A DNA stretch of 37,430 nucleotides. It comes from a virus. This document shows positions 1 to 37,430 of this stretch, one piece after another (position 1 is the stretch's first letter; every line of letters begins with the position of its first letter). Where the stretch lies: IMG/VR virus record IMGVR_UViG_3300017613_000256, positions 1 to 37,430 of that record; one strand, written 5' to 3'. Below the pieces are notes generated by a model. That model saw only the letters and a list, made by a program, of their open reading frames with translations. It made no database searches and was not told the DNA's origin. The position numbers and the translations under genes are program-made.

Positions 1-84
1 ACTTGTGGCAAGACCACCAACTCCCTCACCAACATCTTTAACTGTTTTCCCAATATCAGGGGTGAGCCAACTTAATAAACCCAT
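1..84 (-). CDS. Holin-like protein, N-terminal part only
   Basis: Only the first 28 codons lie in the window; the gene runs off the left edge. The start ATG is preceded by a strong AAGGAGGG site. The peptide begins MGLLSWLTPDIGK and continues with a Gly/Val-rich stretch. This opening resembles the short N-terminus of 3-TM phage holins, which precedes the first membrane helix, but no helix is visible here. It sits directly downstream of the endolysin in the leftward operon, the usual place for a holin, which would permeabilise the inner membrane. A small tail or other membrane protein remains possible. Confidence 0.45.
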   Translation of the reverse strand, partial: MGLLSWLTPDIGKTVKDVGEGVGGLATS

Positions 85-93
85 GATCCCTCC

Positions 94-507
94 TTATCCT
101 CCAATCAGTTCAAAATGCACAAGATCCTGAAAGTCCTGATCTGTGACAGGTTCTGTGTCCATATCCCAATTGCCACCCCATCTCATGCCAACACCTAATT
201 TTTTCGCACAGGTGAGGATGATCCCTGCAAGCACACAGCAATGAGCCTTGTTGTAACTTATATGGTCTTTGATCCAAGGCACAGCATCAAATGCTTCTGC
301 TGGAATTTTGTTGTGCTTACCATCAGGAAACTTGACTCTGGATTTTGGTGGGTCTGCATTATAGTATTCATTTTGAAGCTCCTTTCCCCTGTGACCCTCT
401 GTGATGGAGAAATCCATCAAGCCCATTGCAAGTGCTTCCCTTGCCACCAACTGCAAATCAAAGTGAACTGTGCTCAAATTGAACTCTGATGTGTTCCCAA
501 ATTTCAT
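94..507 (-). CDS. Endolysin, M15-type peptidase (D-Ala-D-Ala carboxypeptidase / L-Ala-D-Glu endopeptidase-like)
   Basis: A 137-residue protein with the layout of single-domain zinc peptidases of the M15/VanY group. An ITEGHR segment near residue 34-39 is followed by a GKH...AFD motif at about 63-74, which holds the first zinc His and Asp. The C-terminal half has RWGG.WD (about 109-115) and a terminal DLVHFEL in which the His is the last metal ligand. The length is typical of phage endolysins such as T5 Lys. It would cut peptide crosslinks of peptidoglycan. The neighbours are a holin-like gene on one side and a membrane/coiled-coil gene on the other, forming a lysis cassette. The start is preceded by AAGGAATAATCA. 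Confidence 0.8.
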   Translation of the reverse strand: MKFGNTSEFNLSTVHFDLQLVAREALAMGLMDFSITEGHRGKELQNEYYNADPPKSRVKFPDGKHNKIPAEAFDAVPWIKDHISYNKAHCCVLAGIILTCAKKLGVGMRWGGNWDMDTEPVTDQDFQDLVHFELIGG

Positions 508-510
508 TGA

Positions 511-831
511 TTATTCCTTGTGGTTTTTTTTCATGAATTGCTCAACACTCCCAATGAATCTTGAAATGTTCTTGAGCTCAATATTCAACTCTTTCTTGTC
601 TGCTTCTCTCCTTTCTTGAGATTCCTTGGCATTTGTTTCAACTGTGGCTTGCAATCCATTTAGAGTTTTCTTGACAATATCAATCTTTTTGCAAATAACA
701 GGAGGGCACTCTGTCTGGTGTTTGTCAAAATCCTTTTTGGAAACAAATCTGATCTTGTTTATCTGTGTTAGGATTCCTCCCACAATTCCTCCAACTGCCA
801 ATGTAATATATAGGATTGTCTTTGCATCCAA
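511..831 (-). CDS. Membrane-anchored coiled-coil protein, possible lysis accessory
   Basis: A 106-residue protein. Residues about 5-24 are a Gly/Ile/Leu-rich helix suited to membrane insertion (ILYITLAVGGIVGGIL), followed by a basic charged patch. The rest is a long charged helix rich in Lys, Glu and Asn with heptad-like spacing, consistent with a coiled coil. A pair of Cys residues lies near 42-47 (CPPVIC). The topology resembles i-spanin-like or accessory holin proteins, and the gene abuts the endolysin. No family was recognised with certainty. The start follows a GGTGG site about 10 bases upstream. Confidence 0.55.
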   Translation of the reverse strand: MDAKTILYITLAVGGIVGGILTQINKIRFVSKKDFDKHQTECPPVICKKIDIVKKTLNGLQATVETNAKESQERREADKKELNIELKNISRFIGSVEQFMKKNHKE

Positions 832-842
832 GATTTATCCAC

Positions 843-1079
843 CTATGATTTCAACACAACCTTGCTTGCTTCTGCATCAACCAACACCCTTATGTCAGTT
901 AGCTTGGTTTTTTCTTCTGCCCATTTTGTTAGTTGTGCATCAATGTTTTGGATTTTTAAATCAATTTCATCCAAAGTGTAAAAATCAGATTTTGTTGTGT
1001 CCTCCTCTCCCTTGACCTTGACCTCCTCTTTGGTGGAAACTTCATTGTCCTTTGTGACTGCTGAATATATAATTGCCAT
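843..1079 (-). CDS. Small charged protein of unknown function
   Basis: The preferred start gives 78 residues beginning MAIIYSAV; a GGAGAAAC site lies just before it. A longer reading from 1100 would overlap the upstream gene and lacks a better ribosome site. The N-terminal half is rich in Glu, Lys and Thr (KEEVKVKGEEDTTK), and the C-terminal half looks helical. The gene lies between a tail-appendage gene and the lysis cassette, where small tail or lysis accessory proteins are common. No family recognised. Confidence 0.6.
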   Translation of the reverse strand: MAIIYSAVTKDNEVSTKEEVKVKGEEDTTKSDFYTLDEIDLKIQNIDAQLTKWAEEKTKLTDIRVLVDAEASKVVLKS

Positions 1080-1089
1080 TGTTTCTCCT

Positions 1090-1635
1090 TTACCATGCAT
1101 CTGGTGTTATTACCAATGGGTTGTCAATCCCAAGATAAAATCTGCTTTCGCCATTTGTGCCACCACTTCTGTAAGTCCAAAGCTCAAGCACATCACCAAT
1201 GACAACAACAATGTCCTCAAGATGATATTCCCAAGAGGATGAGGTGCAGACCCTTTCTGTTCCCACAGGAGAGCCATTTTTATAAACTTTCCCATAGACA
1301 GTTGTGCCAACACTTCCCCTCCTTAAACCAATTCTTGTCTGGATAGTTCCATTTCTTGAACAGGCAGGAAATTCATCAACCTTTGCATATGATGTGTGTG
1401 TAAAACCTATGGTTTCAAGATAAACCAAGCTCTCACTTTCTTGTCTGACACCAGAATCATAATCAGCGAGCTTTGCCCTTGTCACCACATCATCATCCAG
1501 AGCCGCTGTTTGAATGTCAGGAGCACCAGAATCACCATTTGCAAGTGCTGTGATATTATCCCTCAAATTCTGCATTTGTGCACTTGTCAAGACTGTGCCA
1601 TATCCAAATGCAGTTGATAAATCCACCCATGCCAT
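1090..1635 (-). CDS. Tail appendage / minor structural protein with beta-rich C-terminus
   Basis: A 181-residue protein. The first 40 residues (MAWVDLSTAFGYGTVLTSAQ followed by NLRDNITAL) match a pattern common at the N-terminus of phage tail-appendage proteins, where it may anchor the protein. A short linker with TAALDDDVVTRAKLADYDSG follows. The C-terminal 100 residues alternate Gly, Thr, Tyr, Val and Asn like a beta-sandwich (KVYKNGSPVGTE; TYRSGGTNGES). It is probably exposed on the virion and may bind the host surface. It lies after the distal tail genes and before the lysis genes, as receptor-binding or fibre genes often do. It is short for a complete fibre. Confidence 0.55.
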   Translation of the reverse strand: MAWVDLSTAFGYGTVLTSAQMQNLRDNITALANGDSGAPDIQTAALDDDVVTRAKLADYDSGVRQESESLVYLETIGFTHTSYAKVDEFPACSRNGTIQTRIGLRRGSVGTTVYGKVYKNGSPVGTERVCTSSSWEYHLEDIVVVIGDVLELWTYRSGGTNGESRFYLGIDNPLVITPDAW

Positions 1636-1636
1636 T

Positions 1637-1837
1637 TTAATTCACCTTGATTTCACTATTTAATAGTTTTTTAGTAATTGCCAAATGTTCAGGGCAAAGA
1701 TGAGCCCTGTCCTCTCCTGTTTCATCATTCATGATCCCAACAATGTGACCCCAACCCACAAAGCCTGTGTTTGGGTGGCTTTCTGTCTTGGTTTTTGTGC
1801 ACCCTTTCACACTACAAATGATTGTTTGAAGTATCAT
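1637..1837 (-). CDS. Small Cys/His protein of unknown function
   Basis: 66 residues. Cys8 and Cys13 (CSVKGC) together with CPEH near residue 48 could bind one zinc, and GWGHIVGI is central. The ATG overlaps the stop of the upstream tail gene (ATGA), and GGGAGG sits at a good distance, so translation is probably coupled. A small zinc-binding accessory of the tail tip or a regulator are both possible; no family was recognised. Confidence 0.55.
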   Translation of the reverse strand: MILQTIICSVKGCTKTKTESHPNTGFVGWGHIVGIMNDETGEDRAHLCPEHLAITKKLLNSEIKVN

Positions 1838-3018
1838 GTCAAAACCTCCCCTGCTGAACTATCCAATTCTGTCACATCAAGAATGAATGGAGTTAAGGTT
1901 GCCGCCCCATCAACCACAAACTGCATTTGATCTGTGTTCATGTTGTATTCATATTCTGTGATTGCCCATGCATCAACAGAGGTGATGCCATAAAACGAAT
2001 CAACCAGCCTGACAGTTTCACCCAACTGCATGTAAATGCCAACCAGAGGGATCTTCAATGTGAACAGTTTGGGTGGAGAGCTTAAAAGAGAAACTTTCCT
2101 TTGAGCAAGGTTCAGGGCACTTCCAGAAGTGTTGAACCAGATGCTTTCATCCTCAATGGTTTCCTCATTCAGCCCAAATGTGTTGACTGATGTGGTGTTT
2201 TGAGCAAAGACTGTTTTCTGCCAATAGTCACTTTCTTGTGCATAGTCAAAGCCAACACTCTGCCTGTTCACCAGCCTTTGCGATTCAACATCAATGGTGA
2301 GGTCAAGGATTTCATCATCAACAGAAAGCACAATGTCAAATGATGATGCATTGGTGAACCTCTTGAAGTTCACCTTGCCATCACCCTCAACCCAAATGGC
2401 TGAATCTGTCATTTTGGACAGGCTTGTGAGGGCTTCTGTGACTTTCTGCCCATCATAATATGCATCACAGAGAATGTTATCAACAGAGAAGATTCCAGCC
2501 CACTCCAAGAAACTGTCATAATCAATATCAGGGTTGGTGGCACTATCTGTTGAGAGCTCTCCATAACAGGTGCAGAGAGTCCATGCAATGTCAGAGGGAA
2601 GCTCATTTGTAAACTCAACAGGCACATCAGACTCACCCACTTTCTTTTGTGTAAACTCCAAGAGTCTGTCTTTCATCAGGGTGATGCACTCCTTTCTTGG
2701 ATAGTTCACATCTTTCAAAAACCCTGTGAAAACTGTGATGAGCTCATCACCACTTGTGGGGTGGGTGAAACCAATCTCAAGTGTGCAGGTATTGACAAGG
2801 GTGTATGTGTTTTCAAAGAACAGGTTGAGATCACCATCTGCATTTGCAAGACTCACCCTTGGATTGACTGCCTTTATCTCATAGGCTGTCCTCTTGAATG
2901 CCGGCCACTTGGAAACCCTGTCACTATAATCAGATGTGCCAATCTTGAACACTCTTTTGGGTTCAGACCCTACCTGCCTTGTTTGATCCACAAACCAGCT
3001 TGTCACATCATGTGGCAT
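1834..3018 (-). CDS. Tail tip / baseplate hub-like protein
   Basis: A 394-residue protein placed two genes downstream of the tape measure, the usual position of the distal-tail and hub proteins of siphophages. It is beta-rich throughout, without long helices or transmembrane segments. A segment near 105-130 (FLKDVNYPRKECITL..) followed by a domain containing ALTSLSKMTDSAIWVEGDGKV resembles phage hub and DUF2163/tail-assembly proteins, in which a LysM-like or hub fold precedes a small beta domain. No peptidase motif is visible. The start overlaps the preceding stop as TAATG, which indicates translational coupling. Confidence 0.55.
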   Translation of the reverse strand: MPHDVTSWFVDQTRQVGSEPKRVFKIGTSDYSDRVSKWPAFKRTAYEIKAVNPRVSLANADGDLNLFFENTYTLVNTCTLEIGFTHPTSGDELITVFTGFLKDVNYPRKECITLMKDRLLEFTQKKVGESDVPVEFTNELPSDIAWTLCTCYGELSTDSATNPDIDYDSFLEWAGIFSVDNILCDAYYDGQKVTEALTSLSKMTDSAIWVEGDGKVNFKRFTNASSFDIVLSVDDEILDLTIDVESQRLVNRQSVGFDYAQESDYWQKTVFAQNTTSVNTFGLNEETIEDESIWFNTSGSALNLAQRKVSLLSSPPKLFTLKIPLVGIYMQLGETVRLVDSFYGITSVDAWAITEYEYNMNTDQMQFVVDGAATLTPFILDVTELDSSAGEVLT

Positions 3019-3383
3019 TAGTAACCCTCCAAGAGAACCTTGCCCTTATACAGATCTGCATAGGGCTTTGCAAAGCTCTGGAATGGAGTGTCTTTGTTCA
3101 TCAGCACCACACTATGCACCTCTGTTGCTGTGTCTGATGTTATGAGAAACAAGAGCTCTGTGTTTGAATCCCACCATGAATTGACAAGGGAAGCATCAGA
3201 AGCAGGGAGATAGTTCACAGTAAATGAAAATGATTTGTAATCTCCCCACTTATACAGAAACAATTTACCTGCCTTGGTTCTGTGCTCTGTCCTCAACTGC
3301 TTCTCTCCACCTTTGTAATTATATTCAGGCTTGAGTGTCACAGCATCAACACTTGATATGCCCAACTCAAATTTGAGTGCCAT
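3018..3383 (-). CDS. Minor tail protein (distal-tail position)
   Basis: A 121-residue beta-rich protein directly downstream of the tape measure gene, where minor tail proteins of the lambda M type or distal tail proteins lie. Features include FSFTVNYLPASDASLVNSWWDSNTE.. in the middle, a pattern seen in short tail-completion proteins, and a final YKGKVLLEGY. It probably bridges the tail tube end and the hub. No catalytic motif is visible. Assignment rests mainly on gene order. Confidence 0.5.
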   Translation of the reverse strand: MALKFELGISSVDAVTLKPEYNYKGGEKQLRTEHRTKAGKLFLYKWGDYKSFSFTVNYLPASDASLVNSWWDSNTELLFLITSDTATEVHSVVLMNKDTPFQSFAKPYADLYKGKVLLEGY

Positions 3384-3386
3384 TTT

Positions 3387-5639
3387 TTAGACCTTTATCC
3401 CTCCTGCTTCCAAATCTCTCAAGGCTGGTATTATTCGATCCTCTGTCAGATCCCTCCAATCCTCCCTGTCCATTCTTTTGATCTCATCCATTGAAACAGG
3501 AACTTGAAAGAAAAAATTTTCAACTGTGATTGCACCAGCACCACCCTCACCTGCACCTGCACCTGCCAAGAACTCAACCAGATCCTTGTTTTGTTGAGCA
3601 GACACAACCCTTTCTCCCTTGTCCAGCAGAAAGGTTTGCTCCTTGGGCACATAGTCCAGACCACTATGAGCAACTGTGAGCCCTGTCACCTTTGCTGATC
3701 TGACTGCTCCATAAGCGATCACAGCAGCGGCAGCGGCCGCTCCCAAAGCCGGTCCAACAATTGGAATTGATGCAAGGGCTTTATAGGCATTTATAGCACC
3801 TGTTTGTGTTGAGGATACTATTTCAGGGATAGCCGCTGCCTTGAGTATTCCAAACCCTTTTATTGATCCTGCTTTTGCAACAGCATTTAAGCCATCCTGT
3901 TGTGTCTTTTCATTCTTGAGGGCATCCTTATCAACCTTGGCTTGCAGTTCTGATCTTCTCTTGAGATATACTTCTGTGAGTTGCAGTTTTGCTTCCTCAT
4001 TGCCCTCATATTTTGCAAGCTCTGTTTCATACCACAGGGTGAGTTTTTCAGAGTCAGTCAGAAAGTGCTCATCATGCAAGACCCCTAATGCTTCCAAGTT
4101 TTCTGCTGTTTTTTCAATGTTGGCATTGTCAAAAGGATAAATCCCTGTGGGTTCTTCCCCTGTTGCTTGTTCTTTGATTCCAGCCAGAGCATTGGTGATT
4201 GCTTCCTTGGTTGCATCCACACTCTCAATGGTTGTCTGGTCACCTGCCAACTTTGCAAGTTCCTCTTGGGCTGTCTGGCTCATCAGGGTGAGGGCATCTA
4301 TATTTTCACCAATGGATGCTGTGAAATTATTTGCCATCTCAATATCTTTGTCAAACATGCCACCAATATTGACCACCTCAAGAAATTGAGTATATTTCTC
4401 CACCAGAAACTGCATGCCCTCCCACAATGAAATGGAAAGGTCTGCAAAGCTCATCTTGAGGATCTGCCAAGTGCTCTGCAAAACCAGAAATGACCTGTTC
4501 AAAAATGGGAGTGCCCTTGATCCCACATCTAATATTGCACTCATGCCACTTGCAAACGATTTGGCAAATCCAACAATTGCCACCTTGTTTTGCTCAAGAA
4601 AGCCAATGATGCTTTTCAATGCCCTTGATGCGATTGGTGCAAGCTCCATGCCAATCAGGGTCAACAGGTTGCCCAAGGAGTTCTTTGCAGTTCCCCAAAG
4701 AGCAACCAATGTGTCAGACCAATCAGCAAATGCTTTCTCTGTCATGCCCACACCAGAAGTCATTGCAAGGGTTTTCTGTGTCAATGTTTCAAAGTTATTC
4801 GCAGACAGGGCTGAAACACCAATCAATGCCCTCTGGTTGGCAAACAGTTCTGCCATTGCTTCTGCTGATCCACCTGTGCTGTCCTTTAAGCCCTTGAGGG
4901 TTGCACCCAACCCAATCTGCTGGATTGCCGCCTGTGCACTCTCAAAACCCATATCCCTGATCACATCTTTCATTGCTTCTGTGGGTTTCATCAGGCTTAT
5001 CATAATGGCTCTGTATTGTGTGGCGGCTTCCTCTGTGTTTCCTGCTGTTTGGGTGATGAGGGCAAGGGATGCACCCATCTCCTCACTTGCAACATCAAGA
5101 TCAGCAGACACTTTGGCAAGACCACCAATCACAGGGATCATCTCTCTGAAACTCGTTTGACCCTCTTTTTCAATGGCAAACAGCAAGTCTGATGCTTCTG
5201 TGACATTTTCGATCTCATCACCAAAACCTGCCATCACCTTTGTCAAACCCTTGATAACCTCTGATTGATCCACATGGGCGGCCTTGGCGGCTTTTGCAGA
5301 AACTGTCAGGGTTTCAATTGCTTCTGCTGGATCTGTCACTCCTGCTGATATGACTTGGTAATATCCTTTCACAAGCTCTGTGGAAGTTCCAAGGACAGGT
5401 GGCAACTCCTGCATTTTCTTGTGCACAGAGTCCATGCTTTCAGTTGTGACCTTGCCCAAGTCTGTGAGTGCTTCCTCATATTGCCCAAAGGAGTGGACAG
5501 CCTTTGCACCAAGAACACCAAATGCTGTTGCAGTTGCTGTGACAAGTTTGGTGATGCTTGGCAACTTGCTTGTGAGCTTATCGAAAGCACCAGAGAATTT
5601 ATCTGTTGCTCCAACAATTATGCTTATTTTTTCAGCCAT
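3387..5639 (-). CDS. Tail tape measure protein (TP901-type)
   Basis: A 750-residue protein, long and mainly helical. Residues about 40-330 carry the TP901 tape-measure core pattern: ALTDLGKVT, GTSTELVKGYYQVISAGV, then SAKAAKAAHVD and VMAGFGDEIENV, followed by FREMIPVIGGLAKVSADL and EEAATQYRAIMISLMKP. Later parts have coiled-coil segments and a hydrophobic Ala-rich stretch near 640-665 that could insert in membranes during DNA entry. It sets tail length and is packed in the tube lumen. Its start overlaps the end of the GT reading frame by 8 bases, as expected for a chaperone-then-tape-measure order. The length suggests a tail of roughly 110 nm if about 1.5 Angstrom per residue holds. Confidence 0.9.
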   Translation of the reverse strand: MAEKISIIVGATDKFSGAFDKLTSKLPSITKLVTATATAFGVLGAKAVHSFGQYEEALTDLGKVTTESMDSVHKKMQELPPVLGTSTELVKGYYQVISAGVTDPAEAIETLTVSAKAAKAAHVDQSEVIKGLTKVMAGFGDEIENVTEASDLLFAIEKEGQTSFREMIPVIGGLAKVSADLDVASEEMGASLALITQTAGNTEEAATQYRAIMISLMKPTEAMKDVIRDMGFESAQAAIQQIGLGATLKGLKDSTGGSAEAMAELFANQRALIGVSALSANNFETLTQKTLAMTSGVGMTEKAFADWSDTLVALWGTAKNSLGNLLTLIGMELAPIASRALKSIIGFLEQNKVAIVGFAKSFASGMSAILDVGSRALPFLNRSFLVLQSTWQILKMSFADLSISLWEGMQFLVEKYTQFLEVVNIGGMFDKDIEMANNFTASIGENIDALTLMSQTAQEELAKLAGDQTTIESVDATKEAITNALAGIKEQATGEEPTGIYPFDNANIEKTAENLEALGVLHDEHFLTDSEKLTLWYETELAKYEGNEEAKLQLTEVYLKRRSELQAKVDKDALKNEKTQQDGLNAVAKAGSIKGFGILKAAAIPEIVSSTQTGAINAYKALASIPIVGPALGAAAAAAVIAYGAVRSAKVTGLTVAHSGLDYVPKEQTFLLDKGERVVSAQQNKDLVEFLAGAGAGEGGAGAITVENFFFQVPVSMDEIKRMDREDWRDLTEDRIIPALRDLEAGGIKV

Positions 5640-6299
5640 TGGATATTCTCATTTCTTCATTTTTTATGGTTCTGAATATCTGCACAATAAGATGGGATTC
5701 CTCCATGATGCTTCCAGCAGAGGGCAGATCTGTCCTTATATAGTAACCTGTCCTGACAGCCTTTTTCTTTCTGCCTGACACATTACCATCAAACCTCCAC
5801 TCATGGCATAATCTGAAAAGTTGAATCCAATTCCAAGTGGGGTGTCCACTCACTATCTCTGATCTGACAACACCTGATCCTGCAAGTGCAACACCCCTCT
5901 TGAGTTTTTTTCATCTTCCTTTGTTAGTCTTGAAATGGATGCCAACTGCCCACATATCTCAACTGAAAGTTGCAGGAACACAACCTCTGTGGCAATCTGT
6001 TCAATTGTCAAAGGCTGTCCATTCACAGTCACTCCCTGAATATTCCTGACATGATCAGGGAATATCTTGCTGGAAAGTTCCTGAATTTTCTGGCTGTTCA
6101 ACAGCAGTCTTGCTTTGTCCTCCCCTGACAACCTTGCTGTGTATTCCTCAACTGATTCCTCTTTCAGTTTTGGATTAGGGTTGTCAAGATAGGGTGAAAG
6201 CATAAACATGGCATAGGATTTCAAGGGTCTTAACTCCATTGAAATCTCTCCATCTGCAAACTCTGTTGAAAAAGTTTGCCAATCAATTATAATGTCCAT
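5632..6299 (-). CDS. Tail assembly chaperone GT, -1 frameshift product
   Basis: Joins the first 132 codons of the G-like gene to a 90-codon extension read in the -1 frame. After the slippery site that frame is open without a stop, starts LKRGVALAGSGVVRSEIVS, then runs through HPTWNWIQLFRLCHEWRFDGN to a TGA that overlaps the tape measure start. The total is 222 residues. The T extension has no good start of its own: the only candidate is a GTG at 5853 without a ribosome site. Lambda-like phages need G and GT in a fixed ratio to assemble tails. The layout, heptamer and open frame all agree; no downstream pseudoknot was verified. Confidence 0.8.
5853..6299 (-). CDS. Tail assembly chaperone, G-like protein
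   Basis: A 148-residue, mostly helical acidic protein between the tail tube gene and the tape measure, the position of lambda gpG. The segments MELRPLKSYAMFMLSPYL and IQELSSKIFPDHVRNIQGV suit a tail chaperone of the gpG class. Close to its end the codons GAA AAA AAC form an A AAA AAC heptamer, so part of the translation is expected to shift -1 and make the longer GT protein. It would bind the tape measure and recruit tube subunits, and would be absent from the finished virion. A CTCCTTA complement upstream gives an AAGGAG site. Confidence 0.75.
   Translation of the reverse strand: MDIIIDWQTFSTEFADGEISMELRPLKSYAMFMLSPYLDNPNPKLKEESVEEYTARLSGEDKARLLLNSQKIQELSSKIFPDHVRNIQGVTVNGQPLTIEQIATEVVFLQLSVEICGQLASISRLTKEDEKNSRGVLHLQDQVLSDQR
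5904..5910 (-). other. Programmed -1 ribosomal frameshift site (A AAA AAC)
   Basis: On the minus strand the zero-frame codons are GAT GAA AAA AAC TCA, which gives the canonical X XXY YYZ heptamer A AAA AAC in the correct phase. Shifting back one base leads into the open T frame. It lies 49 bases before the G stop codon, as in G/GT genes of other long-tailed phages. Confidence 0.8.
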
Positions 6300-6307
6300 A
6301 TTCCTCC

Positions 6308-7273
6308 TTAATAAACAGGTGTTGTGTTCACCAGAGTAAACTGCACAGCATAACTTGAAGTTATGTCATATTTTCCCTTTGCACTAAATGACACCTCAAT
6401 CAGTCCTGTTCCACCAATATTGACAGGAAATTCTGTATAAAGCATCTTGGGAATGTCAATCTCAAGCTGGTTGTGACCAAGTGCAACAGTTGCAGGGTCT
6501 GTTGCTGTCATGACAAACCTTTGCTGTGCCCTGTTCTTATAGTTCCTTGCTTCTGCATCACCATCAAGCAACAATGTTCCTGCAACCTCAACTGTTCTGT
6601 AACCATCCCTTAATATCCTTGATGGATATTTCTTGAGATCCAGAAATGCCTTTGGTGCAAGGTTGTTGTTGAGTGTGATGGTGATCTGGCTTGCATCATC
6701 AACTGCTGATCCTGCAAGTGATAATGAGAGAGTATCCCAAGCAAAAAAGGATCCCGGCTCAAAACTTGGAACTGACTTCTCAATCCAACTGAACTGTGCT
6801 CCTATGAAAGAAGCAGTTGCCTTGTAAAGAGTTCCTTGAGAGATCTCAAACACCAACTGATTCAAGAGCATGTCATAATAAAGATAGGCTGAACCTGTAT
6901 CTCTATAAACCTCAATGCTCATGGGAGGTAAAGCAGAAATGCTCTCACTCCAATCATCTGTGATTGGCACAAAGTTGTGCTCATAGCATGACCCAACAAA
7001 AGCAGTTTCAGAACTTTGACCAGCCCATGCTTGAAGCAGTTTGCCAATCATTTGTGGATGAACCTCAAGGGCAACATCACCCTCAATCCCATGCATGCCC
7101 TCATAATCGTCTGGTTCTTCATATCTTGATTGCAAGCACTCTGCCATCAGGCTTTCAATGTTCTCTGTGATTGATTCTGAAATAAAGCAAAAGTATTCCA
7201 TTGAATCAACATTGCTTGTGCCAAAACTGTCTTGGAAACTCATTCCAATATGTCCATCTTGTCCATAAGCCAT
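6308..7273 (-). CDS. Major tail tube protein
   Basis: A 321-residue protein rich in beta strand, with a strong GGAGGTGAATAAGA ribosome site fitting high expression. The N-terminus (MAYGQDGHIGMSFQDSFGT) and the pattern of paired domains, with ITITLNNNLAPKAFL near 205 and an ending in VSFSAKGKYD..AVQFTLVN, match large siphophage tail tube proteins in which insertion domains decorate the tube. It sits between the tail terminator/connector genes and the chaperone pair, where the tube gene is expected. No sheath gene is nearby, which argues for a non-contractile tail. One Pro-Gly near residue 173 is encoded CCG GGA, part of the motif bias described in the findings. Confidence 0.75.
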   Translation of the reverse strand: MAYGQDGHIGMSFQDSFGTSNVDSMEYFCFISESITENIESLMAECLQSRYEEPDDYEGMHGIEGDVALEVHPQMIGKLLQAWAGQSSETAFVGSCYEHNFVPITDDWSESISALPPMSIEVYRDTGSAYLYYDMLLNQLVFEISQGTLYKATASFIGAQFSWIEKSVPSFEPGSFFAWDTLSLSLAGSAVDDASQITITLNNNLAPKAFLDLKKYPSRILRDGYRTVEVAGTLLLDGDAEARNYKNRAQQRFVMTATDPATVALGHNQLEIDIPKMLYTEFPVNIGGTGLIEVSFSAKGKYDITSSYAVQFTLVNTTPVY

Positions 7274-7275
7274 TC

Positions 7276-7443
7276 TTATTCACCTCCCTCTTTCTTTTTT
7301 GCTGGTTTTTTAATATACTTACTTGCTTGACCTTGCTTGATCAAAGCATTGCCAACCTCTGTTGATACTTCCAAAACATCACCTGTGTTGATGATCCCTA
7401 TCCTTGGGATCATTTTTCTGCCAGCAACCCATTTGATTTTCAT
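7276..7443 (-). CDS. Small basic structural protein (55 residues)
   Basis: Translates as MKIKWVAGRKMIPRIGIINT, then a GDVLEV..EVGNALIKQGQAS segment and a Lys-rich tail ending KKKEGGE. The middle resembles the many short phage proteins built around 'GDVLEV..E.A..LI..G.A', small beta modules found near head-tail joining genes. The start overlaps the stop of the upstream gene (4 bases), and the stop lies 2 bases before the tube gene start, so the gene is embedded in a coupled series. Function is not established. Confidence 0.7.
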   Translation of the reverse strand: MKIKWVAGRKMIPRIGIINTGDVLEVSTEVGNALIKQGQASKYIKKPAKKKEGGE

Positions 7444-7868
7444 GTTCTCACCTCTGCATGAATTGTTATTATTGCTGAATGAAAATAAATGTGCTCATCA
7501 TCATTGTATTCATATTCAATAGAATATCCATGAGTCATTTCAACAGTTGCATTGAGTTTTTTATTGGCTGTCAGAACATTCAGAACCTCAAGCTCTGCAT
7601 CCTGCAACCTGTCCTCTGCTTCTGATCCACTTCCCATGTCTGCCACCTGAACCTCAACAATTACATCAACAGCAACCAGCCAAGGAATGTTGCCAATGGT
7701 CACAGTTTCATATTCCAGCGATCCTCTATAAATGCCAATCCAGCCTTTGAACTGTGATGCAACACTTGGATCTGTGTTCCTTTCCTCATTCCTTGTTATG
7801 ATGTAACCATCAAGATTGTCATTGAGGACAGTTTCAACCCCTTTCATTACATCTTTAAAGTTTATCAT
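7440..7868 (-). CDS. Tail terminator-like protein (Mu gp37 class position)
   Basis: A 142-residue alpha/beta protein. It starts with a helix (FKDVMKGVETVLNDNLDGY) followed by strands and a Gly-rich turn (YRGSLEYETVTIGNIPWLVAVDVIVEVQVADMG), and ends in a strand pair (YFHSAIITIHAEVRT). This order matches tail terminator/completion proteins of the Mu gp37 and lambda gpU group. It follows the gpG-like gene and precedes the tube gene, the standard place for a terminator that caps the tail before head joining. Overlaps at both ends show translational coupling. Confidence 0.6.
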   Translation of the reverse strand: MINFKDVMKGVETVLNDNLDGYIITRNEERNTDPSVASQFKGWIGIYRGSLEYETVTIGNIPWLVAVDVIVEVQVADMGSGSEAEDRLQDAELEVLNVLTANKKLNATVEMTHGYSIEYEYNDDEHIYFHSAIITIHAEVRT

Positions 7869-8317
7869 TTAATCACCGTCTTGATATACTTGCCAAAGAC
7901 CTTGAGCACTTCTGGTCTTATCTGTGACTCTGTTGGCAAGATTCTTCTCTCTGGAATGTGACCCAACCCCTCATGATGAATTTCTGAATAGGGCACACCA
8001 GATTGAACCTTGGCAAATTTAGAAGTCCATTGGTGTTTCCATCTGCTTCTCAACTGCCCTGTGTCCTGCAAGATCTTTGCACCAGCACCTTTCTTTCTTC
8101 TCTGTGCAATTGTTGCAGGAGCAAGGGCTTTCCAACCTCTGCCACTATGAGCCAATTTCCCCTGTTGCTGAAAGTTCTTTTGAATCCACCTGTCAAGCAC
8201 AACAACAATTTGGGCATTGAGCTTTCTCCTGTCTGAAATGCCACCTTTCATTTTTTTCAAACGTCTTTGGAGTGCTCTGACACCCTTGACACTCATGAAA
8301 ACAGGAACTGCCATCAA
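7865..8317 (-). CDS. Virion morphogenesis protein, Mu gpG-like
   Basis: A 150-residue basic protein with the signature of the phage virion morphogenesis (gpG-like) family: GKLAHSGRGWKALAPATIAQ near 65-85, then a run of basic residues, ILQDTGQLRSRW (about 96-107), then VPYSEIHHEGLGHIPERRILP (about 119-139). The family acts at the head-tail interface or in tail completion. Start choice: the double Met at the 5-prime end sits at a 4-base overlap with the upstream DUF1320 gene. No deviation from family length is apparent. Confidence 0.8.
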   Translation of the reverse strand: MMAVPVFMSVKGVRALQRRLKKMKGGISDRRKLNAQIVVVLDRWIQKNFQQQGKLAHSGRGWKALAPATIAQRRKKGAGAKILQDTGQLRSRWKHQWTSKFAKVQSGVPYSEIHHEGLGHIPERRILPTESQIRPEVLKVFGKYIKTVIK

Positions 8318-8772
8318 CTTCTCTCACTTTCAAGCTCATCAATCAGGGATGAATCAACTGCTGTGTAAGGGCTTTCTGCATCAAGCATAGAATGGACAGG
8401 GTGAAAATCCATTAGTGGTGACCAAATAACCTGATCAGCACCAGATGGGATAATTGTTTCAGACCCTGTGAAAATATACTCTTTGCCCTCTTTTAAATCC
8501 TCAATTCTGCCAATTATAGCATCATGGATCTTGACTGCTTTGTCTGGATCTCTTGTGAGCATTGCCCTGTAATATGTGAGCTCAATTGTGAGATCTTTGA
8601 TTGTTGGATATGCAACAGGGAATGGCACATCAAAATGGCTTGCAAGTCTGCTGTTGAGCTCCACCTCTGCATAGTGAATCAGGTCACTTGAAACCTCAAT
8701 TTCAGTTTTACCCCAAGATTTGATGACTGCATATCTGGTTGTCACTTCTTTGAATGTGGCATAAGTTGTCAT
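8314..8772 (-). CDS. Head-tail connector, DUF1320-like (Mu gp36 class)
   Basis: A 152-residue protein beginning TTYATFKEVTTRYAVIKSW with helices SSDLIHYAEVELNSRLAS and IKDLTIELTYYRAMLT. This is the pattern of DUF1320 adaptor proteins, a DNA-packaging connector fold that docks below the portal. The C-terminal 50 residues (after GSETIIPSG) are less typical. It is followed by the gpG- and gp37-like genes, giving the Mu-like order 36-G-37. A CATAGGAGTTATC site precedes the ATG. Confidence 0.75.
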   Translation of the reverse strand: MTTYATFKEVTTRYAVIKSWGKTEIEVSSDLIHYAEVELNSRLASHFDVPFPVAYPTIKDLTIELTYYRAMLTRDPDKAVKIHDAIIGRIEDLKEGKEYIFTGSETIIPSGADQVIWSPLMDFHPVHSMLDAESPYTAVDSSLIDELESERS

Positions 8773-8780
8773 GATAACTC

Positions 8781-9089
8781 CTATGTGTAAGTTCTTTCAC
8801 CATTCCTGAAAAGACCATGAACTGTGAAAATTGCAACCTCTCCCCTGCCTGTCCACCCTGTGAGTGTCAGACCAGACTGCAATCTATAATCACCCTCTTG
8901 ATCAAAATCATCTGCAATGATTGTGTAAGTCAGATAGTCTGTGCCATAGATGGTTGGTGTCCATTCCACCTCTGTTCCATCTGGCTTTTGCACATACAGT
9001 TTCAGGGCTGTTGCTCCTGTTATGATCTGACCACAGTTGACCCTGATCTCTGTGCCAACATCACCAACATAATATTTCTCATCTGCCAT
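8781..9089 (-). CDS. Small beta-rich phage structural protein
   Basis: A 102-residue protein with a clear beta-sandwich pattern: YYVGDVGTEIRVNCGQ, ALKLYVQKPDGTEVEWTPTI, YLTYTI, GDYRLQSGLTL, GRGEVAIFTVHGLF. The 'KPDGTEVEW' core is shared by many short virion proteins near connector or baseplate genes, and resembles the N-terminal domain of upper-baseplate (BppU-type) proteins. Its ATG overlaps the stop of the LDS-repeat gene (TAATG). It could attach the repeat protein to the particle. Assignment is by fold-like pattern and context only. Confidence 0.55.
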   Translation of the reverse strand: MADEKYYVGDVGTEIRVNCGQIITGATALKLYVQKPDGTEVEWTPTIYGTDYLTYTIIADDFDQEGDYRLQSGLTLTGWTGRGEVAIFTVHGLFRNGERTYT

Positions 9090-9262
9090 TAGACCACCTC
9101 CAAATCAATTACAGAGTCTATATTTAAAATTGGGTTTATATGTGAATCTAAACTCAATAAAGGTTCAATATTTGAATCAAGAGCAATCTGCACATTTATG
9201 TGTGAGTCAAGCTCAATGATTGTGCTTATGTATGAGTCAAGGTGCAATTCATCTATTGCCAT
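9089..9262 (-). CDS. Decapeptide-repeat protein (xLDSxIxxxx repeats)
   Basis: 57 residues made almost entirely of five 10-residue repeats with LDS at fixed positions: LDSYISTIIE, LDSHINVQIA, LDSNIEPLLS, LDSHINPILN, IDSVIDLEVV. The spacing is exact. Such regular short repeats usually fold as stacked beta-structure or a fibre. The chosen ATG has no ribosome site and lies 10 bases inside the upstream gene, whose last residues carry the same repeat in another frame. It may be made by re-initiation or as a frameshifted tail of the upstream protein. Length and frame arrangement are odd enough that sequencing error is also possible. Confidence 0.55.
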   Translation of the reverse strand: MAIDELHLDSYISTIIELDSHINVQIALDSNIEPLLSLDSHINPILNIDSVIDLEVV

Positions 9263-10296
9263 AGTATTGAATCCAAACTTAATAAAGGGTTGATGTATGA
9301 GCTCAACCTCAAAACCTCTGCTCTTGGTTCTGTGTAAACAAAATGACCCATGACCCCAATTTGTTGAACTGCGTTTTGCTTCCAATATTCATAAACTTGT
9401 TGATCAGTCAAATTCACAAGCACATGGAGAGTTGTGGTTGGAATAAATAAAATTGTTGGTGCAGAACCCTCATCATTTCTTGCCCATCCCTGAAAGCCCG
9501 GTCCTGATGTATAAGTGTTCCTCAACCTTAAAAGTGCAATTTCTGCATCAGGGTCTGTGTCACCTGTCAGATCATCATCTGTCCATGCACCAAGCACAGG
9601 TGCACTTCTGATTGGTGGATCAACATGGGCTGTCCAATCCCTCTTGAAATATCCTATTTCATAAAACCAAGATTGAAAAACAGGGCTTTTTCCTCCTGAC
9701 TTTGATGGATAAAATTCATATCTGTCCTCACTATCAACCCCAACAATTCCAAATGTGCTGTTTCTTGCAATATTATTAGGATGCCAATTGTTTGTGCTCC
9801 CAAAGTTCCTGTATCCCCAATCCCCTGCATTATCCCATTCAATCCAGAGGAGAGCTCCAACAGCATTTCCAGCATTTGCTCCCAATATTCCAGTAATATC
9901 TCTTGTTACCCATTGATTGCCAAGCCCTGTAAATGCTTGCTCTGCATCAGCATTTGCAATGAAAGCATCACCTCCAAATTCTGCATGAATATAAAATGTG
10001 TTGCTTGCATCTATGGAAAAGAGCTCAACTTCATTTGAAGCATTAAGGGCAACAGGCACTTGTCTGGTCATATCACCAAGCAACTTTGCCTTTGTTCTTG
10101 TGTCTGAAATACCACTCCCAACAGGTCTGACAGCATTCACCTTGCTGTTGGCAGATGTATTTTTGATCTGAATGACAACTGCTTTTGGATCATCATGGTT
10201 CAAGAAAGGTGTCAGGTCAATTGTTTCCCATGTCTGATTTTTGAGCATCCCTGTGATTTCAACAAGCTCATTATTTGCCAGAATGGTTTTTGACAT
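9253..10296 (-). CDS. Beta-rich virion surface or fibre-like protein ending in LDS repeats
   Basis: 347 residues, mostly strand and turn: Asn, Gly, Thr, Trp and Tyr are frequent and there are no long helices. It begins MSKTILANNELVEITGMLKN, has Trp-rich loops at about 160-185 (WIEWDNAGDWGYRNFG) and ends RLSSYINPLLSLDSILWQ, which is one and a half copies of the decapeptide repeat that continues in the next, out-of-frame gene. It starts inside the acyl carrier protein gene with a 26-base overlap. It could be a head fibre or decoration, or an acceptor for the modifying enzymes encoded upstream. No database family was recognised. Confidence 0.5.
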   Translation of the reverse strand: MSKTILANNELVEITGMLKNQTWETIDLTPFLNHDDPKAVVIQIKNTSANSKVNAVRPVGSGISDTRTKAKLLGDMTRQVPVALNASNEVELFSIDASNTFYIHAEFGGDAFIANADAEQAFTGLGNQWVTRDITGILGANAGNAVGALLWIEWDNAGDWGYRNFGSTNNWHPNNIARNSTFGIVGVDSEDRYEFYPSKSGGKSPVFQSWFYEIGYFKRDWTAHVDPPIRSAPVLGAWTDDDLTGDTDPDAEIALLRLRNTYTSGPGFQGWARNDEGSAPTILFIPTTTLHVLVNLTDQQVYEYWKQNAVQQIGVMGHFVYTEPRAEVLRLSSYINPLLSLDSILWQ

Positions 10297-10519
10297 GGCT
10301 CACAATATCCTCAATGGTGTCAATCGTCTTTACAAGCTCAACAACCTCCTCCTCTGTTCCAACAATATTGAACTCATTTGCCACACCAACAATCACCATC
10401 AACAATCCAAGACTGTCAATTCCAATATCTTCAAACCTTGACTCTGGCTTGAAATACTCAAAATCCTTTTCCAGAACCTTGGCAATTATTTCACAGACTA
10501 TCTCAAGCAGATCTTTCAT
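10271..10519 (-). CDS. Acyl carrier protein
   Basis: The start chosen gives 82 residues, the normal ACP length. The central motif EDIGIDSLGLLMVIV contains the DSL tripeptide whose Ser receives the 4'-phosphopantetheine arm, at about residue 37. Helix 1 (LLEIVCEIIAKVLE), helix 2 after DSL and a C-terminal helix (TIEDIVSHVKNH) follow the four-helix ACP plan, and the protein is acidic. It would carry an acyl or amino-acyl group as a thioester. It shares an operon with a FabG-like reductase and a glycosyltransferase fusion; no ketosynthase, acyltransferase or PPTase is visible, so a host holo-ACP synthase would have to activate it. Confidence 0.85.
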   Translation of the reverse strand: MKDLLEIVCEIIAKVLEKDFEYFKPESRFEDIGIDSLGLLMVIVGVANEFNIVGTEEEVVELVKTIDTIEDIVSHVKNHSGK

Positions 10520-10730
10520 GAATCTTTTTCCCAACTTCCAAATTCTTCTTGAGGTTATACACCCCAAAAACAGACCTTGCCCTTTCCAAAACTGTGTCTG
10601 CTTCTTTTGATGCCCTCTCAAGATGTGTAATGGCTTTGATTGCAATGAACACATGGGCAAACTGATCTTTCTCACTCATTGCCCTGAAATCATTTAATGA
10701 TATGTTACTCCCCAAGTCCTCCTGTGCCAT
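10503..10730 (-). CDS. Small helical protein of unknown function
   Basis: 75 residues starting MAQEDLGSNISLNDF after an excellent GGTGGAGGG site. The rest is one or two long amphipathic helices (FAHVFIAIKAITHLERASKEAD; TVLERARSVFGVYNLKKN). It overlaps the C-terminus of the upstream 222-residue gene by 26 bases and the ACP by 17 bases. No family was recognised. Tight overlap with ACP suggests the two may work as partners, but this is inference. Confidence 0.55.
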   Translation of the reverse strand: MAQEDLGSNISLNDFRAMSEKDQFAHVFIAIKAITHLERASKEADTVLERARSVFGVYNLKKNLEVGKKIHERSA

Positions 10731-11373
10731 CCCTCCACCTTTCAAATTGTGCCCTCTCCCTTGCTGTCACTTCAATGTCCAGATAAGGCAGGTCAAAGGC
10801 TTCTGCTTCTGCATCCAATTCAACCCATGACCCATCTCTGATATTCCAATCTCTTTTCAATGTTGGAACATGCTTCTGGTTGTAAAAATCAATGAGCTCA
10901 AAAAACACCCTCAATGTCTGGATTGCAGAGAGCTCATTTTCCTTTGGGCAGAGGGTCATGTTGTATGGTGATCTTAACCTGTCAGGAAATATCTGCCTTT
11001 CAATCTTCAATGACTTCCAAGAGAAATGCTCCCTGTCTTTCTTTGGCAAAAGCTCTGCTCCCAAACCCAACTCAACCATCTTAAAATCATACCAGCTTAT
11101 ACCTTTGCCAATTGCCAGACCCCTTTCCCAAATGTAATCAGTTATATTAATTTTTTTCAGATAGTAATTATCTTTTGCAAGCCCATAAAGATTCTTTGCT
11201 TCATGGAGAATCTTTTTGAATATGTCAAGATCACCATCTTTCAAATGTTTGCTTGCAAGATATTTGTCATAAAAAATTATGGCTTGGGCTTGAAAATCAT
11301 CATTTGAAATGATGCCTGTTTTGTATTCTTTCCACTTATTATCCAGAGCCTTTGCATATTCAGCCTTGTTCAT
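10705..11373 (-). CDS. Unknown 222-residue protein of the ACP/reductase cassette
   Basis: Starts with ATG after GGAGATACAGG and overlaps the reductase stop by 4 bases. The N-terminal half is charged and helical (AKALDNKWKEYKTG; FKKILHEAKNLYGLAKDNYYLKK). The C-terminal half has a TLCPKENELSAIQTLRVFFELIDFYN segment and an acidic end. No nucleotide-binding, membrane or catalytic motif was identified. It could be a scaffold or an enzyme of a family not recognised here. Its fixed place between reductase and ACP suggests a shared pathway. Confidence 0.55.
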   Translation of the reverse strand: MNKAEYAKALDNKWKEYKTGIISNDDFQAQAIIFYDKYLASKHLKDGDLDIFKKILHEAKNLYGLAKDNYYLKKINITDYIWERGLAIGKGISWYDFKMVELGLGAELLPKKDREHFSWKSLKIERQIFPDRLRSPYNMTLCPKENELSAIQTLRVFFELIDFYNQKHVPTLKRDWNIRDGSWVELDAEAEAFDLPYLDIEVTARERAQFERWRDGTGGLGE

Positions 11374-12044
11374 CCTGTATCTCCACCAAGACCACCATCA
11401 ATCCTGATAATATCACCTGTGATATATAGGGATTTATCAGATGCCAGAAAATAAACCATTTCTGCAACATCAGATGGCTTTCCTGCCTTGTTCATGGGCA
11501 CAAAGCACTTGATCCTTTCTTGGCTTGCTGTCAGATCCAGCTTGTCCTTTGTCATGTCAGTTTCTATCAGACCCGGGGCAACAGCATTGACTCTTATATT
11601 AAGCCTTGCAAGTTCTCTTGAGAGTGCCCTTGTAAAGCCCAACAGCCCTGCTTTTGATGCACAATAGTTGGCTTGACCCACCATGCCCATGATGGCGGCT
11701 GTTGATGAAATATTGATGATGCTCCCTCCTGCTTTCATCATGGAGAACAGGACAGCCTTTGTCATGTTGAAAGCACCATTGAGATTAATGTCAATGACAC
11801 TATGCCATTCTGCTGGTGTCATTAATAAAAATGGCTTGTTTGCTGTCACTCCTGCATTGTTCACCAAGCAATTGATTGCTCCATATTTTTCAATTGTTTC
11901 CTTTGCAACACTCTTGCACATCTCAAAATCTCTCACATCTTCTTTGCTTGATGTGATCCTGACATTCCAGCCATTGCTTTTGAATGTTTCAGCACATGCT
12001 TTCCCTATTCCCCTGTTGCCACCTGTAATGATCACAGTTTTCAA
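11370..12044 (-). CDS. Short-chain dehydrogenase/reductase, FabG-like
   Basis: A 224-residue classical SDR. The N-terminal TGGNRGIG (residues about 7-14) is the dinucleotide-binding turn, NNAG is at about 64-67, the ISS motif near 116 supplies the catalytic Ser region, and YCASK at about 129-133 holds the Tyr-x-x-x-Lys pair. PGLIETDM and the final TGDIIRIDGG are typical of 3-oxoacyl-ACP reductases. It would reduce a keto group with NADPH; with the ACP two genes downstream an ACP-bound substrate is plausible. A sugar or other alcohol substrate cannot be excluded. It overlaps both neighbours by 4 bases. At 224 residues it is slightly shorter than bacterial FabG. Confidence 0.85.
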   Translation of the reverse strand: MKTVIITGGNRGIGKACAETFKSNGWNVRITSSKEDVRDFEMCKSVAKETIEKYGAINCLVNNAGVTANKPFLLMTPAEWHSVIDINLNGAFNMTKAVLFSMMKAGGSIINISSTAAIMGMVGQANYCASKAGLLGFTRALSRELARLNIRVNAVAPGLIETDMTKDKLDLTASQERIKCFVPMNKAGKPSDVAEMVYFLASDKSLYITGDIIRIDGGLGGDTG

Positions 12045-14881
12045 AAGTATTTCTCTCCATAAATCCTTGTGGTTTCTTCTGTCAGGTGATCCATCAAGCC
12101 CTTTATGTCCTCCCTGCTTGCAAACATGCCCACCATTGGCTGTTTTGCAATTGAGCTCTTGTGCCCATTGGTCTGTGCTTTCAAGTCAACTGAAAACTCA
12201 ATGCCACCTCCAAGCACATTGACTGCTTCTGAATAATAGTGCAATGACTCTGAAATGAATCTTGAGTTGCCCTCCTCAAGCAATTCCCTCCACAGATTTA
12301 TAATGGTTTGGGCATACTTCTGCACATCAACTGTGATCAGTCCACCATTTGATTCAAGGGTGTATTTCACAAGATGAGCCAGATCCCTCAACCAGAGAAA
12401 CCTGCCAAGTTTCCTGTCAGGGTGTTCTTTCCTGTCTTTCTGCATGAGTGGAAAGTTCCTCTCAAACCTTTTTCTCCTGATGGTTTCTGTTGCATATCCT
12501 GTGTGCATGATGGCAATGTCCTGAATGATGATGATCTTTCCACACCCCTCATTGTATGTCGTTTCAGGGTGCTCATGAATCATGCCATAAAACTTGACTC
12601 CCCTGTGATTTCTGAACAGCCTGACAGGATAATCTGTTTTGAATAATGCAGGTGGGTCAACCCCATAATGGTGCTGTTTGACAGCATATCCATTATAGCA
12701 GTTGGATCTTAAATATTTTGGGAGGTTCTCAACCTGCTCAAGTGTTTCATCAGAATCAATCCACAGAATCCAATCCATCTTGGCTTTTGCAATGGTGTAA
12801 TTCCTTGCAACAGCAAACCCAACTTTGAGAGGTGATGGGATGCTGAATGTGTGAGCTCCAAATTGCTCACACACACTCTTGGTTTCATCTGTGGTGGTTT
12901 CATCAATTCCCACAATGATTTCATCAGCAACCTTGCCAACTCCCTTGAGTGTTTTCCCAATTGTTAGTTCTGAATCTTTCGCAATGATGCACACAGAAAG
13001 GGTTTCCTGTGGTGCTTGAGATCTCAACTTTCTTTCATAGTCAATTTGATCAATGTCCTTTTCAGAGTTTTTGAATGTCACAAAGAAGTGACCAAGACCA
13101 TCCCTGTGAGGTAATGCCAAGAGCTTGTATTCTTTTTGACTGCCAAACAGGTCAGAGAGATCCTGCCTTTCAAGGTGGTGAATGTGAGCCCTCCAACCCT
13201 TGTGCTCATCATATCCAATTGCTTCCCAAGCACCATAAGGAGTTGTTATGAGCATGACACCATCAGGTGCAAGATACTCTTTCAACTGCCTGACAAGATC
13301 TGCTGGATCTGGAACATGCTCAAGCACCTCTGCAATGATGATCATGTCAACTTTTTGGGTGAGCTCAAACTCTCCAACTGTGCTGTGAATAAACAGGTTG
13401 TCAACCAACTCATGATCTTCTTTATATTTCAAAGCCCATTCTTTTGCTGTCTGAATGTTGCTCTCATCAATATCAACCCCAAAATATCTTATATCAGGAA
13501 ATCGTTTCATCAGGTTCATGACATAATGACCATGAGCACAACCATAATCAAGGATTGAGTTGGGCTTGAACCCATCAACAAACAAGGCAGTCTGTTCAAA
13601 TCTTGGCTGTCCTGTCAGATCCTCCTCACCATAAATGACACCCCTGTTTTTTTCATATTCGTAATATTTTTGATAATGCTCCTCATAAGCACCATCATAC
13701 ATGAAGTGATAGTTTTTCCAAAGTTGCTCCTTGGCTTGCTCCTTGATGCAATAAACATCAGAGAAGTGCTCAAGGTGCTTAAACAGCCTTGTTTGATCCT
13801 GTGACTTCTCCTTGAGGATCTTTTTAAAAAGCCCATCCCATTGAAGTGCCACACTCTCCCATGACTGATTCTTTTTGAGGGCTTTGTGGTGCAGGTTCTG
13901 CCATTTGGAGGGATCTGCAAGGATCTGTTTCACAGTCTTGGTGAACAGTTTTTTGTCCACCTCACCATCTTTCAATGGCAACAGGACAGAGCCAGAATCC
14001 TTGCATGTTTCTGGAAGTGCCGCCTGTTCAAATGAAATGAATGGTGTGCCACCAGCATTTGCTTCCAGCACCATGATGCAACTTGTGTCCTCAAAGGTGG
14101 TGGGATAAACATATAACTCACACCTTGCCAGCAGTTCATAAAGTTTATGTTTGCCCAATGAGCCCATGTTGGTCACATTTGGGAGTTCTTCACACCTTGC
14201 CCACAGGTAATCATAAAAGTCTTTCATGTGCCCTGTGGTGTTCTGGTAACTGCACACATATAAATGGCAGTCTGGCAGTTCCTCCATGATGCTGTTTTCA
14301 CCCACCAACTCATTCAGACCCCTCTCTGGTCTGCCAGCAAAGCACAGAGATCCTTTCTCCCTTGAATTCTTGTCAATGTCATTGAAAGCATCATAGTCAA
14401 CACCATTCCATGTTGAAACAATGAAATCTTTGGGCACATCATAAATGTCTGCAACCTGATTCTTGTGAAACTCTGAAACTGTCAAGATCCTGTCAATGTT
14501 GATCAGGTGGGTCTGGACAATCTTTGAGTTTCTCAACAATGCAAGGTCATGCAACCACCACAGTTTCACCTTGGCATTTACAGGGTTGAGAAAGCCCATT
14601 GGATGCCTTTGAATAATCACCACATCATAAGGCACTTGCATCACAAAATGAAATGCATCACCCAAGAGATATTGCTTGGTTGCTTTGCCATGATATTCAT
14701 ATAAAACACCATCCCATGAACCCCTGTCCTTTGAGTTGGTAAACACTATGACACTATGACCCAACTTGGAAAGCTCTCTTGCCACATAATATGCTGATGA
14801 TTCAGATCCTCCAAGGCTTGCACCATTAGGGATTGACTCACCATTGAAAGGCATGCCTGTTGCATAAATAGCAATGTGCAT
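12041..14881 (-). CDS. Three-domain glycan enzyme: GT4 glycosyltransferase, class I methyltransferase, GT2 glycosyltransferase
   Basis: 946 residues. Domain 1 (about 1-360) is a GT4/GT-B glycosyltransferase: GGSESSAYYVARELSKLGH near 28, TVSEFHKNQV near 137, FAGRPERGL near 177, and an E-x7-E-like FEDTSCIMVLEANAGGTP near 265. Domain 2 (about 400-600) is a SAM methyltransferase with ILDYGCAHGHYV near 441 and IIAEVLEHVPDP near 515. Domain 3 (about 633-900) is a GT2/GT-A transferase with SVCIIAKDSELTIGKTL, GIDETTTDET, and the DxD metal motif in WIDSDET near 710. Together they could build and methylate a short glycan. The gene sits beside capsid genes, so virion or host-surface glycans are both possible targets. 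A GGGGAGAAAAT site precedes the ATG. Confidence 0.85.
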   Translation of the reverse strand: MHIAIYATGMPFNGESIPNGASLGGSESSAYYVARELSKLGHSVIVFTNSKDRGSWDGVLYEYHGKATKQYLLGDAFHFVMQVPYDVVIIQRHPMGFLNPVNAKVKLWWLHDLALLRNSKIVQTHLINIDRILTVSEFHKNQVADIYDVPKDFIVSTWNGVDYDAFNDIDKNSREKGSLCFAGRPERGLNELVGENSIMEELPDCHLYVCSYQNTTGHMKDFYDYLWARCEELPNVTNMGSLGKHKLYELLARCELYVYPTTFEDTSCIMVLEANAGGTPFISFEQAALPETCKDSGSVLLPLKDGEVDKKLFTKTVKQILADPSKWQNLHHKALKKNQSWESVALQWDGLFKKILKEKSQDQTRLFKHLEHFSDVYCIKEQAKEQLWKNYHFMYDGAYEEHYQKYYEYEKNRGVIYGEEDLTGQPRFEQTALFVDGFKPNSILDYGCAHGHYVMNLMKRFPDIRYFGVDIDESNIQTAKEWALKYKEDHELVDNLFIHSTVGEFELTQKVDMIIIAEVLEHVPDPADLVRQLKEYLAPDGVMLITTPYGAWEAIGYDEHKGWRAHIHHLERQDLSDLFGSQKEYKLLALPHRDGLGHFFVTFKNSEKDIDQIDYERKLRSQAPQETLSVCIIAKDSELTIGKTLKGVGKVADEIIVGIDETTTDETKSVCEQFGAHTFSIPSPLKVGFAVARNYTIAKAKMDWILWIDSDETLEQVENLPKYLRSNCYNGYAVKQHHYGVDPPALFKTDYPVRLFRNHRGVKFYGMIHEHPETTYNEGCGKIIIIQDIAIMHTGYATETIRRKRFERNFPLMQKDRKEHPDRKLGRFLWLRDLAHLVKYTLESNGGLITVDVQKYAQTIINLWRELLEEGNSRFISESLHYYSEAVNVLGGGIEFSVDLKAQTNGHKSSIAKQPMVGMFASREDIKGLMDHLTEETTRIYGEKYF

Positions 14882-14895
14882 ATTTTCTCCCCTTT

Positions 14896-15048
14896 TTATT
14901 TCGCAGGTTTTGTCATTCTTTCAGCAGATGTTTCTTTCTTATTCTCTGCCTTTTTCTTTTTTGGTTTGGGTGGTGTTTCACCCCTCCTTATCAGATCCTC
15001 CTTGGTGGGCTTAATCTTGCCCTCATTGATCAGATCATCTCTTAACAT
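14896..15048 (-). CDS. Small Lys-rich protein
   Basis: 50 residues from an ATG with an AAAGGAGAAACC site; a longer reading from 15081 has no site. The sequence starts MLRDDLINEGKIKPTKEDLIRRG and ends in a Lys/Glu-rich tail with PPKPKKKK. Short basic proteins of this kind often follow capsid genes and may contact DNA or the shell. No family was recognised. Confidence 0.6.
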   Translation of the reverse strand: MLRDDLINEGKIKPTKEDLIRRGETPPKPKKKKAENKKETSAERMTKPAK

Positions 15049-15108
15049 GGTTTCTCCTTTTGAAAGGGAGGGCTTTGACACCCTCCCTGTCTGTTAAAGG
15101 GTTTCAGA

Positions 15109-16071
15109 TTAAACAGAGGTGACATTGGTGATCAGGAATGAGAGAGGTGCTGATGTGACTTTCTCATCCTGATAGTAACCAATTTCAACCTCCTCTGACT
15201 TTTTCTTGCTGTCAAAGGGATGCCTTTCAACACCCATGTTTGGCAGACCCGGCTTGCTCCACCTGAATGAATACATGAATGATGGCTCATCAATGCTTGG
15301 TGCAGGTGGTGCATAGTAGGCAAGCACATTGTCAAGCCACAATGGGCTCAATGATGCACTTTGACCCTCTGGTGCTGAATTGTAATAAGCGGCACCAACC
15401 AAGAACTGATCAACTTCAAAGATTGCCTTGACCTGCTCCCTTGATGCATATCTTGGCTGTCCTTGACCAGAATCACCATAGAGGATTGCAATCACATCTG
15501 CATGTCTCCTAAAGTGCCTCCATGCAAGCTCTCCCATGATAAGCCTGTTGGGTCTGTACCCTGTCAGATCCTGCACATTGTCCAAGGCTGTCTGAACATC
15601 TGCAAGTGGGGTGCTGTTCCCTGTGGCATGATCCATCCAATCTGATATGACTGTTGAATAAGATCCCACATTTGAGCCTGATGTAACCTGCAAGCAGACT
15701 CTGGATTCCCAAGCAATTGCAACCTTGCCCTTGAGGAATCTTGCCTTGCCATCCCTCAATTCCTTGATAAATCCAGCATCCATGTTTTCCCTGTCCTCAA
15801 GGGTGAGCCCTGTTTTCAAAGCATAGTTTTTCGCAAAATATGCTTCTGAACTCACATCTTGGGAGATCAGGTTTGCTTCTGTGCCCGGGGCTCTCTTATC
15901 ATCCTCAACCCTCAAGGCATCTGCCTGACTCCAGATGGGATAAATATCACTCTGTTTGCCAACAGAAACAATTGGTGCAATCAAGTCAGCGATCATTCCC
16001 ATAGGTCTGTAACTCATTGCAACATTGCTCAAGTGTTGGTCAATATGTAAATCTCTTCCGGTTGCTCCCAT
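15109..16071 (-). CDS. Major capsid protein
   Basis: 320 residues after the strongest ribosome site of the window (AGGAGGTGATC), as expected for the most abundant virion protein. The N-terminal DQHLSNVAMSYRPMGMIAD followed by LIAPIVSVGKQSD..YPIW is characteristic of a group of HK97-fold capsid proteins associated with Mu-like head modules. The centre has a NRLIMGELAWRHFRRH segment near 175, and the C-terminal part includes YYAPPAPSIDEPSF and EVEIGYYQDE. It follows the protease and decoration genes in the order protease - decoration - capsid. Confidence 0.85.
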   Translation of the reverse strand: MGATGRDLHIDQHLSNVAMSYRPMGMIADLIAPIVSVGKQSDIYPIWSQADALRVEDDKRAPGTEANLISQDVSSEAYFAKNYALKTGLTLEDRENMDAGFIKELRDGKARFLKGKVAIAWESRVCLQVTSGSNVGSYSTVISDWMDHATGNSTPLADVQTALDNVQDLTGYRPNRLIMGELAWRHFRRHADVIAILYGDSGQGQPRYASREQVKAIFEVDQFLVGAAYYNSAPEGQSASLSPLWLDNVLAYYAPPAPSIDEPSFMYSFRWSKPGLPNMGVERHPFDSKKKSEEVEIGYYQDEKVTSAPLSFLITNVTSV

Positions 16072-16084
16072 GTTAGATCACCTC

Positions 16085-16465
16085 CTATCCTATAAAATCA
16101 CTCGTATTGGCATAGAGTGGGTTTGTAAAATCAAGTAAGCCTGTTCCAATTGATCCACTTGTGACAGCGGCAACTGCCCTGCCAACAATGTAGTCACCAG
16201 AGCCAGCAGTTGAAAGGAAACCAGAGGTTGCAACAGTCATTCTTGCACCTATGGCAACAGCACCACCAGCCCTGAACTTCATGATCCCTGTGAAAGCAAT
16301 TGTGGCATGCTCATTGGTTTTGGGTTTGTTCTGCAAAATCCCAATGGCTTCTGAACCATTATTTGCAACCTTGCCATCATCAAGGGCAACAGCCAGATAT
16401 TGATGAGTGTCAAGATCTTCCTTTGCCTGTACTGTGAAACTTTTAAACCAATTTGCAAATGACAT
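16085..16465 (-). CDS. Capsid decoration/stabilising protein, DUF2190-like
   Basis: A 126-residue Gly/Ala-rich beta protein. The arrangement DLDTHQYLAVALDDGKVANN, EAIGILQNKPKTNEHATIAFTG, GAVAIGARMTVATSGFLS, GDYIVGRAVAAVTSG is the typical pattern of DUF2190-type proteins, small trimeric proteins that sit on the capsid lattice. GGGAGGTGAAAAGTA precedes the start. It lies directly between protease and capsid genes, and its start overlaps the protease stop by one base. Confidence 0.75.
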   Translation of the reverse strand: MSFANWFKSFTVQAKEDLDTHQYLAVALDDGKVANNGSEAIGILQNKPKTNEHATIAFTGIMKFRAGGAVAIGARMTVATSGFLSTAGSGDYIVGRAVAAVTSGSIGTGLLDFTNPLYANTSDFIG

Positions 16466-17706
16466 TACTTTTCACCTCCCTCATCTTTGGCATAGGCTTC
16501 TGCCAATTTAGGATCTTTTTGCAAAACAATGTTTGAAGCATCCTCATAGGTCACATCAGGATGCTCCTGCATATATTCCTTGGTTTTTTGTGAAAGCAAT
16601 TCAGCAGGATCTGTCACATCAAAGGTTTTCTTTTTGTCATGAGCCTTTTCATCTGTGACAAGGATCTTGTCCACCTTTTCAAAGATCTTTTTGATCATCT
16701 CAAAGTCAAAGATGTGACCATCATCCTTTGAGTAAGTTCTTTTCTCAAGGTCTGTGACAATCAGATCCCTCTGATAAGGCAACATCTTTCCTGCCTTAAC
16801 CATTTCCTCACAATGTGCTGTAATGCCCTCAACCTCTGCTCTCTGCTTTGCTTCAACTGCTTCCTGCTCCTGCTTGGCAAGTCTATCAGCATATTGTTTT
16901 TTTTCAGCCATCTCCTGCTCTGCTTTCTTTTCAGCATCTTCCTTTTCCTGTTCCAGCTTTGCAAGTTTGGCTTTGTATTCTTGTTCATTCATTTCAGTAA
17001 ATTCCTTTTTGTCTGTGTTGATAATTTTTCCTGCTTCATCTGTTTCAAAAGCATAAGCCTTTAGGCTGTCAAACGAACCCTTGGAGGTGGATTGACTCAA
17101 AAATGCTTCAAGATCTTCAAGATTGTCAACAGCAGGAATGTCTGCACCCAATAGTGCCACACCAGCAAGAACCTTGGAAAAGGTTTCACCAGCATGCTTG
17201 TAATTCCAATAAACTTCTGAACTTATCCTCTTATATCTGCCTGATTGGATTGCCCTCATGATCACATCTGGAACTTGTGTCAATGTTGCAATCAATTTTG
17301 TGCCCACTTTCTTCAAAGACTTAACCCACCCAATTGCAGGTTGACCATCCTTGATTTGCTTTTCATTATGACCCAACTTAACAGGTGGCTTGATTGATTC
17401 CTTGAGAGCTTCAAAGTTTGCCACCATGCTCTCAAGATCCTTGTCTGTGAACTTGTCCTTGTTCCACACACCAACACTCATCACCTCTGCATCAAACTCA
17501 TGGGTCTTTGCCAACTTCACCCACTTATCATCCTGCTTTTTCCAGCCAGCATTGGTGACTGCACCCCAAGCAATCTTGTTGGCTTTTTCCTCATCCTGAT
17601 CTTTCTCATGGGATGAGTTGAAAGCATTTCTGAATATTGTCTGTGCTTCTGCTGGAAGTGCCTTTTTGACTGCATCTGGCAAATCATTATTTGTTTTGTA
17701 TGGCAT
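16465..17706 (-). CDS. Mu gpI-like head maturation protease with N-terminal ChaB domain and scaffold-like tail
   Basis: 413 residues in three parts. Residues 1-62 match a ChaB domain (LPDAVKKALPAEAQTIFRNAFN followed by EEKANKIAWGAVTNAGWKK). Residues about 68-200 resemble the gpI protease of Mu-like phages: VMSVGVWNKDKFT, VKLGHNEKQ, GQPAIGWVKSL, GRYKRISSEVYWNY and AGVALLGADIPAV. Residues about 235-300 are a Glu/Lys/Gln coiled coil, as in scaffolding parts that are cut away during head maturation. A ChaB module on the protease is uncommon in reference Mu-like phages but known in environmental ones. GAGGGAGTTTC precedes the start. Confidence 0.75.
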   Translation of the reverse strand: MPYKTNNDLPDAVKKALPAEAQTIFRNAFNSSHEKDQDEEKANKIAWGAVTNAGWKKQDDKWVKLAKTHEFDAEVMSVGVWNKDKFTDKDLESMVANFEALKESIKPPVKLGHNEKQIKDGQPAIGWVKSLKKVGTKLIATLTQVPDVIMRAIQSGRYKRISSEVYWNYKHAGETFSKVLAGVALLGADIPAVDNLEDLEAFLSQSTSKGSFDSLKAYAFETDEAGKIINTDKKEFTEMNEQEYKAKLAKLEQEKEDAEKKAEQEMAEKKQYADRLAKQEQEAVEAKQRAEVEGITAHCEEMVKAGKMLPYQRDLIVTDLEKRTYSKDDGHIFDFEMIKKIFEKVDKILVTDEKAHDKKKTFDVTDPAELLSQKTKEYMQEHPDVTYEDASNIVLQKDPKLAEAYAKDEGGEK

Positions 17707-17730
17707 TTTGAAACTCCCTCTGTTTGTAGT

Positions 17731-17820
17731 GGGTGAGCAAGCACTTCATCAGAGCCAATCTCCAAGTCAATGCTTGCTCAACCCAAGGAGAAAATATTGA
17801 ACATTGCTCCCCTGCGGAGC
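17731..17820. other. Two stem-loops between the radical SAM gene and the protease gene
   Basis: The 119-base gap 17707-17825 contains a long imperfect stem: 17731-17743 GGGTGAGCAAGCA pairs with 17771-17784 (TGCTTGCTCAACCC) with one bulge, loop about 27 bases. Nearby is a small perfect stem GCTCC-CCTGC-GGAGC at 17806-17820. On the minus strand the small stem follows the radical SAM stop and the large one lies ahead of the protease start. The small stem is followed, in transcription order, by an A/T-rich stretch without a clean U-run, so attenuation or RNA processing is as likely as termination. Confidence 0.55.
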
Positions 17821-17825
17821 CCTCA

Positions 17826-18533
17826 TCAAGCAACCTTGATCAACCTGCCAACCTCTGATATGTGGTGACAGGTTTCACACAGTTGAAATGGTTGCACCTG
17901 CTTCTGTGTGAGATCCTCTGTGACATGGGAGAAAACACCTGTTGCAAATGCATCAATGCAACAGTTGGTCACATCTCCATTTGACATGACCATCACCTGC
18001 CCTTTGTTAAGCCAAGGACACTCCATGCCTTTTGTTTTGTAATAATCAGGGTGAAACCAATCCACCTGCCCTGCCCAATTGTTTGGGCTGGTCATAAAGT
18101 CCATTGAAATCTGTCCATCAATTCCAACCTGTCTGAAATACCTGATTGTCTGTGCAACAGATCTGGCATTGTGACCTGTTATGTCAATTGATGAGATCCC
18201 TGCTTTCTTTAGTTTGACAGCAAGCTCAAATGTCATGTTGTTGCCATTTGTGTTCAGGTGGAGCTTTTGCCTGATTGGTAAATGCTTTCTTGCATATTCA
18301 ACCATCTCTGCAAGGTCTGGATGCAATGTGGGCTCACCCACACCAAAGAGATTCAACTCCCTCTGTGTGCCCTGCTTGCTGAAATGGATCACCCACTTGA
18401 TTGATTCATGAAATGTTTTCCAATCCATCCAGCCTGTTTCCCTGTGCTTGCCCTGTATTGGAGCAGGGCAATATTCGCACCTGTTGTCACAGATGGATGA
18501 GGTTTCAATTGTGTTGATTGTGGCTATTCTCAT
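17826..18533 (-). CDS. Radical SAM enzyme with SPASM-like C-terminus (copy 1)
   Basis: 235 residues. The CDNRCEYC motif at residues 15-22 is CxxxCxxC, the cluster-binding signature of radical SAM enzymes. NLFGVGEPTLHPDL near 63-76 is the GGE-like SAM motif, and LNTNGNNM follows. The C-terminus has a SPASM-like Cys set: MECPW, GDVTNCCIDAF and LCETCHH. Such proteins bind an auxiliary Fe-S cluster and modify peptides or sugars. At 235 residues it is a compact version. A second related copy lies 529 bases upstream. The ATG lies inside the last codons of the HTH gene (29-base overlap). Substrate unknown. Confidence 0.85.
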   Translation of the reverse strand: MRIATINTIETSSICDNRCEYCPAPIQGKHRETGWMDWKTFHESIKWVIHFSKQGTQRELNLFGVGEPTLHPDLAEMVEYARKHLPIRQKLHLNTNGNNMTFELAVKLKKAGISSIDITGHNARSVAQTIRYFRQVGIDGQISMDFMTSPNNWAGQVDWFHPDYYKTKGMECPWLNKGQVMVMSNGDVTNCCIDAFATGVFSHVTEDLTQKQVQPFQLCETCHHISEVGRLIKVA

Positions 18534-19062
18534 TTAATGTGAATCCTTTTTCTCTTGCTTTTTTATAAACAAATTTCTCTATTTTCGCAAATAATTCAAA
18601 GGTTGGATAAAACCCTCTTTCAAGTTGACTATATCTTGCTTGTGAAATGCCCATTTTTTCGCTCACATCAACCTGCCTTAAACCCAACACTACACGAAAC
18701 ACTTTAAGAAAGTTTCCTTTAAGTTTTCCCACCGATGCCTCATAGATAAGAGAATCAATGCCCTCTTGATAAGTGAGGGGTCTGTTTGATGTTAAAATAT
18801 CTATCCAATCAAAAGGTGGCTTTTTGATTTTTTTTATTCCTAAAGCTTTTAACCAAGCAAGACCATCCATTTTTTGTTTTACTTGTTTTACTTTTGGAAT
18901 TGGCTTTGATATTGAATTGAATCGCTGATAATCTTGCTCACAAGAAAAAATATAATCAATGCCATAGGTTTTTTCGTCTATCATTTCGTCATTAAGGTAT
19001 GAAGATGCAACATCATCTGAAAAATAATTATTGTTTGTTTTCATAAACTCAAAAACATCCAT
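18505..19062 (-). CDS. HTH (XRE/Cro-like) protein inserted between the two radical SAM genes
   Basis: 185 residues from MDVFEFMKTNNN; the ATG overlaps the upstream stop. The C-terminal third carries a helix-turn-helix: LKVFRVVLGLRQVDVSEKMG then ISQARYSQLERGFYPTFEL, like transcriptional regulators of the XRE family. The N-terminal part (DYIFSCEQDYQRFNSI; KPPFDWIDIL) is unfamiliar. It is more A/T-rich than its neighbours and has 7 CpG in 558 bases against about 2-3 per kb elsewhere, so it looks recently acquired. It might control the cassette or be an antitoxin-like remnant; no toxin gene is adjacent. Confidence 0.75.
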   Translation of the reverse strand: MDVFEFMKTNNNYFSDDVASSYLNDEMIDEKTYGIDYIFSCEQDYQRFNSISKPIPKVKQVKQKMDGLAWLKALGIKKIKKPPFDWIDILTSNRPLTYQEGIDSLIYEASVGKLKGNFLKVFRVVLGLRQVDVSEKMGISQARYSQLERGFYPTFELFAKIEKFVYKKAREKGFTLNENSHNQHN

Positions 19063-19781
19063 TAGGCAACCTCCCTCCCATTCAGGATGTATTCTGGAAT
19101 TGTTTGATGGCATGTTTCACAAAGCTCATAGGGCTTGATCTCTCTTTTAAGCAGATCATCATCAAACACATGACCAAACACACCCAAATTCCTGTAATCA
19201 TAACAGCAGGGAGTGACATTGCCCTCACTCTGAATATAACCTCTGCCATCAATAAGTGGGTCACATTGAATTTTCAGTTTCACATCAATGCTGTTTTCTG
19301 GCTCTAACTGTCCAGCCCAATTGTGAGAGTACAGGACAGCACCAAGATTGACAACACCCTTGAGCCCTGCATTGTGCATAATATAGGCAGACCTCCTCAC
19401 ATGGAATGGTGAATGGATGCTCAAGTCAATCTGGTCAATGCCTGAATCTTTCAGATCCTTTGCAAGCCCTCTGGTCATGTTGACTCCATTGGTGGAGAAG
19501 CAGACTCTGCGATCATCAACAACAGCCCTGACTCTTTTTATCCTTTCGATCAGATCAGGATCAAGGCAACTCTCTCCATTGCCATTAAGATTGATCTCCT
19601 GCTGTGTTCCCCTGTCACAGAGGATTTTCAGCCAATGCAATGACCTTTCAAACACAGAGTTTGTCATTATCCCTGCATCTCTATCTGGATGCTTCACCAA
19701 AAGCCTGTTGATGCAATATTTACATGCAAGATTGCAGACAGATGAAAGCTCAATTGTGGTTATGGTTTTAAGGGTTATCAT
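19062..19781 (-). CDS. Radical SAM enzyme with SPASM-like C-terminus (copy 2)
   Basis: 239 residues with CNLACKYC at residues 16-23 as the radical SAM cluster motif, NLNGNGESCLDPDL near 64-77, FSTNGVNM near 94-101, and a C-terminal SPASM-like set: IQCDP, GNVTPCCYDYRN and LCETCHQT. It shares the framework of the downstream copy (same Cys positions, the same -WAGQ- element near residue 155 and the same LCETCH end), so the two are paralogues. Together they may act in turn or as a pair on one substrate. It overlaps the zinc-ribbon gene by 4 bases. Confidence 0.85.
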   Translation of the reverse strand: MITLKTITTIELSSVCNLACKYCINRLLVKHPDRDAGIMTNSVFERSLHWLKILCDRGTQQEINLNGNGESCLDPDLIERIKRVRAVVDDRRVCFSTNGVNMTRGLAKDLKDSGIDQIDLSIHSPFHVRRSAYIMHNAGLKGVVNLGAVLYSHNWAGQLEPENSIDVKLKIQCDPLIDGRGYIQSEGNVTPCCYDYRNLGVFGHVFDDDLLKREIKPYELCETCHQTIPEYILNGREVA

Positions 19782-20155
19782 ATTGCTTCTTCCATGCTGA
19801 TATATCTATCAATTAAACTTAAATTTACAGATGATCTGCATTTTGTGCATAACAAACAAATATATTTCCAATCACCAAGTTTTCTAATTATATCAAATTC
19901 ATGATCATTGCATCTTGGACAATAAATTAAATCCATATTTGGCAATGCACCCCTCCCATCTTCACTTACCCCAAAATCATTGATAACAAAATGGATGCAT
20001 TTGCATGAGGATTTTATTTCTATATGATTTAAATCATCACAGGTTGATGCACATATCCATGTAATCTTTTCATGACATTTCCTACACTTAAATGTCATAA
20101 GCATCTTATCATCAACTTCTGTTCCTGCAAGCCTTCTCAAATCTTCAACTTTCAT
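19778..20155 (-). CDS. Zinc-ribbon protein of unknown function
   Basis: 125 residues with several CxxC knuckles: CRKCH near 24-28, CASTC near 35-39, CKC near 51, CPRC near 79-82 and CLLCTKC near 99-105. This is enough for two structural zinc sites in two similar halves. It begins MKVEDLRRLAGTEVDDKML. It overlaps the sulfotransferase-like gene by 4 bases. It might recruit the acceptor molecule or bind nucleic acid; no specific family is recognised. Confidence 0.6.
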   Translation of the reverse strand: MKVEDLRRLAGTEVDDKMLMTFKCRKCHEKITWICASTCDDLNHIEIKSSCKCIHFVINDFGVSEDGRGALPNMDLIYCPRCNDHEFDIIRKLGDWKYICLLCTKCRSSVNLSLIDRYISMEEAI

Positions 20156-20721
20156 ATCCTCTCCAAGTTAATTCCTGCCTGATCATAAGTGCTGTGTCCT
20201 GTGTTGTGTGTGCCTTTCATCATGTTCTTTTCATACCTCACACCCAAGAAAGCACAGATTCTCCTCAACTCAACTGCTGTCCTCAAGAGCAGATCCTCAA
20301 ATGACACTTGGATGATCCTGTCAGGGTGCTTCTCCCTGATCTGCCAATATAGGGATCTTGACCATTCCCAATTTTCCTTATAGATGCTCTCTTTCTTGCC
20401 TTTCCAATATCTTGAAAACCTCCTGATGAGCCACACCATCTTGAAGTGCTCTGCAAGGCACAAAATGTCTTTATCTGTCCAACCTCTTGATTTCAACTGC
20501 TCAAGAGGAACTTTGTTTGCCCATATCACTCCATTATCTTCAACCAGCTTTGCCAGAGCAATCCAATGCAGGATCTCATTGACTGCTGGCTGAACCCTGC
20601 CACTCTTGTTTTCCTCAAATTCAACATGCAGTTTTGAGTGGGCATTTAAAAGACCCCTCAACAATGATGTGCCACCACCACCATTGCCAATCAACATAAA
20701 GCGATTGAATGAACTGATCAT
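20152..20721 (-). CDS. Sulfotransferase-family protein
   Basis: 189 residues. The N-terminal FMLIGNGGGGTSLLRGLLNAH (residues 8-28) is the P-loop-like 5'-phosphosulfate-binding signature of sulfotransferases, in which GxxxGGTS..LL..LL..H is typical. Later IIQVSFEDLLLRTAVELRRIC (about 136-156) matches the region after the 3'-phosphate-binding site, followed by FLGVRYE. It would transfer sulfate from PAPS to a hydroxyl of a sugar, lipid or protein. It is short for the family (usually 250 or more), so the acceptor-binding part is reduced. It overlaps the portal gene stop by 4 bases. Its presence among virion genes suggests a structural or surface substrate. Confidence 0.7.
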   Translation of the reverse strand: MISSFNRFMLIGNGGGGTSLLRGLLNAHSKLHVEFEENKSGRVQPAVNEILHWIALAKLVEDNGVIWANKVPLEQLKSRGWTDKDILCLAEHFKMVWLIRRFSRYWKGKKESIYKENWEWSRSLYWQIREKHPDRIIQVSFEDLLLRTAVELRRICAFLGVRYEKNMMKGTHNTGHSTYDQAGINLERI

Positions 20722-22907
20722 GCAAATCCTGCTTGTGGCTCAATCCTTGGCTTTGTGCTTTCCTTGCCATCCCAATTGTCAACAGTTGTCACAGGAATTA
20801 AAATGGATCTGCACATATAATGATTGGGAGGAACATAAGCACCAAAATCTCTCTGGATCTTGCCATGCAAGTGTGAACAAATCTCTGTTGTTCTTGAATC
20901 CAAAATGGCTGAATATTCATAAGCCCTGACAAAGCCTTTCAGGTCAGGATCTCCAAACACACTCATCCTTGCCTGATTGACTGCATCTGCTGTGTTGGTT
21001 CTGGCAATATTTTCCAGCCTGTGAGGAATGTTGACTGCCCTCCCACCAGCATCCACCTCTGGCAACATCTGCATGAGCTCTGTGTCATAAGCCATTGCAC
21101 TTATTGTGTCAGATAGGGTCTTGTCATACTTGATGGCATTGTCCAGCACATTCTGAACAGCCTTGAGCACATCTTTGTCAACCACCCCTGCAATCTTCAT
21201 TGCCCTGCTTGAGAGATATTTCTCTGCTTGCCCTCTGTCCATGCCCGGTCCAATTCTCTGGAAAGATCTCTTTCTTGGCAATTCCTTGATTGCCATTGCA
21301 TAACCATCATCAAGTATAACTTGGAGATTGTTTCTAATCACTTTCCTCAATTGGCTCACAAGACCAGATGGCATTGCAACAACCAAGATCTCTTTGGGCT
21401 TAACACTTCCAAATGACCTGTCACCACAAACCTTGATGATCTGCTTTTGCAGGGAGAGGTTGGTCTTTGCCATCACATCATTCATGTCTTTAATGAAAAT
21501 GCTGTCCTGCCTGTCCAGCGATTTTTCCAGCCTTGAAAAGTTCACTCTTTTCACCCAAGGCTTATCTTGAAACTCTTTCAGGATGAGCTCTGCCTTTTCA
21601 AATGGTTGGGCATTGACCCATTCCTCATTGTCTGGCACTTCTTCTGGTTCTTCTTCTGGCTCAACCTCCTCCTCCACCTTTTCAGGAAAGCCCACCATGT
21701 TTCTCAAGTATGCTTCATCAGAATCAGACTTGGTGACAGCACCACCCTTGACCAGATCATTCCAAGTCTTTGCAATCTCCATCTTTTGCTCATCAGATAT
21801 GGGCTCAAATGTAAATGCTGGAAAGTCTTTAGTGCCAAAGTTCCAGAGGGCAAGCTCCTTGAACATCTGCTCATTGAGTGCTTGGGAAAGCCTTGAAGCA
21901 ATTGCATCCAAGATCCAGAAGAATGAGAGGAGTTGTGTGTCACCCAATGCCCTGCTCCCATGCGGCCCTTGCTCTGCAAGCCCTAACAGGTTAGGCATCA
22001 GGATGGATCTTGAAATGCCTGTGTTGTAACCAGAGATTGCTTCTTTAAAGGCTTCTGTCCTTAATGGCTGGATTGTATTCAGGTTGACTGATTCTGGCAG
22101 TTGTGCTGACATTCTGGCAGATATGTTGTTGAGAAGATTTTGGAGGTTCTGCTTCTCCACCTCACTCAAGTTGCCTGTCACTTGAGCCCACACAAATCCA
22201 CTTGCATGTCTTTCAAGGTGAATGTTCTGGAACTTGATGGCAATGTCCTTTGACCACCAATCCCTGTAACAAGCCCTTAAATCAGATTCACCATAATGGG
22301 CATCTATGTCAGACTGATGAACAAAGTGAATGACTTTGTTGAGAGGGATCTCCTTTGGCTGTCCTGCTTGATCCTGCTCCAACTTGAGAATGTTCCCATG
22401 ATCATCTGTGATGAACCCACCATCAAATGAGTCAAAGGGTCTTAACTTCAATGACTTGACTCCCCAATATGCCCTTTCTTGCCAATCAATTGGGCAATAG
22501 ACTTTCTCTGTGATGGAAAAGCCATTGTATAAACCAGACAGGATGCCAAGCAGGTTGTCATCAAATGAGCCCTCTATCTGGTCAACCATCACATTAAAGA
22601 AATCTGCCATCTCTGCATGATCCTGCCTTTCCTCTCCATTCTCATCCACACCCACTTGGAAATAATAATCTCTTGATATGACAGCATGTGACTTGAATTG
22701 GAGAGCGGCTTTCACCTGATCATCCCTCATCATCTTCTTATAGATGCCAGCACCCTTGCTCCCAATGAGAGCATCTGGATTATATTTGGGAAAGTCTTTT
22801 GCTCTGTAAAGATTGGAGTCCTCCCAACCAATCTCACCCTGCTGTGGAGGTGGAATCTCTGTTGTTGGGTCTGTGTATCTTGATTTGATGAAGTTTATTA
22901 AGCCCAT
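20718..22907 (-). CDS. Portal protein (DUF935/Mu gp29-like) fused to a MuF-type head morphogenesis domain
   Basis: 729 residues from MGLINFIKSRYTDPT; an AGAGGGTTAAA site supports this ATG, while a GTG at 22949 has none. Residues about 60-430 show the portal pattern: YNPDALIGSKGAGIYKKMM, HAVISRDYYFQVG, LGILSGLYNGFSITEKVY, VIHFVHQSD, NLLGLAEQGPHGSRALGD. Residues about 480-729 contain the MuF part, ending AILDSRTTEICSHLHGKI, then PPNHYMCRSILIPV, the D..T..C..H-G and H..CRS signature. Fusion of gp29 and gpF is an unusual economy; they are separate genes in Mu. It forms the ring through which DNA passes. It lacks a neighbouring separate gp30. Confidence 0.85.
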   Translation of the reverse strand: MGLINFIKSRYTDPTTEIPPPQQGEIGWEDSNLYRAKDFPKYNPDALIGSKGAGIYKKMMRDDQVKAALQFKSHAVISRDYYFQVGVDENGEERQDHAEMADFFNVMVDQIEGSFDDNLLGILSGLYNGFSITEKVYCPIDWQERAYWGVKSLKLRPFDSFDGGFITDDHGNILKLEQDQAGQPKEIPLNKVIHFVHQSDIDAHYGESDLRACYRDWWSKDIAIKFQNIHLERHASGFVWAQVTGNLSEVEKQNLQNLLNNISARMSAQLPESVNLNTIQPLRTEAFKEAISGYNTGISRSILMPNLLGLAEQGPHGSRALGDTQLLSFFWILDAIASRLSQALNEQMFKELALWNFGTKDFPAFTFEPISDEQKMEIAKTWNDLVKGGAVTKSDSDEAYLRNMVGFPEKVEEEVEPEEEPEEVPDNEEWVNAQPFEKAELILKEFQDKPWVKRVNFSRLEKSLDRQDSIFIKDMNDVMAKTNLSLQKQIIKVCGDRSFGSVKPKEILVVAMPSGLVSQLRKVIRNNLQVILDDGYAMAIKELPRKRSFQRIGPGMDRGQAEKYLSSRAMKIAGVVDKDVLKAVQNVLDNAIKYDKTLSDTISAMAYDTELMQMLPEVDAGGRAVNIPHRLENIARTNTADAVNQARMSVFGDPDLKGFVRAYEYSAILDSRTTEICSHLHGKIQRDFGAYVPPNHYMCRSILIPVTTVDNWDGKESTKPRIEPQAGFA

Positions 22908-23161
22908 TTTAACCCTCTGATTTTTTTTCAGCCCTTTGTTATCAACCACTTACACTTGCCATTTCCTGATTTGCTCCCTGCAAACCCTTGCCAACTCTTG
23001 TCAACAAAAAAATAAATTTATTTTCGTGCCAGCAATATCAATGCTTTAGACAATCAATTCCTTGCAAATCCTTTAACACCAACACTTTCTGAAAACCCAA
23101 TATGGTATAATAAGATTGAATGTTCCAAATTGCTCTTTGAAAATCTGAAAGGAGGTAACCC
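22908..23161. other. Spacer between the portal gene and the rightward gene pair
   Basis: 254 bases. Apart from the extended -10 promoter near 23103 it has an A/T-rich palindrome AATAAATTTATT near 23010-23022 and no clear ORF on either strand. No convincing leftward promoter for the portal gene was found; transcription from the terminase side through the plus-strand pair is possible. Confidence 0.5.
23103..23111 (+). promoter_or_regulatory. Extended -10 promoter for the rightward gene pair
   Basis: TG-G-TATAAT is a perfect extended -10 element; the -10 hexamer is 23106-23111. No good -35 is present at 16-18 bases, which extended -10 promoters do not need. The start codon of the first gene lies 50 bases downstream after GAAAGGAGGTAACCC. 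Confidence 0.7.
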
Positions 23162-23410
23162 ATGAATTATGGATTTCCACCAACCAAGTTTGACAAAGAA
23201 CTTGCCTTGAGATTGGAAGCTCTGTGTCTGACCCTCCCCAAAGACTCTCATGGCATGAGCCCTTATATTGAGAGAGATGGCTTATATCAGGGAGTCAGGA
23301 TCAGGAGGATCACCCACTATAATGATTCTTTCAGACAGGAAATTGTTGATGAAGCAGAAAGAATCTATAAAGATGTGGAGGTGAATCATGTCAAAGATCT
23401 CAATCAATAA
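23162..23410 (+). CDS. Small protein in the inserted rightward pair, unknown function
   Basis: 82 residues; a textbook AAAGGAGGT site lies 7 bases before the ATG. The sequence is mostly helical at the ends (FDKELALRLEALCLTL; SFRQEIVDEAERIYKDVEV), with a central IERDGLYQGVRIRRITHYN. No known domain was recognised. It is transcribed against the surrounding late genes from its own promoter, as are moron genes of temperate phages. It overlaps the next gene by 23 bases. Confidence 0.7.
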   Translation: MNYGFPPTKFDKELALRLEALCLTLPKDSHGMSPYIERDGLYQGVRIRRITHYNDSFRQEIVDEAERIYKDVEVNHVKDLNQ

Positions 23411-23684
23411 GCCTGATGGCAAAGGCAATGACTCTTTCATTCTGAATTGTTCTTGCACCTTTGAGCCAAAGAACCCTCATCTCTATGAGCATGCTCCCAA
23501 GTGCAAGCACAATGATGGCAGGTGGGTCATTGTGGATGATGCTAAAAAAATCCACTTCTTTGATCCTGCCACCCAACTGCAAAAAGATTTCTGGCTTGAT
23601 GATTGCAGGGAGAATTATAATTTTGATGGAGCAGAATATCTCAAGTGGCTTTGCTTCCCCTGTGTCACCATTCAAGAACCTTAA
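23388..23684 (+). CDS. Small Cys-containing protein in the inserted rightward pair
   Basis: 98 residues, beginning in the last codons of the gene before it. Cys residues occur in NCSCTF (about 21-25), HAPKCKH (about 40), DDCREN (about 72) and WLCFPC (about 87-91), so a zinc or cluster site is possible. Central HFFDPATQLQKDFWLDDC is distinctive. No family recognised. It ends 31 bases before the stop of the convergent terminase gene; no hairpin terminator was seen in that gap. Confidence 0.65.
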   Translation: MSKISINKPDGKGNDSFILNCSCTFEPKNPHLYEHAPKCKHNDGRWVIVDDAKKIHFFDPATQLQKDFWLDDCRENYNFDGAEYLKWLCFPCVTIQEP

Positions 23685-23715
23685 ACCTTAACCTTGCAGT
23701 TTGGAACATTCATTT

Positions 23716-25005
23716 TTACCAATCTGCTCTTGCTGATTCCATCTCTCCATGTGCTTCAATTATACCAGCACCCATCAGCATCTCATCTTCAAATGCATAT
23801 CTCAAAGCATCAATGAAATCATTGTTTCTGTCAACAGGTGTGTTGAGAGTGTTTCCCTCCTTGTCTTTTTTCCATTGATATTGTTGCAGGTTGTTGATCA
23901 CTCCTTGGCATGTTTGATCAACCACTATCTCCTGCTGTTTAAGCCATTGTATCCCATGAAGCACAGAGTCTTTTCCTTTCAATGCACCAAGGGCACTCAC
24001 ACCATGATTGTTGAGCTCTTTGATGCTCTTGGGCTCTGCACTATCACAAATCACATTGTCACCATTGAGCATTGGCTTGAGGGCATTTGCAATCTGGTCA
24101 TTGGTAACCTCAAGGCTCTCATATTCGTTTATGATAAAGATCTTTCTTTGAGCCCTGTGATAGTATGCCCTGACAAATGCTGTGGGGTCATTGGAGTAAC
24201 CAAAGTCAAGCCCATTCTTAAATAGATCAAAAGTTGCAACTATTGGATCATTGAGCAGATCTGTCTTTTGCCAATTGGTGAAAATAACATCTCCAAGCAC
24301 ACCCCAATTGCCCAATGTGTAAACCTGATAAAAATATTGATCCACCTCATTCTCAAGCTCATCAATATCATCCTGCTCAAGAAAGGCATTATCCTTGTAT
24401 GTGGTTTTAAATATGAGCAGGTTCTCATCCCTGTAAACCCTGTCACCATCATTGAAGTTTTTGAAAAATCTTTTAAAGATCCAATGACTTCTCAATATAG
24501 GGTTGAATGTGAGAATGATCCTTTTCCTGATGCCCTGTGCCAGACCCCTCAACCTCTTTGCAAGTTGCTTAACATCATTCTCAAGACACTCTGTTGCTTC
24601 CTCAATCCAAATGTCTGTGATCACTCCTCTCCTTGGTGTGATGGATTTTATTTTTTCCACATCATCAAGCCCTGTCATAATTGCCTGATAACCTGTGATG
24701 CAGGTGATGGTCATTTCTGATTTGTTGATACTGAATAAACCAATGAGCCCTTTCACATCAATGTATTTTGTAAGCTCATTGAATATTGAGTTTCTGATTG
24801 TCCTGCCTATGTTCCTGCAACAGAGATAATTCCTGCCACCATTCAGCAGGTCATAGATGCACCTTTGAGCCACAAAGACTGATTTCCCACCTGCTCCACC
24901 ACCAAAGAATATTTGCGTTCTGGTATCATCATCCAGCAGGTCATAGTAAACTGAATTGAATCCCTCTCTCTTAAAGTGCACATTAATCTTTCGTGACTGT
25001 GACAT
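23716..25005 (-). CDS. terL: Terminase large subunit
   Basis: 429 residues. FFGGGAGGKSVFVAQ at about 33-47 is the Walker A motif, and DIWIEEATE near 131-139 is the Walker B with its catalytic Glu. TFNPILRSHWIFKRFF near 166 is the coupling-motif region. The C-terminal RNase H-like nuclease shows LDFGYSNDPTAF (about 259), ICDSAEPKSIKEL (about 310) and NDFIDALRYAFE (about 392), with the expected acidic residues. The family is of the PBSX/Terminase_3-6 type, which often uses headful packaging. It pumps DNA into the prohead through the portal. It overlaps the TerS gene by 23 bases. Confidence 0.92.
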   Translation of the reverse strand: MSQSRKINVHFKREGFNSVYYDLLDDDTRTQIFFGGGAGGKSVFVAQRCIYDLLNGGRNYLCCRNIGRTIRNSIFNELTKYIDVKGLIGLFSINKSEMTITCITGYQAIMTGLDDVEKIKSITPRRGVITDIWIEEATECLENDVKQLAKRLRGLAQGIRKRIILTFNPILRSHWIFKRFFKNFNDGDRVYRDENLLIFKTTYKDNAFLEQDDIDELENEVDQYFYQVYTLGNWGVLGDVIFTNWQKTDLLNDPIVATFDLFKNGLDFGYSNDPTAFVRAYYHRAQRKIFIINEYESLEVTNDQIANALKPMLNGDNVICDSAEPKSIKELNNHGVSALGALKGKDSVLHGIQWLKQQEIVVDQTCQGVINNLQQYQWKKDKEGNTLNTPVDRNNDFIDALRYAFEDEMLMGAGIIEAHGEMESARADW

Positions 25006-25504
25006 TGACCTCCAATGGATGCTCTTTAGATCCCGGAGTTGGATACATGCCTAAATGCCTTGAGATCCTTTCAAGAGATCTGCCTTTATCCCAAAACCTG
25101 TATTTATATTTAACCTCTCTTTCAGGCTCATCACCAGCACCCTTGATCCATCTTTCAATAACCTCAACAGAACTTATGGCTCTCCTCAATTCTTCTGGTA
25201 TCTGGTGAGGTGGGATCATTGTTCCATCTTCATTCAGCAGATCCTTGAGGTCTGAATAAGCAAGGCAAGACTCCTCCTTGAGAATCCTCTCCTGTGTGAT
25301 CTCTGTGGATTTTTTAAGCTCTTGCTGTCTTTGTCGAATTGCAAATTGAATTGAGGGTTTTAGCATGTTCTCTGTGCCAATAGTTCCAGCAGACTTTTCA
25401 GAGTAACCTGCCCTGATGGCGGCTTGTGTGGCATTGAGATCAATCAGGTATTCTTCAACAAACTTTGCTTGCTTGTCTGTTAATGGTGGGAGCTCGTCTG
25501 CCAT
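24983..25504 (-). CDS. terS: Terminase small subunit
   Basis: 173 residues with the Terminase_2 signature at the N-terminus: LTDKQAKFVEEYLIDLNATQ followed by AAIRAGYSEKSAGTIGTENM and a helical QFAIRQRQQELKKS. This is the DNA-binding HTH that recognises the packaging site. The C-terminal part (WIKGAGDEPEREVKYKYRFWDKG) probably contacts TerL. It is the first gene of the late operon and faces the gene-free 25505-26069 spacer, a possible pac or cos region. The last Pro-Gly is encoded CCG GGA and its Ala-Ala GCC GCC. Confidence 0.88.
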   Translation of the reverse strand: MADELPPLTDKQAKFVEEYLIDLNATQAAIRAGYSEKSAGTIGTENMLKPSIQFAIRQRQQELKKSTEITQERILKEESCLAYSDLKDLLNEDGTMIPPHQIPEELRRAISSVEVIERWIKGAGDEPEREVKYKYRFWDKGRSLERISRHLGMYPTPGSKEHPLEVNVTVTKD

Positions 25505-25620
25505 GATGAGATCTCATGGAAGCATTGGGATATGGTGTGATGGTTTGTGCAGGGCTGTTTCAACTGAATATCCATAATGCTTCCTTAAAGGTGATTGATG
25601 GAATTAGTCATTTCCAGCCA

Positions 25621-25648
25621 ATTAGCATGCATCAGATCTTTGTGTCAA
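25621..25648 (-). promoter_or_regulatory. Candidate leftward late promoter for the terminase operon
   Basis: On the minus strand TTGACA (25643-25648) is followed after 16 bases by GCTAAT (25621-25626), or by a TAATTG box two bases further on. The -35 is perfect but the -10 is weak. It points at the TerS start about 117 bases away. Late genes may instead need a phage activator, so this is tentative. Confidence 0.35.
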
Positions 25649-25661
25649 TTCTTTTTTTCTC

Positions 25662-25707
25662 AAACTATTAAACTTTTTAATGGTTTTGTTAATTATTTTA
25701 ATAGTTT
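25662..25707. repeat. 11-base perfect inverted repeat, A/T rich
   Basis: AAACTATTAAA (25662-25672) and TTTAATAGTTT (25697-25707) are exact inverted copies separated by 24 A/T-rich bases. On the plus strand a T-rich stretch follows a few bases later. It lies just upstream of the candidate leftward promoter. Possible roles are protein-binding site, origin element or terminator. Confidence 0.65.
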
Positions 25708-25831
25708 TGGATCTTTTTTTTATTTGCTCGTTTGAGCCCTGTTGTTTTCCTCAATGTTTTCCCTTGGTTATAATTGTTTTAAATTGACTTGAAGTGGCAT
25801 GATTCTTGCACTTTAATTCACTTCCACCTTG

Positions 25832-25850
25832 CTCCTGCAAATAGCAGGAG
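25832..25850 (+). other. Perfect 7-base-pair hairpin
   Basis: CTCCTGC - AAATA - GCAGGAG. It is followed by ATCCCACCCC, not by a T-run, so it is not a simple terminator. In RNA it would place a Shine-Dalgarno-like GGAG in the stem. Role unknown. Confidence 0.55.
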
Positions 25851-26006
25851 ATCCCACCCCTTGAAATTTGGGTCATACTTAATTGCTGGCTTGAAAATCA
25901 GGGCATGGAGTCAAAAGACTTACAAGTGTCGTGGGCATCATTCAGCACCAATTTTCTGTTGGACAGGTTAAGTGCTGTGAGGTGATTGAGCATACAAACA
26001 AGTGTC

Positions 26007-26024
26007 TGCTGGTGAGTGCCAGCA
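26007..26024 (+). other. Short hairpin ahead of the first rightward gene
   Basis: TGCTGG - TGAGTG - CCAGCA, 46 bases before the ATG at 26070. It would lie in the leader of the rightward mRNA if transcription starts upstream. Confidence 0.45.
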
Positions 26025-26069
26025 TTGATGAAGTCAAAAGACAGAAACACTTATCAAGGAGGAGATAAT

Positions 26070-26507
26070 ATGGAAAAGCAATTCAAGGACAATGACAATG
26101 TTTTCACGTTCACATTGTCTGGCAATTCAGACAGAGATAAGATTGATTTTCTTGATGGTTGTTGGGTTGATGTTCAGCCAAGAGATGAATTTCCTTATTC
26201 CAATTATGTTTATTATTTTTCACCTGACAAGGTTATGAGTTTTGAGATGGGTGAATATTGGGCAGATCAGGAAATGAATTGTTTGAGCTCTGCCTTTGGC
26301 ATGTTCAAGGATGATGCTGTCAATTGGGTGCAACACATTGGCAGATCCATTGGATTGAAATTAACCAAGAAAGAAATTGCCAATGCTTTCAAACTTGACA
26401 AAGAGCAGAAAGGTAAAACAGCACCTTATCATTGTGGGTTGTGGAAATGCATTGAGCCATACTCAACCAACTGTGCAAGATGTTCACAGTATCAAAAACA
26501 GGCATAG
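26070..26507 (+). CDS. Unknown 145-residue protein, first gene of the rightward small-gene operon
   Basis: The start MEKQFKDNDNVFTF follows AAGGAGGAGATAAT; a longer reading from 26016 has no site. The body is alpha/beta with DFLDGCWVDVQPRDEFPYSN, a central FEMGEYWADQEMNCLSSAFGMF and a C-terminal HCGLWKCIEPYSTNCARCSQY with four Cys, which may bind a metal. No known family. It is probably an early or accessory gene because it heads the operon. Confidence 0.7.
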   Translation: MEKQFKDNDNVFTFTLSGNSDRDKIDFLDGCWVDVQPRDEFPYSNYVYYFSPDKVMSFEMGEYWADQEMNCLSSAFGMFKDDAVNWVQHIGRSIGLKLTKKEIANAFKLDKEQKGKTAPYHCGLWKCIEPYSTNCARCSQYQKQA

Positions 26508-26520
26508 AGGAAAATGGATC

Positions 26521-26769
26521 ATGATGAAAAAATATAAAGTCTGGATGATTCAGGAGGGCAATGATGAGCTCATCCAAATCATCTGTGTAAGTTGTGGAAA
26601 GGTTATGCCAGAAAGTGCTGATTTCTGGTGTGATGTTGATAAGGATAATGTTGAGATGTTCTGCAAAAAATCCTGCATCAACAATGTCAATGAGGAGTTT
26701 TATCAAATCCAGAAATGGAGATTTGCGATTGAAGCATGCAAGTCAATGGGTTTCATTAAAGAAGCATAA
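26521..26769 (+). CDS. Small zinc-finger-like protein, unknown function
   Basis: 82 residues from the first of two adjacent ATGs, preceded by AGAGGAAAAT. ICVSCGKVMPESADFWCDVD and MFCKKSCINN supply the CxxC...C...CxxxC ligands for one zinc site. The C-terminal helix is EFYQIQKWRFAIEACKSM. No family recognised. It follows the first gene by 13 bases. Confidence 0.65.
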   Translation: MMKKYKVWMIQEGNDELIQIICVSCGKVMPESADFWCDVDKDNVEMFCKKSCINNVNEEFYQIQKWRFAIEACKSMGFIKEA

Positions 26770-26781
26770 AGGAGAAAAACC

Positions 26782-27054
26782 ATGTGGAGAAAAAGCACCC
26801 TGATTAAAAAATTGCAAGACAAGTTTCCAACCATTGAGATCTTTGACCATGATCAGTTTGGCTTTAGTGGTGAGAGTGGTTCAGTTGACTCAAAAGATTT
26901 TCCTCTGGCAGATTATTATGATGCACCCTTTTATGATCCTCAAGAGAAATTACAGGTGTTTGGGATCAGCAGAGAGGTTCATGAGCTCTTGGAGGGATCT
27001 GGTTGGCATTGTGAATGGATCAATGCAGGGATGGTTGGTCTTTACAAAGATTGA
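26782..27054 (+). CDS. Unknown 90-residue protein
   Basis: An AAAGGAGAAAAACC site precedes the ATG. It starts MWRKSTLIKKLQDKFPTIEI, contains an acidic aromatic centre (FPLADYYDAPFYDPQEK) and ends GWHCEWINAGMVGLYKD. The VFGISREVHELLEGSGWHC segment suggests a compact alpha/beta fold. No motif suggests an activity. Confidence 0.65.
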   Translation: MWRKSTLIKKLQDKFPTIEIFDHDQFGFSGESGSVDSKDFPLADYYDAPFYDPQEKLQVFGISREVHELLEGSGWHCEWINAGMVGLYKD

Positions 27055-27064
27055 TTGCATTGTG

Positions 27065-27103
27065 GTGCTTTCAGCACTTGCTGGATCTGCTGGCTGGAAG
27101 CAC
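27065..27103 (+). ncRNA. Intergenic stem-loop, copy 1 of a repeated element
   Basis: GTGCTTTCAG (27065-27074) pairs with CTGGAAGCAC (27094-27103), ten pairs with one G-U, loop 19 bases. The stem sequence is closely repeated at 27900-27930, with a compensating change. No U-run follows, so simple termination is unlikely. It may be an mRNA processing or stability element. Confidence 0.6.
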
Positions 27104-27155
27104 TCTGAATGTAATTAACCTGTAACCAATAACCATAACAAAAAGGAGAAATCAA

Positions 27156-27584
27156 ATGGATTATTATTTTGACTATCACAAAGTTGCACCCCTGTTGAAT
27201 CAGGTTGGGTCTTTCAAATGCAATAGTTGTGGCAAGCCATTTCTGTTTGCCAAGTCATATGCACCAATCTCTGAATATTTTGATCAAACAGACAGGGTGC
27301 AGGGATATGAGCATGCTGGTGGCTGGTTGATTGATGGTGTTAAATATTGGCTTTATGTCACCTGTAAATCATGCAGTTACCAGACTTCTTTTGAGAAGTT
27401 GGGCATCAAGAGGGTCACGTTCAAGATCTTCAAAGATGTGGATGATGATGGTGAGTTCTTCACAGTTTACAAAGGAAAGAGATGCATGGGAGCTTATCTC
27501 TCTGATGATGTTTTTGTCAGAGGGTTGATCAAGGCTGGTTATCCTGTGCTTGATGGAATTGACAACAGAGGAATGGAGGAATGA
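27156..27584 (+). CDS. Zinc-ribbon protein, unknown function
   Basis: 142 residues. FKCNSCGKPFLF near 20-31 and VTCKSCSYQTSF near 68-79 form two CxxC knuckles for one zinc, enclosing a loop with GYEHAGGWLIDGVKYWLYV. The remainder is alpha/beta (RVTFKIFKDVDDDGEFFTVYKG). The knuckle pair resembles zinc ribbons that bind nucleic acid or partner proteins. AAAAGGAGAAATCAA precedes the start. A hairpin lies upstream. Confidence 0.7.
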   Translation: MDYYFDYHKVAPLLNQVGSFKCNSCGKPFLFAKSYAPISEYFDQTDRVQGYEHAGGWLIDGVKYWLYVTCKSCSYQTSFEKLGIKRVTFKIFKDVDDDGEFFTVYKGKRCMGAYLSDDVFVRGLIKAGYPVLDGIDNRGMEE

Positions 27585-27587
27585 AAA

Positions 27588-27884
27588 ATGGAAAAGAGAT
27601 CTGAATTAGAGTCTGCTGTTGCAAACAGGTTGATTGATGGAATGAAAGCACTTGAGCTCTTGGGTGATTCAAAAGAGAGTGATGTCAAGATTGATATTCT
27701 TATCAGTCTTGAAAAAAGTGCTTCAATGGAAAACCTGAAAGATATGGTTGGGTTTATTGAGTTTGGCAAGATCAACAAAATGGGTGATGAGTGGGTGCTG
27801 TCAAACCTCATCCATGACATTAATGGTCTGGCAAATAATGAGCTCTGTTTTTCACCAAGGTCAACAGGATATGCCAGCATTTAA
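27588..27884 (+). CDS. Unknown 98-residue helical protein
   Basis: Starts 3 bases after the previous stop, with GGAGGAATGAAAA as its site. The sequence is helical and acidic: KRSELESAVANRLIDGMKAL; VKIDILISLEKSASMENLKD. It has few aromatic residues and one Cys. No domain recognised. It is followed by a spacer that carries the second copy of the repeated hairpin. Confidence 0.65.
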   Translation: MEKRSELESAVANRLIDGMKALELLGDSKESDVKIDILISLEKSASMENLKDMVGFIEFGKINKMGDEWVLSNLIHDINGLANNELCFSPRSTGYASI

Positions 27885-27899
27885 TTGACTCCATCTTGA

Positions 27900-27930
27900 G
27901 GGCTTTCAGTTCTTGTCTGGCTGGAAGCTC
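27900..27930 (+). ncRNA. Intergenic stem-loop, copy 2 of the repeated element
   Basis: GGGCTTTCAG (27900-27909) pairs with CTGGAAGCTC (27921-27930) with two G-U pairs and an 11-base loop. The outer flanks extend the stem by about four more pairs. Compared with copy 1 the second pair is G-U instead of U-A while pairing is kept, which supports an RNA function. Confidence 0.6.
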
Positions 27931-27993
27931 TTGAAATGAAGTTGATCATAGAAACAATAGAAACAAAATAAACAATAGAAAGGAGAAAATCAA

Positions 27994-28569
27994 ATGGAAC
28001 AGAAAAAAGTTTACTTGTTAAAGTATGAAAGCATTGATGGTGTGCATAAGCACAGAACCTTTAAGACCAAGAAAGGTGCTTTGAAGTTCATCAATGATTG
28101 GGTTGGAGAAAGCAGGGAAATTTCTGATGCTTTCAATTATGTTGTTTCACATGATGGTGTGGGCAAGGTGATTGGAAAGAATTGCAGAATCAGGGATCTT
28201 CTTGAGTCTGCCACACCAGAACCAGAAGCACCATGCCCTGTGTGTGAGTCACATCTTTATCCAGATGATCATGGTGTGACCTATGGCTCAAGGGATGAGA
28301 TGGTTTCTGTCACAGAGTTCAAGTGCACCTGTGGGAAAAAAGCAATCAGGGATCATGAGGAGTATGTGGACAGGCAAACATTTTTCCATTGCTGTGATGG
28401 TTGTGAGATTGCTTTCTTTGATTGGGATACCAACACCCCTTGCAGTTCAACCTGTGATGATTTCTCAAAGAGTCTGGAATTTTTCAAGAGAAACCCTGAA
28501 CAGTTCAAGATGTTCTTGGAGTGGAACAGGGCAAGAGAGAAAGAGATTGACAAAGATCTTCCATTCTAA
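27994..28569 (+). CDS. Multi-Cys protein with two probable zinc sites
   Basis: 191 residues after AAAGGAGAAAATCAA. The N-terminal 70 residues form a small alpha/beta unit (KVYLLKYESIDGVHKHRTFKTKKGALKFINDW). CPVCESHLYP near 80 with FKCTCGKKA near 110 makes one zinc ribbon; FFHCCDGCEIAFF near 130 and CSSTCDD near 150 make another. The C-terminal part is a charged helix (FFKRNPEQFKMFLEWNRAREKEIDKDLPF). Nucleic-acid or protein binding is likely; no family assigned. Confidence 0.7.
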   Translation: MEQKKVYLLKYESIDGVHKHRTFKTKKGALKFINDWVGESREISDAFNYVVSHDGVGKVIGKNCRIRDLLESATPEPEAPCPVCESHLYPDDHGVTYGSRDEMVSVTEFKCTCGKKAIRDHEEYVDRQTFFHCCDGCEIAFFDWDTNTPCSSTCDDFSKSLEFFKRNPEQFKMFLEWNRAREKEIDKDLPF

Positions 28570-28589
28570 AGGAAAGAGGAGGAAATATC

Positions 28590-28826
28590 ATGAAGCATAA
28601 AGCCCATCATAAGATTCATCTGAAACACATGCTCTTGGTGCACTATCTGGACACTCAAGATGTGCACAAAGAGTTGGCAATGTCAAAGGCATTGAATAAG
28701 TTGTCTTACAAAGAGCTCAAGGTCATGTGGGATATTCTGGCAGACAACTTCATCAGGGAGAGGGATAAGAAAAGACCTGACTCCCTGCATTTCAAATTTC
28801 CAAAAACCAAGGCAGTTGATCTTTAA
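28590..28826 (+). CDS. Unknown 78-residue basic helical protein
   Basis: Starts after AGAGGAGGAAATATC. The sequence opens with His- and Lys-rich residues (MKHKAHHKIHLKHMLLVHYLD), followed by helices (ELAMSKALNKLSYKELKVMWDILADNF). Charge and size suit a small nucleic-acid-binding or inhibitor protein. No family recognised. Confidence 0.6.
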   Translation: MKHKAHHKIHLKHMLLVHYLDTQDVHKELAMSKALNKLSYKELKVMWDILADNFIRERDKKRPDSLHFKFPKTKAVDL

Positions 28827-28834
28827 AAGTTGAA

Positions 28835-28852
28835 TCCCTGCGAAAGCAGGGA
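28835..28852 (+). other. GNRA-tetraloop hairpin between small genes
   Basis: TCCCTGC - GAAA - GCAGGGA, a 7-base-pair stem capped by a GAAA tetraloop, one of the most stable RNA loops. It lies in the 85-base spacer before the gene at 28912. No U-run follows. Confidence 0.65.
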
Positions 28853-28911
28853 ACAGGCAAGATGGGAACTTGTCTGCTGATGATACAACCCAAACGAAAG
28901 GAGGAAATAAT

Positions 28912-29334
28912 ATGAGGAGAGAACATGACCCAAGTTTTGACATGGATCATCCATGTGAAATTTGTGGCAAAGATCCTGCCATTTGTGAGTGTCCTGAATG
29001 TCCTGTCTGTAAAGTGCAGGGAGATCCAAAATGTTATGGAACTCACATGAAAGAATTTAGGCATGCATGTCAACCCTATGGCACTATTGTCCTGAAAAAT
29101 GCAACCAGAAAAGAGGTTGAAGTGCCACACTATATCCCTAATGTTGGATATAAAGGAACAAAGAAAATCATGAGAGTGACAGGTGAGGTTGTTTCCAGCA
29201 GGATGGTTTCTCTGTTTGGTGGTGTTCCTGTGACCAATGGGCATGATAAATATCCTGTGGGCTCAATACAGTCAGTTGATCATGTTTCTGACTATGAATG
29301 GGAGCAAGGAGTTAAAATATCAGTTGCAATGTAA
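28912..29334 (+). CDS. Cys-rich zinc-binding protein, unknown function
   Basis: 140 residues from the ATG after AAAGGAGGAAATAAT. The N-terminal 50 residues hold a dense Cys cluster (HPCEICGKDPAICECPECPVC) with further Cys and His (KCYGTHMKEFRHAC), enough for two zinc ions. The C-terminal part is beta-rich (GTIVLKNATRKEVEVPHYIP; KKIMRVTGEVVSSRMVSLFG). The fold may be ribbon plus beta-barrel. No activity can be assigned. Confidence 0.7.
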   Translation: MRREHDPSFDMDHPCEICGKDPAICECPECPVCKVQGDPKCYGTHMKEFRHACQPYGTIVLKNATRKEVEVPHYIPNVGYKGTKKIMRVTGEVVSSRMVSLFGGVPVTNGHDKYPVGSIQSVDHVSDYEWEQGVKISVAM

Positions 29335-29348
29335 TTGAGATTTTTTTG

Positions 29349-29377
29349 AGTGCTGTGAACAGATCCACCACAGCACT
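29349..29377 (+). other. Nine-base-pair hairpin between small genes
   Basis: AGTGCTGTG (29349-29357) pairs exactly with CACAGCACT (29369-29377), loop 11 bases. A T7 run stands in front of the hairpin, not behind it. It is the fourth stem-loop in the larger gaps of this operon. Confidence 0.6.
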
Positions 29378-29419
29378 TGATGGAAATTCAATTTTAACCT
29401 TAACAAAGGAGGAAATGAG

Positions 29420-29713
29420 ATGGCAAAAATTAAGGTCAATCACAGTTTTAAATTGTCAGATGTTGTGCCCAAGGATGCAAAGGGCTCTCTTTATTCCCTG
29501 CTTGAAAAAGTGGGTGCAAAGCAGATGGTGATCCCGGGCATGATAGGAGCAGGAGAGAAGATCCACCATCTTCACATTGATTATGTTGACACAGATGATG
29601 GGATTGGGATCTGCTATATTGGGAGTTATTGTGGATCTGCCAAGTTCAGGTCTTATATCAGACCCATCCTTGATGTTGATCTTGTTGTTGATTGCAAGAG
29701 GTGCTTGGGTTGA
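29420..29713 (+). CDS. Unknown 97-residue protein
   Basis: Starts after AAAGGAGGAAATGAG. The alpha/beta sequence includes FKLSDVVPKDAKGSLYSLLE, a Gly-rich PGMIGAGEKIHHLHIDYVD and a strand-rich end with CYIGSYCGSAKF and DCKRCLG. Its one Pro-Gly is coded CCG GGC. No known family. Confidence 0.65.
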   Translation: MAKIKVNHSFKLSDVVPKDAKGSLYSLLEKVGAKQMVIPGMIGAGEKIHHLHIDYVDTDDGIGICYIGSYCGSAKFRSYIRPILDVDLVVDCKRCLG

Positions 29714-29727
29714 AAGGAGGAATCAAA

Positions 29728-29946
29728 ATGGATTGGGATTCTGACTATTATGAAGATGATTATTTGATTGATGGTGTTGGCTTTCAAGATCCTCATGGCA
29801 GGTCTGCATTGAGGAGAGCCACCAAGGACAACCCAAGAAACCTGCCTTGCCCTGATTGTGGTGAGGAAAACAGATTGACCCCTCTGGACAAACAAAGAGG
29901 TTATTGCTGTGATGAGTGTGCAGACAGGAAAGAAATGGGTTGGTAA
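29728..29946 (+). CDS. Small zinc-finger protein
   Basis: 72 residues from the ATG after GAAAGGAGGAATCAAA. The N-terminus is very acidic with Tyr (WDSDYYEDDYLIDG). LPCPDCGEEN near 40-49 and YCCDECADRK near 59-68 form a four-Cys zinc finger. Small one-finger proteins of this type are common in early regions of phages and may bind host proteins or DNA. No specific target is visible. Confidence 0.7.
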   Translation: MDWDSDYYEDDYLIDGVGFQDPHGRSALRRATKDNPRNLPCPDCGEENRLTPLDKQRGYCCDECADRKEMGW

Positions 29947-29957
29947 GGAGGTTGAAA

Positions 29958-30146
29958 ATGTTTGGCATATCTATTGATGAGAGATTGGTTTCTAAACACC
30001 CAACCAAAGATGAAGCATGGGAAGCATTTAAGAAATTGAAGCTCTCAAAATTTGATCAGGGTTATCTTGACAAGATTGATGAGCATGGTGAACCCATTTA
30101 CACAGTTGCTCACAAGATTGGCAGAAAAATTTTTGTGAATGATTAG
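29958..30146 (+). CDS. Unknown 62-residue protein
   Basis: Starts at the ATG after AAGGAGGTTGAAA. The sequence (FGISIDERLVSKHPTKDEAW, then LKLSKFDQGYLDKIDEHG) is alpha/beta with no Cys. It ends KIGRKIFVND 11 bases before the next start. No family recognised. Confidence 0.6.
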   Translation: MFGISIDERLVSKHPTKDEAWEAFKKLKLSKFDQGYLDKIDEHGEPIYTVAHKIGRKIFVND

Positions 30147-30157
30147 GAGAAAATATC

Positions 30158-30325
30158 ATGAGTTATCAAATCAAAAGCATTTGCTGTTATTGCAAAGGGT
30201 TCATGGGTTTCAAGAGTGGTGGTAAAGCACCTAACCTTGTGAGTCATGGGATCTGTGAGGATTGCTTGCCAATTGCAAAAGATGAAGCAAGAAGATGCTT
30301 GGAGGTGCTCATTGAAAAGAATTAA
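30158..30325 (+). CDS. Small Cys protein with SHGIC..CL motif
   Basis: 55 residues, preceded by TTAGGAGAAAATATC. ICCYCKGFMGFKSGG and LVSHGICEDCLP give CxxC...CxxC, one zinc site. The 'VSHGICxxCL' ending resembles a short zinc motif frequent in proteins of Desulfobacterota and their phages, which is a faint host clue. It ends inside the next gene. Confidence 0.65.
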   Translation: MSYQIKSICCYCKGFMGFKSGGKAPNLVSHGICEDCLPIAKDEARRCLEVLIEKN

Positions 30326-30491
30326 ATTTTTCCCAACATACAGGGAAGCAAAGAAGTTCTTGAAAGAGTGCCATGACAAAGGGATTGGAGAGTCAAGAGA
30401 TTGGAACATCTTTGATCTGAAAAAGAACTTTCCAAGAAGAAAGAAAACAAGATATTTTGTTGGATCTTATATTGAATGGCTGAACATATAG
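30312..30491 (+). CDS. Small basic protein with probable TTG start
   Basis: 59 residues from TTG at 30312, chosen because GGAGG lies 6 bases upstream; an in-frame ATG at 30282 has no site. It overlaps the previous gene by 14 bases. The sequence KRIKFFPTYREAKKFLKECH, then GIGESRDWNIFDLKKNFPRRKK is basic and helical. The 'TYREAKKFL' core is seen in small phage proteins, but no function is known. Confidence 0.55.
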   Translation: MKRIKFFPTYREAKKFLKECHDKGIGESRDWNIFDLKKNFPRRKKTRYFVGSYIEWLNI

Positions 30492-30502
30492 GAGGTGATC
30501 TT

Positions 30503-30673
30503 ATGGCATTGGTTGAGAAAAAAGTTCAAGTCTGCCTGATGATCAACCCAAGTCTTTACAAGAAACTTGGTGATCATGCAAAAGCAACAGGCAGGTCAAG
30601 ATCCCAACTCTCTGGCTGGTTGCTTGAAAAGGCTTTGAGAGAGTTGATAAAAAAAGAAAGTGAAGAATCATAA
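30503..30673 (+). CDS. Ribbon-helix-helix DNA-binding protein
   Basis: 56 residues from the ATG after TAGGAGGTGATCTT. KVQVCLMINPSLYKKLGDHA is a strand followed by helix 1, and TGRSRSQLSGWLLEKALREL is the turn and helix 2 of the CopG/Arc fold. Dimers of such proteins bind DNA through the paired strands, often as autoregulators. It closes the rightward operon, just before a terminator shared with the convergent operon. Possible roles are repression of this operon or partition-like DNA binding. Confidence 0.75.
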   Translation: MALVEKKVQVCLMINPSLYKKLGDHAKATGRSRSQLSGWLLEKALRELIKKESEES

Positions 30674-30683
30674 CCTCAATGAG

Positions 30684-30710
30684 AGATCCTCTGCCTTGTG
30701 CAGAGGGTCT
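30684..30710. terminator. Terminator between convergent operons
   Basis: AGATCCTCTGC (30684-30694) pairs with GCAGAGGGTCT (30700-30710), eleven pairs with one G-U, loop CTTGT. On the plus strand TTCATT follows and on the minus strand CTCATTGAGG, so U-runs are short. It stands exactly between the stop of the RHH gene and that of the leftward regulator gene, so it may stop both strands. Confidence 0.7.
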
Positions 30711-30711
30711 T

Positions 30712-31092
30712 TCATTCCACTCCTCTGAAATCCTCCAAGAATTTTATCTTTGATGGATGCCTTAATCTCCTGATTGCTCCACCTGTTTTGCAAAACTCTA
30801 TCTGCCTGACCCTTTCCCTTGTAATTCCCATGATCTCACCAACCTGCTCCAATGTCATTTCTCCATGCCTGACAACATCAAGTGTGCATGAATTGTCTTT
30901 CAGGCTCTCAATCTTATCCAGCAACTCATCATCATTGTAAGTGTTGAGAAATTTCTCAATCAGTTTATTGACAGGCATCAGATAATGCCTTGGCATAAAT
31001 ATCCAAATCATGTGATGCTTGCAACTGATCCAAGGGCATGGTCTTAAAACAGTCTGGCACTCACTATGTTTCTTGGGCTTTCTCTTTCTCAT
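30712..31092 (-). CDS. Sigma factor region 4-like HTH protein
   Basis: 126 residues from MRKRKPKKH. RPCPWISCKHH near 19-29 is a Cys-containing motif like the 'RPCPW.SC.YHL' element that precedes sigma-like HTH domains in phage and bacterial proteins. The second half has the sigma70 region 4 helix-turn-helix: TLEQVGEIMGITRERVRQIE followed by a basic AIRRLRHPSK. No region 2 is present, so it is not a full sigma factor; it is more likely a promoter -35-binding activator or anti-sigma-like regulator, perhaps of late genes. It is the last gene of the leftward operon and overlaps the mini membrane gene upstream by 29 bases. Confidence 0.75.
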   Translation of the reverse strand: MRKRKPKKHSECQTVLRPCPWISCKHHMIWIFMPRHYLMPVNKLIEKFLNTYNDDELLDKIESLKDNSCTLDVVRHGEMTLEQVGEIMGITRERVRQIEFCKTGGAIRRLRHPSKIKFLEDFRGVE

Positions 31093-31207
31093 TGGTTTTA
31101 ATGTTCTCAAGGTCTGGCATCCAATCACCAGACCAGAGTTTCATTGCCAAAATTATTGTCACAACAATTGTTGGAAGCAACAGCATAAAAGCAATTAAAT
31201 ATTTCAT
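31064..31207 (-). CDS. Single-span mini membrane protein (47 residues)
   Basis: MKYLIAFMLLLPTIVVTIIL opens the protein as one hydrophobic helix of about 22 residues; a short charged tail (LENIKTNEKEKAQET) follows. The ATG overlaps the stop of the upstream gene as ATGA. With the next gene it makes a tandem pair of tiny membrane proteins. Roles such as superinfection exclusion, lysis control or anchoring are possible, but nothing specific is seen. Confidence 0.6.
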   Translation of the reverse strand: MKYLIAFMLLLPTIVVTIILAMKLWSGDWMPDLENIKTNEKEKAQET

Positions 31208-31410
31208 TCTTTCCCCAAGTTTTTTATCAAAAAATCCATTTCACATGCAACAAGCAATGCCTGAATGGTCACATCTTTTTTCTGTAAATCCATTTTGTGA
31301 TTTTCCTGTCTTATAAATCCAACTGTCACAGCAGAGATGTTCAGCAGGAACACCACCCACAAAACAAACAGGACAACAAAATCAATTATATCCCTGACCT
31401 TGGTTTTCAT
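31204..31410 (-). CDS. Single-span membrane protein (68 residues)
   Basis: The start at 31410 is fixed by an ATGA overlap with the methyltransferase stop. After KTKVRD a helix of about 25 hydrophobic residues (IDFVVLFVLWVVFLLNISA) is followed by a charged soluble tail (RQENHKMDLQKKDVT) and a second amphipathic helix. The size and coupling to the next mini membrane gene suggest that they act together. Spanin-like proteins have similar size, but no lipobox or matching partner is evident. Confidence 0.6.
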   Translation of the reverse strand: MKTKVRDIIDFVVLFVLWVVFLLNISAVTVGFIRQENHKMDLQKKDVTIQALLVACEMDFLIKNLGKE

Positions 31411-32234
31411 TTTCTTTTCCATAGGGTTGGCTTGTTGTTCCAAGCATTTGTCTTGATCCTCATATAGTTATTATCCAGCAACACCTGATGAAATCGTTTT
31501 GTCATTTGTTTCTGGTGATAGGTTGAAACCCAACCAGCCTGATCAAAGAGTCTGTTTTTGTACCTATACCACTCAAAGTGCCCAACAGAATATGTGTTGA
31601 AAGAGTTTGCAATATAGAAATATGTTGGGTTCAGGCTGTTGATAATATCCTGCAAGTGATCAGTTGCAAATTGTATGTGCTCAAAATATTCAGAAGCAAA
31701 CACCAGATCAATGTCTTGCCTGATATGAGAAATGTCAGGAACAAGTTTGAAGTCAAACTGTGCACTCATTACAGCACAGAAAATATATTGCTTTGTGCCC
31801 TCAAGGTTTGTGGCAAACACCTTTGCCTTGTTAAAGATCTGCTTGAGGGTTGCTGTTGTATATCCAAGACCACAACCCAAATCCAAGATGCTCTTTGTGT
31901 CCATAAGGAGATCATAAATTCTTGCATTTTCATTCAGGGATTTTGGGTGGATGAGTGTTCTTAAATATCCTCTGCTGAACAGCACCCAACACACCCACAA
32001 GTCTGTGAAATAATATTCATCATCATAGATGGAATAGTCAGGGTTGTTCTGCTCAATCGAATCATACCACCTGACTTCCAGATCCACTTGATATTTTGAC
32101 ACACTCTTTTTGTCATAGTGAGCCCTTGCATCCTTGATCAACTGCCTTGCCTTATCAATGTCAATTGGATTGATTTCACTATATAACAACAGGAACTCCT
32201 CAAGTTGCTCACTTGGTCTTTTATTGCAGATCAT
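31407..32234 (-). CDS. Class I SAM-dependent methyltransferase
   Basis: 275 residues. KSILDLGCGLGYTTATLKQI near 116-135 is the SAM-binding motif I; VFATNLEG near 140 is the motif II strand; DLVFASEYFEHI near 176 and LNPTYFYIANSF near 202 are later motifs. The N-terminal 100 residues are helical and unfamiliar. No DPPY or PC motif is seen, which argues against a standard DNA N6- or C5-methyltransferase, so a sugar or small-molecule acceptor is more likely. It is coupled (ATGA) to the glycosyltransferase gene upstream, so it may methylate the sugar that enzyme adds. Confidence 0.75.
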   Translation of the reverse strand: MICNKRPSEQLEEFLLLYSEINPIDIDKARQLIKDARAHYDKKSVSKYQVDLEVRWYDSIEQNNPDYSIYDDEYYFTDLWVCWVLFSRGYLRTLIHPKSLNENARIYDLLMDTKSILDLGCGLGYTTATLKQIFNKAKVFATNLEGTKQYIFCAVMSAQFDFKLVPDISHIRQDIDLVFASEYFEHIQFATDHLQDIINSLNPTYFYIANSFNTYSVGHFEWYRYKNRLFDQAGWVSTYHQKQMTKRFHQVLLDNNYMRIKTNAWNNKPTLWKRK

Positions 32235-33109
32235 ATCACCTCCACCAGCTTCATCCCATAGTTGTTCACACCCTTTGGAATGACCAGATCCTTTTTTTTG
32301 ATTGGCTTGTTTCTTGCAAAGGGCTTATAATTGACATGATGATGCCACCTGCCAAACTTCCAAACCACCCTTGAAACATCTGGATGCATATCAAGCAGGA
32401 TCTGTGACTTTTTAAGTGTGCCCTCCTTGTCATAAAATTCTTGAGTGTTCCCTCCTTTCATTGTCTGTGTGGTTGCTTTCTCCTGAACGAAAGCATTGAA
32501 TTGAATTGTGCACCAGCCATCTTTCAACACCCTCAAAGAGAGATCTGTGTCCTCATTATATCTCCCTCTCCACCTGTAAGGAATATCATTCCTGATCAGC
32601 AAGCAGGAATAAATCCTTGTGTTGAAAATGAATGGTGGGATCTTGGTTTTTGCGATTGCAAAGAAATCATAATTGAGCCCTGTGATTGCCACATTCTCAT
32701 ATCTGTTTGTGAAGTCCTCTGCAATCTTGAAGATTGTTCCTGATGTAACCCTGTAATGATAATTTTTATTGAGTCTGCTGAAAGCAAAGATATTATCATC
32801 CAGCACCCAATGCCATTCAACACCCAACTCAATTGAATGATCCCAACAAAAGTTCCTTGCCGGACCCGGACCTGTGCTGTGATCCTCATCAATCTTTGTC
32901 ACAACATTATAATCTTTTTTATATCTCTCTGGCAGAATCAGGATCTTAATTGCACAACCTGCTGGATCAATCACATCTGCATATTTGTCATATTCCTGCT
33001 TTTCAACCACAAGATAATAAGGCACTTGCATTTTCTCAAATGCATTGCTTGTCAGTCTGGTTTCCCACCTCCCCTTTGAAACAATATAAACAGGGCTTTC
33101 AGGGTTCAT
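32231..33109 (-). CDS. TET-associated glycosyltransferase-like protein (TAGT family)
   Basis: 292 residues from MNPESPVYIVSKGRW; an AAGGAATACATTG site supports this ATG rather than the TTG just before it. The pattern VYIVSKGRWETRLTSNAFEKM, then GPGPARNFCWDHSIE, WHWVLDDNIFAFSRLN, YNEDTDLSLRVLKDGWCTIQFNAF (in pieces), TMKGGNTQEFY and WKFGRWHHHV matches the GT-A-type family described next to TET/JBP dioxygenases in phages (also in GREB1). DDN and NED are the likely nucleotide-sugar/metal and catalytic acids. Those enzymes are predicted to glycosylate hydroxymethylated bases in phage DNA. No TET or C5-methyltransferase lies in this window, so the substrate is inferred. Confidence 0.7.
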   Translation of the reverse strand: MNPESPVYIVSKGRWETRLTSNAFEKMQVPYYLVVEKQEYDKYADVIDPAGCAIKILILPERYKKDYNVVTKIDEDHSTGPGPARNFCWDHSIELGVEWHWVLDDNIFAFSRLNKNYHYRVTSGTIFKIAEDFTNRYENVAITGLNYDFFAIAKTKIPPFIFNTRIYSCLLIRNDIPYRWRGRYNEDTDLSLRVLKDGWCTIQFNAFVQEKATTQTMKGGNTQEFYDKEGTLKKSQILLDMHPDVSRVVWKFGRWHHHVNYKPFARNKPIKKKDLVIPKGVNNYGMKLVEVI

Positions 33110-33353
33110 CAATGTATTCCTTGTCAGTCCTATATCTAAACTTCATCTCTGGAAACCAAAGGCTCACCTGCCTTGGTGCAATCCTCTGGTTGATCAGTTC
33201 TGCAAAGGCATCCATGTCCTCTTTGTTCCTGAAATGCACAATAATCCTCCTGTCTGATGTGAGATCTTCTTGGTCAAACTCTGGCATGCCCTCCCACTCA
33301 TCTGACCACCATTCCTTGTTTTCAAACAGAGGGATCTGCTTCTTTTCTGTCAT
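33099..33353 (-). CDS. Small protein often found with phage DNA-modification genes, unknown function
   Basis: 84 residues. It opens MTEKKQIPLFENKEWWSDEW followed by GMPEFDQEDL, then an alpha/beta segment RRIIVHFRNKEDMDAFAELINQ and a final PRQVSLWFPEMKFRYR. Proteins of this pattern ('WW..EW.GMPEF' and 'WFPE') recur in environmental phages, here beside the glycosyltransferase. The strand-helix part with FRNKEDMDAFAEL resembles a ferredoxin-like half. It overlaps neighbours on both sides (11 and 32 bases). Function not established. Confidence 0.6.
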   Translation of the reverse strand: MTEKKQIPLFENKEWWSDEWEGMPEFDQEDLTSDRRIIVHFRNKEDMDAFAELINQRIAPRQVSLWFPEMKFRYRTDKEYIDEP

Positions 33354-33939
33354 GCTCTTTATCCTCTATCAACTTTAAATCATCTTTTAAGATTATATCT
33401 TTCCCAACACCCTCAATCCTGATTGGCTCTGGTATAAACCCATCATATTTCCCATCATTATTAAACTCAATTAACCCTGCCATGTGTCCACTCATTGACA
33501 TATTTTGTCTTTTACATGATGCATAATACCTTGCAAAATCCTTTCTAAACCACTTCTCATCCTCCTCCAATAATTCACAGAGCTTTATCCAGCCACCATA
33601 ATATGTTTGGATAACTGCAACTGTGATTGGATCATCAAACAGGATTGAATTATAAACACCAACTTTTTTAATTGCCCTCACAACCTCATTAGCTTGAAGC
33701 TCTGCAACATCTTCAAGTTTCCCTGCACCACCTGTCATTGCTTCAATCCATTCAACAACCTTTGGGAAAAATTTGGCTGTCATAATCAACTTATTTGCAC
33801 CAGATTCAATCTCCTCAATTGAATAATCCTTGAGCCCATTCCAATATATCTCCAACAAAAACTCTGGCAATTCCTTGTCAAAATATCCAGCCAACCCTTG
33901 AATACAAATGCCAAACCTTTCCTCTTTATCTTCTTTCAT
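33322..33939 (-). CDS. Helicase-loader-type replication protein (DUF6475-like)
   Basis: 205 residues, mainly helical. EFLLEIYWNGLKDYSIEEIES is followed by MTAKFFPKVVEWIEAMTGG, a pattern of phage proteins that load the replicative helicase. EVVRAIKKVGVYNSILFDDPITVAVIQTYYGGW (in pieces) and WFRKDFARYYASCKRQ follow. The acidic C-terminus (LKDDLKLIEDKEHDRK) is variable. It sits directly downstream of the initiator-like gene, with a 4-base overlap and a GAGGAGAAAA site, giving the usual initiator-loader order of lambda O/P-like modules. Confidence 0.65.
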   Translation of the reverse strand: MKEDKEERFGICIQGLAGYFDKELPEFLLEIYWNGLKDYSIEEIESGANKLIMTAKFFPKVVEWIEAMTGGAGKLEDVAELQANEVVRAIKKVGVYNSILFDDPITVAVIQTYYGGWIKLCELLEEDEKWFRKDFARYYASCKRQNMSMSGHMAGLIEFNNDGKYDGFIPEPIRIEGVGKDIILKDDLKLIEDKEHDRKEADPSV

Positions 33940-34775
33940 TTTTCTCCTCTTTTCTTTTTTTCTAACCAGCTTTGTGTTGCTATTATGCCTTTCATGTGTT
34001 TATCAGACACTCTTTTTGGCTTATATTCTTTTTCAGTTTTTTTCATTTTCAGAAACAGTTGGTCAAATTGCTTTCTTAATTTTGTGGTTGATAAAATATT
34101 GTTCTGCCAAAACTCATCCTCTTGACACCACTTAATGACTTTCTCAATCTCTAATGGATCTCTGTTGTCAATCCTGATCATCAAGTCAACCACCTTTGAC
34201 CATAAATCAAAATTTGGCTTTTTGTGTTTTGGGTTTCTTTTTAAGATTAATTCAAAAAGTAATTTTGATAATTGATGAGGGAGAGAGTCAACTATATCTT
34301 TATCTTTTTCTTTATCTGTATTTACATCTGTATCTGTATCTGTATCTGTATGTGTTAACTTGGTTAACTCAAGTTTACTATTGTTTACATCATGTTTACA
34401 AGGTTGCTTTTCCTGCTTTCTTCTATCCCTCATATATTCTCTCATATATTTTCTGCGATCCTCTTGAGATGCCATATCTCTATACTTTTGATAATTTACT
34501 ATTTGCCATCCCCAAGGTCTTGATTCTTCAATTCTGACAATTCTTTTTCCATCCTCCCCTGCTGTCCTTGTGTAAGGATCTTCACTCTCTAATGCTTCAA
34601 TTCCCTTTTTAAGAATTTTTAATGGGATGCTTGTTCTTGCAGATAGGGCTTGAGGGGTTATGTCAACAAATCCCTCTTGATCTGCCAGCACTATCATTTG
34701 TTGAAATGTCACAATTGCCTCCCATTGCCCATATAAACTCCCATCATACATCAATTCAAATATTTTCCCATACAT
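33936..34775 (-). CDS. Replication initiator-like protein
   Basis: 279 residues. The N-terminal 95 residues have a winged-helix pattern (GKIFELMYDGSLYGQWEAIV; ITPQALSARTSIPLKILKKG; GWQIVNYQKYRD), as in phage replisome organisers. A basic stretch (RRKYMREYMRDRRKQ) leads to a low-complexity linker with TDTDTDTD, coded by a six-base tandem repeat. The C-terminal domain, LWSKVVDLMIRIDNRDPLEI and STTKLRKQFDQLFLKM, is the helical tail shared by O-type initiators. It probably opens an origin and recruits the loader next door. GGAGGAGTTGAG precedes the ATG. Lambda O carries its origin inside the gene; iterons were not identified here. Confidence 0.7.
   Translation of the reverse strand: MYGKIFELMYDGSLYGQWEAIVTFQQMIVLADQEGFVDITPQALSARTSIPLKILKKGIEALESEDPYTRTAGEDGKRIVRIEESRPWGWQIVNYQKYRDMASQEDRRKYMREYMRDRRKQEKQPCKHDVNNSKLELTKLTHTDTDTDTDVNTDKEKDKDIVDSLPHQLSKLLFELILKRNPKHKKPNFDLWSKVVDLMIRIDNRDPLEIEKVIKWCQEDEFWQNNILSTTKLRKQFDQLFLKMKKTEKEYKPKRVSDKHMKGIIATQSWLEKKKRGEK
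34325..34348 (-). repeat. Six-base tandem repeat coding the Thr-Asp linker
   Basis: Four consecutive copies of YATCTG on the plus strand (CATCTG then three TATCTG), coding Thr-Asp repeats in the linker of the initiator. The unit is six bases, so copy-number change preserves the frame. Confidence 0.7.
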
Positions 34776-34776
34776 C

Positions 34777-35247
34777 TCAACTCCTCCAAGGACAATGCAG
34801 GTTGTTGCAAGCCATGTGAAATTTCATTGCTGATTGCTCAAGCTCTTTCCTGTATTTTCGCACCCTCCTCCTCAAACTCAAAAGCCAATCAGCATAACCA
34901 AATGCATCAAAAAAAAATGGCTCATCTGGTGAGCCAAATCTGTCCACTCTGAACTCTGTTAATGTTCCATTTATCCAGACAATATACACAGGCACTCCAT
35001 TTGCTTCAAACCACTTATATGTCTGGATCTGTGTGGTTGTCAGTTGATCACTCTTATGACTCCACTTCAACTCTGTGGCACAGACAATTGGTGTTTTCAT
35101 ATATTGGTCATTCTTAAATGTTTCACACCAGAGCCTGTCAACATCTGTCATTGTCAGATCATAATATTTATCATCAAGGTTGGTCAGGTCATAGTGCCAT
35201 TGAGAATAAATCTCATGAACCTTGCTCTCTGGATATTTACCAGCCAC
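34777..35247 (-). CDS. PD-(D/E)XK nuclease-like protein
   Basis: 156 residues, GTG start at 35247 with an excellent AAAGGAGGTTACCTT site. TPIVCATELKWSHKSDQLTT near 52-71 has the E-x-K half of the nuclease core on a strand, and TQIQTYKWFEANGVPVYIVWI follows as the helix and next strand with Gln, as in VRR_NUC-like and resolvase-like enzymes. An Asp upstream (TMTDVDRLWCETF) may be the metal ligand. The C-terminal part is basic (RRRVRKYRKELEQS). It may cut branched or foreign DNA. It lies between the regulator and the initiator gene. Confidence 0.65.
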   Translation of the reverse strand: MAGKYPESKVHEIYSQWHYDLTNLDDKYYDLTMTDVDRLWCETFKNDQYMKTPIVCATELKWSHKSDQLTTTQIQTYKWFEANGVPVYIVWINGTLTEFRVDRFGSPDEPFFFDAFGYADWLLSLRRRVRKYRKELEQSAMKFHMACNNLHCPWRS

Positions 35248-35262
35248 AAGGTAACCTCCTTT

Positions 35263-35454
35263 CTATTTGATGAGATCCCTTGGCTCAATATCCAGAGCCT
35301 TGCCAATCTTCACAGCACCTTTCAATGATTTGACTTTGAGCAAATGATGTAACAACTGTCTGCTCATCCCTGTTTTTTTAGCAAGCCAAACTTGGGTCTG
35401 ACCCATCCTTGAAAGCTCTCTCATAATTTTTTCTGTATTCAGCTTTAATTCCAT
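35263..35454 (-). CDS. Small HTH regulator (Cro/CI-type), leaderless
   Basis: 63 residues: LNTEKIMRELSRMGQTQVWL, then AKKTGMSRQLLHHLLKVKSL as the helix-turn-helix, with the recognition helix SRQLLHHLL. It contains only the DNA-binding domain. The promoter -10 ends 7 bases before the ATG and no ribosome site is present, so the mRNA probably starts at or next to the AUG, as for lambda cI from PRM. It heads the leftward replication operon and likely binds the two 22-base operators between the divergent promoters, controlling both. Cro-like rather than a full repressor, since there is no dimerisation or cleavage domain. Confidence 0.85.
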   Translation of the reverse strand: MELKLNTEKIMRELSRMGQTQVWLAKKTGMSRQLLHHLLKVKSLKGAVKIGKALDIEPRDLIK

Positions 35455-35460
35455 TTTTGC

Positions 35461-35489
35461 ATATTAAACCACATCAAACATCAAGTCAA
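35461..35489 (-). promoter_or_regulatory. Leftward promoter of the regulator operon
   Basis: On the minus strand TTGACT (35484-35489), a 17-base spacer and TAATAT (35461-35466). This is close to the sigma70 consensus. The predicted transcription start coincides with the ATG at 35454. Confidence 0.8.
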
Positions 35490-35504
35490 GAGCTTTTTTG
35501 ACAA
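35483..35504. promoter_or_regulatory. Operator 1, imperfect 22-base palindrome
   Basis: AAGTCAA - 8 bases - TTGACAA; a perfect TTGTCAA-N8-TTGACAA would be the ideal form. It covers the -35 of the leftward promoter. The centre is exactly 44 bases from operator 2. Confidence 0.7.
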
Positions 35505-35526
35505 ACCACCCCTTATCTGCAAAATA

Positions 35527-35548
35527 TTGTAAAAATAGAGCTTGACAA
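35527..35548. promoter_or_regulatory. Operator 2, imperfect 22-base palindrome
   Basis: TTGTAAA - 8 bases - TTGACAA, six of seven half-site positions symmetric. It covers the -35 of the rightward promoter. Together with operator 1 it makes a two-site switch for the adjacent HTH protein. Confidence 0.7.
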
Positions 35549-35571
35549 ACCCACACAAACTCCTGTAATAT
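35542..35571 (+). promoter_or_regulatory. Rightward promoter of the recombination operon
   Basis: TTGACA (35542-35547), 18-base spacer, TAATAT (35566-35571). The ATG at 35597 follows after GAAAGGAGGTGAGGAAAA. Confidence 0.85.
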
Positions 35572-35596
35572 AACAGCAGAAAGGAGGTGAGGAAAA

Positions 35597-35800
35597 ATGA
35601 AAAGATGCCCACTTATAATTGCATCATTAATGACAAGGGAGGAACTGCCCACATATCAAACAGAATCAAGTGAAGCAGTTTGCAGACAGGGTGATTGCCA
35701 ATGGTGGCTGGAAAGAGTGGGAGAGTTTGCACAAGAGAGTGGTTGTGCCATTGAAAGGTTGTCCTTTCTGGTAAACACAGGAGCATCAGGAATAATTTAA
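35597..35800 (+). CDS. Cys mini-protein, CP..C..CQWW..C type (copy 1)
   Basis: 67 residues with a strong ribosome site. MKRCPLIIASLM opens, then VCRQGDCQWWLERVGEF and SGCAIERLSFLV. The four Cys (CP, C-x4-C-QWW, CAI) could bind zinc or an Fe-S cluster. The next gene encodes a shorter relative with the same CP - C-x4-C-QWW - C-I order. First gene of the rightward operon under the switch, so probably early. Family function is unknown. Confidence 0.7.
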   Translation: MKRCPLIIASLMTREELPTYQTESSEAVCRQGDCQWWLERVGEFAQESGCAIERLSFLVNTGASGII

Positions 35801-35830
35801 GGTAAAGAGAGGTAAAGAGAGGTAAAGAAA
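35801..35830 (+). repeat. Three tandem 10-base repeats carrying Shine-Dalgarno-like sequence
   Basis: GGTAAAGAGA, GGTAAAGAGA, GGTAAAGAAA fill the gap exactly between the stop of one Cys mini-protein gene and the ATG of the next. Each unit offers an AGGTAA/GAGAGG-type ribosome site, so copy number could tune translation. Confidence 0.8.
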
Positions 35831-36019
35831 ATGATATGTCCAATATTAAGTGAGCCAGATGTTCTGATGGATTGCCTAAAAAATGAGTGCCAATGGTGGA
35901 CACAGGGCAATTGCATTGTCTTTGATTTCAATAGTTCACTCAAGGATCTTAATGCAGAGGTTTATAAGGGTTTCAAGAGTCTTGTTGATCACTCATATCA
36001 CAGGAGGTATGCAACATGA
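35831..36019 (+). CDS. Cys mini-protein, CP..C..CQWW..C type (copy 2)
   Basis: 62 residues: MICPILSEPDVLMDCLKNEC, then QWWTQGNCIVFDFNSS and LNAEVYKGFKSLVDH. It shares CP, C-x4-C-QWW and C-I with the preceding gene, so the pair arose by duplication or belongs to one family. The next gene starts within its stop (ATGA). Ligands for one metal or Fe-S site are conserved; the role is unknown. Confidence 0.7.
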   Translation: MICPILSEPDVLMDCLKNECQWWTQGNCIVFDFNSSLKDLNAEVYKGFKSLVDHSYHRRYAT

Positions 36020-36309
36020 CAACCTTTTCAGGAGAGATCACTTTCTCCATAGAGCTTGAGTTTAAGATCAGATATATGCTTTTTCCTGCTGAACCAATGA
36101 CTCATGACTATCCCGGATCACCAGAGGAGATTGACATTGTTGGCATGGCAGTCAATGGCAATGAGATCCCTGATGATCTCTTTGAGTTTATCATGAAAGA
36201 CCATGATGATGAAATCAAGGAAACCTGTGCTGATCATGCCAATGCATATATGGATGAACATGAGGTCACAAGGCACAGCAAACCACTTCACTTAAAAAGG
36301 AGAAAATGA
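36016..36309 (+). CDS. Unknown 97-residue protein
   Basis: Coupled start (ATGA) with AGGAGGTATGCAAC as site. N-terminal strands (TFSGEITFSIELEFKIRYML) lead to an acidic centre (YPGSPEEIDIVGMAVNGNEIP; DDLFEFIMKDHDDEIKE) and a basic C-terminus (HLKRRK). It precedes the ERF gene and could be a recombination accessory. No family recognised. Confidence 0.6.
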   Translation: MTTFSGEITFSIELEFKIRYMLFPAEPMTHDYPGSPEEIDIVGMAVNGNEIPDDLFEFIMKDHDDEIKETCADHANAYMDEHEVTRHSKPLHLKRRK

Positions 36310-36310
36310 A

Positions 36311-37102
36311 ATGGCAGAAAATGAGAAACAAACAGATCAGGCAGAGGTTGAAGATCTTGACAAGTTTGAAAGCAGAGGGAGTGAGGTTGTTCCACATGAA
36401 ACACCAGCAACCCCTGCACAGACAATTGCACTTGCCATCTCTCAAGGTGCAGACCTTGACAAGCTGGAAAGGCTCTTGGATCTTCAAATTAAACATGAAC
36501 AGAATGAAGCAAAGAAAGCATATCACCTTGCCATGTCAAGATTCAAACTTAACCCACCAGAGATTGACAAGGATAGAAAAGTTCAATATTCAACAGACAA
36601 GGGCACAGTCAAATATGACCATGCATCTCTTGCCAATGTGACTGAAAAGATCATCAAAGCCTTGGGTGGGCAAGAGCTTTCTCATGGCTGGAAAACAGAA
36701 CAGGGTGAGGGTGGATTGGTCACAGTTGAATGTGTGATCACCCACAGTCAAGGGCATAGTGAATCCAACAAACTGTCTGCCCAACCAGATCTTTCTGGAT
36801 CTAAAAATGCGATCCAAGCACTTGGGTCAACCATAACCTACCTTGAAAGATACACCCTGCTGGCTCTCACAGGTCTTGCAACCCATGATCAGGATGATGA
36901 TGGCAGAGCATCAGAACAGGATTTTATCAATGAGAAACAACTCTCAACCATCACAGATATGATAAACAACCTCAATGCTGATGAGGAGAAGTTCTGTGAG
37001 GTGATGGGTGCTGATTCCCTTGCCAAGATTCCATCAAGAGATTTTAACAAAGCCATGAAAGCCCTGAAAGATAAAGAAAGGGCACTCAAGGAGAAATCAT
37101 GA
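36311..37102 (+). CDS. ERF-type single-strand annealing protein
   Basis: 263 residues. The ERF core runs from about 60 to 190: LLDLQIKHEQNEAKKAYHLA, FKLNPPEIDKDRKVQYSTDK, YDHASLANVTEKIIKAL, GLVTVECVITHSQGHSES, KNAIQALGSTITYLERYTLL and the ALTGLATHDQDDDG motif near 186-199. The N-terminus is acidic and probably disordered; the C-terminal 60 residues are helical. It would anneal complementary single strands in phage recombination. It is coupled by an ATGA overlap to a YqaJ-like exonuclease, forming a Red-like pair. Confidence 0.88.
   Translation: MAENEKQTDQAEVEDLDKFESRGSEVVPHETPATPAQTIALAISQGADLDKLERLLDLQIKHEQNEAKKAYHLAMSRFKLNPPEIDKDRKVQYSTDKGTVKYDHASLANVTEKIIKALGGQELSHGWKTEQGEGGLVTVECVITHSQGHSESNKLSAQPDLSGSKNAIQALGSTITYLERYTLLALTGLATHDQDDDGRASEQDFINEKQLSTITDMINNLNADEEKFCEVMGADSLAKIPSRDFNKAMKALKDKERALKEKS

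Positions 37103-37430: not shown

Follow-up and report, generated by a model that had tools for sequence, protein, structure and literature searches.

Organisation of the locus

We examined positions 1–37,430 of IMG/VR virus record IMGVR_UViG_3300017613_000256, and refer to this whole 37,430-nucleotide stretch as the window. On its minus strand, at 10271–14881, five overlapping genes encode a fusion enzyme, an SDR, two orphan proteins (u222 and u80) and an acyl carrier protein (ACP). These genes, their flanks and the accessory genes considered below are as follows.

12041–14881, minus strand: GT4-methyltransferase-GT2 fusion, 946 aa, ATG start (Pfam, NCBIfam, family alignment, AF2, PDB relatives)
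11370–12044, minus strand: FabG-like SDR, 224 aa, TTG start (Pfam, NCBIfam, PDB)
10705–11373, minus strand: orphan u222, 222 aa, ATG start (no Pfam or NCBIfam family)
10503–10730 from an in-frame ATG, minus strand: orphan u80, 75 aa (80 aa from an upstream TTG)
10271–10519, minus strand: ACP, 82 aa, ATG start (Pfam, PDB ACPs, alignment with bacterial ACPs)
9253–10296, minus strand: 347-aa protein, directly after the ACP gene, a candidate virion-surface protein
8314–8772: connector
14896–15081, minus strand: 61-aa Lys/Pro-rich protein, between MCP and fusion
15109–16071, minus strand: major capsid protein, MCP (Phage_cap_E / phrog_1005)
17826–18533, minus strand: radical SAM protein 2 (PF04055, 1.1e-13)
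19062–19781, minus strand: radical SAM protein 1 (PF04055, 5.4e-12)
20152–20721, minus strand: sulfotransferase-like protein in an accessory slot between portal and protease (PF13469, 1e-8)

Open reading frames, domains and flanks agree with a preliminary description of this DNA, which placed five overlapping genes between capsid and connector with overlaps of 4–26 bases: fusion/SDR and SDR/u222 share 4 bases each, u222/u80 26 and u80/ACP 17, and the ACP gene overlaps the 347-aa gene by 26. The same description took this tight coupling to imply one pathway, an argument undone by the frequency of such overlaps elsewhere in the operon. Overlaps of 1–4 bases occur at the portal/sulfotransferase, Zn-ribbon, radical SAM, cement and connector junctions, and gene overlaps are thus ordinary for the virion operon, not peculiar to the five genes. 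Since the in-frame codon signature of u222, u80 and ACP is that of the core genes, all three look like real genes. The record may be incomplete: records of relatives run to 42–45 kb and more, and the ends of this one share no repeat longer than 10 bases.

Domains and relatives of the fusion enzyme

Pfam places Glyco_transf_4 / Glycos_transf_1 at about residues 24–334 of the fusion, Methyltransf_23/31 at about residues 437–579 and Glycos_transf_2 at residues 629–768. Domains and motifs thus confirm the three-domain GT-methyltransferase-GT enzyme described earlier, along with its companions, a classical SDR and two unknown proteins. In an alignment of 33 fusion members, LGGSE, R184/E186/R187/G188, E518/E521/H522 and the DxD motif (D709, D711) are invariant (33/33), while D445, G447 and G451 are kept in at least 90%. 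The AF2 model is confident (pLDDT 91).

The GT2 domain matches the solved proteins GmaR (1.8e-18), ThuS (2e-12) and SunS (2.9e-9), with the next solved protein at 0.003, and its profile match to GmaR reaches 2.4e-32. Its sequence relation to GmaR/SunS-type protein glycosyltransferases is significant and the DxD is present; the fusion scores below the cutoff of the SunS equivalog TIGR04195 (54.3 versus 350 bits, NCBIfam). GmaR is described, in a passage of PMC9638930, as a flagellin GlcNAc transferase. The GT4 domain resembles small-molecule and polysaccharide transferases, and the matches listed by VIA-align for the whole fusion are mostly GT4 structures.

Linkage of the fusion to the capsid gene

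Using MCP alone as query, we retrieved 44 loci from relatives, 38 of which extend at least 1 kb beyond the MCP gene. The fusion starts no more than 2.5 kb downstream of MCP, on the same strand, in 37 of these 38 informative loci; the exception (L041) has a shortened copy starting 9.6 kb after MCP. The reverse test began from long fusion genes preceded by 1.5 kb or more of sequence, 89 in all, some contigs being present twice. Upstream of these lay the MCP family of the present phage (61/89), an SU10-type MCP (11/89) or neither as far as detected (17/89), and tblastn does find the MCP of the first kind in three of the last 17 (L016, L028 and L030). The second, unrelated capsid was assigned to SU10_MCP at 4e-70 and 2e-52. 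Pairwise divergence of the fusion correlates with that of MCP with a Mantel r of 0.86 (n=28), while portal, tail tube and protease give 0.84 (n=19), 0.82 (n=18) and 0.74 (n=33), respectively. The fusion therefore co-diverges with the capsid no less closely than the portal, and is a core, capsid-linked gene common to a phage group. A glycosyltransferase gene tied to structural genes, the arrangement looked for in phage virion glycosylation, is thus what we found here. No glycosyltransferase is annotated after MCP in KPP23 and CRP-6, cultured capsid relatives whose MCP is 28% identical, and so the MCP-fusion linkage seems to belong to an uncultured phage group.

The slot behind the fusion varies in gene content among relatives and holds surface-type proteins (Laminin_G_3, haemagglutinin repeat, BppU_N, beta-helix). 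In the present phage the slot that holds fibre or beta-helix proteins in relatives is filled by the 347-aa gene, for which no relative was found, including by clustering of 1043 ORFs; its product is a candidate virion-surface protein and may be an acceptor, as the preliminary description suggested for what it called a beta-rich repeat protein. On the other side of the fusion, the 61-aa protein resembles a common kind of small head protein, and similar small ORFs are present in relatives. Accessory genes nearby in relatives are of glycan- or protein-modifying types (radical SAM, sulfotransferase, FkbM methyltransferase); the sulfotransferase-like protein falls in a cluster of seven, and both radical SAM proteins have relatives. 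Given the capsid linkage, the conserved catalytic positions, the confident AF2 model and a GT2 domain nearest to flagellin and peptide glycosyltransferases, the acceptor of the fusion is likely a virion protein.

The acyl carrier protein and its neighbours

The ACP matches PP-binding family PF00550 (5.3e-7; 30.2 bits versus a gathering cutoff of 20.8, Pfam), and its predicted phosphopantetheine Ser is intact, with GIDSLG aligning to 17 bacterial ACPs, as expected from the DSL Ser site noted before. The same alignment revealed a 4-aa insertion and divergence in helix II. The acidic helix II of ACPs contacts fatty-acid-synthase enzymes; its acidic residues occur in all 17 bacterial ACPs and are lost in the phage protein (DSLDxVEL to DSLGLLMV), where the pattern DSLDxVEL...EEEF was not found (DSLGLLMVIVGVANEF). 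Because it is without the acidic helix II, the phage ACP is, judging from its residues, not a housekeeping AcpP, and the loss fits a specialised ACP role. It is 25–41% identical to the 17 bacterial ACPs, which are 42–98% identical among themselves, and it misses the cutoff of the housekeeping AcpP equivalog TIGR00517 (32.1 versus 70.45 bits). We found no match to it among 50,697 phage records at E 0.01 and none in IMG/VR, nor did the ACP of Erythrobacter phage R6L align with it. The earlier description of phage-borne ACP genes as rare is fair, yet documented cases exist (passages in PMC5463345, PMC8224337, PMC10152775, PMC11705849, PMC3220722 and PMC7760394).

The SDR belongs to adh_short_C2 (9.6e-60, Pfam). 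Classical SDRs are marked by a TGxxxGIG cofactor motif and YxxxK, present here as TGGNRGIG and YCASK. In NCBIfam the protein misses the FabG equivalog TIGR01830 (247.7 versus 297.75 bits) and passes the subfamily cutoff of NF009466 (228.8 versus 222 bits). No SDR relatives were confirmed in IMG/VR; its matches in the phage collection (276 records) were left out, the top unannotated 'phage' records being judged likely bacterial contamination. Searches of Pfam, NCBIfam and PHROG placed u222 in no notable family, and no phage or IMG/VR relative was found. Its best match among 297 genomes, one 43-residue stretch at E 0.004, is not convincing as a relative, and its AF2 single-sequence model is poor (pLDDT 48.6). 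u80 has no family in Pfam, PHROG or NCBIfam and no phage relative.

The preliminary description named genes that do not travel together as an outcome that would speak against its reading, and for the cassette this is what the relatives show. Among the 1043 ORFs, SDR, u222, ACP and the 347-aa gene each clustered only with themselves; the ACP was absent from all ten virus records searched whole and the SDR from all of ten further records. No copy of the SDR-u222-u80-ACP cassette was seen in any relative searched, and its presence in one genome only means that co-occurrence cannot support a joint pathway. As described before, no ketosynthase was recognised among the ORFs scanned, nor was an acyltransferase or amino-sugar enzyme. 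The suggested route to a glycan on the particle therefore survives in part: the glycan enzyme in the virion operon is capsid-adjacent and co-diverging, with a GT2 domain of protein/peptide type, but a single five-gene travelling pathway finds no support. The fusion probably acts on the particle; an acylation step is possible.

Alternative explanations

The SDR and ACP might instead be a common auxiliary metabolic pair for fatty-acid synthesis (fabG-acpP), unconnected with the fusion, that increases or redirects lipid synthesis in the host. Among bacterial ACPs, the closest ones we found are housekeeping AcpPs encoded directly behind fabG, the same order as SDR and ACP here; according to passages in PMC8224337 Roseobacter prophages carry fabG-acpP-fabF, and the ACP of Alteromonas phage R22Y is read in PMC11705849, as excerpted, as a fatty-acid auxiliary metabolic gene. 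We nevertheless find this explanation rather doubtful, given the divergence of the ACP from its bacterial counterparts and its lost acidic helix, scores below both equivalog cutoffs (32/70 bits for AcpP, 248/298 for FabG), the two orphan genes separating SDR from ACP, and the late position inside the virion operon. Unlikely, too, is that the cassette consists of morons, unrelated genes that landed behind the fusion by chance, with the ACP acting as a host-protein ligand. A cassette in a single genome, in a slot of variable content, would be consistent with this, as would the ACP peptides reported by mass spectrometry in particles of other phages (passages in PMC10892097 and PMC7760394); however, SDR and ACP are functionally matched, and a codon signature shared with the core genes indicates that the cassette is not a recent alien insert.

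The fusion and cassette could also modify the host surface (O-antigen, capsule, flagellin or S-layer), for instance as a defence against superinfection. Seroconversion genes usually belong to the variable accessory set, whereas the fusion is fixed beside the capsid gene, co-diverges with it and also lies next to an unrelated capsid family; we consider this quite improbable, even though the GT4 fold resembles WaaG/PglA-type enzymes and temperate phages are known to modify host glycans (PMC12619734, in part). Finally, the enzymes might serve hypermodification of phage DNA. The window does encode a TET-associated glycosyltransferase (PF20691, 1.9e-43) with a methyltransferase at 31407–33112, and a table in PMC5977210 lists an 'acyl carrier protein reductase' among SP-15 DNA-modification genes. 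This TAGT pair, however, is 17 kb distant, in the replication half, and no base-oxidising or hydroxymethylase gene was recognised among the ORFs scanned. As the fusion is a late-operon gene with a GT2 domain of protein/peptide type, we dropped DNA modification as a main explanation and regard it as very unlikely.

Proposed mechanism and significance

We favour a virion-protein glycosyltransferase fusion with an ACP/SDR acylation add-on. As a whole, this explanation stands at about even chances: its glycosyltransferase half is reasonably probable, its acylation half tentative and itself rather unlikely. The fusion would be made late, from beside the capsid gene, as a dedicated virion-protein glycosyltransferase. 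Its C-terminal GmaR/SunS-like GT2 domain would add the first sugar to a side chain of a capsid-associated protein, with MCP, cement and the candidate surface protein of the next gene as possibilities; the N-terminal GT4 domain would then lengthen the glycan and the middle methyltransferase domain methylate it. In the present phage, SDR-u222-u80-ACP would be an extra cassette inserted directly behind this core fusion: a short beta-ketoacyl group supplied by the host may be loaded on the ACP and reduced by the SDR to beta-hydroxyacyl-ACP, after which the acyl group would be transferred, perhaps by u222, to the glycan or to a sugar precursor of it. In this scheme we infer the virion protein as target, the order of steps and the whole acylation step.

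Phage-particle protein glycosylation has been documented chiefly in mycobacteriophages, and we propose the fusion and its add-on as a new variant. None of the open-licence PMC papers found under the terms used was recognised as describing a GT4-MT-GT2 fusion or an ACP-linked virion glycan. If a glycan enzyme keeps its place beside the capsid gene as firmly as the portal, across many uncultured phages and two capsid types, then glycosylated coats would seem to be a fundamental feature of certain phage groups and not an oddity. The GmaR-like domain gives a direct prediction, namely that a structural protein bears a sugar. With its ACP-SDR add-on, a phage would be borrowing fatty-acid-type chemistry to alter its coat, and the literature searches point to no earlier case of a virus particle decorated through an acyl carrier. 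More broadly, and with little confidence, we suggest that the capsid-linked three-domain protein glycosyltransferase marks a widespread uncultured group that spans capsid families of two unrelated kinds. Individual members would add exchangeable tailoring genes (sulfotransferase, radical SAM pairs, methyltransferases and, here, ACP-SDR), and the virions would then bear sulfated, methylated or acylated glycans.

Comparison with known systems

Like the Rhodobacteraceae prophages with fabG-acpP(-fabF) described in part in PMC8224337, the present phage has fabG- and acpP-type genes; here, however, there is no fabF, the ACP is divergent, two orphan genes intervene and the position is in the late operon. 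An acylated virion glycan is plausible by analogy with the flagellin viosamine island of Pseudomonas syringae, given in passages of PMC3927599 as vioR, acp, vioS, vioM, vioB and vioT, with a 3-oxoacyl-ACP reductase (vioR), acp, a methyltransferase (vioM) and a glycosyltransferase for flagellin glycans. Island and phage, on that account, have in common an ACP, a 3-oxoacyl reductase, a methyltransferase and a large glycosyltransferase, with a protein glycan in the island. The viosamine KSIII (vioS), acyltransferase (vioB) and aminotransferase (vioA) have no recognisable counterpart among the phage ORFs scanned, in a record that may be incomplete and in which u222 has no assignment.

The closest solved relatives of the GT2 domain are GmaR, the Listeria flagellin O-GlcNAc transferase, and the glycocin S-glycosyltransferases SunS and ThuS. 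GmaR, as described in a passage of PMC9638930, has one GT domain joined to TPR and antirepressor parts, without the GT4/methyltransferase fusion. In mycobacteriophage virion glycosylation (Freeman et al. 2023, as cited in passages of PMC12691614, PMC12619734 and PMC11256854), the glycans sit on capsid and tail-tube subunits (PMC12619734). Compared by description, not by sequence, that system resembles ours in using phage-encoded glycosyltransferases. In the mycobacteriophage Maravista, according to a passage in PMC11256854, the GT genes lie near the 3′ end of the genome, whereas here a single GT4-MT-GT2 fusion is fixed beside the capsid gene and is accompanied by an ACP and SDR.

The capsid-adjacent genes of the window

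The virus record is 37,430 bases long, and its late operon runs on the minus strand through the terminase, portal, protease, cement and major capsid protein (MCP) genes, followed on the same strand by the genes considered here and then by the connectors, tail tube and tape measure. The five overlapping genes of the preliminary description are all present as described, confirming that observation:

12041-14881 (-), fusion of GT4, SAM methyltransferase (MT) and GT2 parts
11370-12044 (-), SDR
10705-11373 (-), u222, orphan protein
10503-10730 (-), u80, orphan protein
10271-10519 (-), ACP, 82 aa counted from its ATG

These genes overlap by 4, 4, 26 and 17 bases, and the ACP gene overlaps the following gene, encoding a 347-aa protein, by 26. 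The preliminary description took this tight coupling to imply one pathway; since overlaps of 1-4 bases recur along the late operon (20718/20721, 20152/20155, 19778/19781, 16465, 8314/8317 and 7865/7868), those of the five genes do not mark one out. The codon signature of u222, u80 and ACP is that of the core genes.

The fusion gene accompanies two capsid types

Fetching loci with the capsid protein alone yielded 44, of which 38 extend at least 1 kb beyond MCP. A fusion homologue begins no more than 2.5 kb downstream of MCP, on the same strand, in 37 of these 38 loci, several of which are near-duplicates; the exception, L041, has a truncated homologue 9.6 kb from MCP. The reverse comparison covered the long fusion genes preceded by 1.5 kb or more of sequence, 89 in all with some contigs counted twice: the window-type MCP family lies upstream of 61, an SU10-type MCP of 11, and neither was detected for 17, among which L016, L028 and L030 have the window-type MCP by tblastn. 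Distances for MCP correlate with those for the fusion (r 0.86, n=28), the portal (0.84, n=19), the tail tube (0.82, n=18) and the protease (0.74, n=33). MCP and fusion also occur together on five genome-derived contigs, with hosts given by bin labels only (Desulfobacterales, Deltaproteobacteria, Proteobacteria, Synechococcaceae and Zixibacteria). In the cultured phages KPP23 and CRP-6, which have a distant MCP, no glycosyltransferase is annotated at the corresponding place.

The SU10-type assignment is based on Pfam PF17236 in L074 (4e-70) and L075 (2e-52) and on a profile made from both. Near this unrelated capsid gene lie 12 fusion genes. On the 968-position profile, five of them span about 870-960 positions and seven 445-685, a coverage from which we infer that the latter probably lack one domain:

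L074 6078-12225; L075 8124-13087; L166, L167, L179: full-length GT4-MT-GT2 fusion directly after the SU10-type capsid gene
L078, L079, L080, L200, L202, L207, L220: shorter versions near the SU10-type capsid gene

That the enzyme is so fixed next to two different capsid types is the surprise of the case, and was invisible to the preliminary description.

Domains and predicted acceptor of the fusion

By Pfam, the fusion combines a GT-B pair of the GT4 type with a SAM methyltransferase and a GT2 domain. The first relative detected was 53% identical, and many more, with alignments, came later. The LGGSE motif, R184/E186/R187/G188, E518/E521/H522 and both aspartates of the DxD (D709, D711) are the same in all of 33 diverse members, and at the SAM site D445, G447 and G451 each show conservation of 90% or more. 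An AF2 model from the family alignment has a mean pLDDT of 91 and a pTM of 0.89, and the N-terminal part matches the GT4 structures of MshA, BshA and PimA. The GT2 part, compared by sequence only, matches GmaR (1.8e-18), ThuS (2e-12) and SunS (2.9e-9); no other solved protein scores better than 0.003. Because flagellin is the GlcNAc acceptor of GmaR (in an excerpt of PMC9638930) and structures 7msk and 7msp are titled as glycosin S-glycosyltransferases, this likeness favours, without proving, a protein acceptor.

Variable slots and other genes

The slot between portal and protease is variable, with one or two radical SAM genes in 12 of the 32 loci having both flanking genes (window counted). 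In the window (17826-19781) an HTH gene lies between two radical SAM genes; such pairs recur in this interval of relatives, at times around an FkbM methyltransferase. Of 63 proteins, selected mainly from ahead of the fusion, 20 gave a radical SAM match, five a sulfotransferase match and five an FkbM methyltransferase match. Sulfotransferase-like genes were seen in seven loci of the group at two different positions (window 20152-20721; L002 8495-9082). The head maturation protease of the window (16465-17706) has an N-terminal ChaB domain (PF06150, 5.7e-14). Between capsid and fusion, most relatives encode small Lys/Pro-rich proteins (window 14896-15081; L002 3295-3510; L046 and others) that begin MLRDDxI..GxIKPT or MLT.. 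and, read by eye, in some end in a SAP-like stretch.

Behind the fusion, surface-type proteins are frequent (Laminin_G_3, haemagglutinin repeat, BppU_N and beta-helix, one each among 55). The 347-aa protein occupies this slot in the window and has no relatives, being alone in the clustering of 1043 ORFs and unmatched in profile searches of relatives.

In the replication half (31407-33112), a gene for a TET-associated glycosyltransferase (PF20691, 1.9e-43; phrog_842 HMC-glucosyltransferase) precedes a methyltransferase gene, which suggests DNA hypermodification. A small protein at 30712-31128 with a sigma-70 region 4 match (PF04545, 3.4e-8) is a possible late-gene regulator.

The ACP-SDR pair and its role

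In the clustering of 1043 ORFs, the SDR, u222, ACP and 347-aa genes formed self-clusters only, each cluster of two being the window plus its own re-fetched piece, and profile searches of relatives gave zero matches to all four proteins. ACP was absent from all 10 virus records searched whole, and SDR from all 10 other virus records searched; the bacterial genomes in the same searches (four each) gave a weak ACP match in three and SDRs in all four. So far, the ACP-SDR pair is an extra of a single genome. FabG-like genes were also seen in many short unannotated phage-collection records (Listeria phage LM 4-11-1, Enterococcus phage Efs 1-1-1 and similar), which may be bacterial contamination.

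The main alternative is that the cassette serves a fatty-acid role, as excerpts of PMC8224337 and PMC11705849 propose for the ACPs of other phages. Across 395 genomes, the proteins that match the ACP best are AcpP-like, and almost all of them are encoded immediately after a fabG-like gene. The phage ACP is 25-41% identical to 17 AcpP-like ACPs that are mutually 42-98% identical, lacks their acidic helix II, which counts against a fatty-acid role, and carries a 4-residue insertion. Equivalog cutoffs were reached neither by ACP for AcpP nor by SDR for FabG, and both proteins look specialised.

The preliminary description read the five genes as one pathway that may place an acylated, methylated glycan on the particle or host surface. 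This reading is supported in part: a virion-protein glycosyltransferase is its best-supported core, and the argument for one pathway from overlaps, which are not pathway-specific, does not hold up. The acyl part rests on analogy with the P. syringae viosamine island, where, in the part of PMC3927599 concerned, loss of vioR abolishes the modified sugar and vioM adds the methyl group. The ORFs scanned, from a record that may be incomplete, contained no ketosynthase, acyltransferase or amino-sugar gene; the P. syringae cluster, unlike the window, also holds a KSIII and an acyltransferase. Phage virion glycosylation is already known, and the present system would be a variant of it.

Follow-up and report, generated by a model that had tools for sequence, protein, structure and literature searches.

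Paired Twitch-type radical SAM enzymes in phage head operons and their possible part in virion glycosylation

Results

Two radical SAM genes lie between the portal and protease genes of the window

The window, by which we mean the whole stretch of viral DNA analysed here, is one complete IMG/VR record of 37,430 bases. Between its portal and protease genes lies a block in which successive genes share a few bases, as within a single transcript (Table 1). This placement, and the presence of two paralogous radical SAM enzymes in the block, had been proposed from the sequence alone (hereafter the original prediction), and both points were borne out. The two genes scored 46.6 bits (copy 1) and 52.1 bits (copy 2) with the Pfam model Radical_SAM, for which the curated cut-off is 29.5 bits, and their products are 37% identical over 225 aa (E 5e-49), keep the CX3CX2C motif invariant and share the internal marks WAGQ and LCETCH.

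The remaining inventory of the block needed some revision. The short sulfotransferase was confirmed, as its product passed the cut-off of Sulfotransfer_3 with 36.1 bits. The protein described as a zinc ribbon is indeed Cys-rich, but it reached no curated cut-off. A gene located between the two radical SAM genes had been missed; it encodes a protein of which the C-terminal part is an HTH_3 domain. A larger partner protein is encoded outside the block, on the other side of the capsid gene; in it, a GT4 domain, a methyltransferase domain and a GT2 domain are fused (GT-MT-GT).

Table 1. Features of the window, with coordinates counted from its first base
Feature	Coordinates	Strand	Details
TAGT (TET-associated glycosyltransferase) gene and methyltransferase	31407-33112
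Mu-type portal with a fused MuF head morphogenesis domain	20718..22949	-
Short sulfotransferase	20152..20721	-	189 aa; accessory gene for tailoring; several relatives have related genes
Cys-rich, possibly zinc-binding protein	19778..20155	-	125 aa; accessory; below every curated family cut-off
Radical SAM/Twitch copy 1 (clade A)	19062..19781	-	239 aa; radical SAM cluster C16/C20/C23; WAGQ 155-158; auxiliary C173/C192/C221/C224
HTH_3 DNA-binding protein between both radical SAM genes	18505..19113	-	202 aa; likely start 19062; accessory, not conserved in relatives
Radical SAM/Twitch copy 2 (clade B)	17826..18533	-	235 aa; C15/C19/C22; auxiliary C172/C191/C219/C222
Head maturation protease/scaffold with ChaB domain	16465..17706	-
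Decoration-like protein, candidate acceptor	16085..16465	-	candidate by position and conservation in relatives only
Major capsid protein (Phage_cap_E), candidate glycan acceptor	15109..16071	-
Small protein encoded between the capsid gene and GT-MT-GT	14896..15081	-	likely start 15048 (MLRDD...); N-terminus common to at least 9 relatives
GT4 - SAM methyltransferase - GT2 protein, trifunctional, core partner	12041..14881	-	946 aa; GT2 at about residues 627-860
FabG-like SDR directly downstream of GT-MT-GT	11370..12044	-	window-specific accessory
Acyl/peptidyl carrier protein (PP-binding)	10271..10675	-	window-specific accessory

The cysteine pattern places the radical SAM pair among Twitch enzymes

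The original prediction credited both enzymes with a SPASM-type Cys set. A SPASM domain uses seven Cys for two auxiliary clusters, with the motif CX9-15GX4C-CX2CX5CX3C-C (PMC6231123), while the Twitch domain, a shortened version, has a single cluster, which in BtrN is fully held by four Cys (PMC6231123, PMC9012708). In the window enzymes we counted exactly four auxiliary Cys, plus a variable C193 in copy 1, and the Pfam model SPASM (PF13186) stayed below its cut-off. The same holds throughout the family. The core CX3CX2C motif and the four-Cys pattern C-x12-20-CxxD-x-CxxC were each found in 111/112 members; of the CC pair, the second Cys has been retained in 107/112, as has the His after the last Cys in 91/112, and any Cys beyond the last CX2C is present in 3/112. 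An alignment of 21 relatives contained 25 invariant columns, including C16/C20/C23, W155, A156, Q158, C173, G187, C192, C221 and C224. Since SPASM requires seven auxiliary Cys and four are present, we assign the pair on its sequence to the Twitch enzymes and not to SPASM, with a predicted single-cluster site of four Cys after the core that is also consistent with the fold match to BtrN.

When the family profile was compared with solved structures, BtrN was the best match (E 3.4e-17; next 3e-9), and it again came first with copy 2 alone. A structure predicted for copy 1 (pLDDT 91, pTM 0.89) led to the same enzyme, both in Foldseek (E 6e-15) and in VIA-align (Z 20.5 over 217 residues, rmsd 2.9 A; next Z 16.5). 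BtrN, which acts in butirosin biosynthesis (PDB 4M7S/4M7T), has in common with the phage enzymes its size of about 240-250 aa, the core plus Twitch fold, the four auxiliary Cys and a CX3CX2C motif at C16/C20/C23, numbered identically to copy 1. The two nevertheless differ in that identity is about 20% and in that the phage enzymes are paired paralogues in a head operon, without butirosin genes. They differ as well at one loop, where NWAGQ of the phage family aligns with NRGG of BtrN. In BtrN, Arg152 of the NRGG loop contacts the substrate. With NWAGQ in its place, the phage enzymes probably act on a substrate unlike that of BtrN. BtrN itself carries out the two-electron oxidation of an alcohol group in the aminocyclitol 2-deoxy-scyllo-inosamine, a sugar-like ring; the second electron is proposed to go to the auxiliary cluster (PMC9012708). 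For SPASM/Twitch proteins in general, similarity is a poor guide to function (PMC6231123).

The structures ranking after BtrN were those of ChlB, anSME and a sactisynthase (Z 14-16.5). Together with the operon that the radical SAM genes share with the capsid genes, these matches would suit an enzyme pair that modifies a virion protein directly, by anSME-like side-chain oxidation or by a thioether or carbon cross-link, with GT-MT-GT acting separately on the same particle. BtrN, however, stands apart from these structures in both Z score and E value. Moreover, direct modification would not need glycosyltransferase genes, yet every radical SAM record of sufficient length has them and the converse fails (see below). 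We therefore consider it unlikely, though possible, that the pair modifies a virion protein directly.

A ribosomally made peptide was, next to a virion protein, the substrate considered in the original prediction. The RiPP maturases SkfB, ChlB and CteB, which are SPASM/Twitch proteins, have the radical SAM core and a related C-terminal fold in common with the phage enzymes, and the presence of two radical SAM copies with short ORFs in their vicinity would suit the maturation of a small peptide from a neighbouring gene. So would the GT2 domain described below, as glycocin clusters include SunS-like GT2 domains. Unlike these maturases, the phage enzymes, which consist of a bare 235-aa core-plus-Twitch unit, have no second auxiliary cluster and no RRE or other leader-binding domain, and no precursor peptide was found with them. 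A PqqD/RRE domain was detected in 0/19 large radical SAM records, with control genomes positive. Clustering of short ORFs, which had been suggested as a check, gave no family-wide candidate for a precursor either, the widest cluster consisting of a protein of the head operon that was seen in 9 loci, with overlapping short ORFs in up to 8. RiPP maturation was therefore rejected as the main reading, and we now regard it as hardly credible.

The family is confined to phage head operons in the sampled loci

An IMG/VR search with a profile built from both radical SAM copies yielded 79 loci; copy 2 alone as the query, with its own patterns, had found no viral relatives. Among 50,697 GenBank phage records there was no relative of either enzyme, and no full-length relative of GT-MT-GT was found in GenBank phages, so that the radical SAM family is without an annotated or cultured relative. 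Bacterial genomes gave weak matches, two of which (on Deltaproteobacteria and Myxococcota MAG contigs) reached 31-36% identity in a gene context too short or unclear to call a host.

We compared the loci by gene calling and clustering, and counted radical SAM presence with tblastn. The family lies inside the head operon in 81 viral loci, with two copies in 36 and one in 45, many of the single-copy loci being cut by contig ends. Several slots within the operon are used: when only loci with both flanking markers on the contig were counted, radical SAM genes were located between portal and protease in 52 cases, between capsid and GT-MT-GT in 13, between GT-MT-GT and the first connector (c6) in 10 and between the first two connectors (c6-c7) in 2. 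One further gene lies between terminase and protease. All radical SAM neighbours are on the same strand (225/225), and 156 of them are within 30 bases. Late expression, and not a target on the virion, may be the reason for this location within the head operon.

The tie to virion genes made in the original prediction is thus strongly supported, the family lying in the head operon at every locus with enough context. The prediction had named one finding that would count against it, namely that the enzymes belong to a known nucleotide-precursor pathway unrelated to virion genes. In an NCBIfam scan no model, those of nucleotide pathways included, came near its cut-off (best 61.5 bits versus 400), and known pathways, e.g. 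QueE-like ones, were rejected on this ground. The TAGT gene and methyltransferase of the window do lend some colour to DNA or nucleotide hypermodification, in which the radical SAM enzymes would act on a base or nucleotide precursor. TAGT, however, occurs in 1/19 large radical SAM records, this being the window alone, for which reason hypermodification via TAGT was rejected, and the radical SAM genes lie in the head module and not with replication genes. Hypermodification therefore appears very unlikely.

On the phylogenetic tree, copy 1 of the window falls in a 26-row clade (support 100/100) and copy 2 in a 29-row clade (100/95). A third clade of 47 rows (100/99) is split in two (99/97 and 94/92), with one copy of most pairs in each part. 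The copies thus fall into four groups, from which we conclude that the pair is old and has been kept. That both members were kept suggests two distinct steps.

The radical SAM genes depend one-way on GT-MT-GT

The GT-MT-GT proteins are 940-1080 aa long, and the GT4, methyltransferase and GT2 domains were confirmed in 17-19 of 19 members. Wherever the contig includes a capsid gene upstream of GT-MT-GT, this gene is located no more than 4 genes away (0 to 4; 102/102 loci), which links the glycosyltransferase genes to virion protein genes. Comparison of gene neighbourhoods, another check suggested beforehand, thus placed the radical SAM family in the head module and also tied it to GT-MT-GT, as follows. 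Among the 25 radical SAM loci that extend at least 6 kb past the capsid gene, GT-MT-GT is fused in 23 and split in two (L068 and L078), where separate GT2 and MT-GT4 genes directly precede the radical SAM gene. At the level of records GT-MT-GT was present in 27/29 and 10/12. The four misses comprise two records that end before the capsid gene (L029 and L030), one that starts at the radical SAM gene (L085) and a short contig with little beyond the radical SAM pair (L042). The converse does not hold, since 23 of 59 distinct loci have portal and GT-MT-GT without radical SAM, and the presence or absence of radical SAM shows about 12 state changes on the GT tree. The GT-MT-GT counts were drawn from best-scoring matches and are not prevalence estimates. 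In the sampled loci, radical SAM therefore depends one-way on GT-MT-GT, which fits a tailoring step on the GT-MT-GT product.

The likely acceptor was approached through the GT2 domain. The GT2 domain of the window alone matched GmaR (E 1.9e-18), 7msk (2e-12) and SunS (2.4e-9), and then nothing below 0.003; the family profile of GT-MT-GT ranked the same three first. GmaR glycosylates flagellin and SunS a Cys of sublancin. As GmaR and SunS are nearest to the phage GT2, protein is the likely acceptor class by homology. The phage domain is homologous to both (PDB 22ao; 7msp, 7msn) over about 200 residues but differs from them in sharing one polypeptide with a methyltransferase and a GT4 domain. 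Given this protein-type GT2 and the constant position of its gene behind that of the capsid, our best guess for the acceptor is a virion protein, with the capsid, the decoration protein and the products of variable genes after GT-MT-GT as candidates.

GT4 domains are also common in lipid-linked glycan synthesis, and it is conceivable that the module makes or modifies a glycan of the host surface (seroconversion, superinfection exclusion) and not of the virion. Glycosyltransferases of temperate phages often do so (PMC12619734). All placements, on the other hand, are in the late head operon by the capsid gene, with no change of strand, and the closest matches of the GT2 domain are glycosyltransferases of proteins and peptides, so that we consider a host surface glycan distinctly improbable.

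For virion glycans there is a precedent in mycobacteriophages, whose capsids have been reported to carry glycans (Freeman 2023, as cited in PMC11256854, PMC12619734). Phage glycosyltransferases have been proposed or shown to decorate capsid proteins there, e.g. in Che8. The arrangement differs, since the mycobacteriophage glycosyltransferase genes lie near the 3' end of the genome (PMC11256854, Maravista), whereas a fused GT4-MT-GT2 gene directly follows the capsid gene, accompanied by radical SAM, in the phages studied here.

Discussion

Dehydrogenation or epimerisation of sugars, which the original prediction had mentioned as the alternative to peptide modification, is the reading that we favour, because BtrN is the nearest solved relative and a capsid-side GT-MT-GT is present in every relative with enough sequence. 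We give about even chances to the proposal that a virion protein, probably the capsid, receives a methylated glycan made by GT-MT-GT, and that the radical SAM pair oxidises or epimerises the sugars of this glycan. In this pathway, the GT2 domain would put the first sugar on the virion protein (probably the capsid or decoration protein), the GT4 domain would extend the glycan and the MT domain would methylate it. The radical SAM enzymes would then oxidise a sugar carbon, turning a secondary alcohol into a ketone (net -2 H) while the second electron passes to the auxiliary cluster as proposed for BtrN; alternatively, they may epimerise sugar carbons. Their target would be the glycan or its donor, and the two paralogues may act at two positions. 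The broader picture, in which uncultured but widespread tailed phages carry a protein-linked capsid glycan with sugars reshaped into ketosugars or epimers by a dedicated radical SAM pair, we hold with somewhat less than even confidence.

Phage virion glycosylation is known from few systems. Our literature search found no paper that combines radical SAM with virion glycosylation, nor any description of phage virion glycosylation together with a BtrN-like radical SAM enzyme. If the proposed pathway is correct, a single head operon would couple glycosyltransfer of the protein type to methylation, to sulfation and to two radical SAM steps, meaning that phages make elaborate surface sugars, perhaps for the evasion of defences or for binding to hosts or surfaces. 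The enzymes would in addition form a new BtrN-like family of more than 100 sequences in four groups, with a substrate open to experiment, for which the vague annotation 'radical SAM domain protein' can be replaced by a concrete pathway hypothesis.

Further decoration may be contributed by the sulfotransferase and by FkbM and type-11 methyltransferases, joined in the window by the SDR and the carrier protein. Genes for FkbM, MT and sulfotransferase proteins were found in 12/36 radical SAM-positive loci versus 0/25 without radical SAM, a restriction that carries little weight as evidence, the families having been defined from radical SAM loci and the loci being related. In relatives, the same slots are taken by genes for sulfotransferase, FkbM methyltransferase and type-11 methyltransferase, and relatives of the sulfotransferase with a similar length (177-200 aa) are present in other phages.

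Conserved and variable genes around the glycosyltransferase and radical SAM genes

A small protein with the N-terminus MLRDDxIxxGxxKPT, which in some cases carries a Rho_N-like domain at its C-terminus, was found in at least nine phages, each time between the capsid gene and GT-MT-GT (the GT4-methyltransferase-GT2 coding). In eight relatives, a conserved short hydrophobic ORF directly precedes copy 1 of the paralogous radical SAM genes, on the opposite strand.

Features of the window and of related IMG/VR loci (L numbers)
Feature	Location (strand)	Remark
TAGT (TET-associated glycosyltransferase) and adjoining methyltransferase genes	window 31407-33112 (-)	TAGT: PF20691, 149 bits
FabG-like SDR, 222-aa protein (unknown), PP-binding carrier protein, 347-aa protein	window 9253-12044 (-)	after GT-MT-GT
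Laminin-G-like proteins, small companions	L012 14751-16271; L060 8595-10487; related loci	between GT-MT-GT and connector genes
Short hydrophobic ORF	L020 426-596 (-); L025 9830-9988 (-); L005 841-990 (-)	membrane-protein-like
MLRDDxIxxGxxKPT protein	window 14896-15048 (-); L020 6375-6626	capsid-to-GT-MT-GT interval
Split, reordered GT-MT-GT	L068 6612-10711; also L078	GT2, then MT-GT4 gene
Probable sugar epimerase-like and extra glycosyltransferase-like genes	L166 1665-2768 and 9001-9966

In the two loci with split GT-MT-GT, the radical SAM gene comes directly after the split genes. The L166 head operon has no radical SAM gene; reading by eye, we found that the probable epimerase-like gene precedes portal, and that the additional glycosyltransferase-like gene lies ahead of GT-MT-GT.

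The four-gene set downstream of GT-MT-GT in the window, whose 347-aa product had no Pfam match, was shared by none of the relatives seen. The Laminin-G-like proteins and their companions are possibly surface fibres or glycan acceptors.

Set apart from the head operon, the TAGT gene was present in none of the 18 other large radical SAM records, and, together with the methyltransferase gene beside it, it hints that the window phage modifies its DNA bases.

Follow-up and report, generated by a model that had tools for sequence, protein, structure and literature searches.

What is modified by a viral gene cassette that pairs a TET-associated glycosyltransferase (TAGT) with a SAM-dependent methyltransferase and a small conserved protein? 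An earlier sequence-only reading had proposed that the three genes glycosylate oxidized 5-methylcytosine in phage DNA. The stretch of DNA that we analyzed (the window) spans an entire IMG/VR record (37,430 bases) in which no end repeats were seen, so further genes could be missing from it, and the absence of a gene from the window alone is weak evidence. The small protein, of 84 amino acids, carries what we call here the GMPEF domain, after its consensus.

Layout of the cassette and its two enzymes

All three open reading frames are present where they had been delineated (Table 1). Their description as overlapping and coupled is borne out by an overlap of 11 nucleotides between the stop of the 84-amino-acid gene and the ATG of the TAGT gene and one of 4 nucleotides where the end of TAGT meets the beginning of the methyltransferase gene. 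Calling the surroundings a replication operon was fair, given the DnaD-like helicase loader and the DUF6475-type gene upstream. We place the DUF6475-type gene outside the cassette because a related stretch stands without the cassette in L160, the closest terminase relative (68%), which has stretches in common with both the DnaD-like and the DUF6475-type proteins of the window; TAGT, GMPEF, and the cassette methyltransferase are absent from its 11.1 kb examined.

Table 1. Features of the window discussed in the text
Feature	Positions	Strand	Remarks
SAM-dependent methyltransferase	31407-32234	minus	275 aa; DLGCGLG motif, generic Methyltransf_23 match
TAGT glycosyltransferase	32231-33112 (TTG) or 32231-33109 (ATG)	minus	293 aa from TTG, 292 aa from ATG at 33109; PF20691, phrog_842; WVLDDN and NEDTDLSLR catalytic-type motifs
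84-aa GMPEF domain protein, stand-alone form	33099-33353	minus	Open reading frame; 5' of TAGT in relatives
DUF6475-type protein, neighbor outside cassette	33322-33939	minus	PF20081, E 8.6e-10
DnaD-like helicase loader/replication protein, context gene	33936-34775	minus	phrog_2514, E 2.3e-29
Glycosyltransferase-methyltransferase-glycosyltransferase fusion, adjoining an SDR reductase	11370-14881	minus	946 aa (fusion); among head/tail genes
Two radical SAM proteins, HTH protein between	17826-18533 and 19062-19781	minus	Among structural genes

The earlier assignment of the glycosyltransferase to the TAGT family holds: the motifs cited for it do occur in the protein, and matches well beyond chance came from a Pfam search (PF20691, E value of 1.9e-43, 149.2 bits against a cut-off of 27.5) and a PHROGs search (phrog_842, E value of 4.1e-50), the latter family being annotated as beta-glucosyl-HMC-alpha-glucosyltransferase. 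Residues D105, D106, N107, N186, and D188 are invariant in all 35 aligned TAGT sequences, and the structure model (pLDDT 88.4) matches GT-A enzymes with a probability of 1.00, so that a GT-A fold is found together with an acidic metal/donor motif (the invariant DDN and N-x-D). The nearest solved structures are GnTI and the collagen galactosyltransferase COLGALT1, both protein- or glycan-acting enzymes. By the criterion set in the earlier reading, this counts somewhat against DNA as the substrate, tempered by query TM-scores of at most 0.48 and by the general likeness of GT-A folds; we know of no solved DNA-acting GT-A enzyme with which to compare the model. A sequence search of the PDB with the TAGT profile returned nothing credible. 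Scanning with the window TAGT recovered 80 viral loci at 40 to 67% identity, and the named Aeromonas, Vibrio, Tenacibaculum, and Pectobacterium phages lie at ∼49 to 55%, while those of Nonlabens and Porphyromonas reach only ∼24%. The T6 and TET-linked TAGTs could not be positioned in a tree, where their branches came to 7 to 10 changes per column and the median branch to 0.31; for these sequences we claim distance only and no branching order.

The second enzyme had been read as a SAM methyltransferase without a DNA-type motif, and this proved correct: its sole Pfam matches are to generic SAM families and fall short of the cut-offs (Methyltransf_23, E value of 9e-6), and neither DPPY nor PCQ was found in its 275 amino acids, which carry a class I SAM motif and, in the alignment, a later conserved motif, FASEYFEH. 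It had no match in 50,697 phage records, and its own viral scan gave one relative, L082, a locus that also encodes an FkbM-type methyltransferase. The gene occurs in seven loci besides the window (three of them, L023, L024, and L025, near copies), all seven with GMPEF and TAGT, and is absent from all 47 bacterial-genome loci. Its position varies: after TAGT in the window and L020, between the two genes in L023 to L025, and before them in L069, L073, and L082. Weak profile matches in two terminase-relative loci, L162 (E value of 6e-6) and L169 (E value of 6e-4), were taken for generic methyltransferases, and a profile search gave a weak similarity to small-molecule N-methyltransferases that is too generic to tell the substrate. 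We propose that this methyltransferase is an optional cassette member that would tailor the sugar or the base.

Other sugar-related genes were seen as well. Sugar epimerases lie near TAGT in nine loci (ORF clustering and Pfam), and the glycosyltransferase fusion and SDR reductase of the window (Table 1) are perhaps a second sugar cassette, for virion proteins. The two radical SAM proteins are a separate observation among the structural genes.

Pairing of the GMPEF protein with TAGT

Clustering of the open reading frames around TAGT in 81 loci (the 80 from the TAGT scan and the window) placed the 84-amino-acid protein's cluster in 50 of them, on the same strand and always 5', and 35 other nonidentical GMPEF sequences were found beside TAGT. 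An alignment of 32 GMPEF sequences (A1, window first) has roughly the consensus W..EWxGMPEFxQ...VxFRNxED...FAxLIGQ...KTKSxWxP. For the window protein no Pfam family, ParB_N included, passed its cut-off; among the 32 aligned members three PHROGs families gave one weak match each; and a scan that relies on exact peptide patterns returned none. A profile sequence search found no credible relative, and the structure model (pTM 0.46) matched no fold in the PDB. The literature searched contains no recognizable description of the small protein, and ParB is mentioned in neither of the two papers there that speak of a “TET-associated glycosyltransferase”.

The association of the two proteins was seen from either side. 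A scan with GMPEF alone gave at least 600 stretches, at least 539 of them confirmed, and TAGT was present in 76 of the 77 new loci drawn from the best 80 of these. A six-frame search of 96 dereplicated loci found a same-strand GMPEF adjoining TAGT in 93, with E values no weaker than 1.8e-6, and the remaining 3 are contig edges; GMPEF is 5' of TAGT in all of the 93 except L066, where the best GMPEF copy belongs to a second TAGT. Among loci found by TAGT alone, GMPEF is present in 48 of 51 viral ones, some of which supplied sequences to the GMPEF model, and the 3 without it lie at contig edges. It is also present in 44 of 47 such loci from bacterial genomes, a set that is not dereplicated and of which none is in the model. 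The three bacterial exceptions are L237, a contig edge, L230, where GMPEF is absent, and L238, where it is absent and TAGT is partial. GMPEF distances also track TAGT distances, with an r of 0.454 against 0.171 for the best of 999 shuffles. The conserved small protein noticed earlier is thus a near-universal TAGT partner, and the window almost certainly encodes an enzyme of the TAGT family together with a small partner that hardly ever fails to accompany it. The TAGT family was already known; the GMPEF protein is the discovery here.

The pair lies within 2.5 kb in 142 of the 149 loci examined. GMPEF stands alone, as in the window, in 74 of these, is N-terminally extended (>100 amino acids) in 42, and shares one frame with TAGT in 26. 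The fused form is found in phages Aeh1 (NP_943971), POP12, and PTm1 and in Vibrio phages 1.124.O and 1.076.O, and henriette 12B8 has two separate genes. Of the 42 N-extended proteins, 29 agree with a crude ParB motif; several of the other 13 look ParB-like by eye, and L048, L196, and L207 do not. Pfam detected ParB_N in five of eight long forms submitted, one of the five (L061) below the cut-off. GMPEF therefore occurs as the C terminus of ParB-like proteins in many relatives, suggesting a probable role in linking the catalytic subunit to DNA. Because the two are paired almost without exception, have overlapping genes, and are fused in nature, we favor a two-subunit reading, in which GMPEF and TAGT likely form one enzyme and would bind each other physically. 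Immediately after the fused TAGT, Aeh1 (L180:6888-7100) and POP12 (L182:6831-7028) each encode another small protein resembling GMPEF.

Genomic context, acceptor routes, and base composition

In a census of 446 neighboring proteins in three sets, each represented by its 25 most frequent families, terminases, DnaB helicase, DNA methyltransferases, and replication genes were among the commonest families around TAGT, and ParB_N was found in 4 of 146 and 8 of 150 neighbor proteins. The 4.1-kb viral contig L151 (positions 226-3979) holds the run TET, ADDT (amino acid:DNA transferase), P-loop kinase (PF18751, just under the cut-off), GMPEF, and TAGT, which is a DNA hypermodification operon. The pair is near terminase genes in Erwinia sp. 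OLFS4, Pantoea stewartii, Chryseobacterium daeguense, and Acidobacteriaceae KBS 96, where it is therefore probably in prophages; in C. daeguense DSM 19388 the GMPEF protein is of the N-terminally extended kind. According to passages of PMC13216743 and PMC13390438, the T6 TAGT acts on phage DNA. The family, the ParB fusion, the terminase and replication neighbors, and the L151 operon all suggest, from sequence, that DNA would be the substrate. Among further neighbors of the pair are a phosphoadenosine phosphosulfate reductase-type gene in Rhodovulum (L215:6292-7014), a radical SAM gene in Desulfosporosinus (L200:8837-9814), and, close to a fused pair, a 575-amino-acid protein that gives its locus another phrog_842 match (L214:5749-7473).

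Genes that could supply an acceptor base are rare in this clade, many of whose tested records are fragments. Tet_JBP has no match in the window and is present in 2 of 144 clade records (0/50, 0/16, 2/45, and 0/33), the P12024L positive control being recovered with an E value of 2.8e-29; a C5-methyltransferase is likewise absent from the window and occurs in 2 of 85 clade records (0/50 and 2/35). The thymidylate-synthase fold (dCMP hydroxymethylase), also absent from the window, is present in 5 of 46 clade records, all of them phages of at least 107 kb, and the PF11440 alpha-glucosyltransferase in none of 23, window included (T6 was positive). With few exceptions, none of these acceptor routes was found in the small carriers.

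The sequence-only reading had also taken a CpG signal as a sign of modified cytosine. The depletion itself is real, with a CpG odds ratio of 0.057 and CpA/TpG of 1.56 uniformly along the record (TpA is 0.39), but it is not common to most TAGT carriers: the lowest CpG value among 81 other loci compared is 0.22, and values below 0.2 occur in 0 of 80 TAGT-query loci and in 4 of 77 GMPEF-query loci (L083, L134, L157, and L149). Values run from 0.30 to 1.37 in 18 terminase relatives, with L160 at 0.77, and Marinitoga phage MPV1, whose terminase is related, stands at 0.58. Given that the window is an outlier among TAGT carriers and terminase relatives alike, we rejected CpG loss as a signal of TAGT modification. 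The window still avoids GGCC (4 sites seen versus 74 expected), which would be odd if its cytosines were shielded by sugar and argues against full cytosine shielding. One terminase relative, L172, has 0 GGCC sites versus 37 expected at a CpG ratio of 1.37, so GGCC avoidance is separate from CpG loss.

Alternative readings, proposed mechanism, and known systems

The chain proposed at first, in which TAGT glycosylates 5-hydroxymethylcytosine derived from TET-oxidized 5-methylcytosine and the TET and C5-methyltransferase genes are outside the window or in the host, now appears quite improbable. The record may be a fragment, CpG loss with an excess of TpG/CpA is the expected trace of methylated-CpG deamination, and TET is near the pair in two relatives, in the same operon in L151 and beside it in L219; however, 142 of 144 clade records lack TET, all but 2 of 85 lack the C5-methyltransferase, and the CpG depletion is not shared by TAGT carriers. 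On the Winogradskyella MAG contig L219 (positions 815-3409), the fused GMPEF-TAGT is convergent to a TET gene and a second TAGT, and this TET adjoins that second TAGT rather than the pair. Since the TAGT in the TET operon of Nonlabens phage P12024L is distant (24% identity) and GMPEF is missing from that locus, and since the L219 TET stands by a second TAGT, one cannot predict TET in this clade from the name “TET-associated”. The earlier notion of a DNA hypermodification cassette survives for the TAGT, the non-DNA-type methyltransferase, and the small protein, which are probably concerned with hypermodification, but not for the TET/5-methylcytosine route.

Two other readings concern the acceptor. 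That the pair glycosylates something other than DNA, be it a virion protein of the capsid or tail or a molecule on the host surface, is unlikely, though it would agree with the protein- and glycan-acting enzymes among the best solved folds, with the separate glycosyltransferase-methyltransferase fusion and SDR reductase among the structural genes of the window, and with the lack of a DNA acceptor route in most small carriers; against it stand the action of the T6 family member on DNA, reported in the passages cited above, and the ParB-type fusion, the terminase and replication neighbors, and the L151 operon, which point to DNA. Addition of a second sugar to an already glycosylated base would resemble the T6 TAGT, which adds glucose to glucosyl-hydroxymethylcytosine according to passages of PMC13216743, and two TAGTs do occur in L219, where the pair is beside a second one, and in Kuja and some other loci; we regard it as very improbable, as the PF11440 enzyme is missing from all 23 clade records searched, window included, and detected in T6.

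We consider it somewhat probable that GMPEF and TAGT are the two subunits of a glycosyltransferase whose substrate is phage DNA and that methyltransferases serve as optional tailoring enzymes. The TAGT subunit, with its GT-A fold, would move a sugar from a nucleotide-sugar donor, and the GMPEF subunit would hold or aim the enzyme, probably by coupling the catalytic subunit to DNA. The acceptor would most likely be a base that carries a hydroxyl, in phage DNA during replication or after packaging, and the sugar may protect that DNA from host nucleases. In a minority of cassettes, the methyltransferase may then methylate the sugar or the modified base.

Known systems resemble this proposed two-subunit arrangement in part. 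The T6 beta-glucosyl-HMC-alpha-glucosyltransferase (ggt) is, by published accounts, likewise a PF20691 protein, and it is also phage-encoded, with a GT-A fold and the phrog_842 annotation, but it has 261 amino acids, adjoins dCMP hydroxymethylase, and is too distant from the window TAGT for placement in a tree; the GMPEF model finds nothing in the first 40 kb of T6, the part searched. P12024L resembles the window in having TAGT and then a methyltransferase in a replication-side operon, and differs by the presence of TET, the low TAGT identity and lack of GMPEF noted above, and a methyltransferase with the DNA-type DPPY motif. A scan with its TAGT gave three loci including that phage, a number that does not allow statistics for the TET branch. 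Porphyromonas phage005a has a ParB-like gene directly before TAGT and a terminase after it, but its TAGT is 23.8% identical and the GMPEF model finds nothing in the locus. For the CmoX/CmoY carboxymethylcytosine system, passages of PMC12783734 describe phage DNA hypermodification contigs that often encode a ParBc protein; the window differs in having no C5-methyltransferase-type CmoX and a sugar transferase in place of the amide ligase.

Passages of PMC13216743 report that 288 of 753 phage genomes have TAGT homologs without an alpha- or beta-glucosyltransferase, and suggest novel transferases. At least one large branch of such TAGT carriers has in common a near-obligate small partner, which also forms the tail of ParB-like proteins. 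We put forward, as a tentative possibility, that GMPEF and TAGT make up a DNA glycosyltransferase of two subunits, hitherto undescribed though widespread and often guided by ParB, which in small phages that lack every known route to a hydroxylated base may use an acceptor chemistry not yet known or act directly on an ordinary base. For annotation, the finding advises caution: “TET-associated” does not imply TET.
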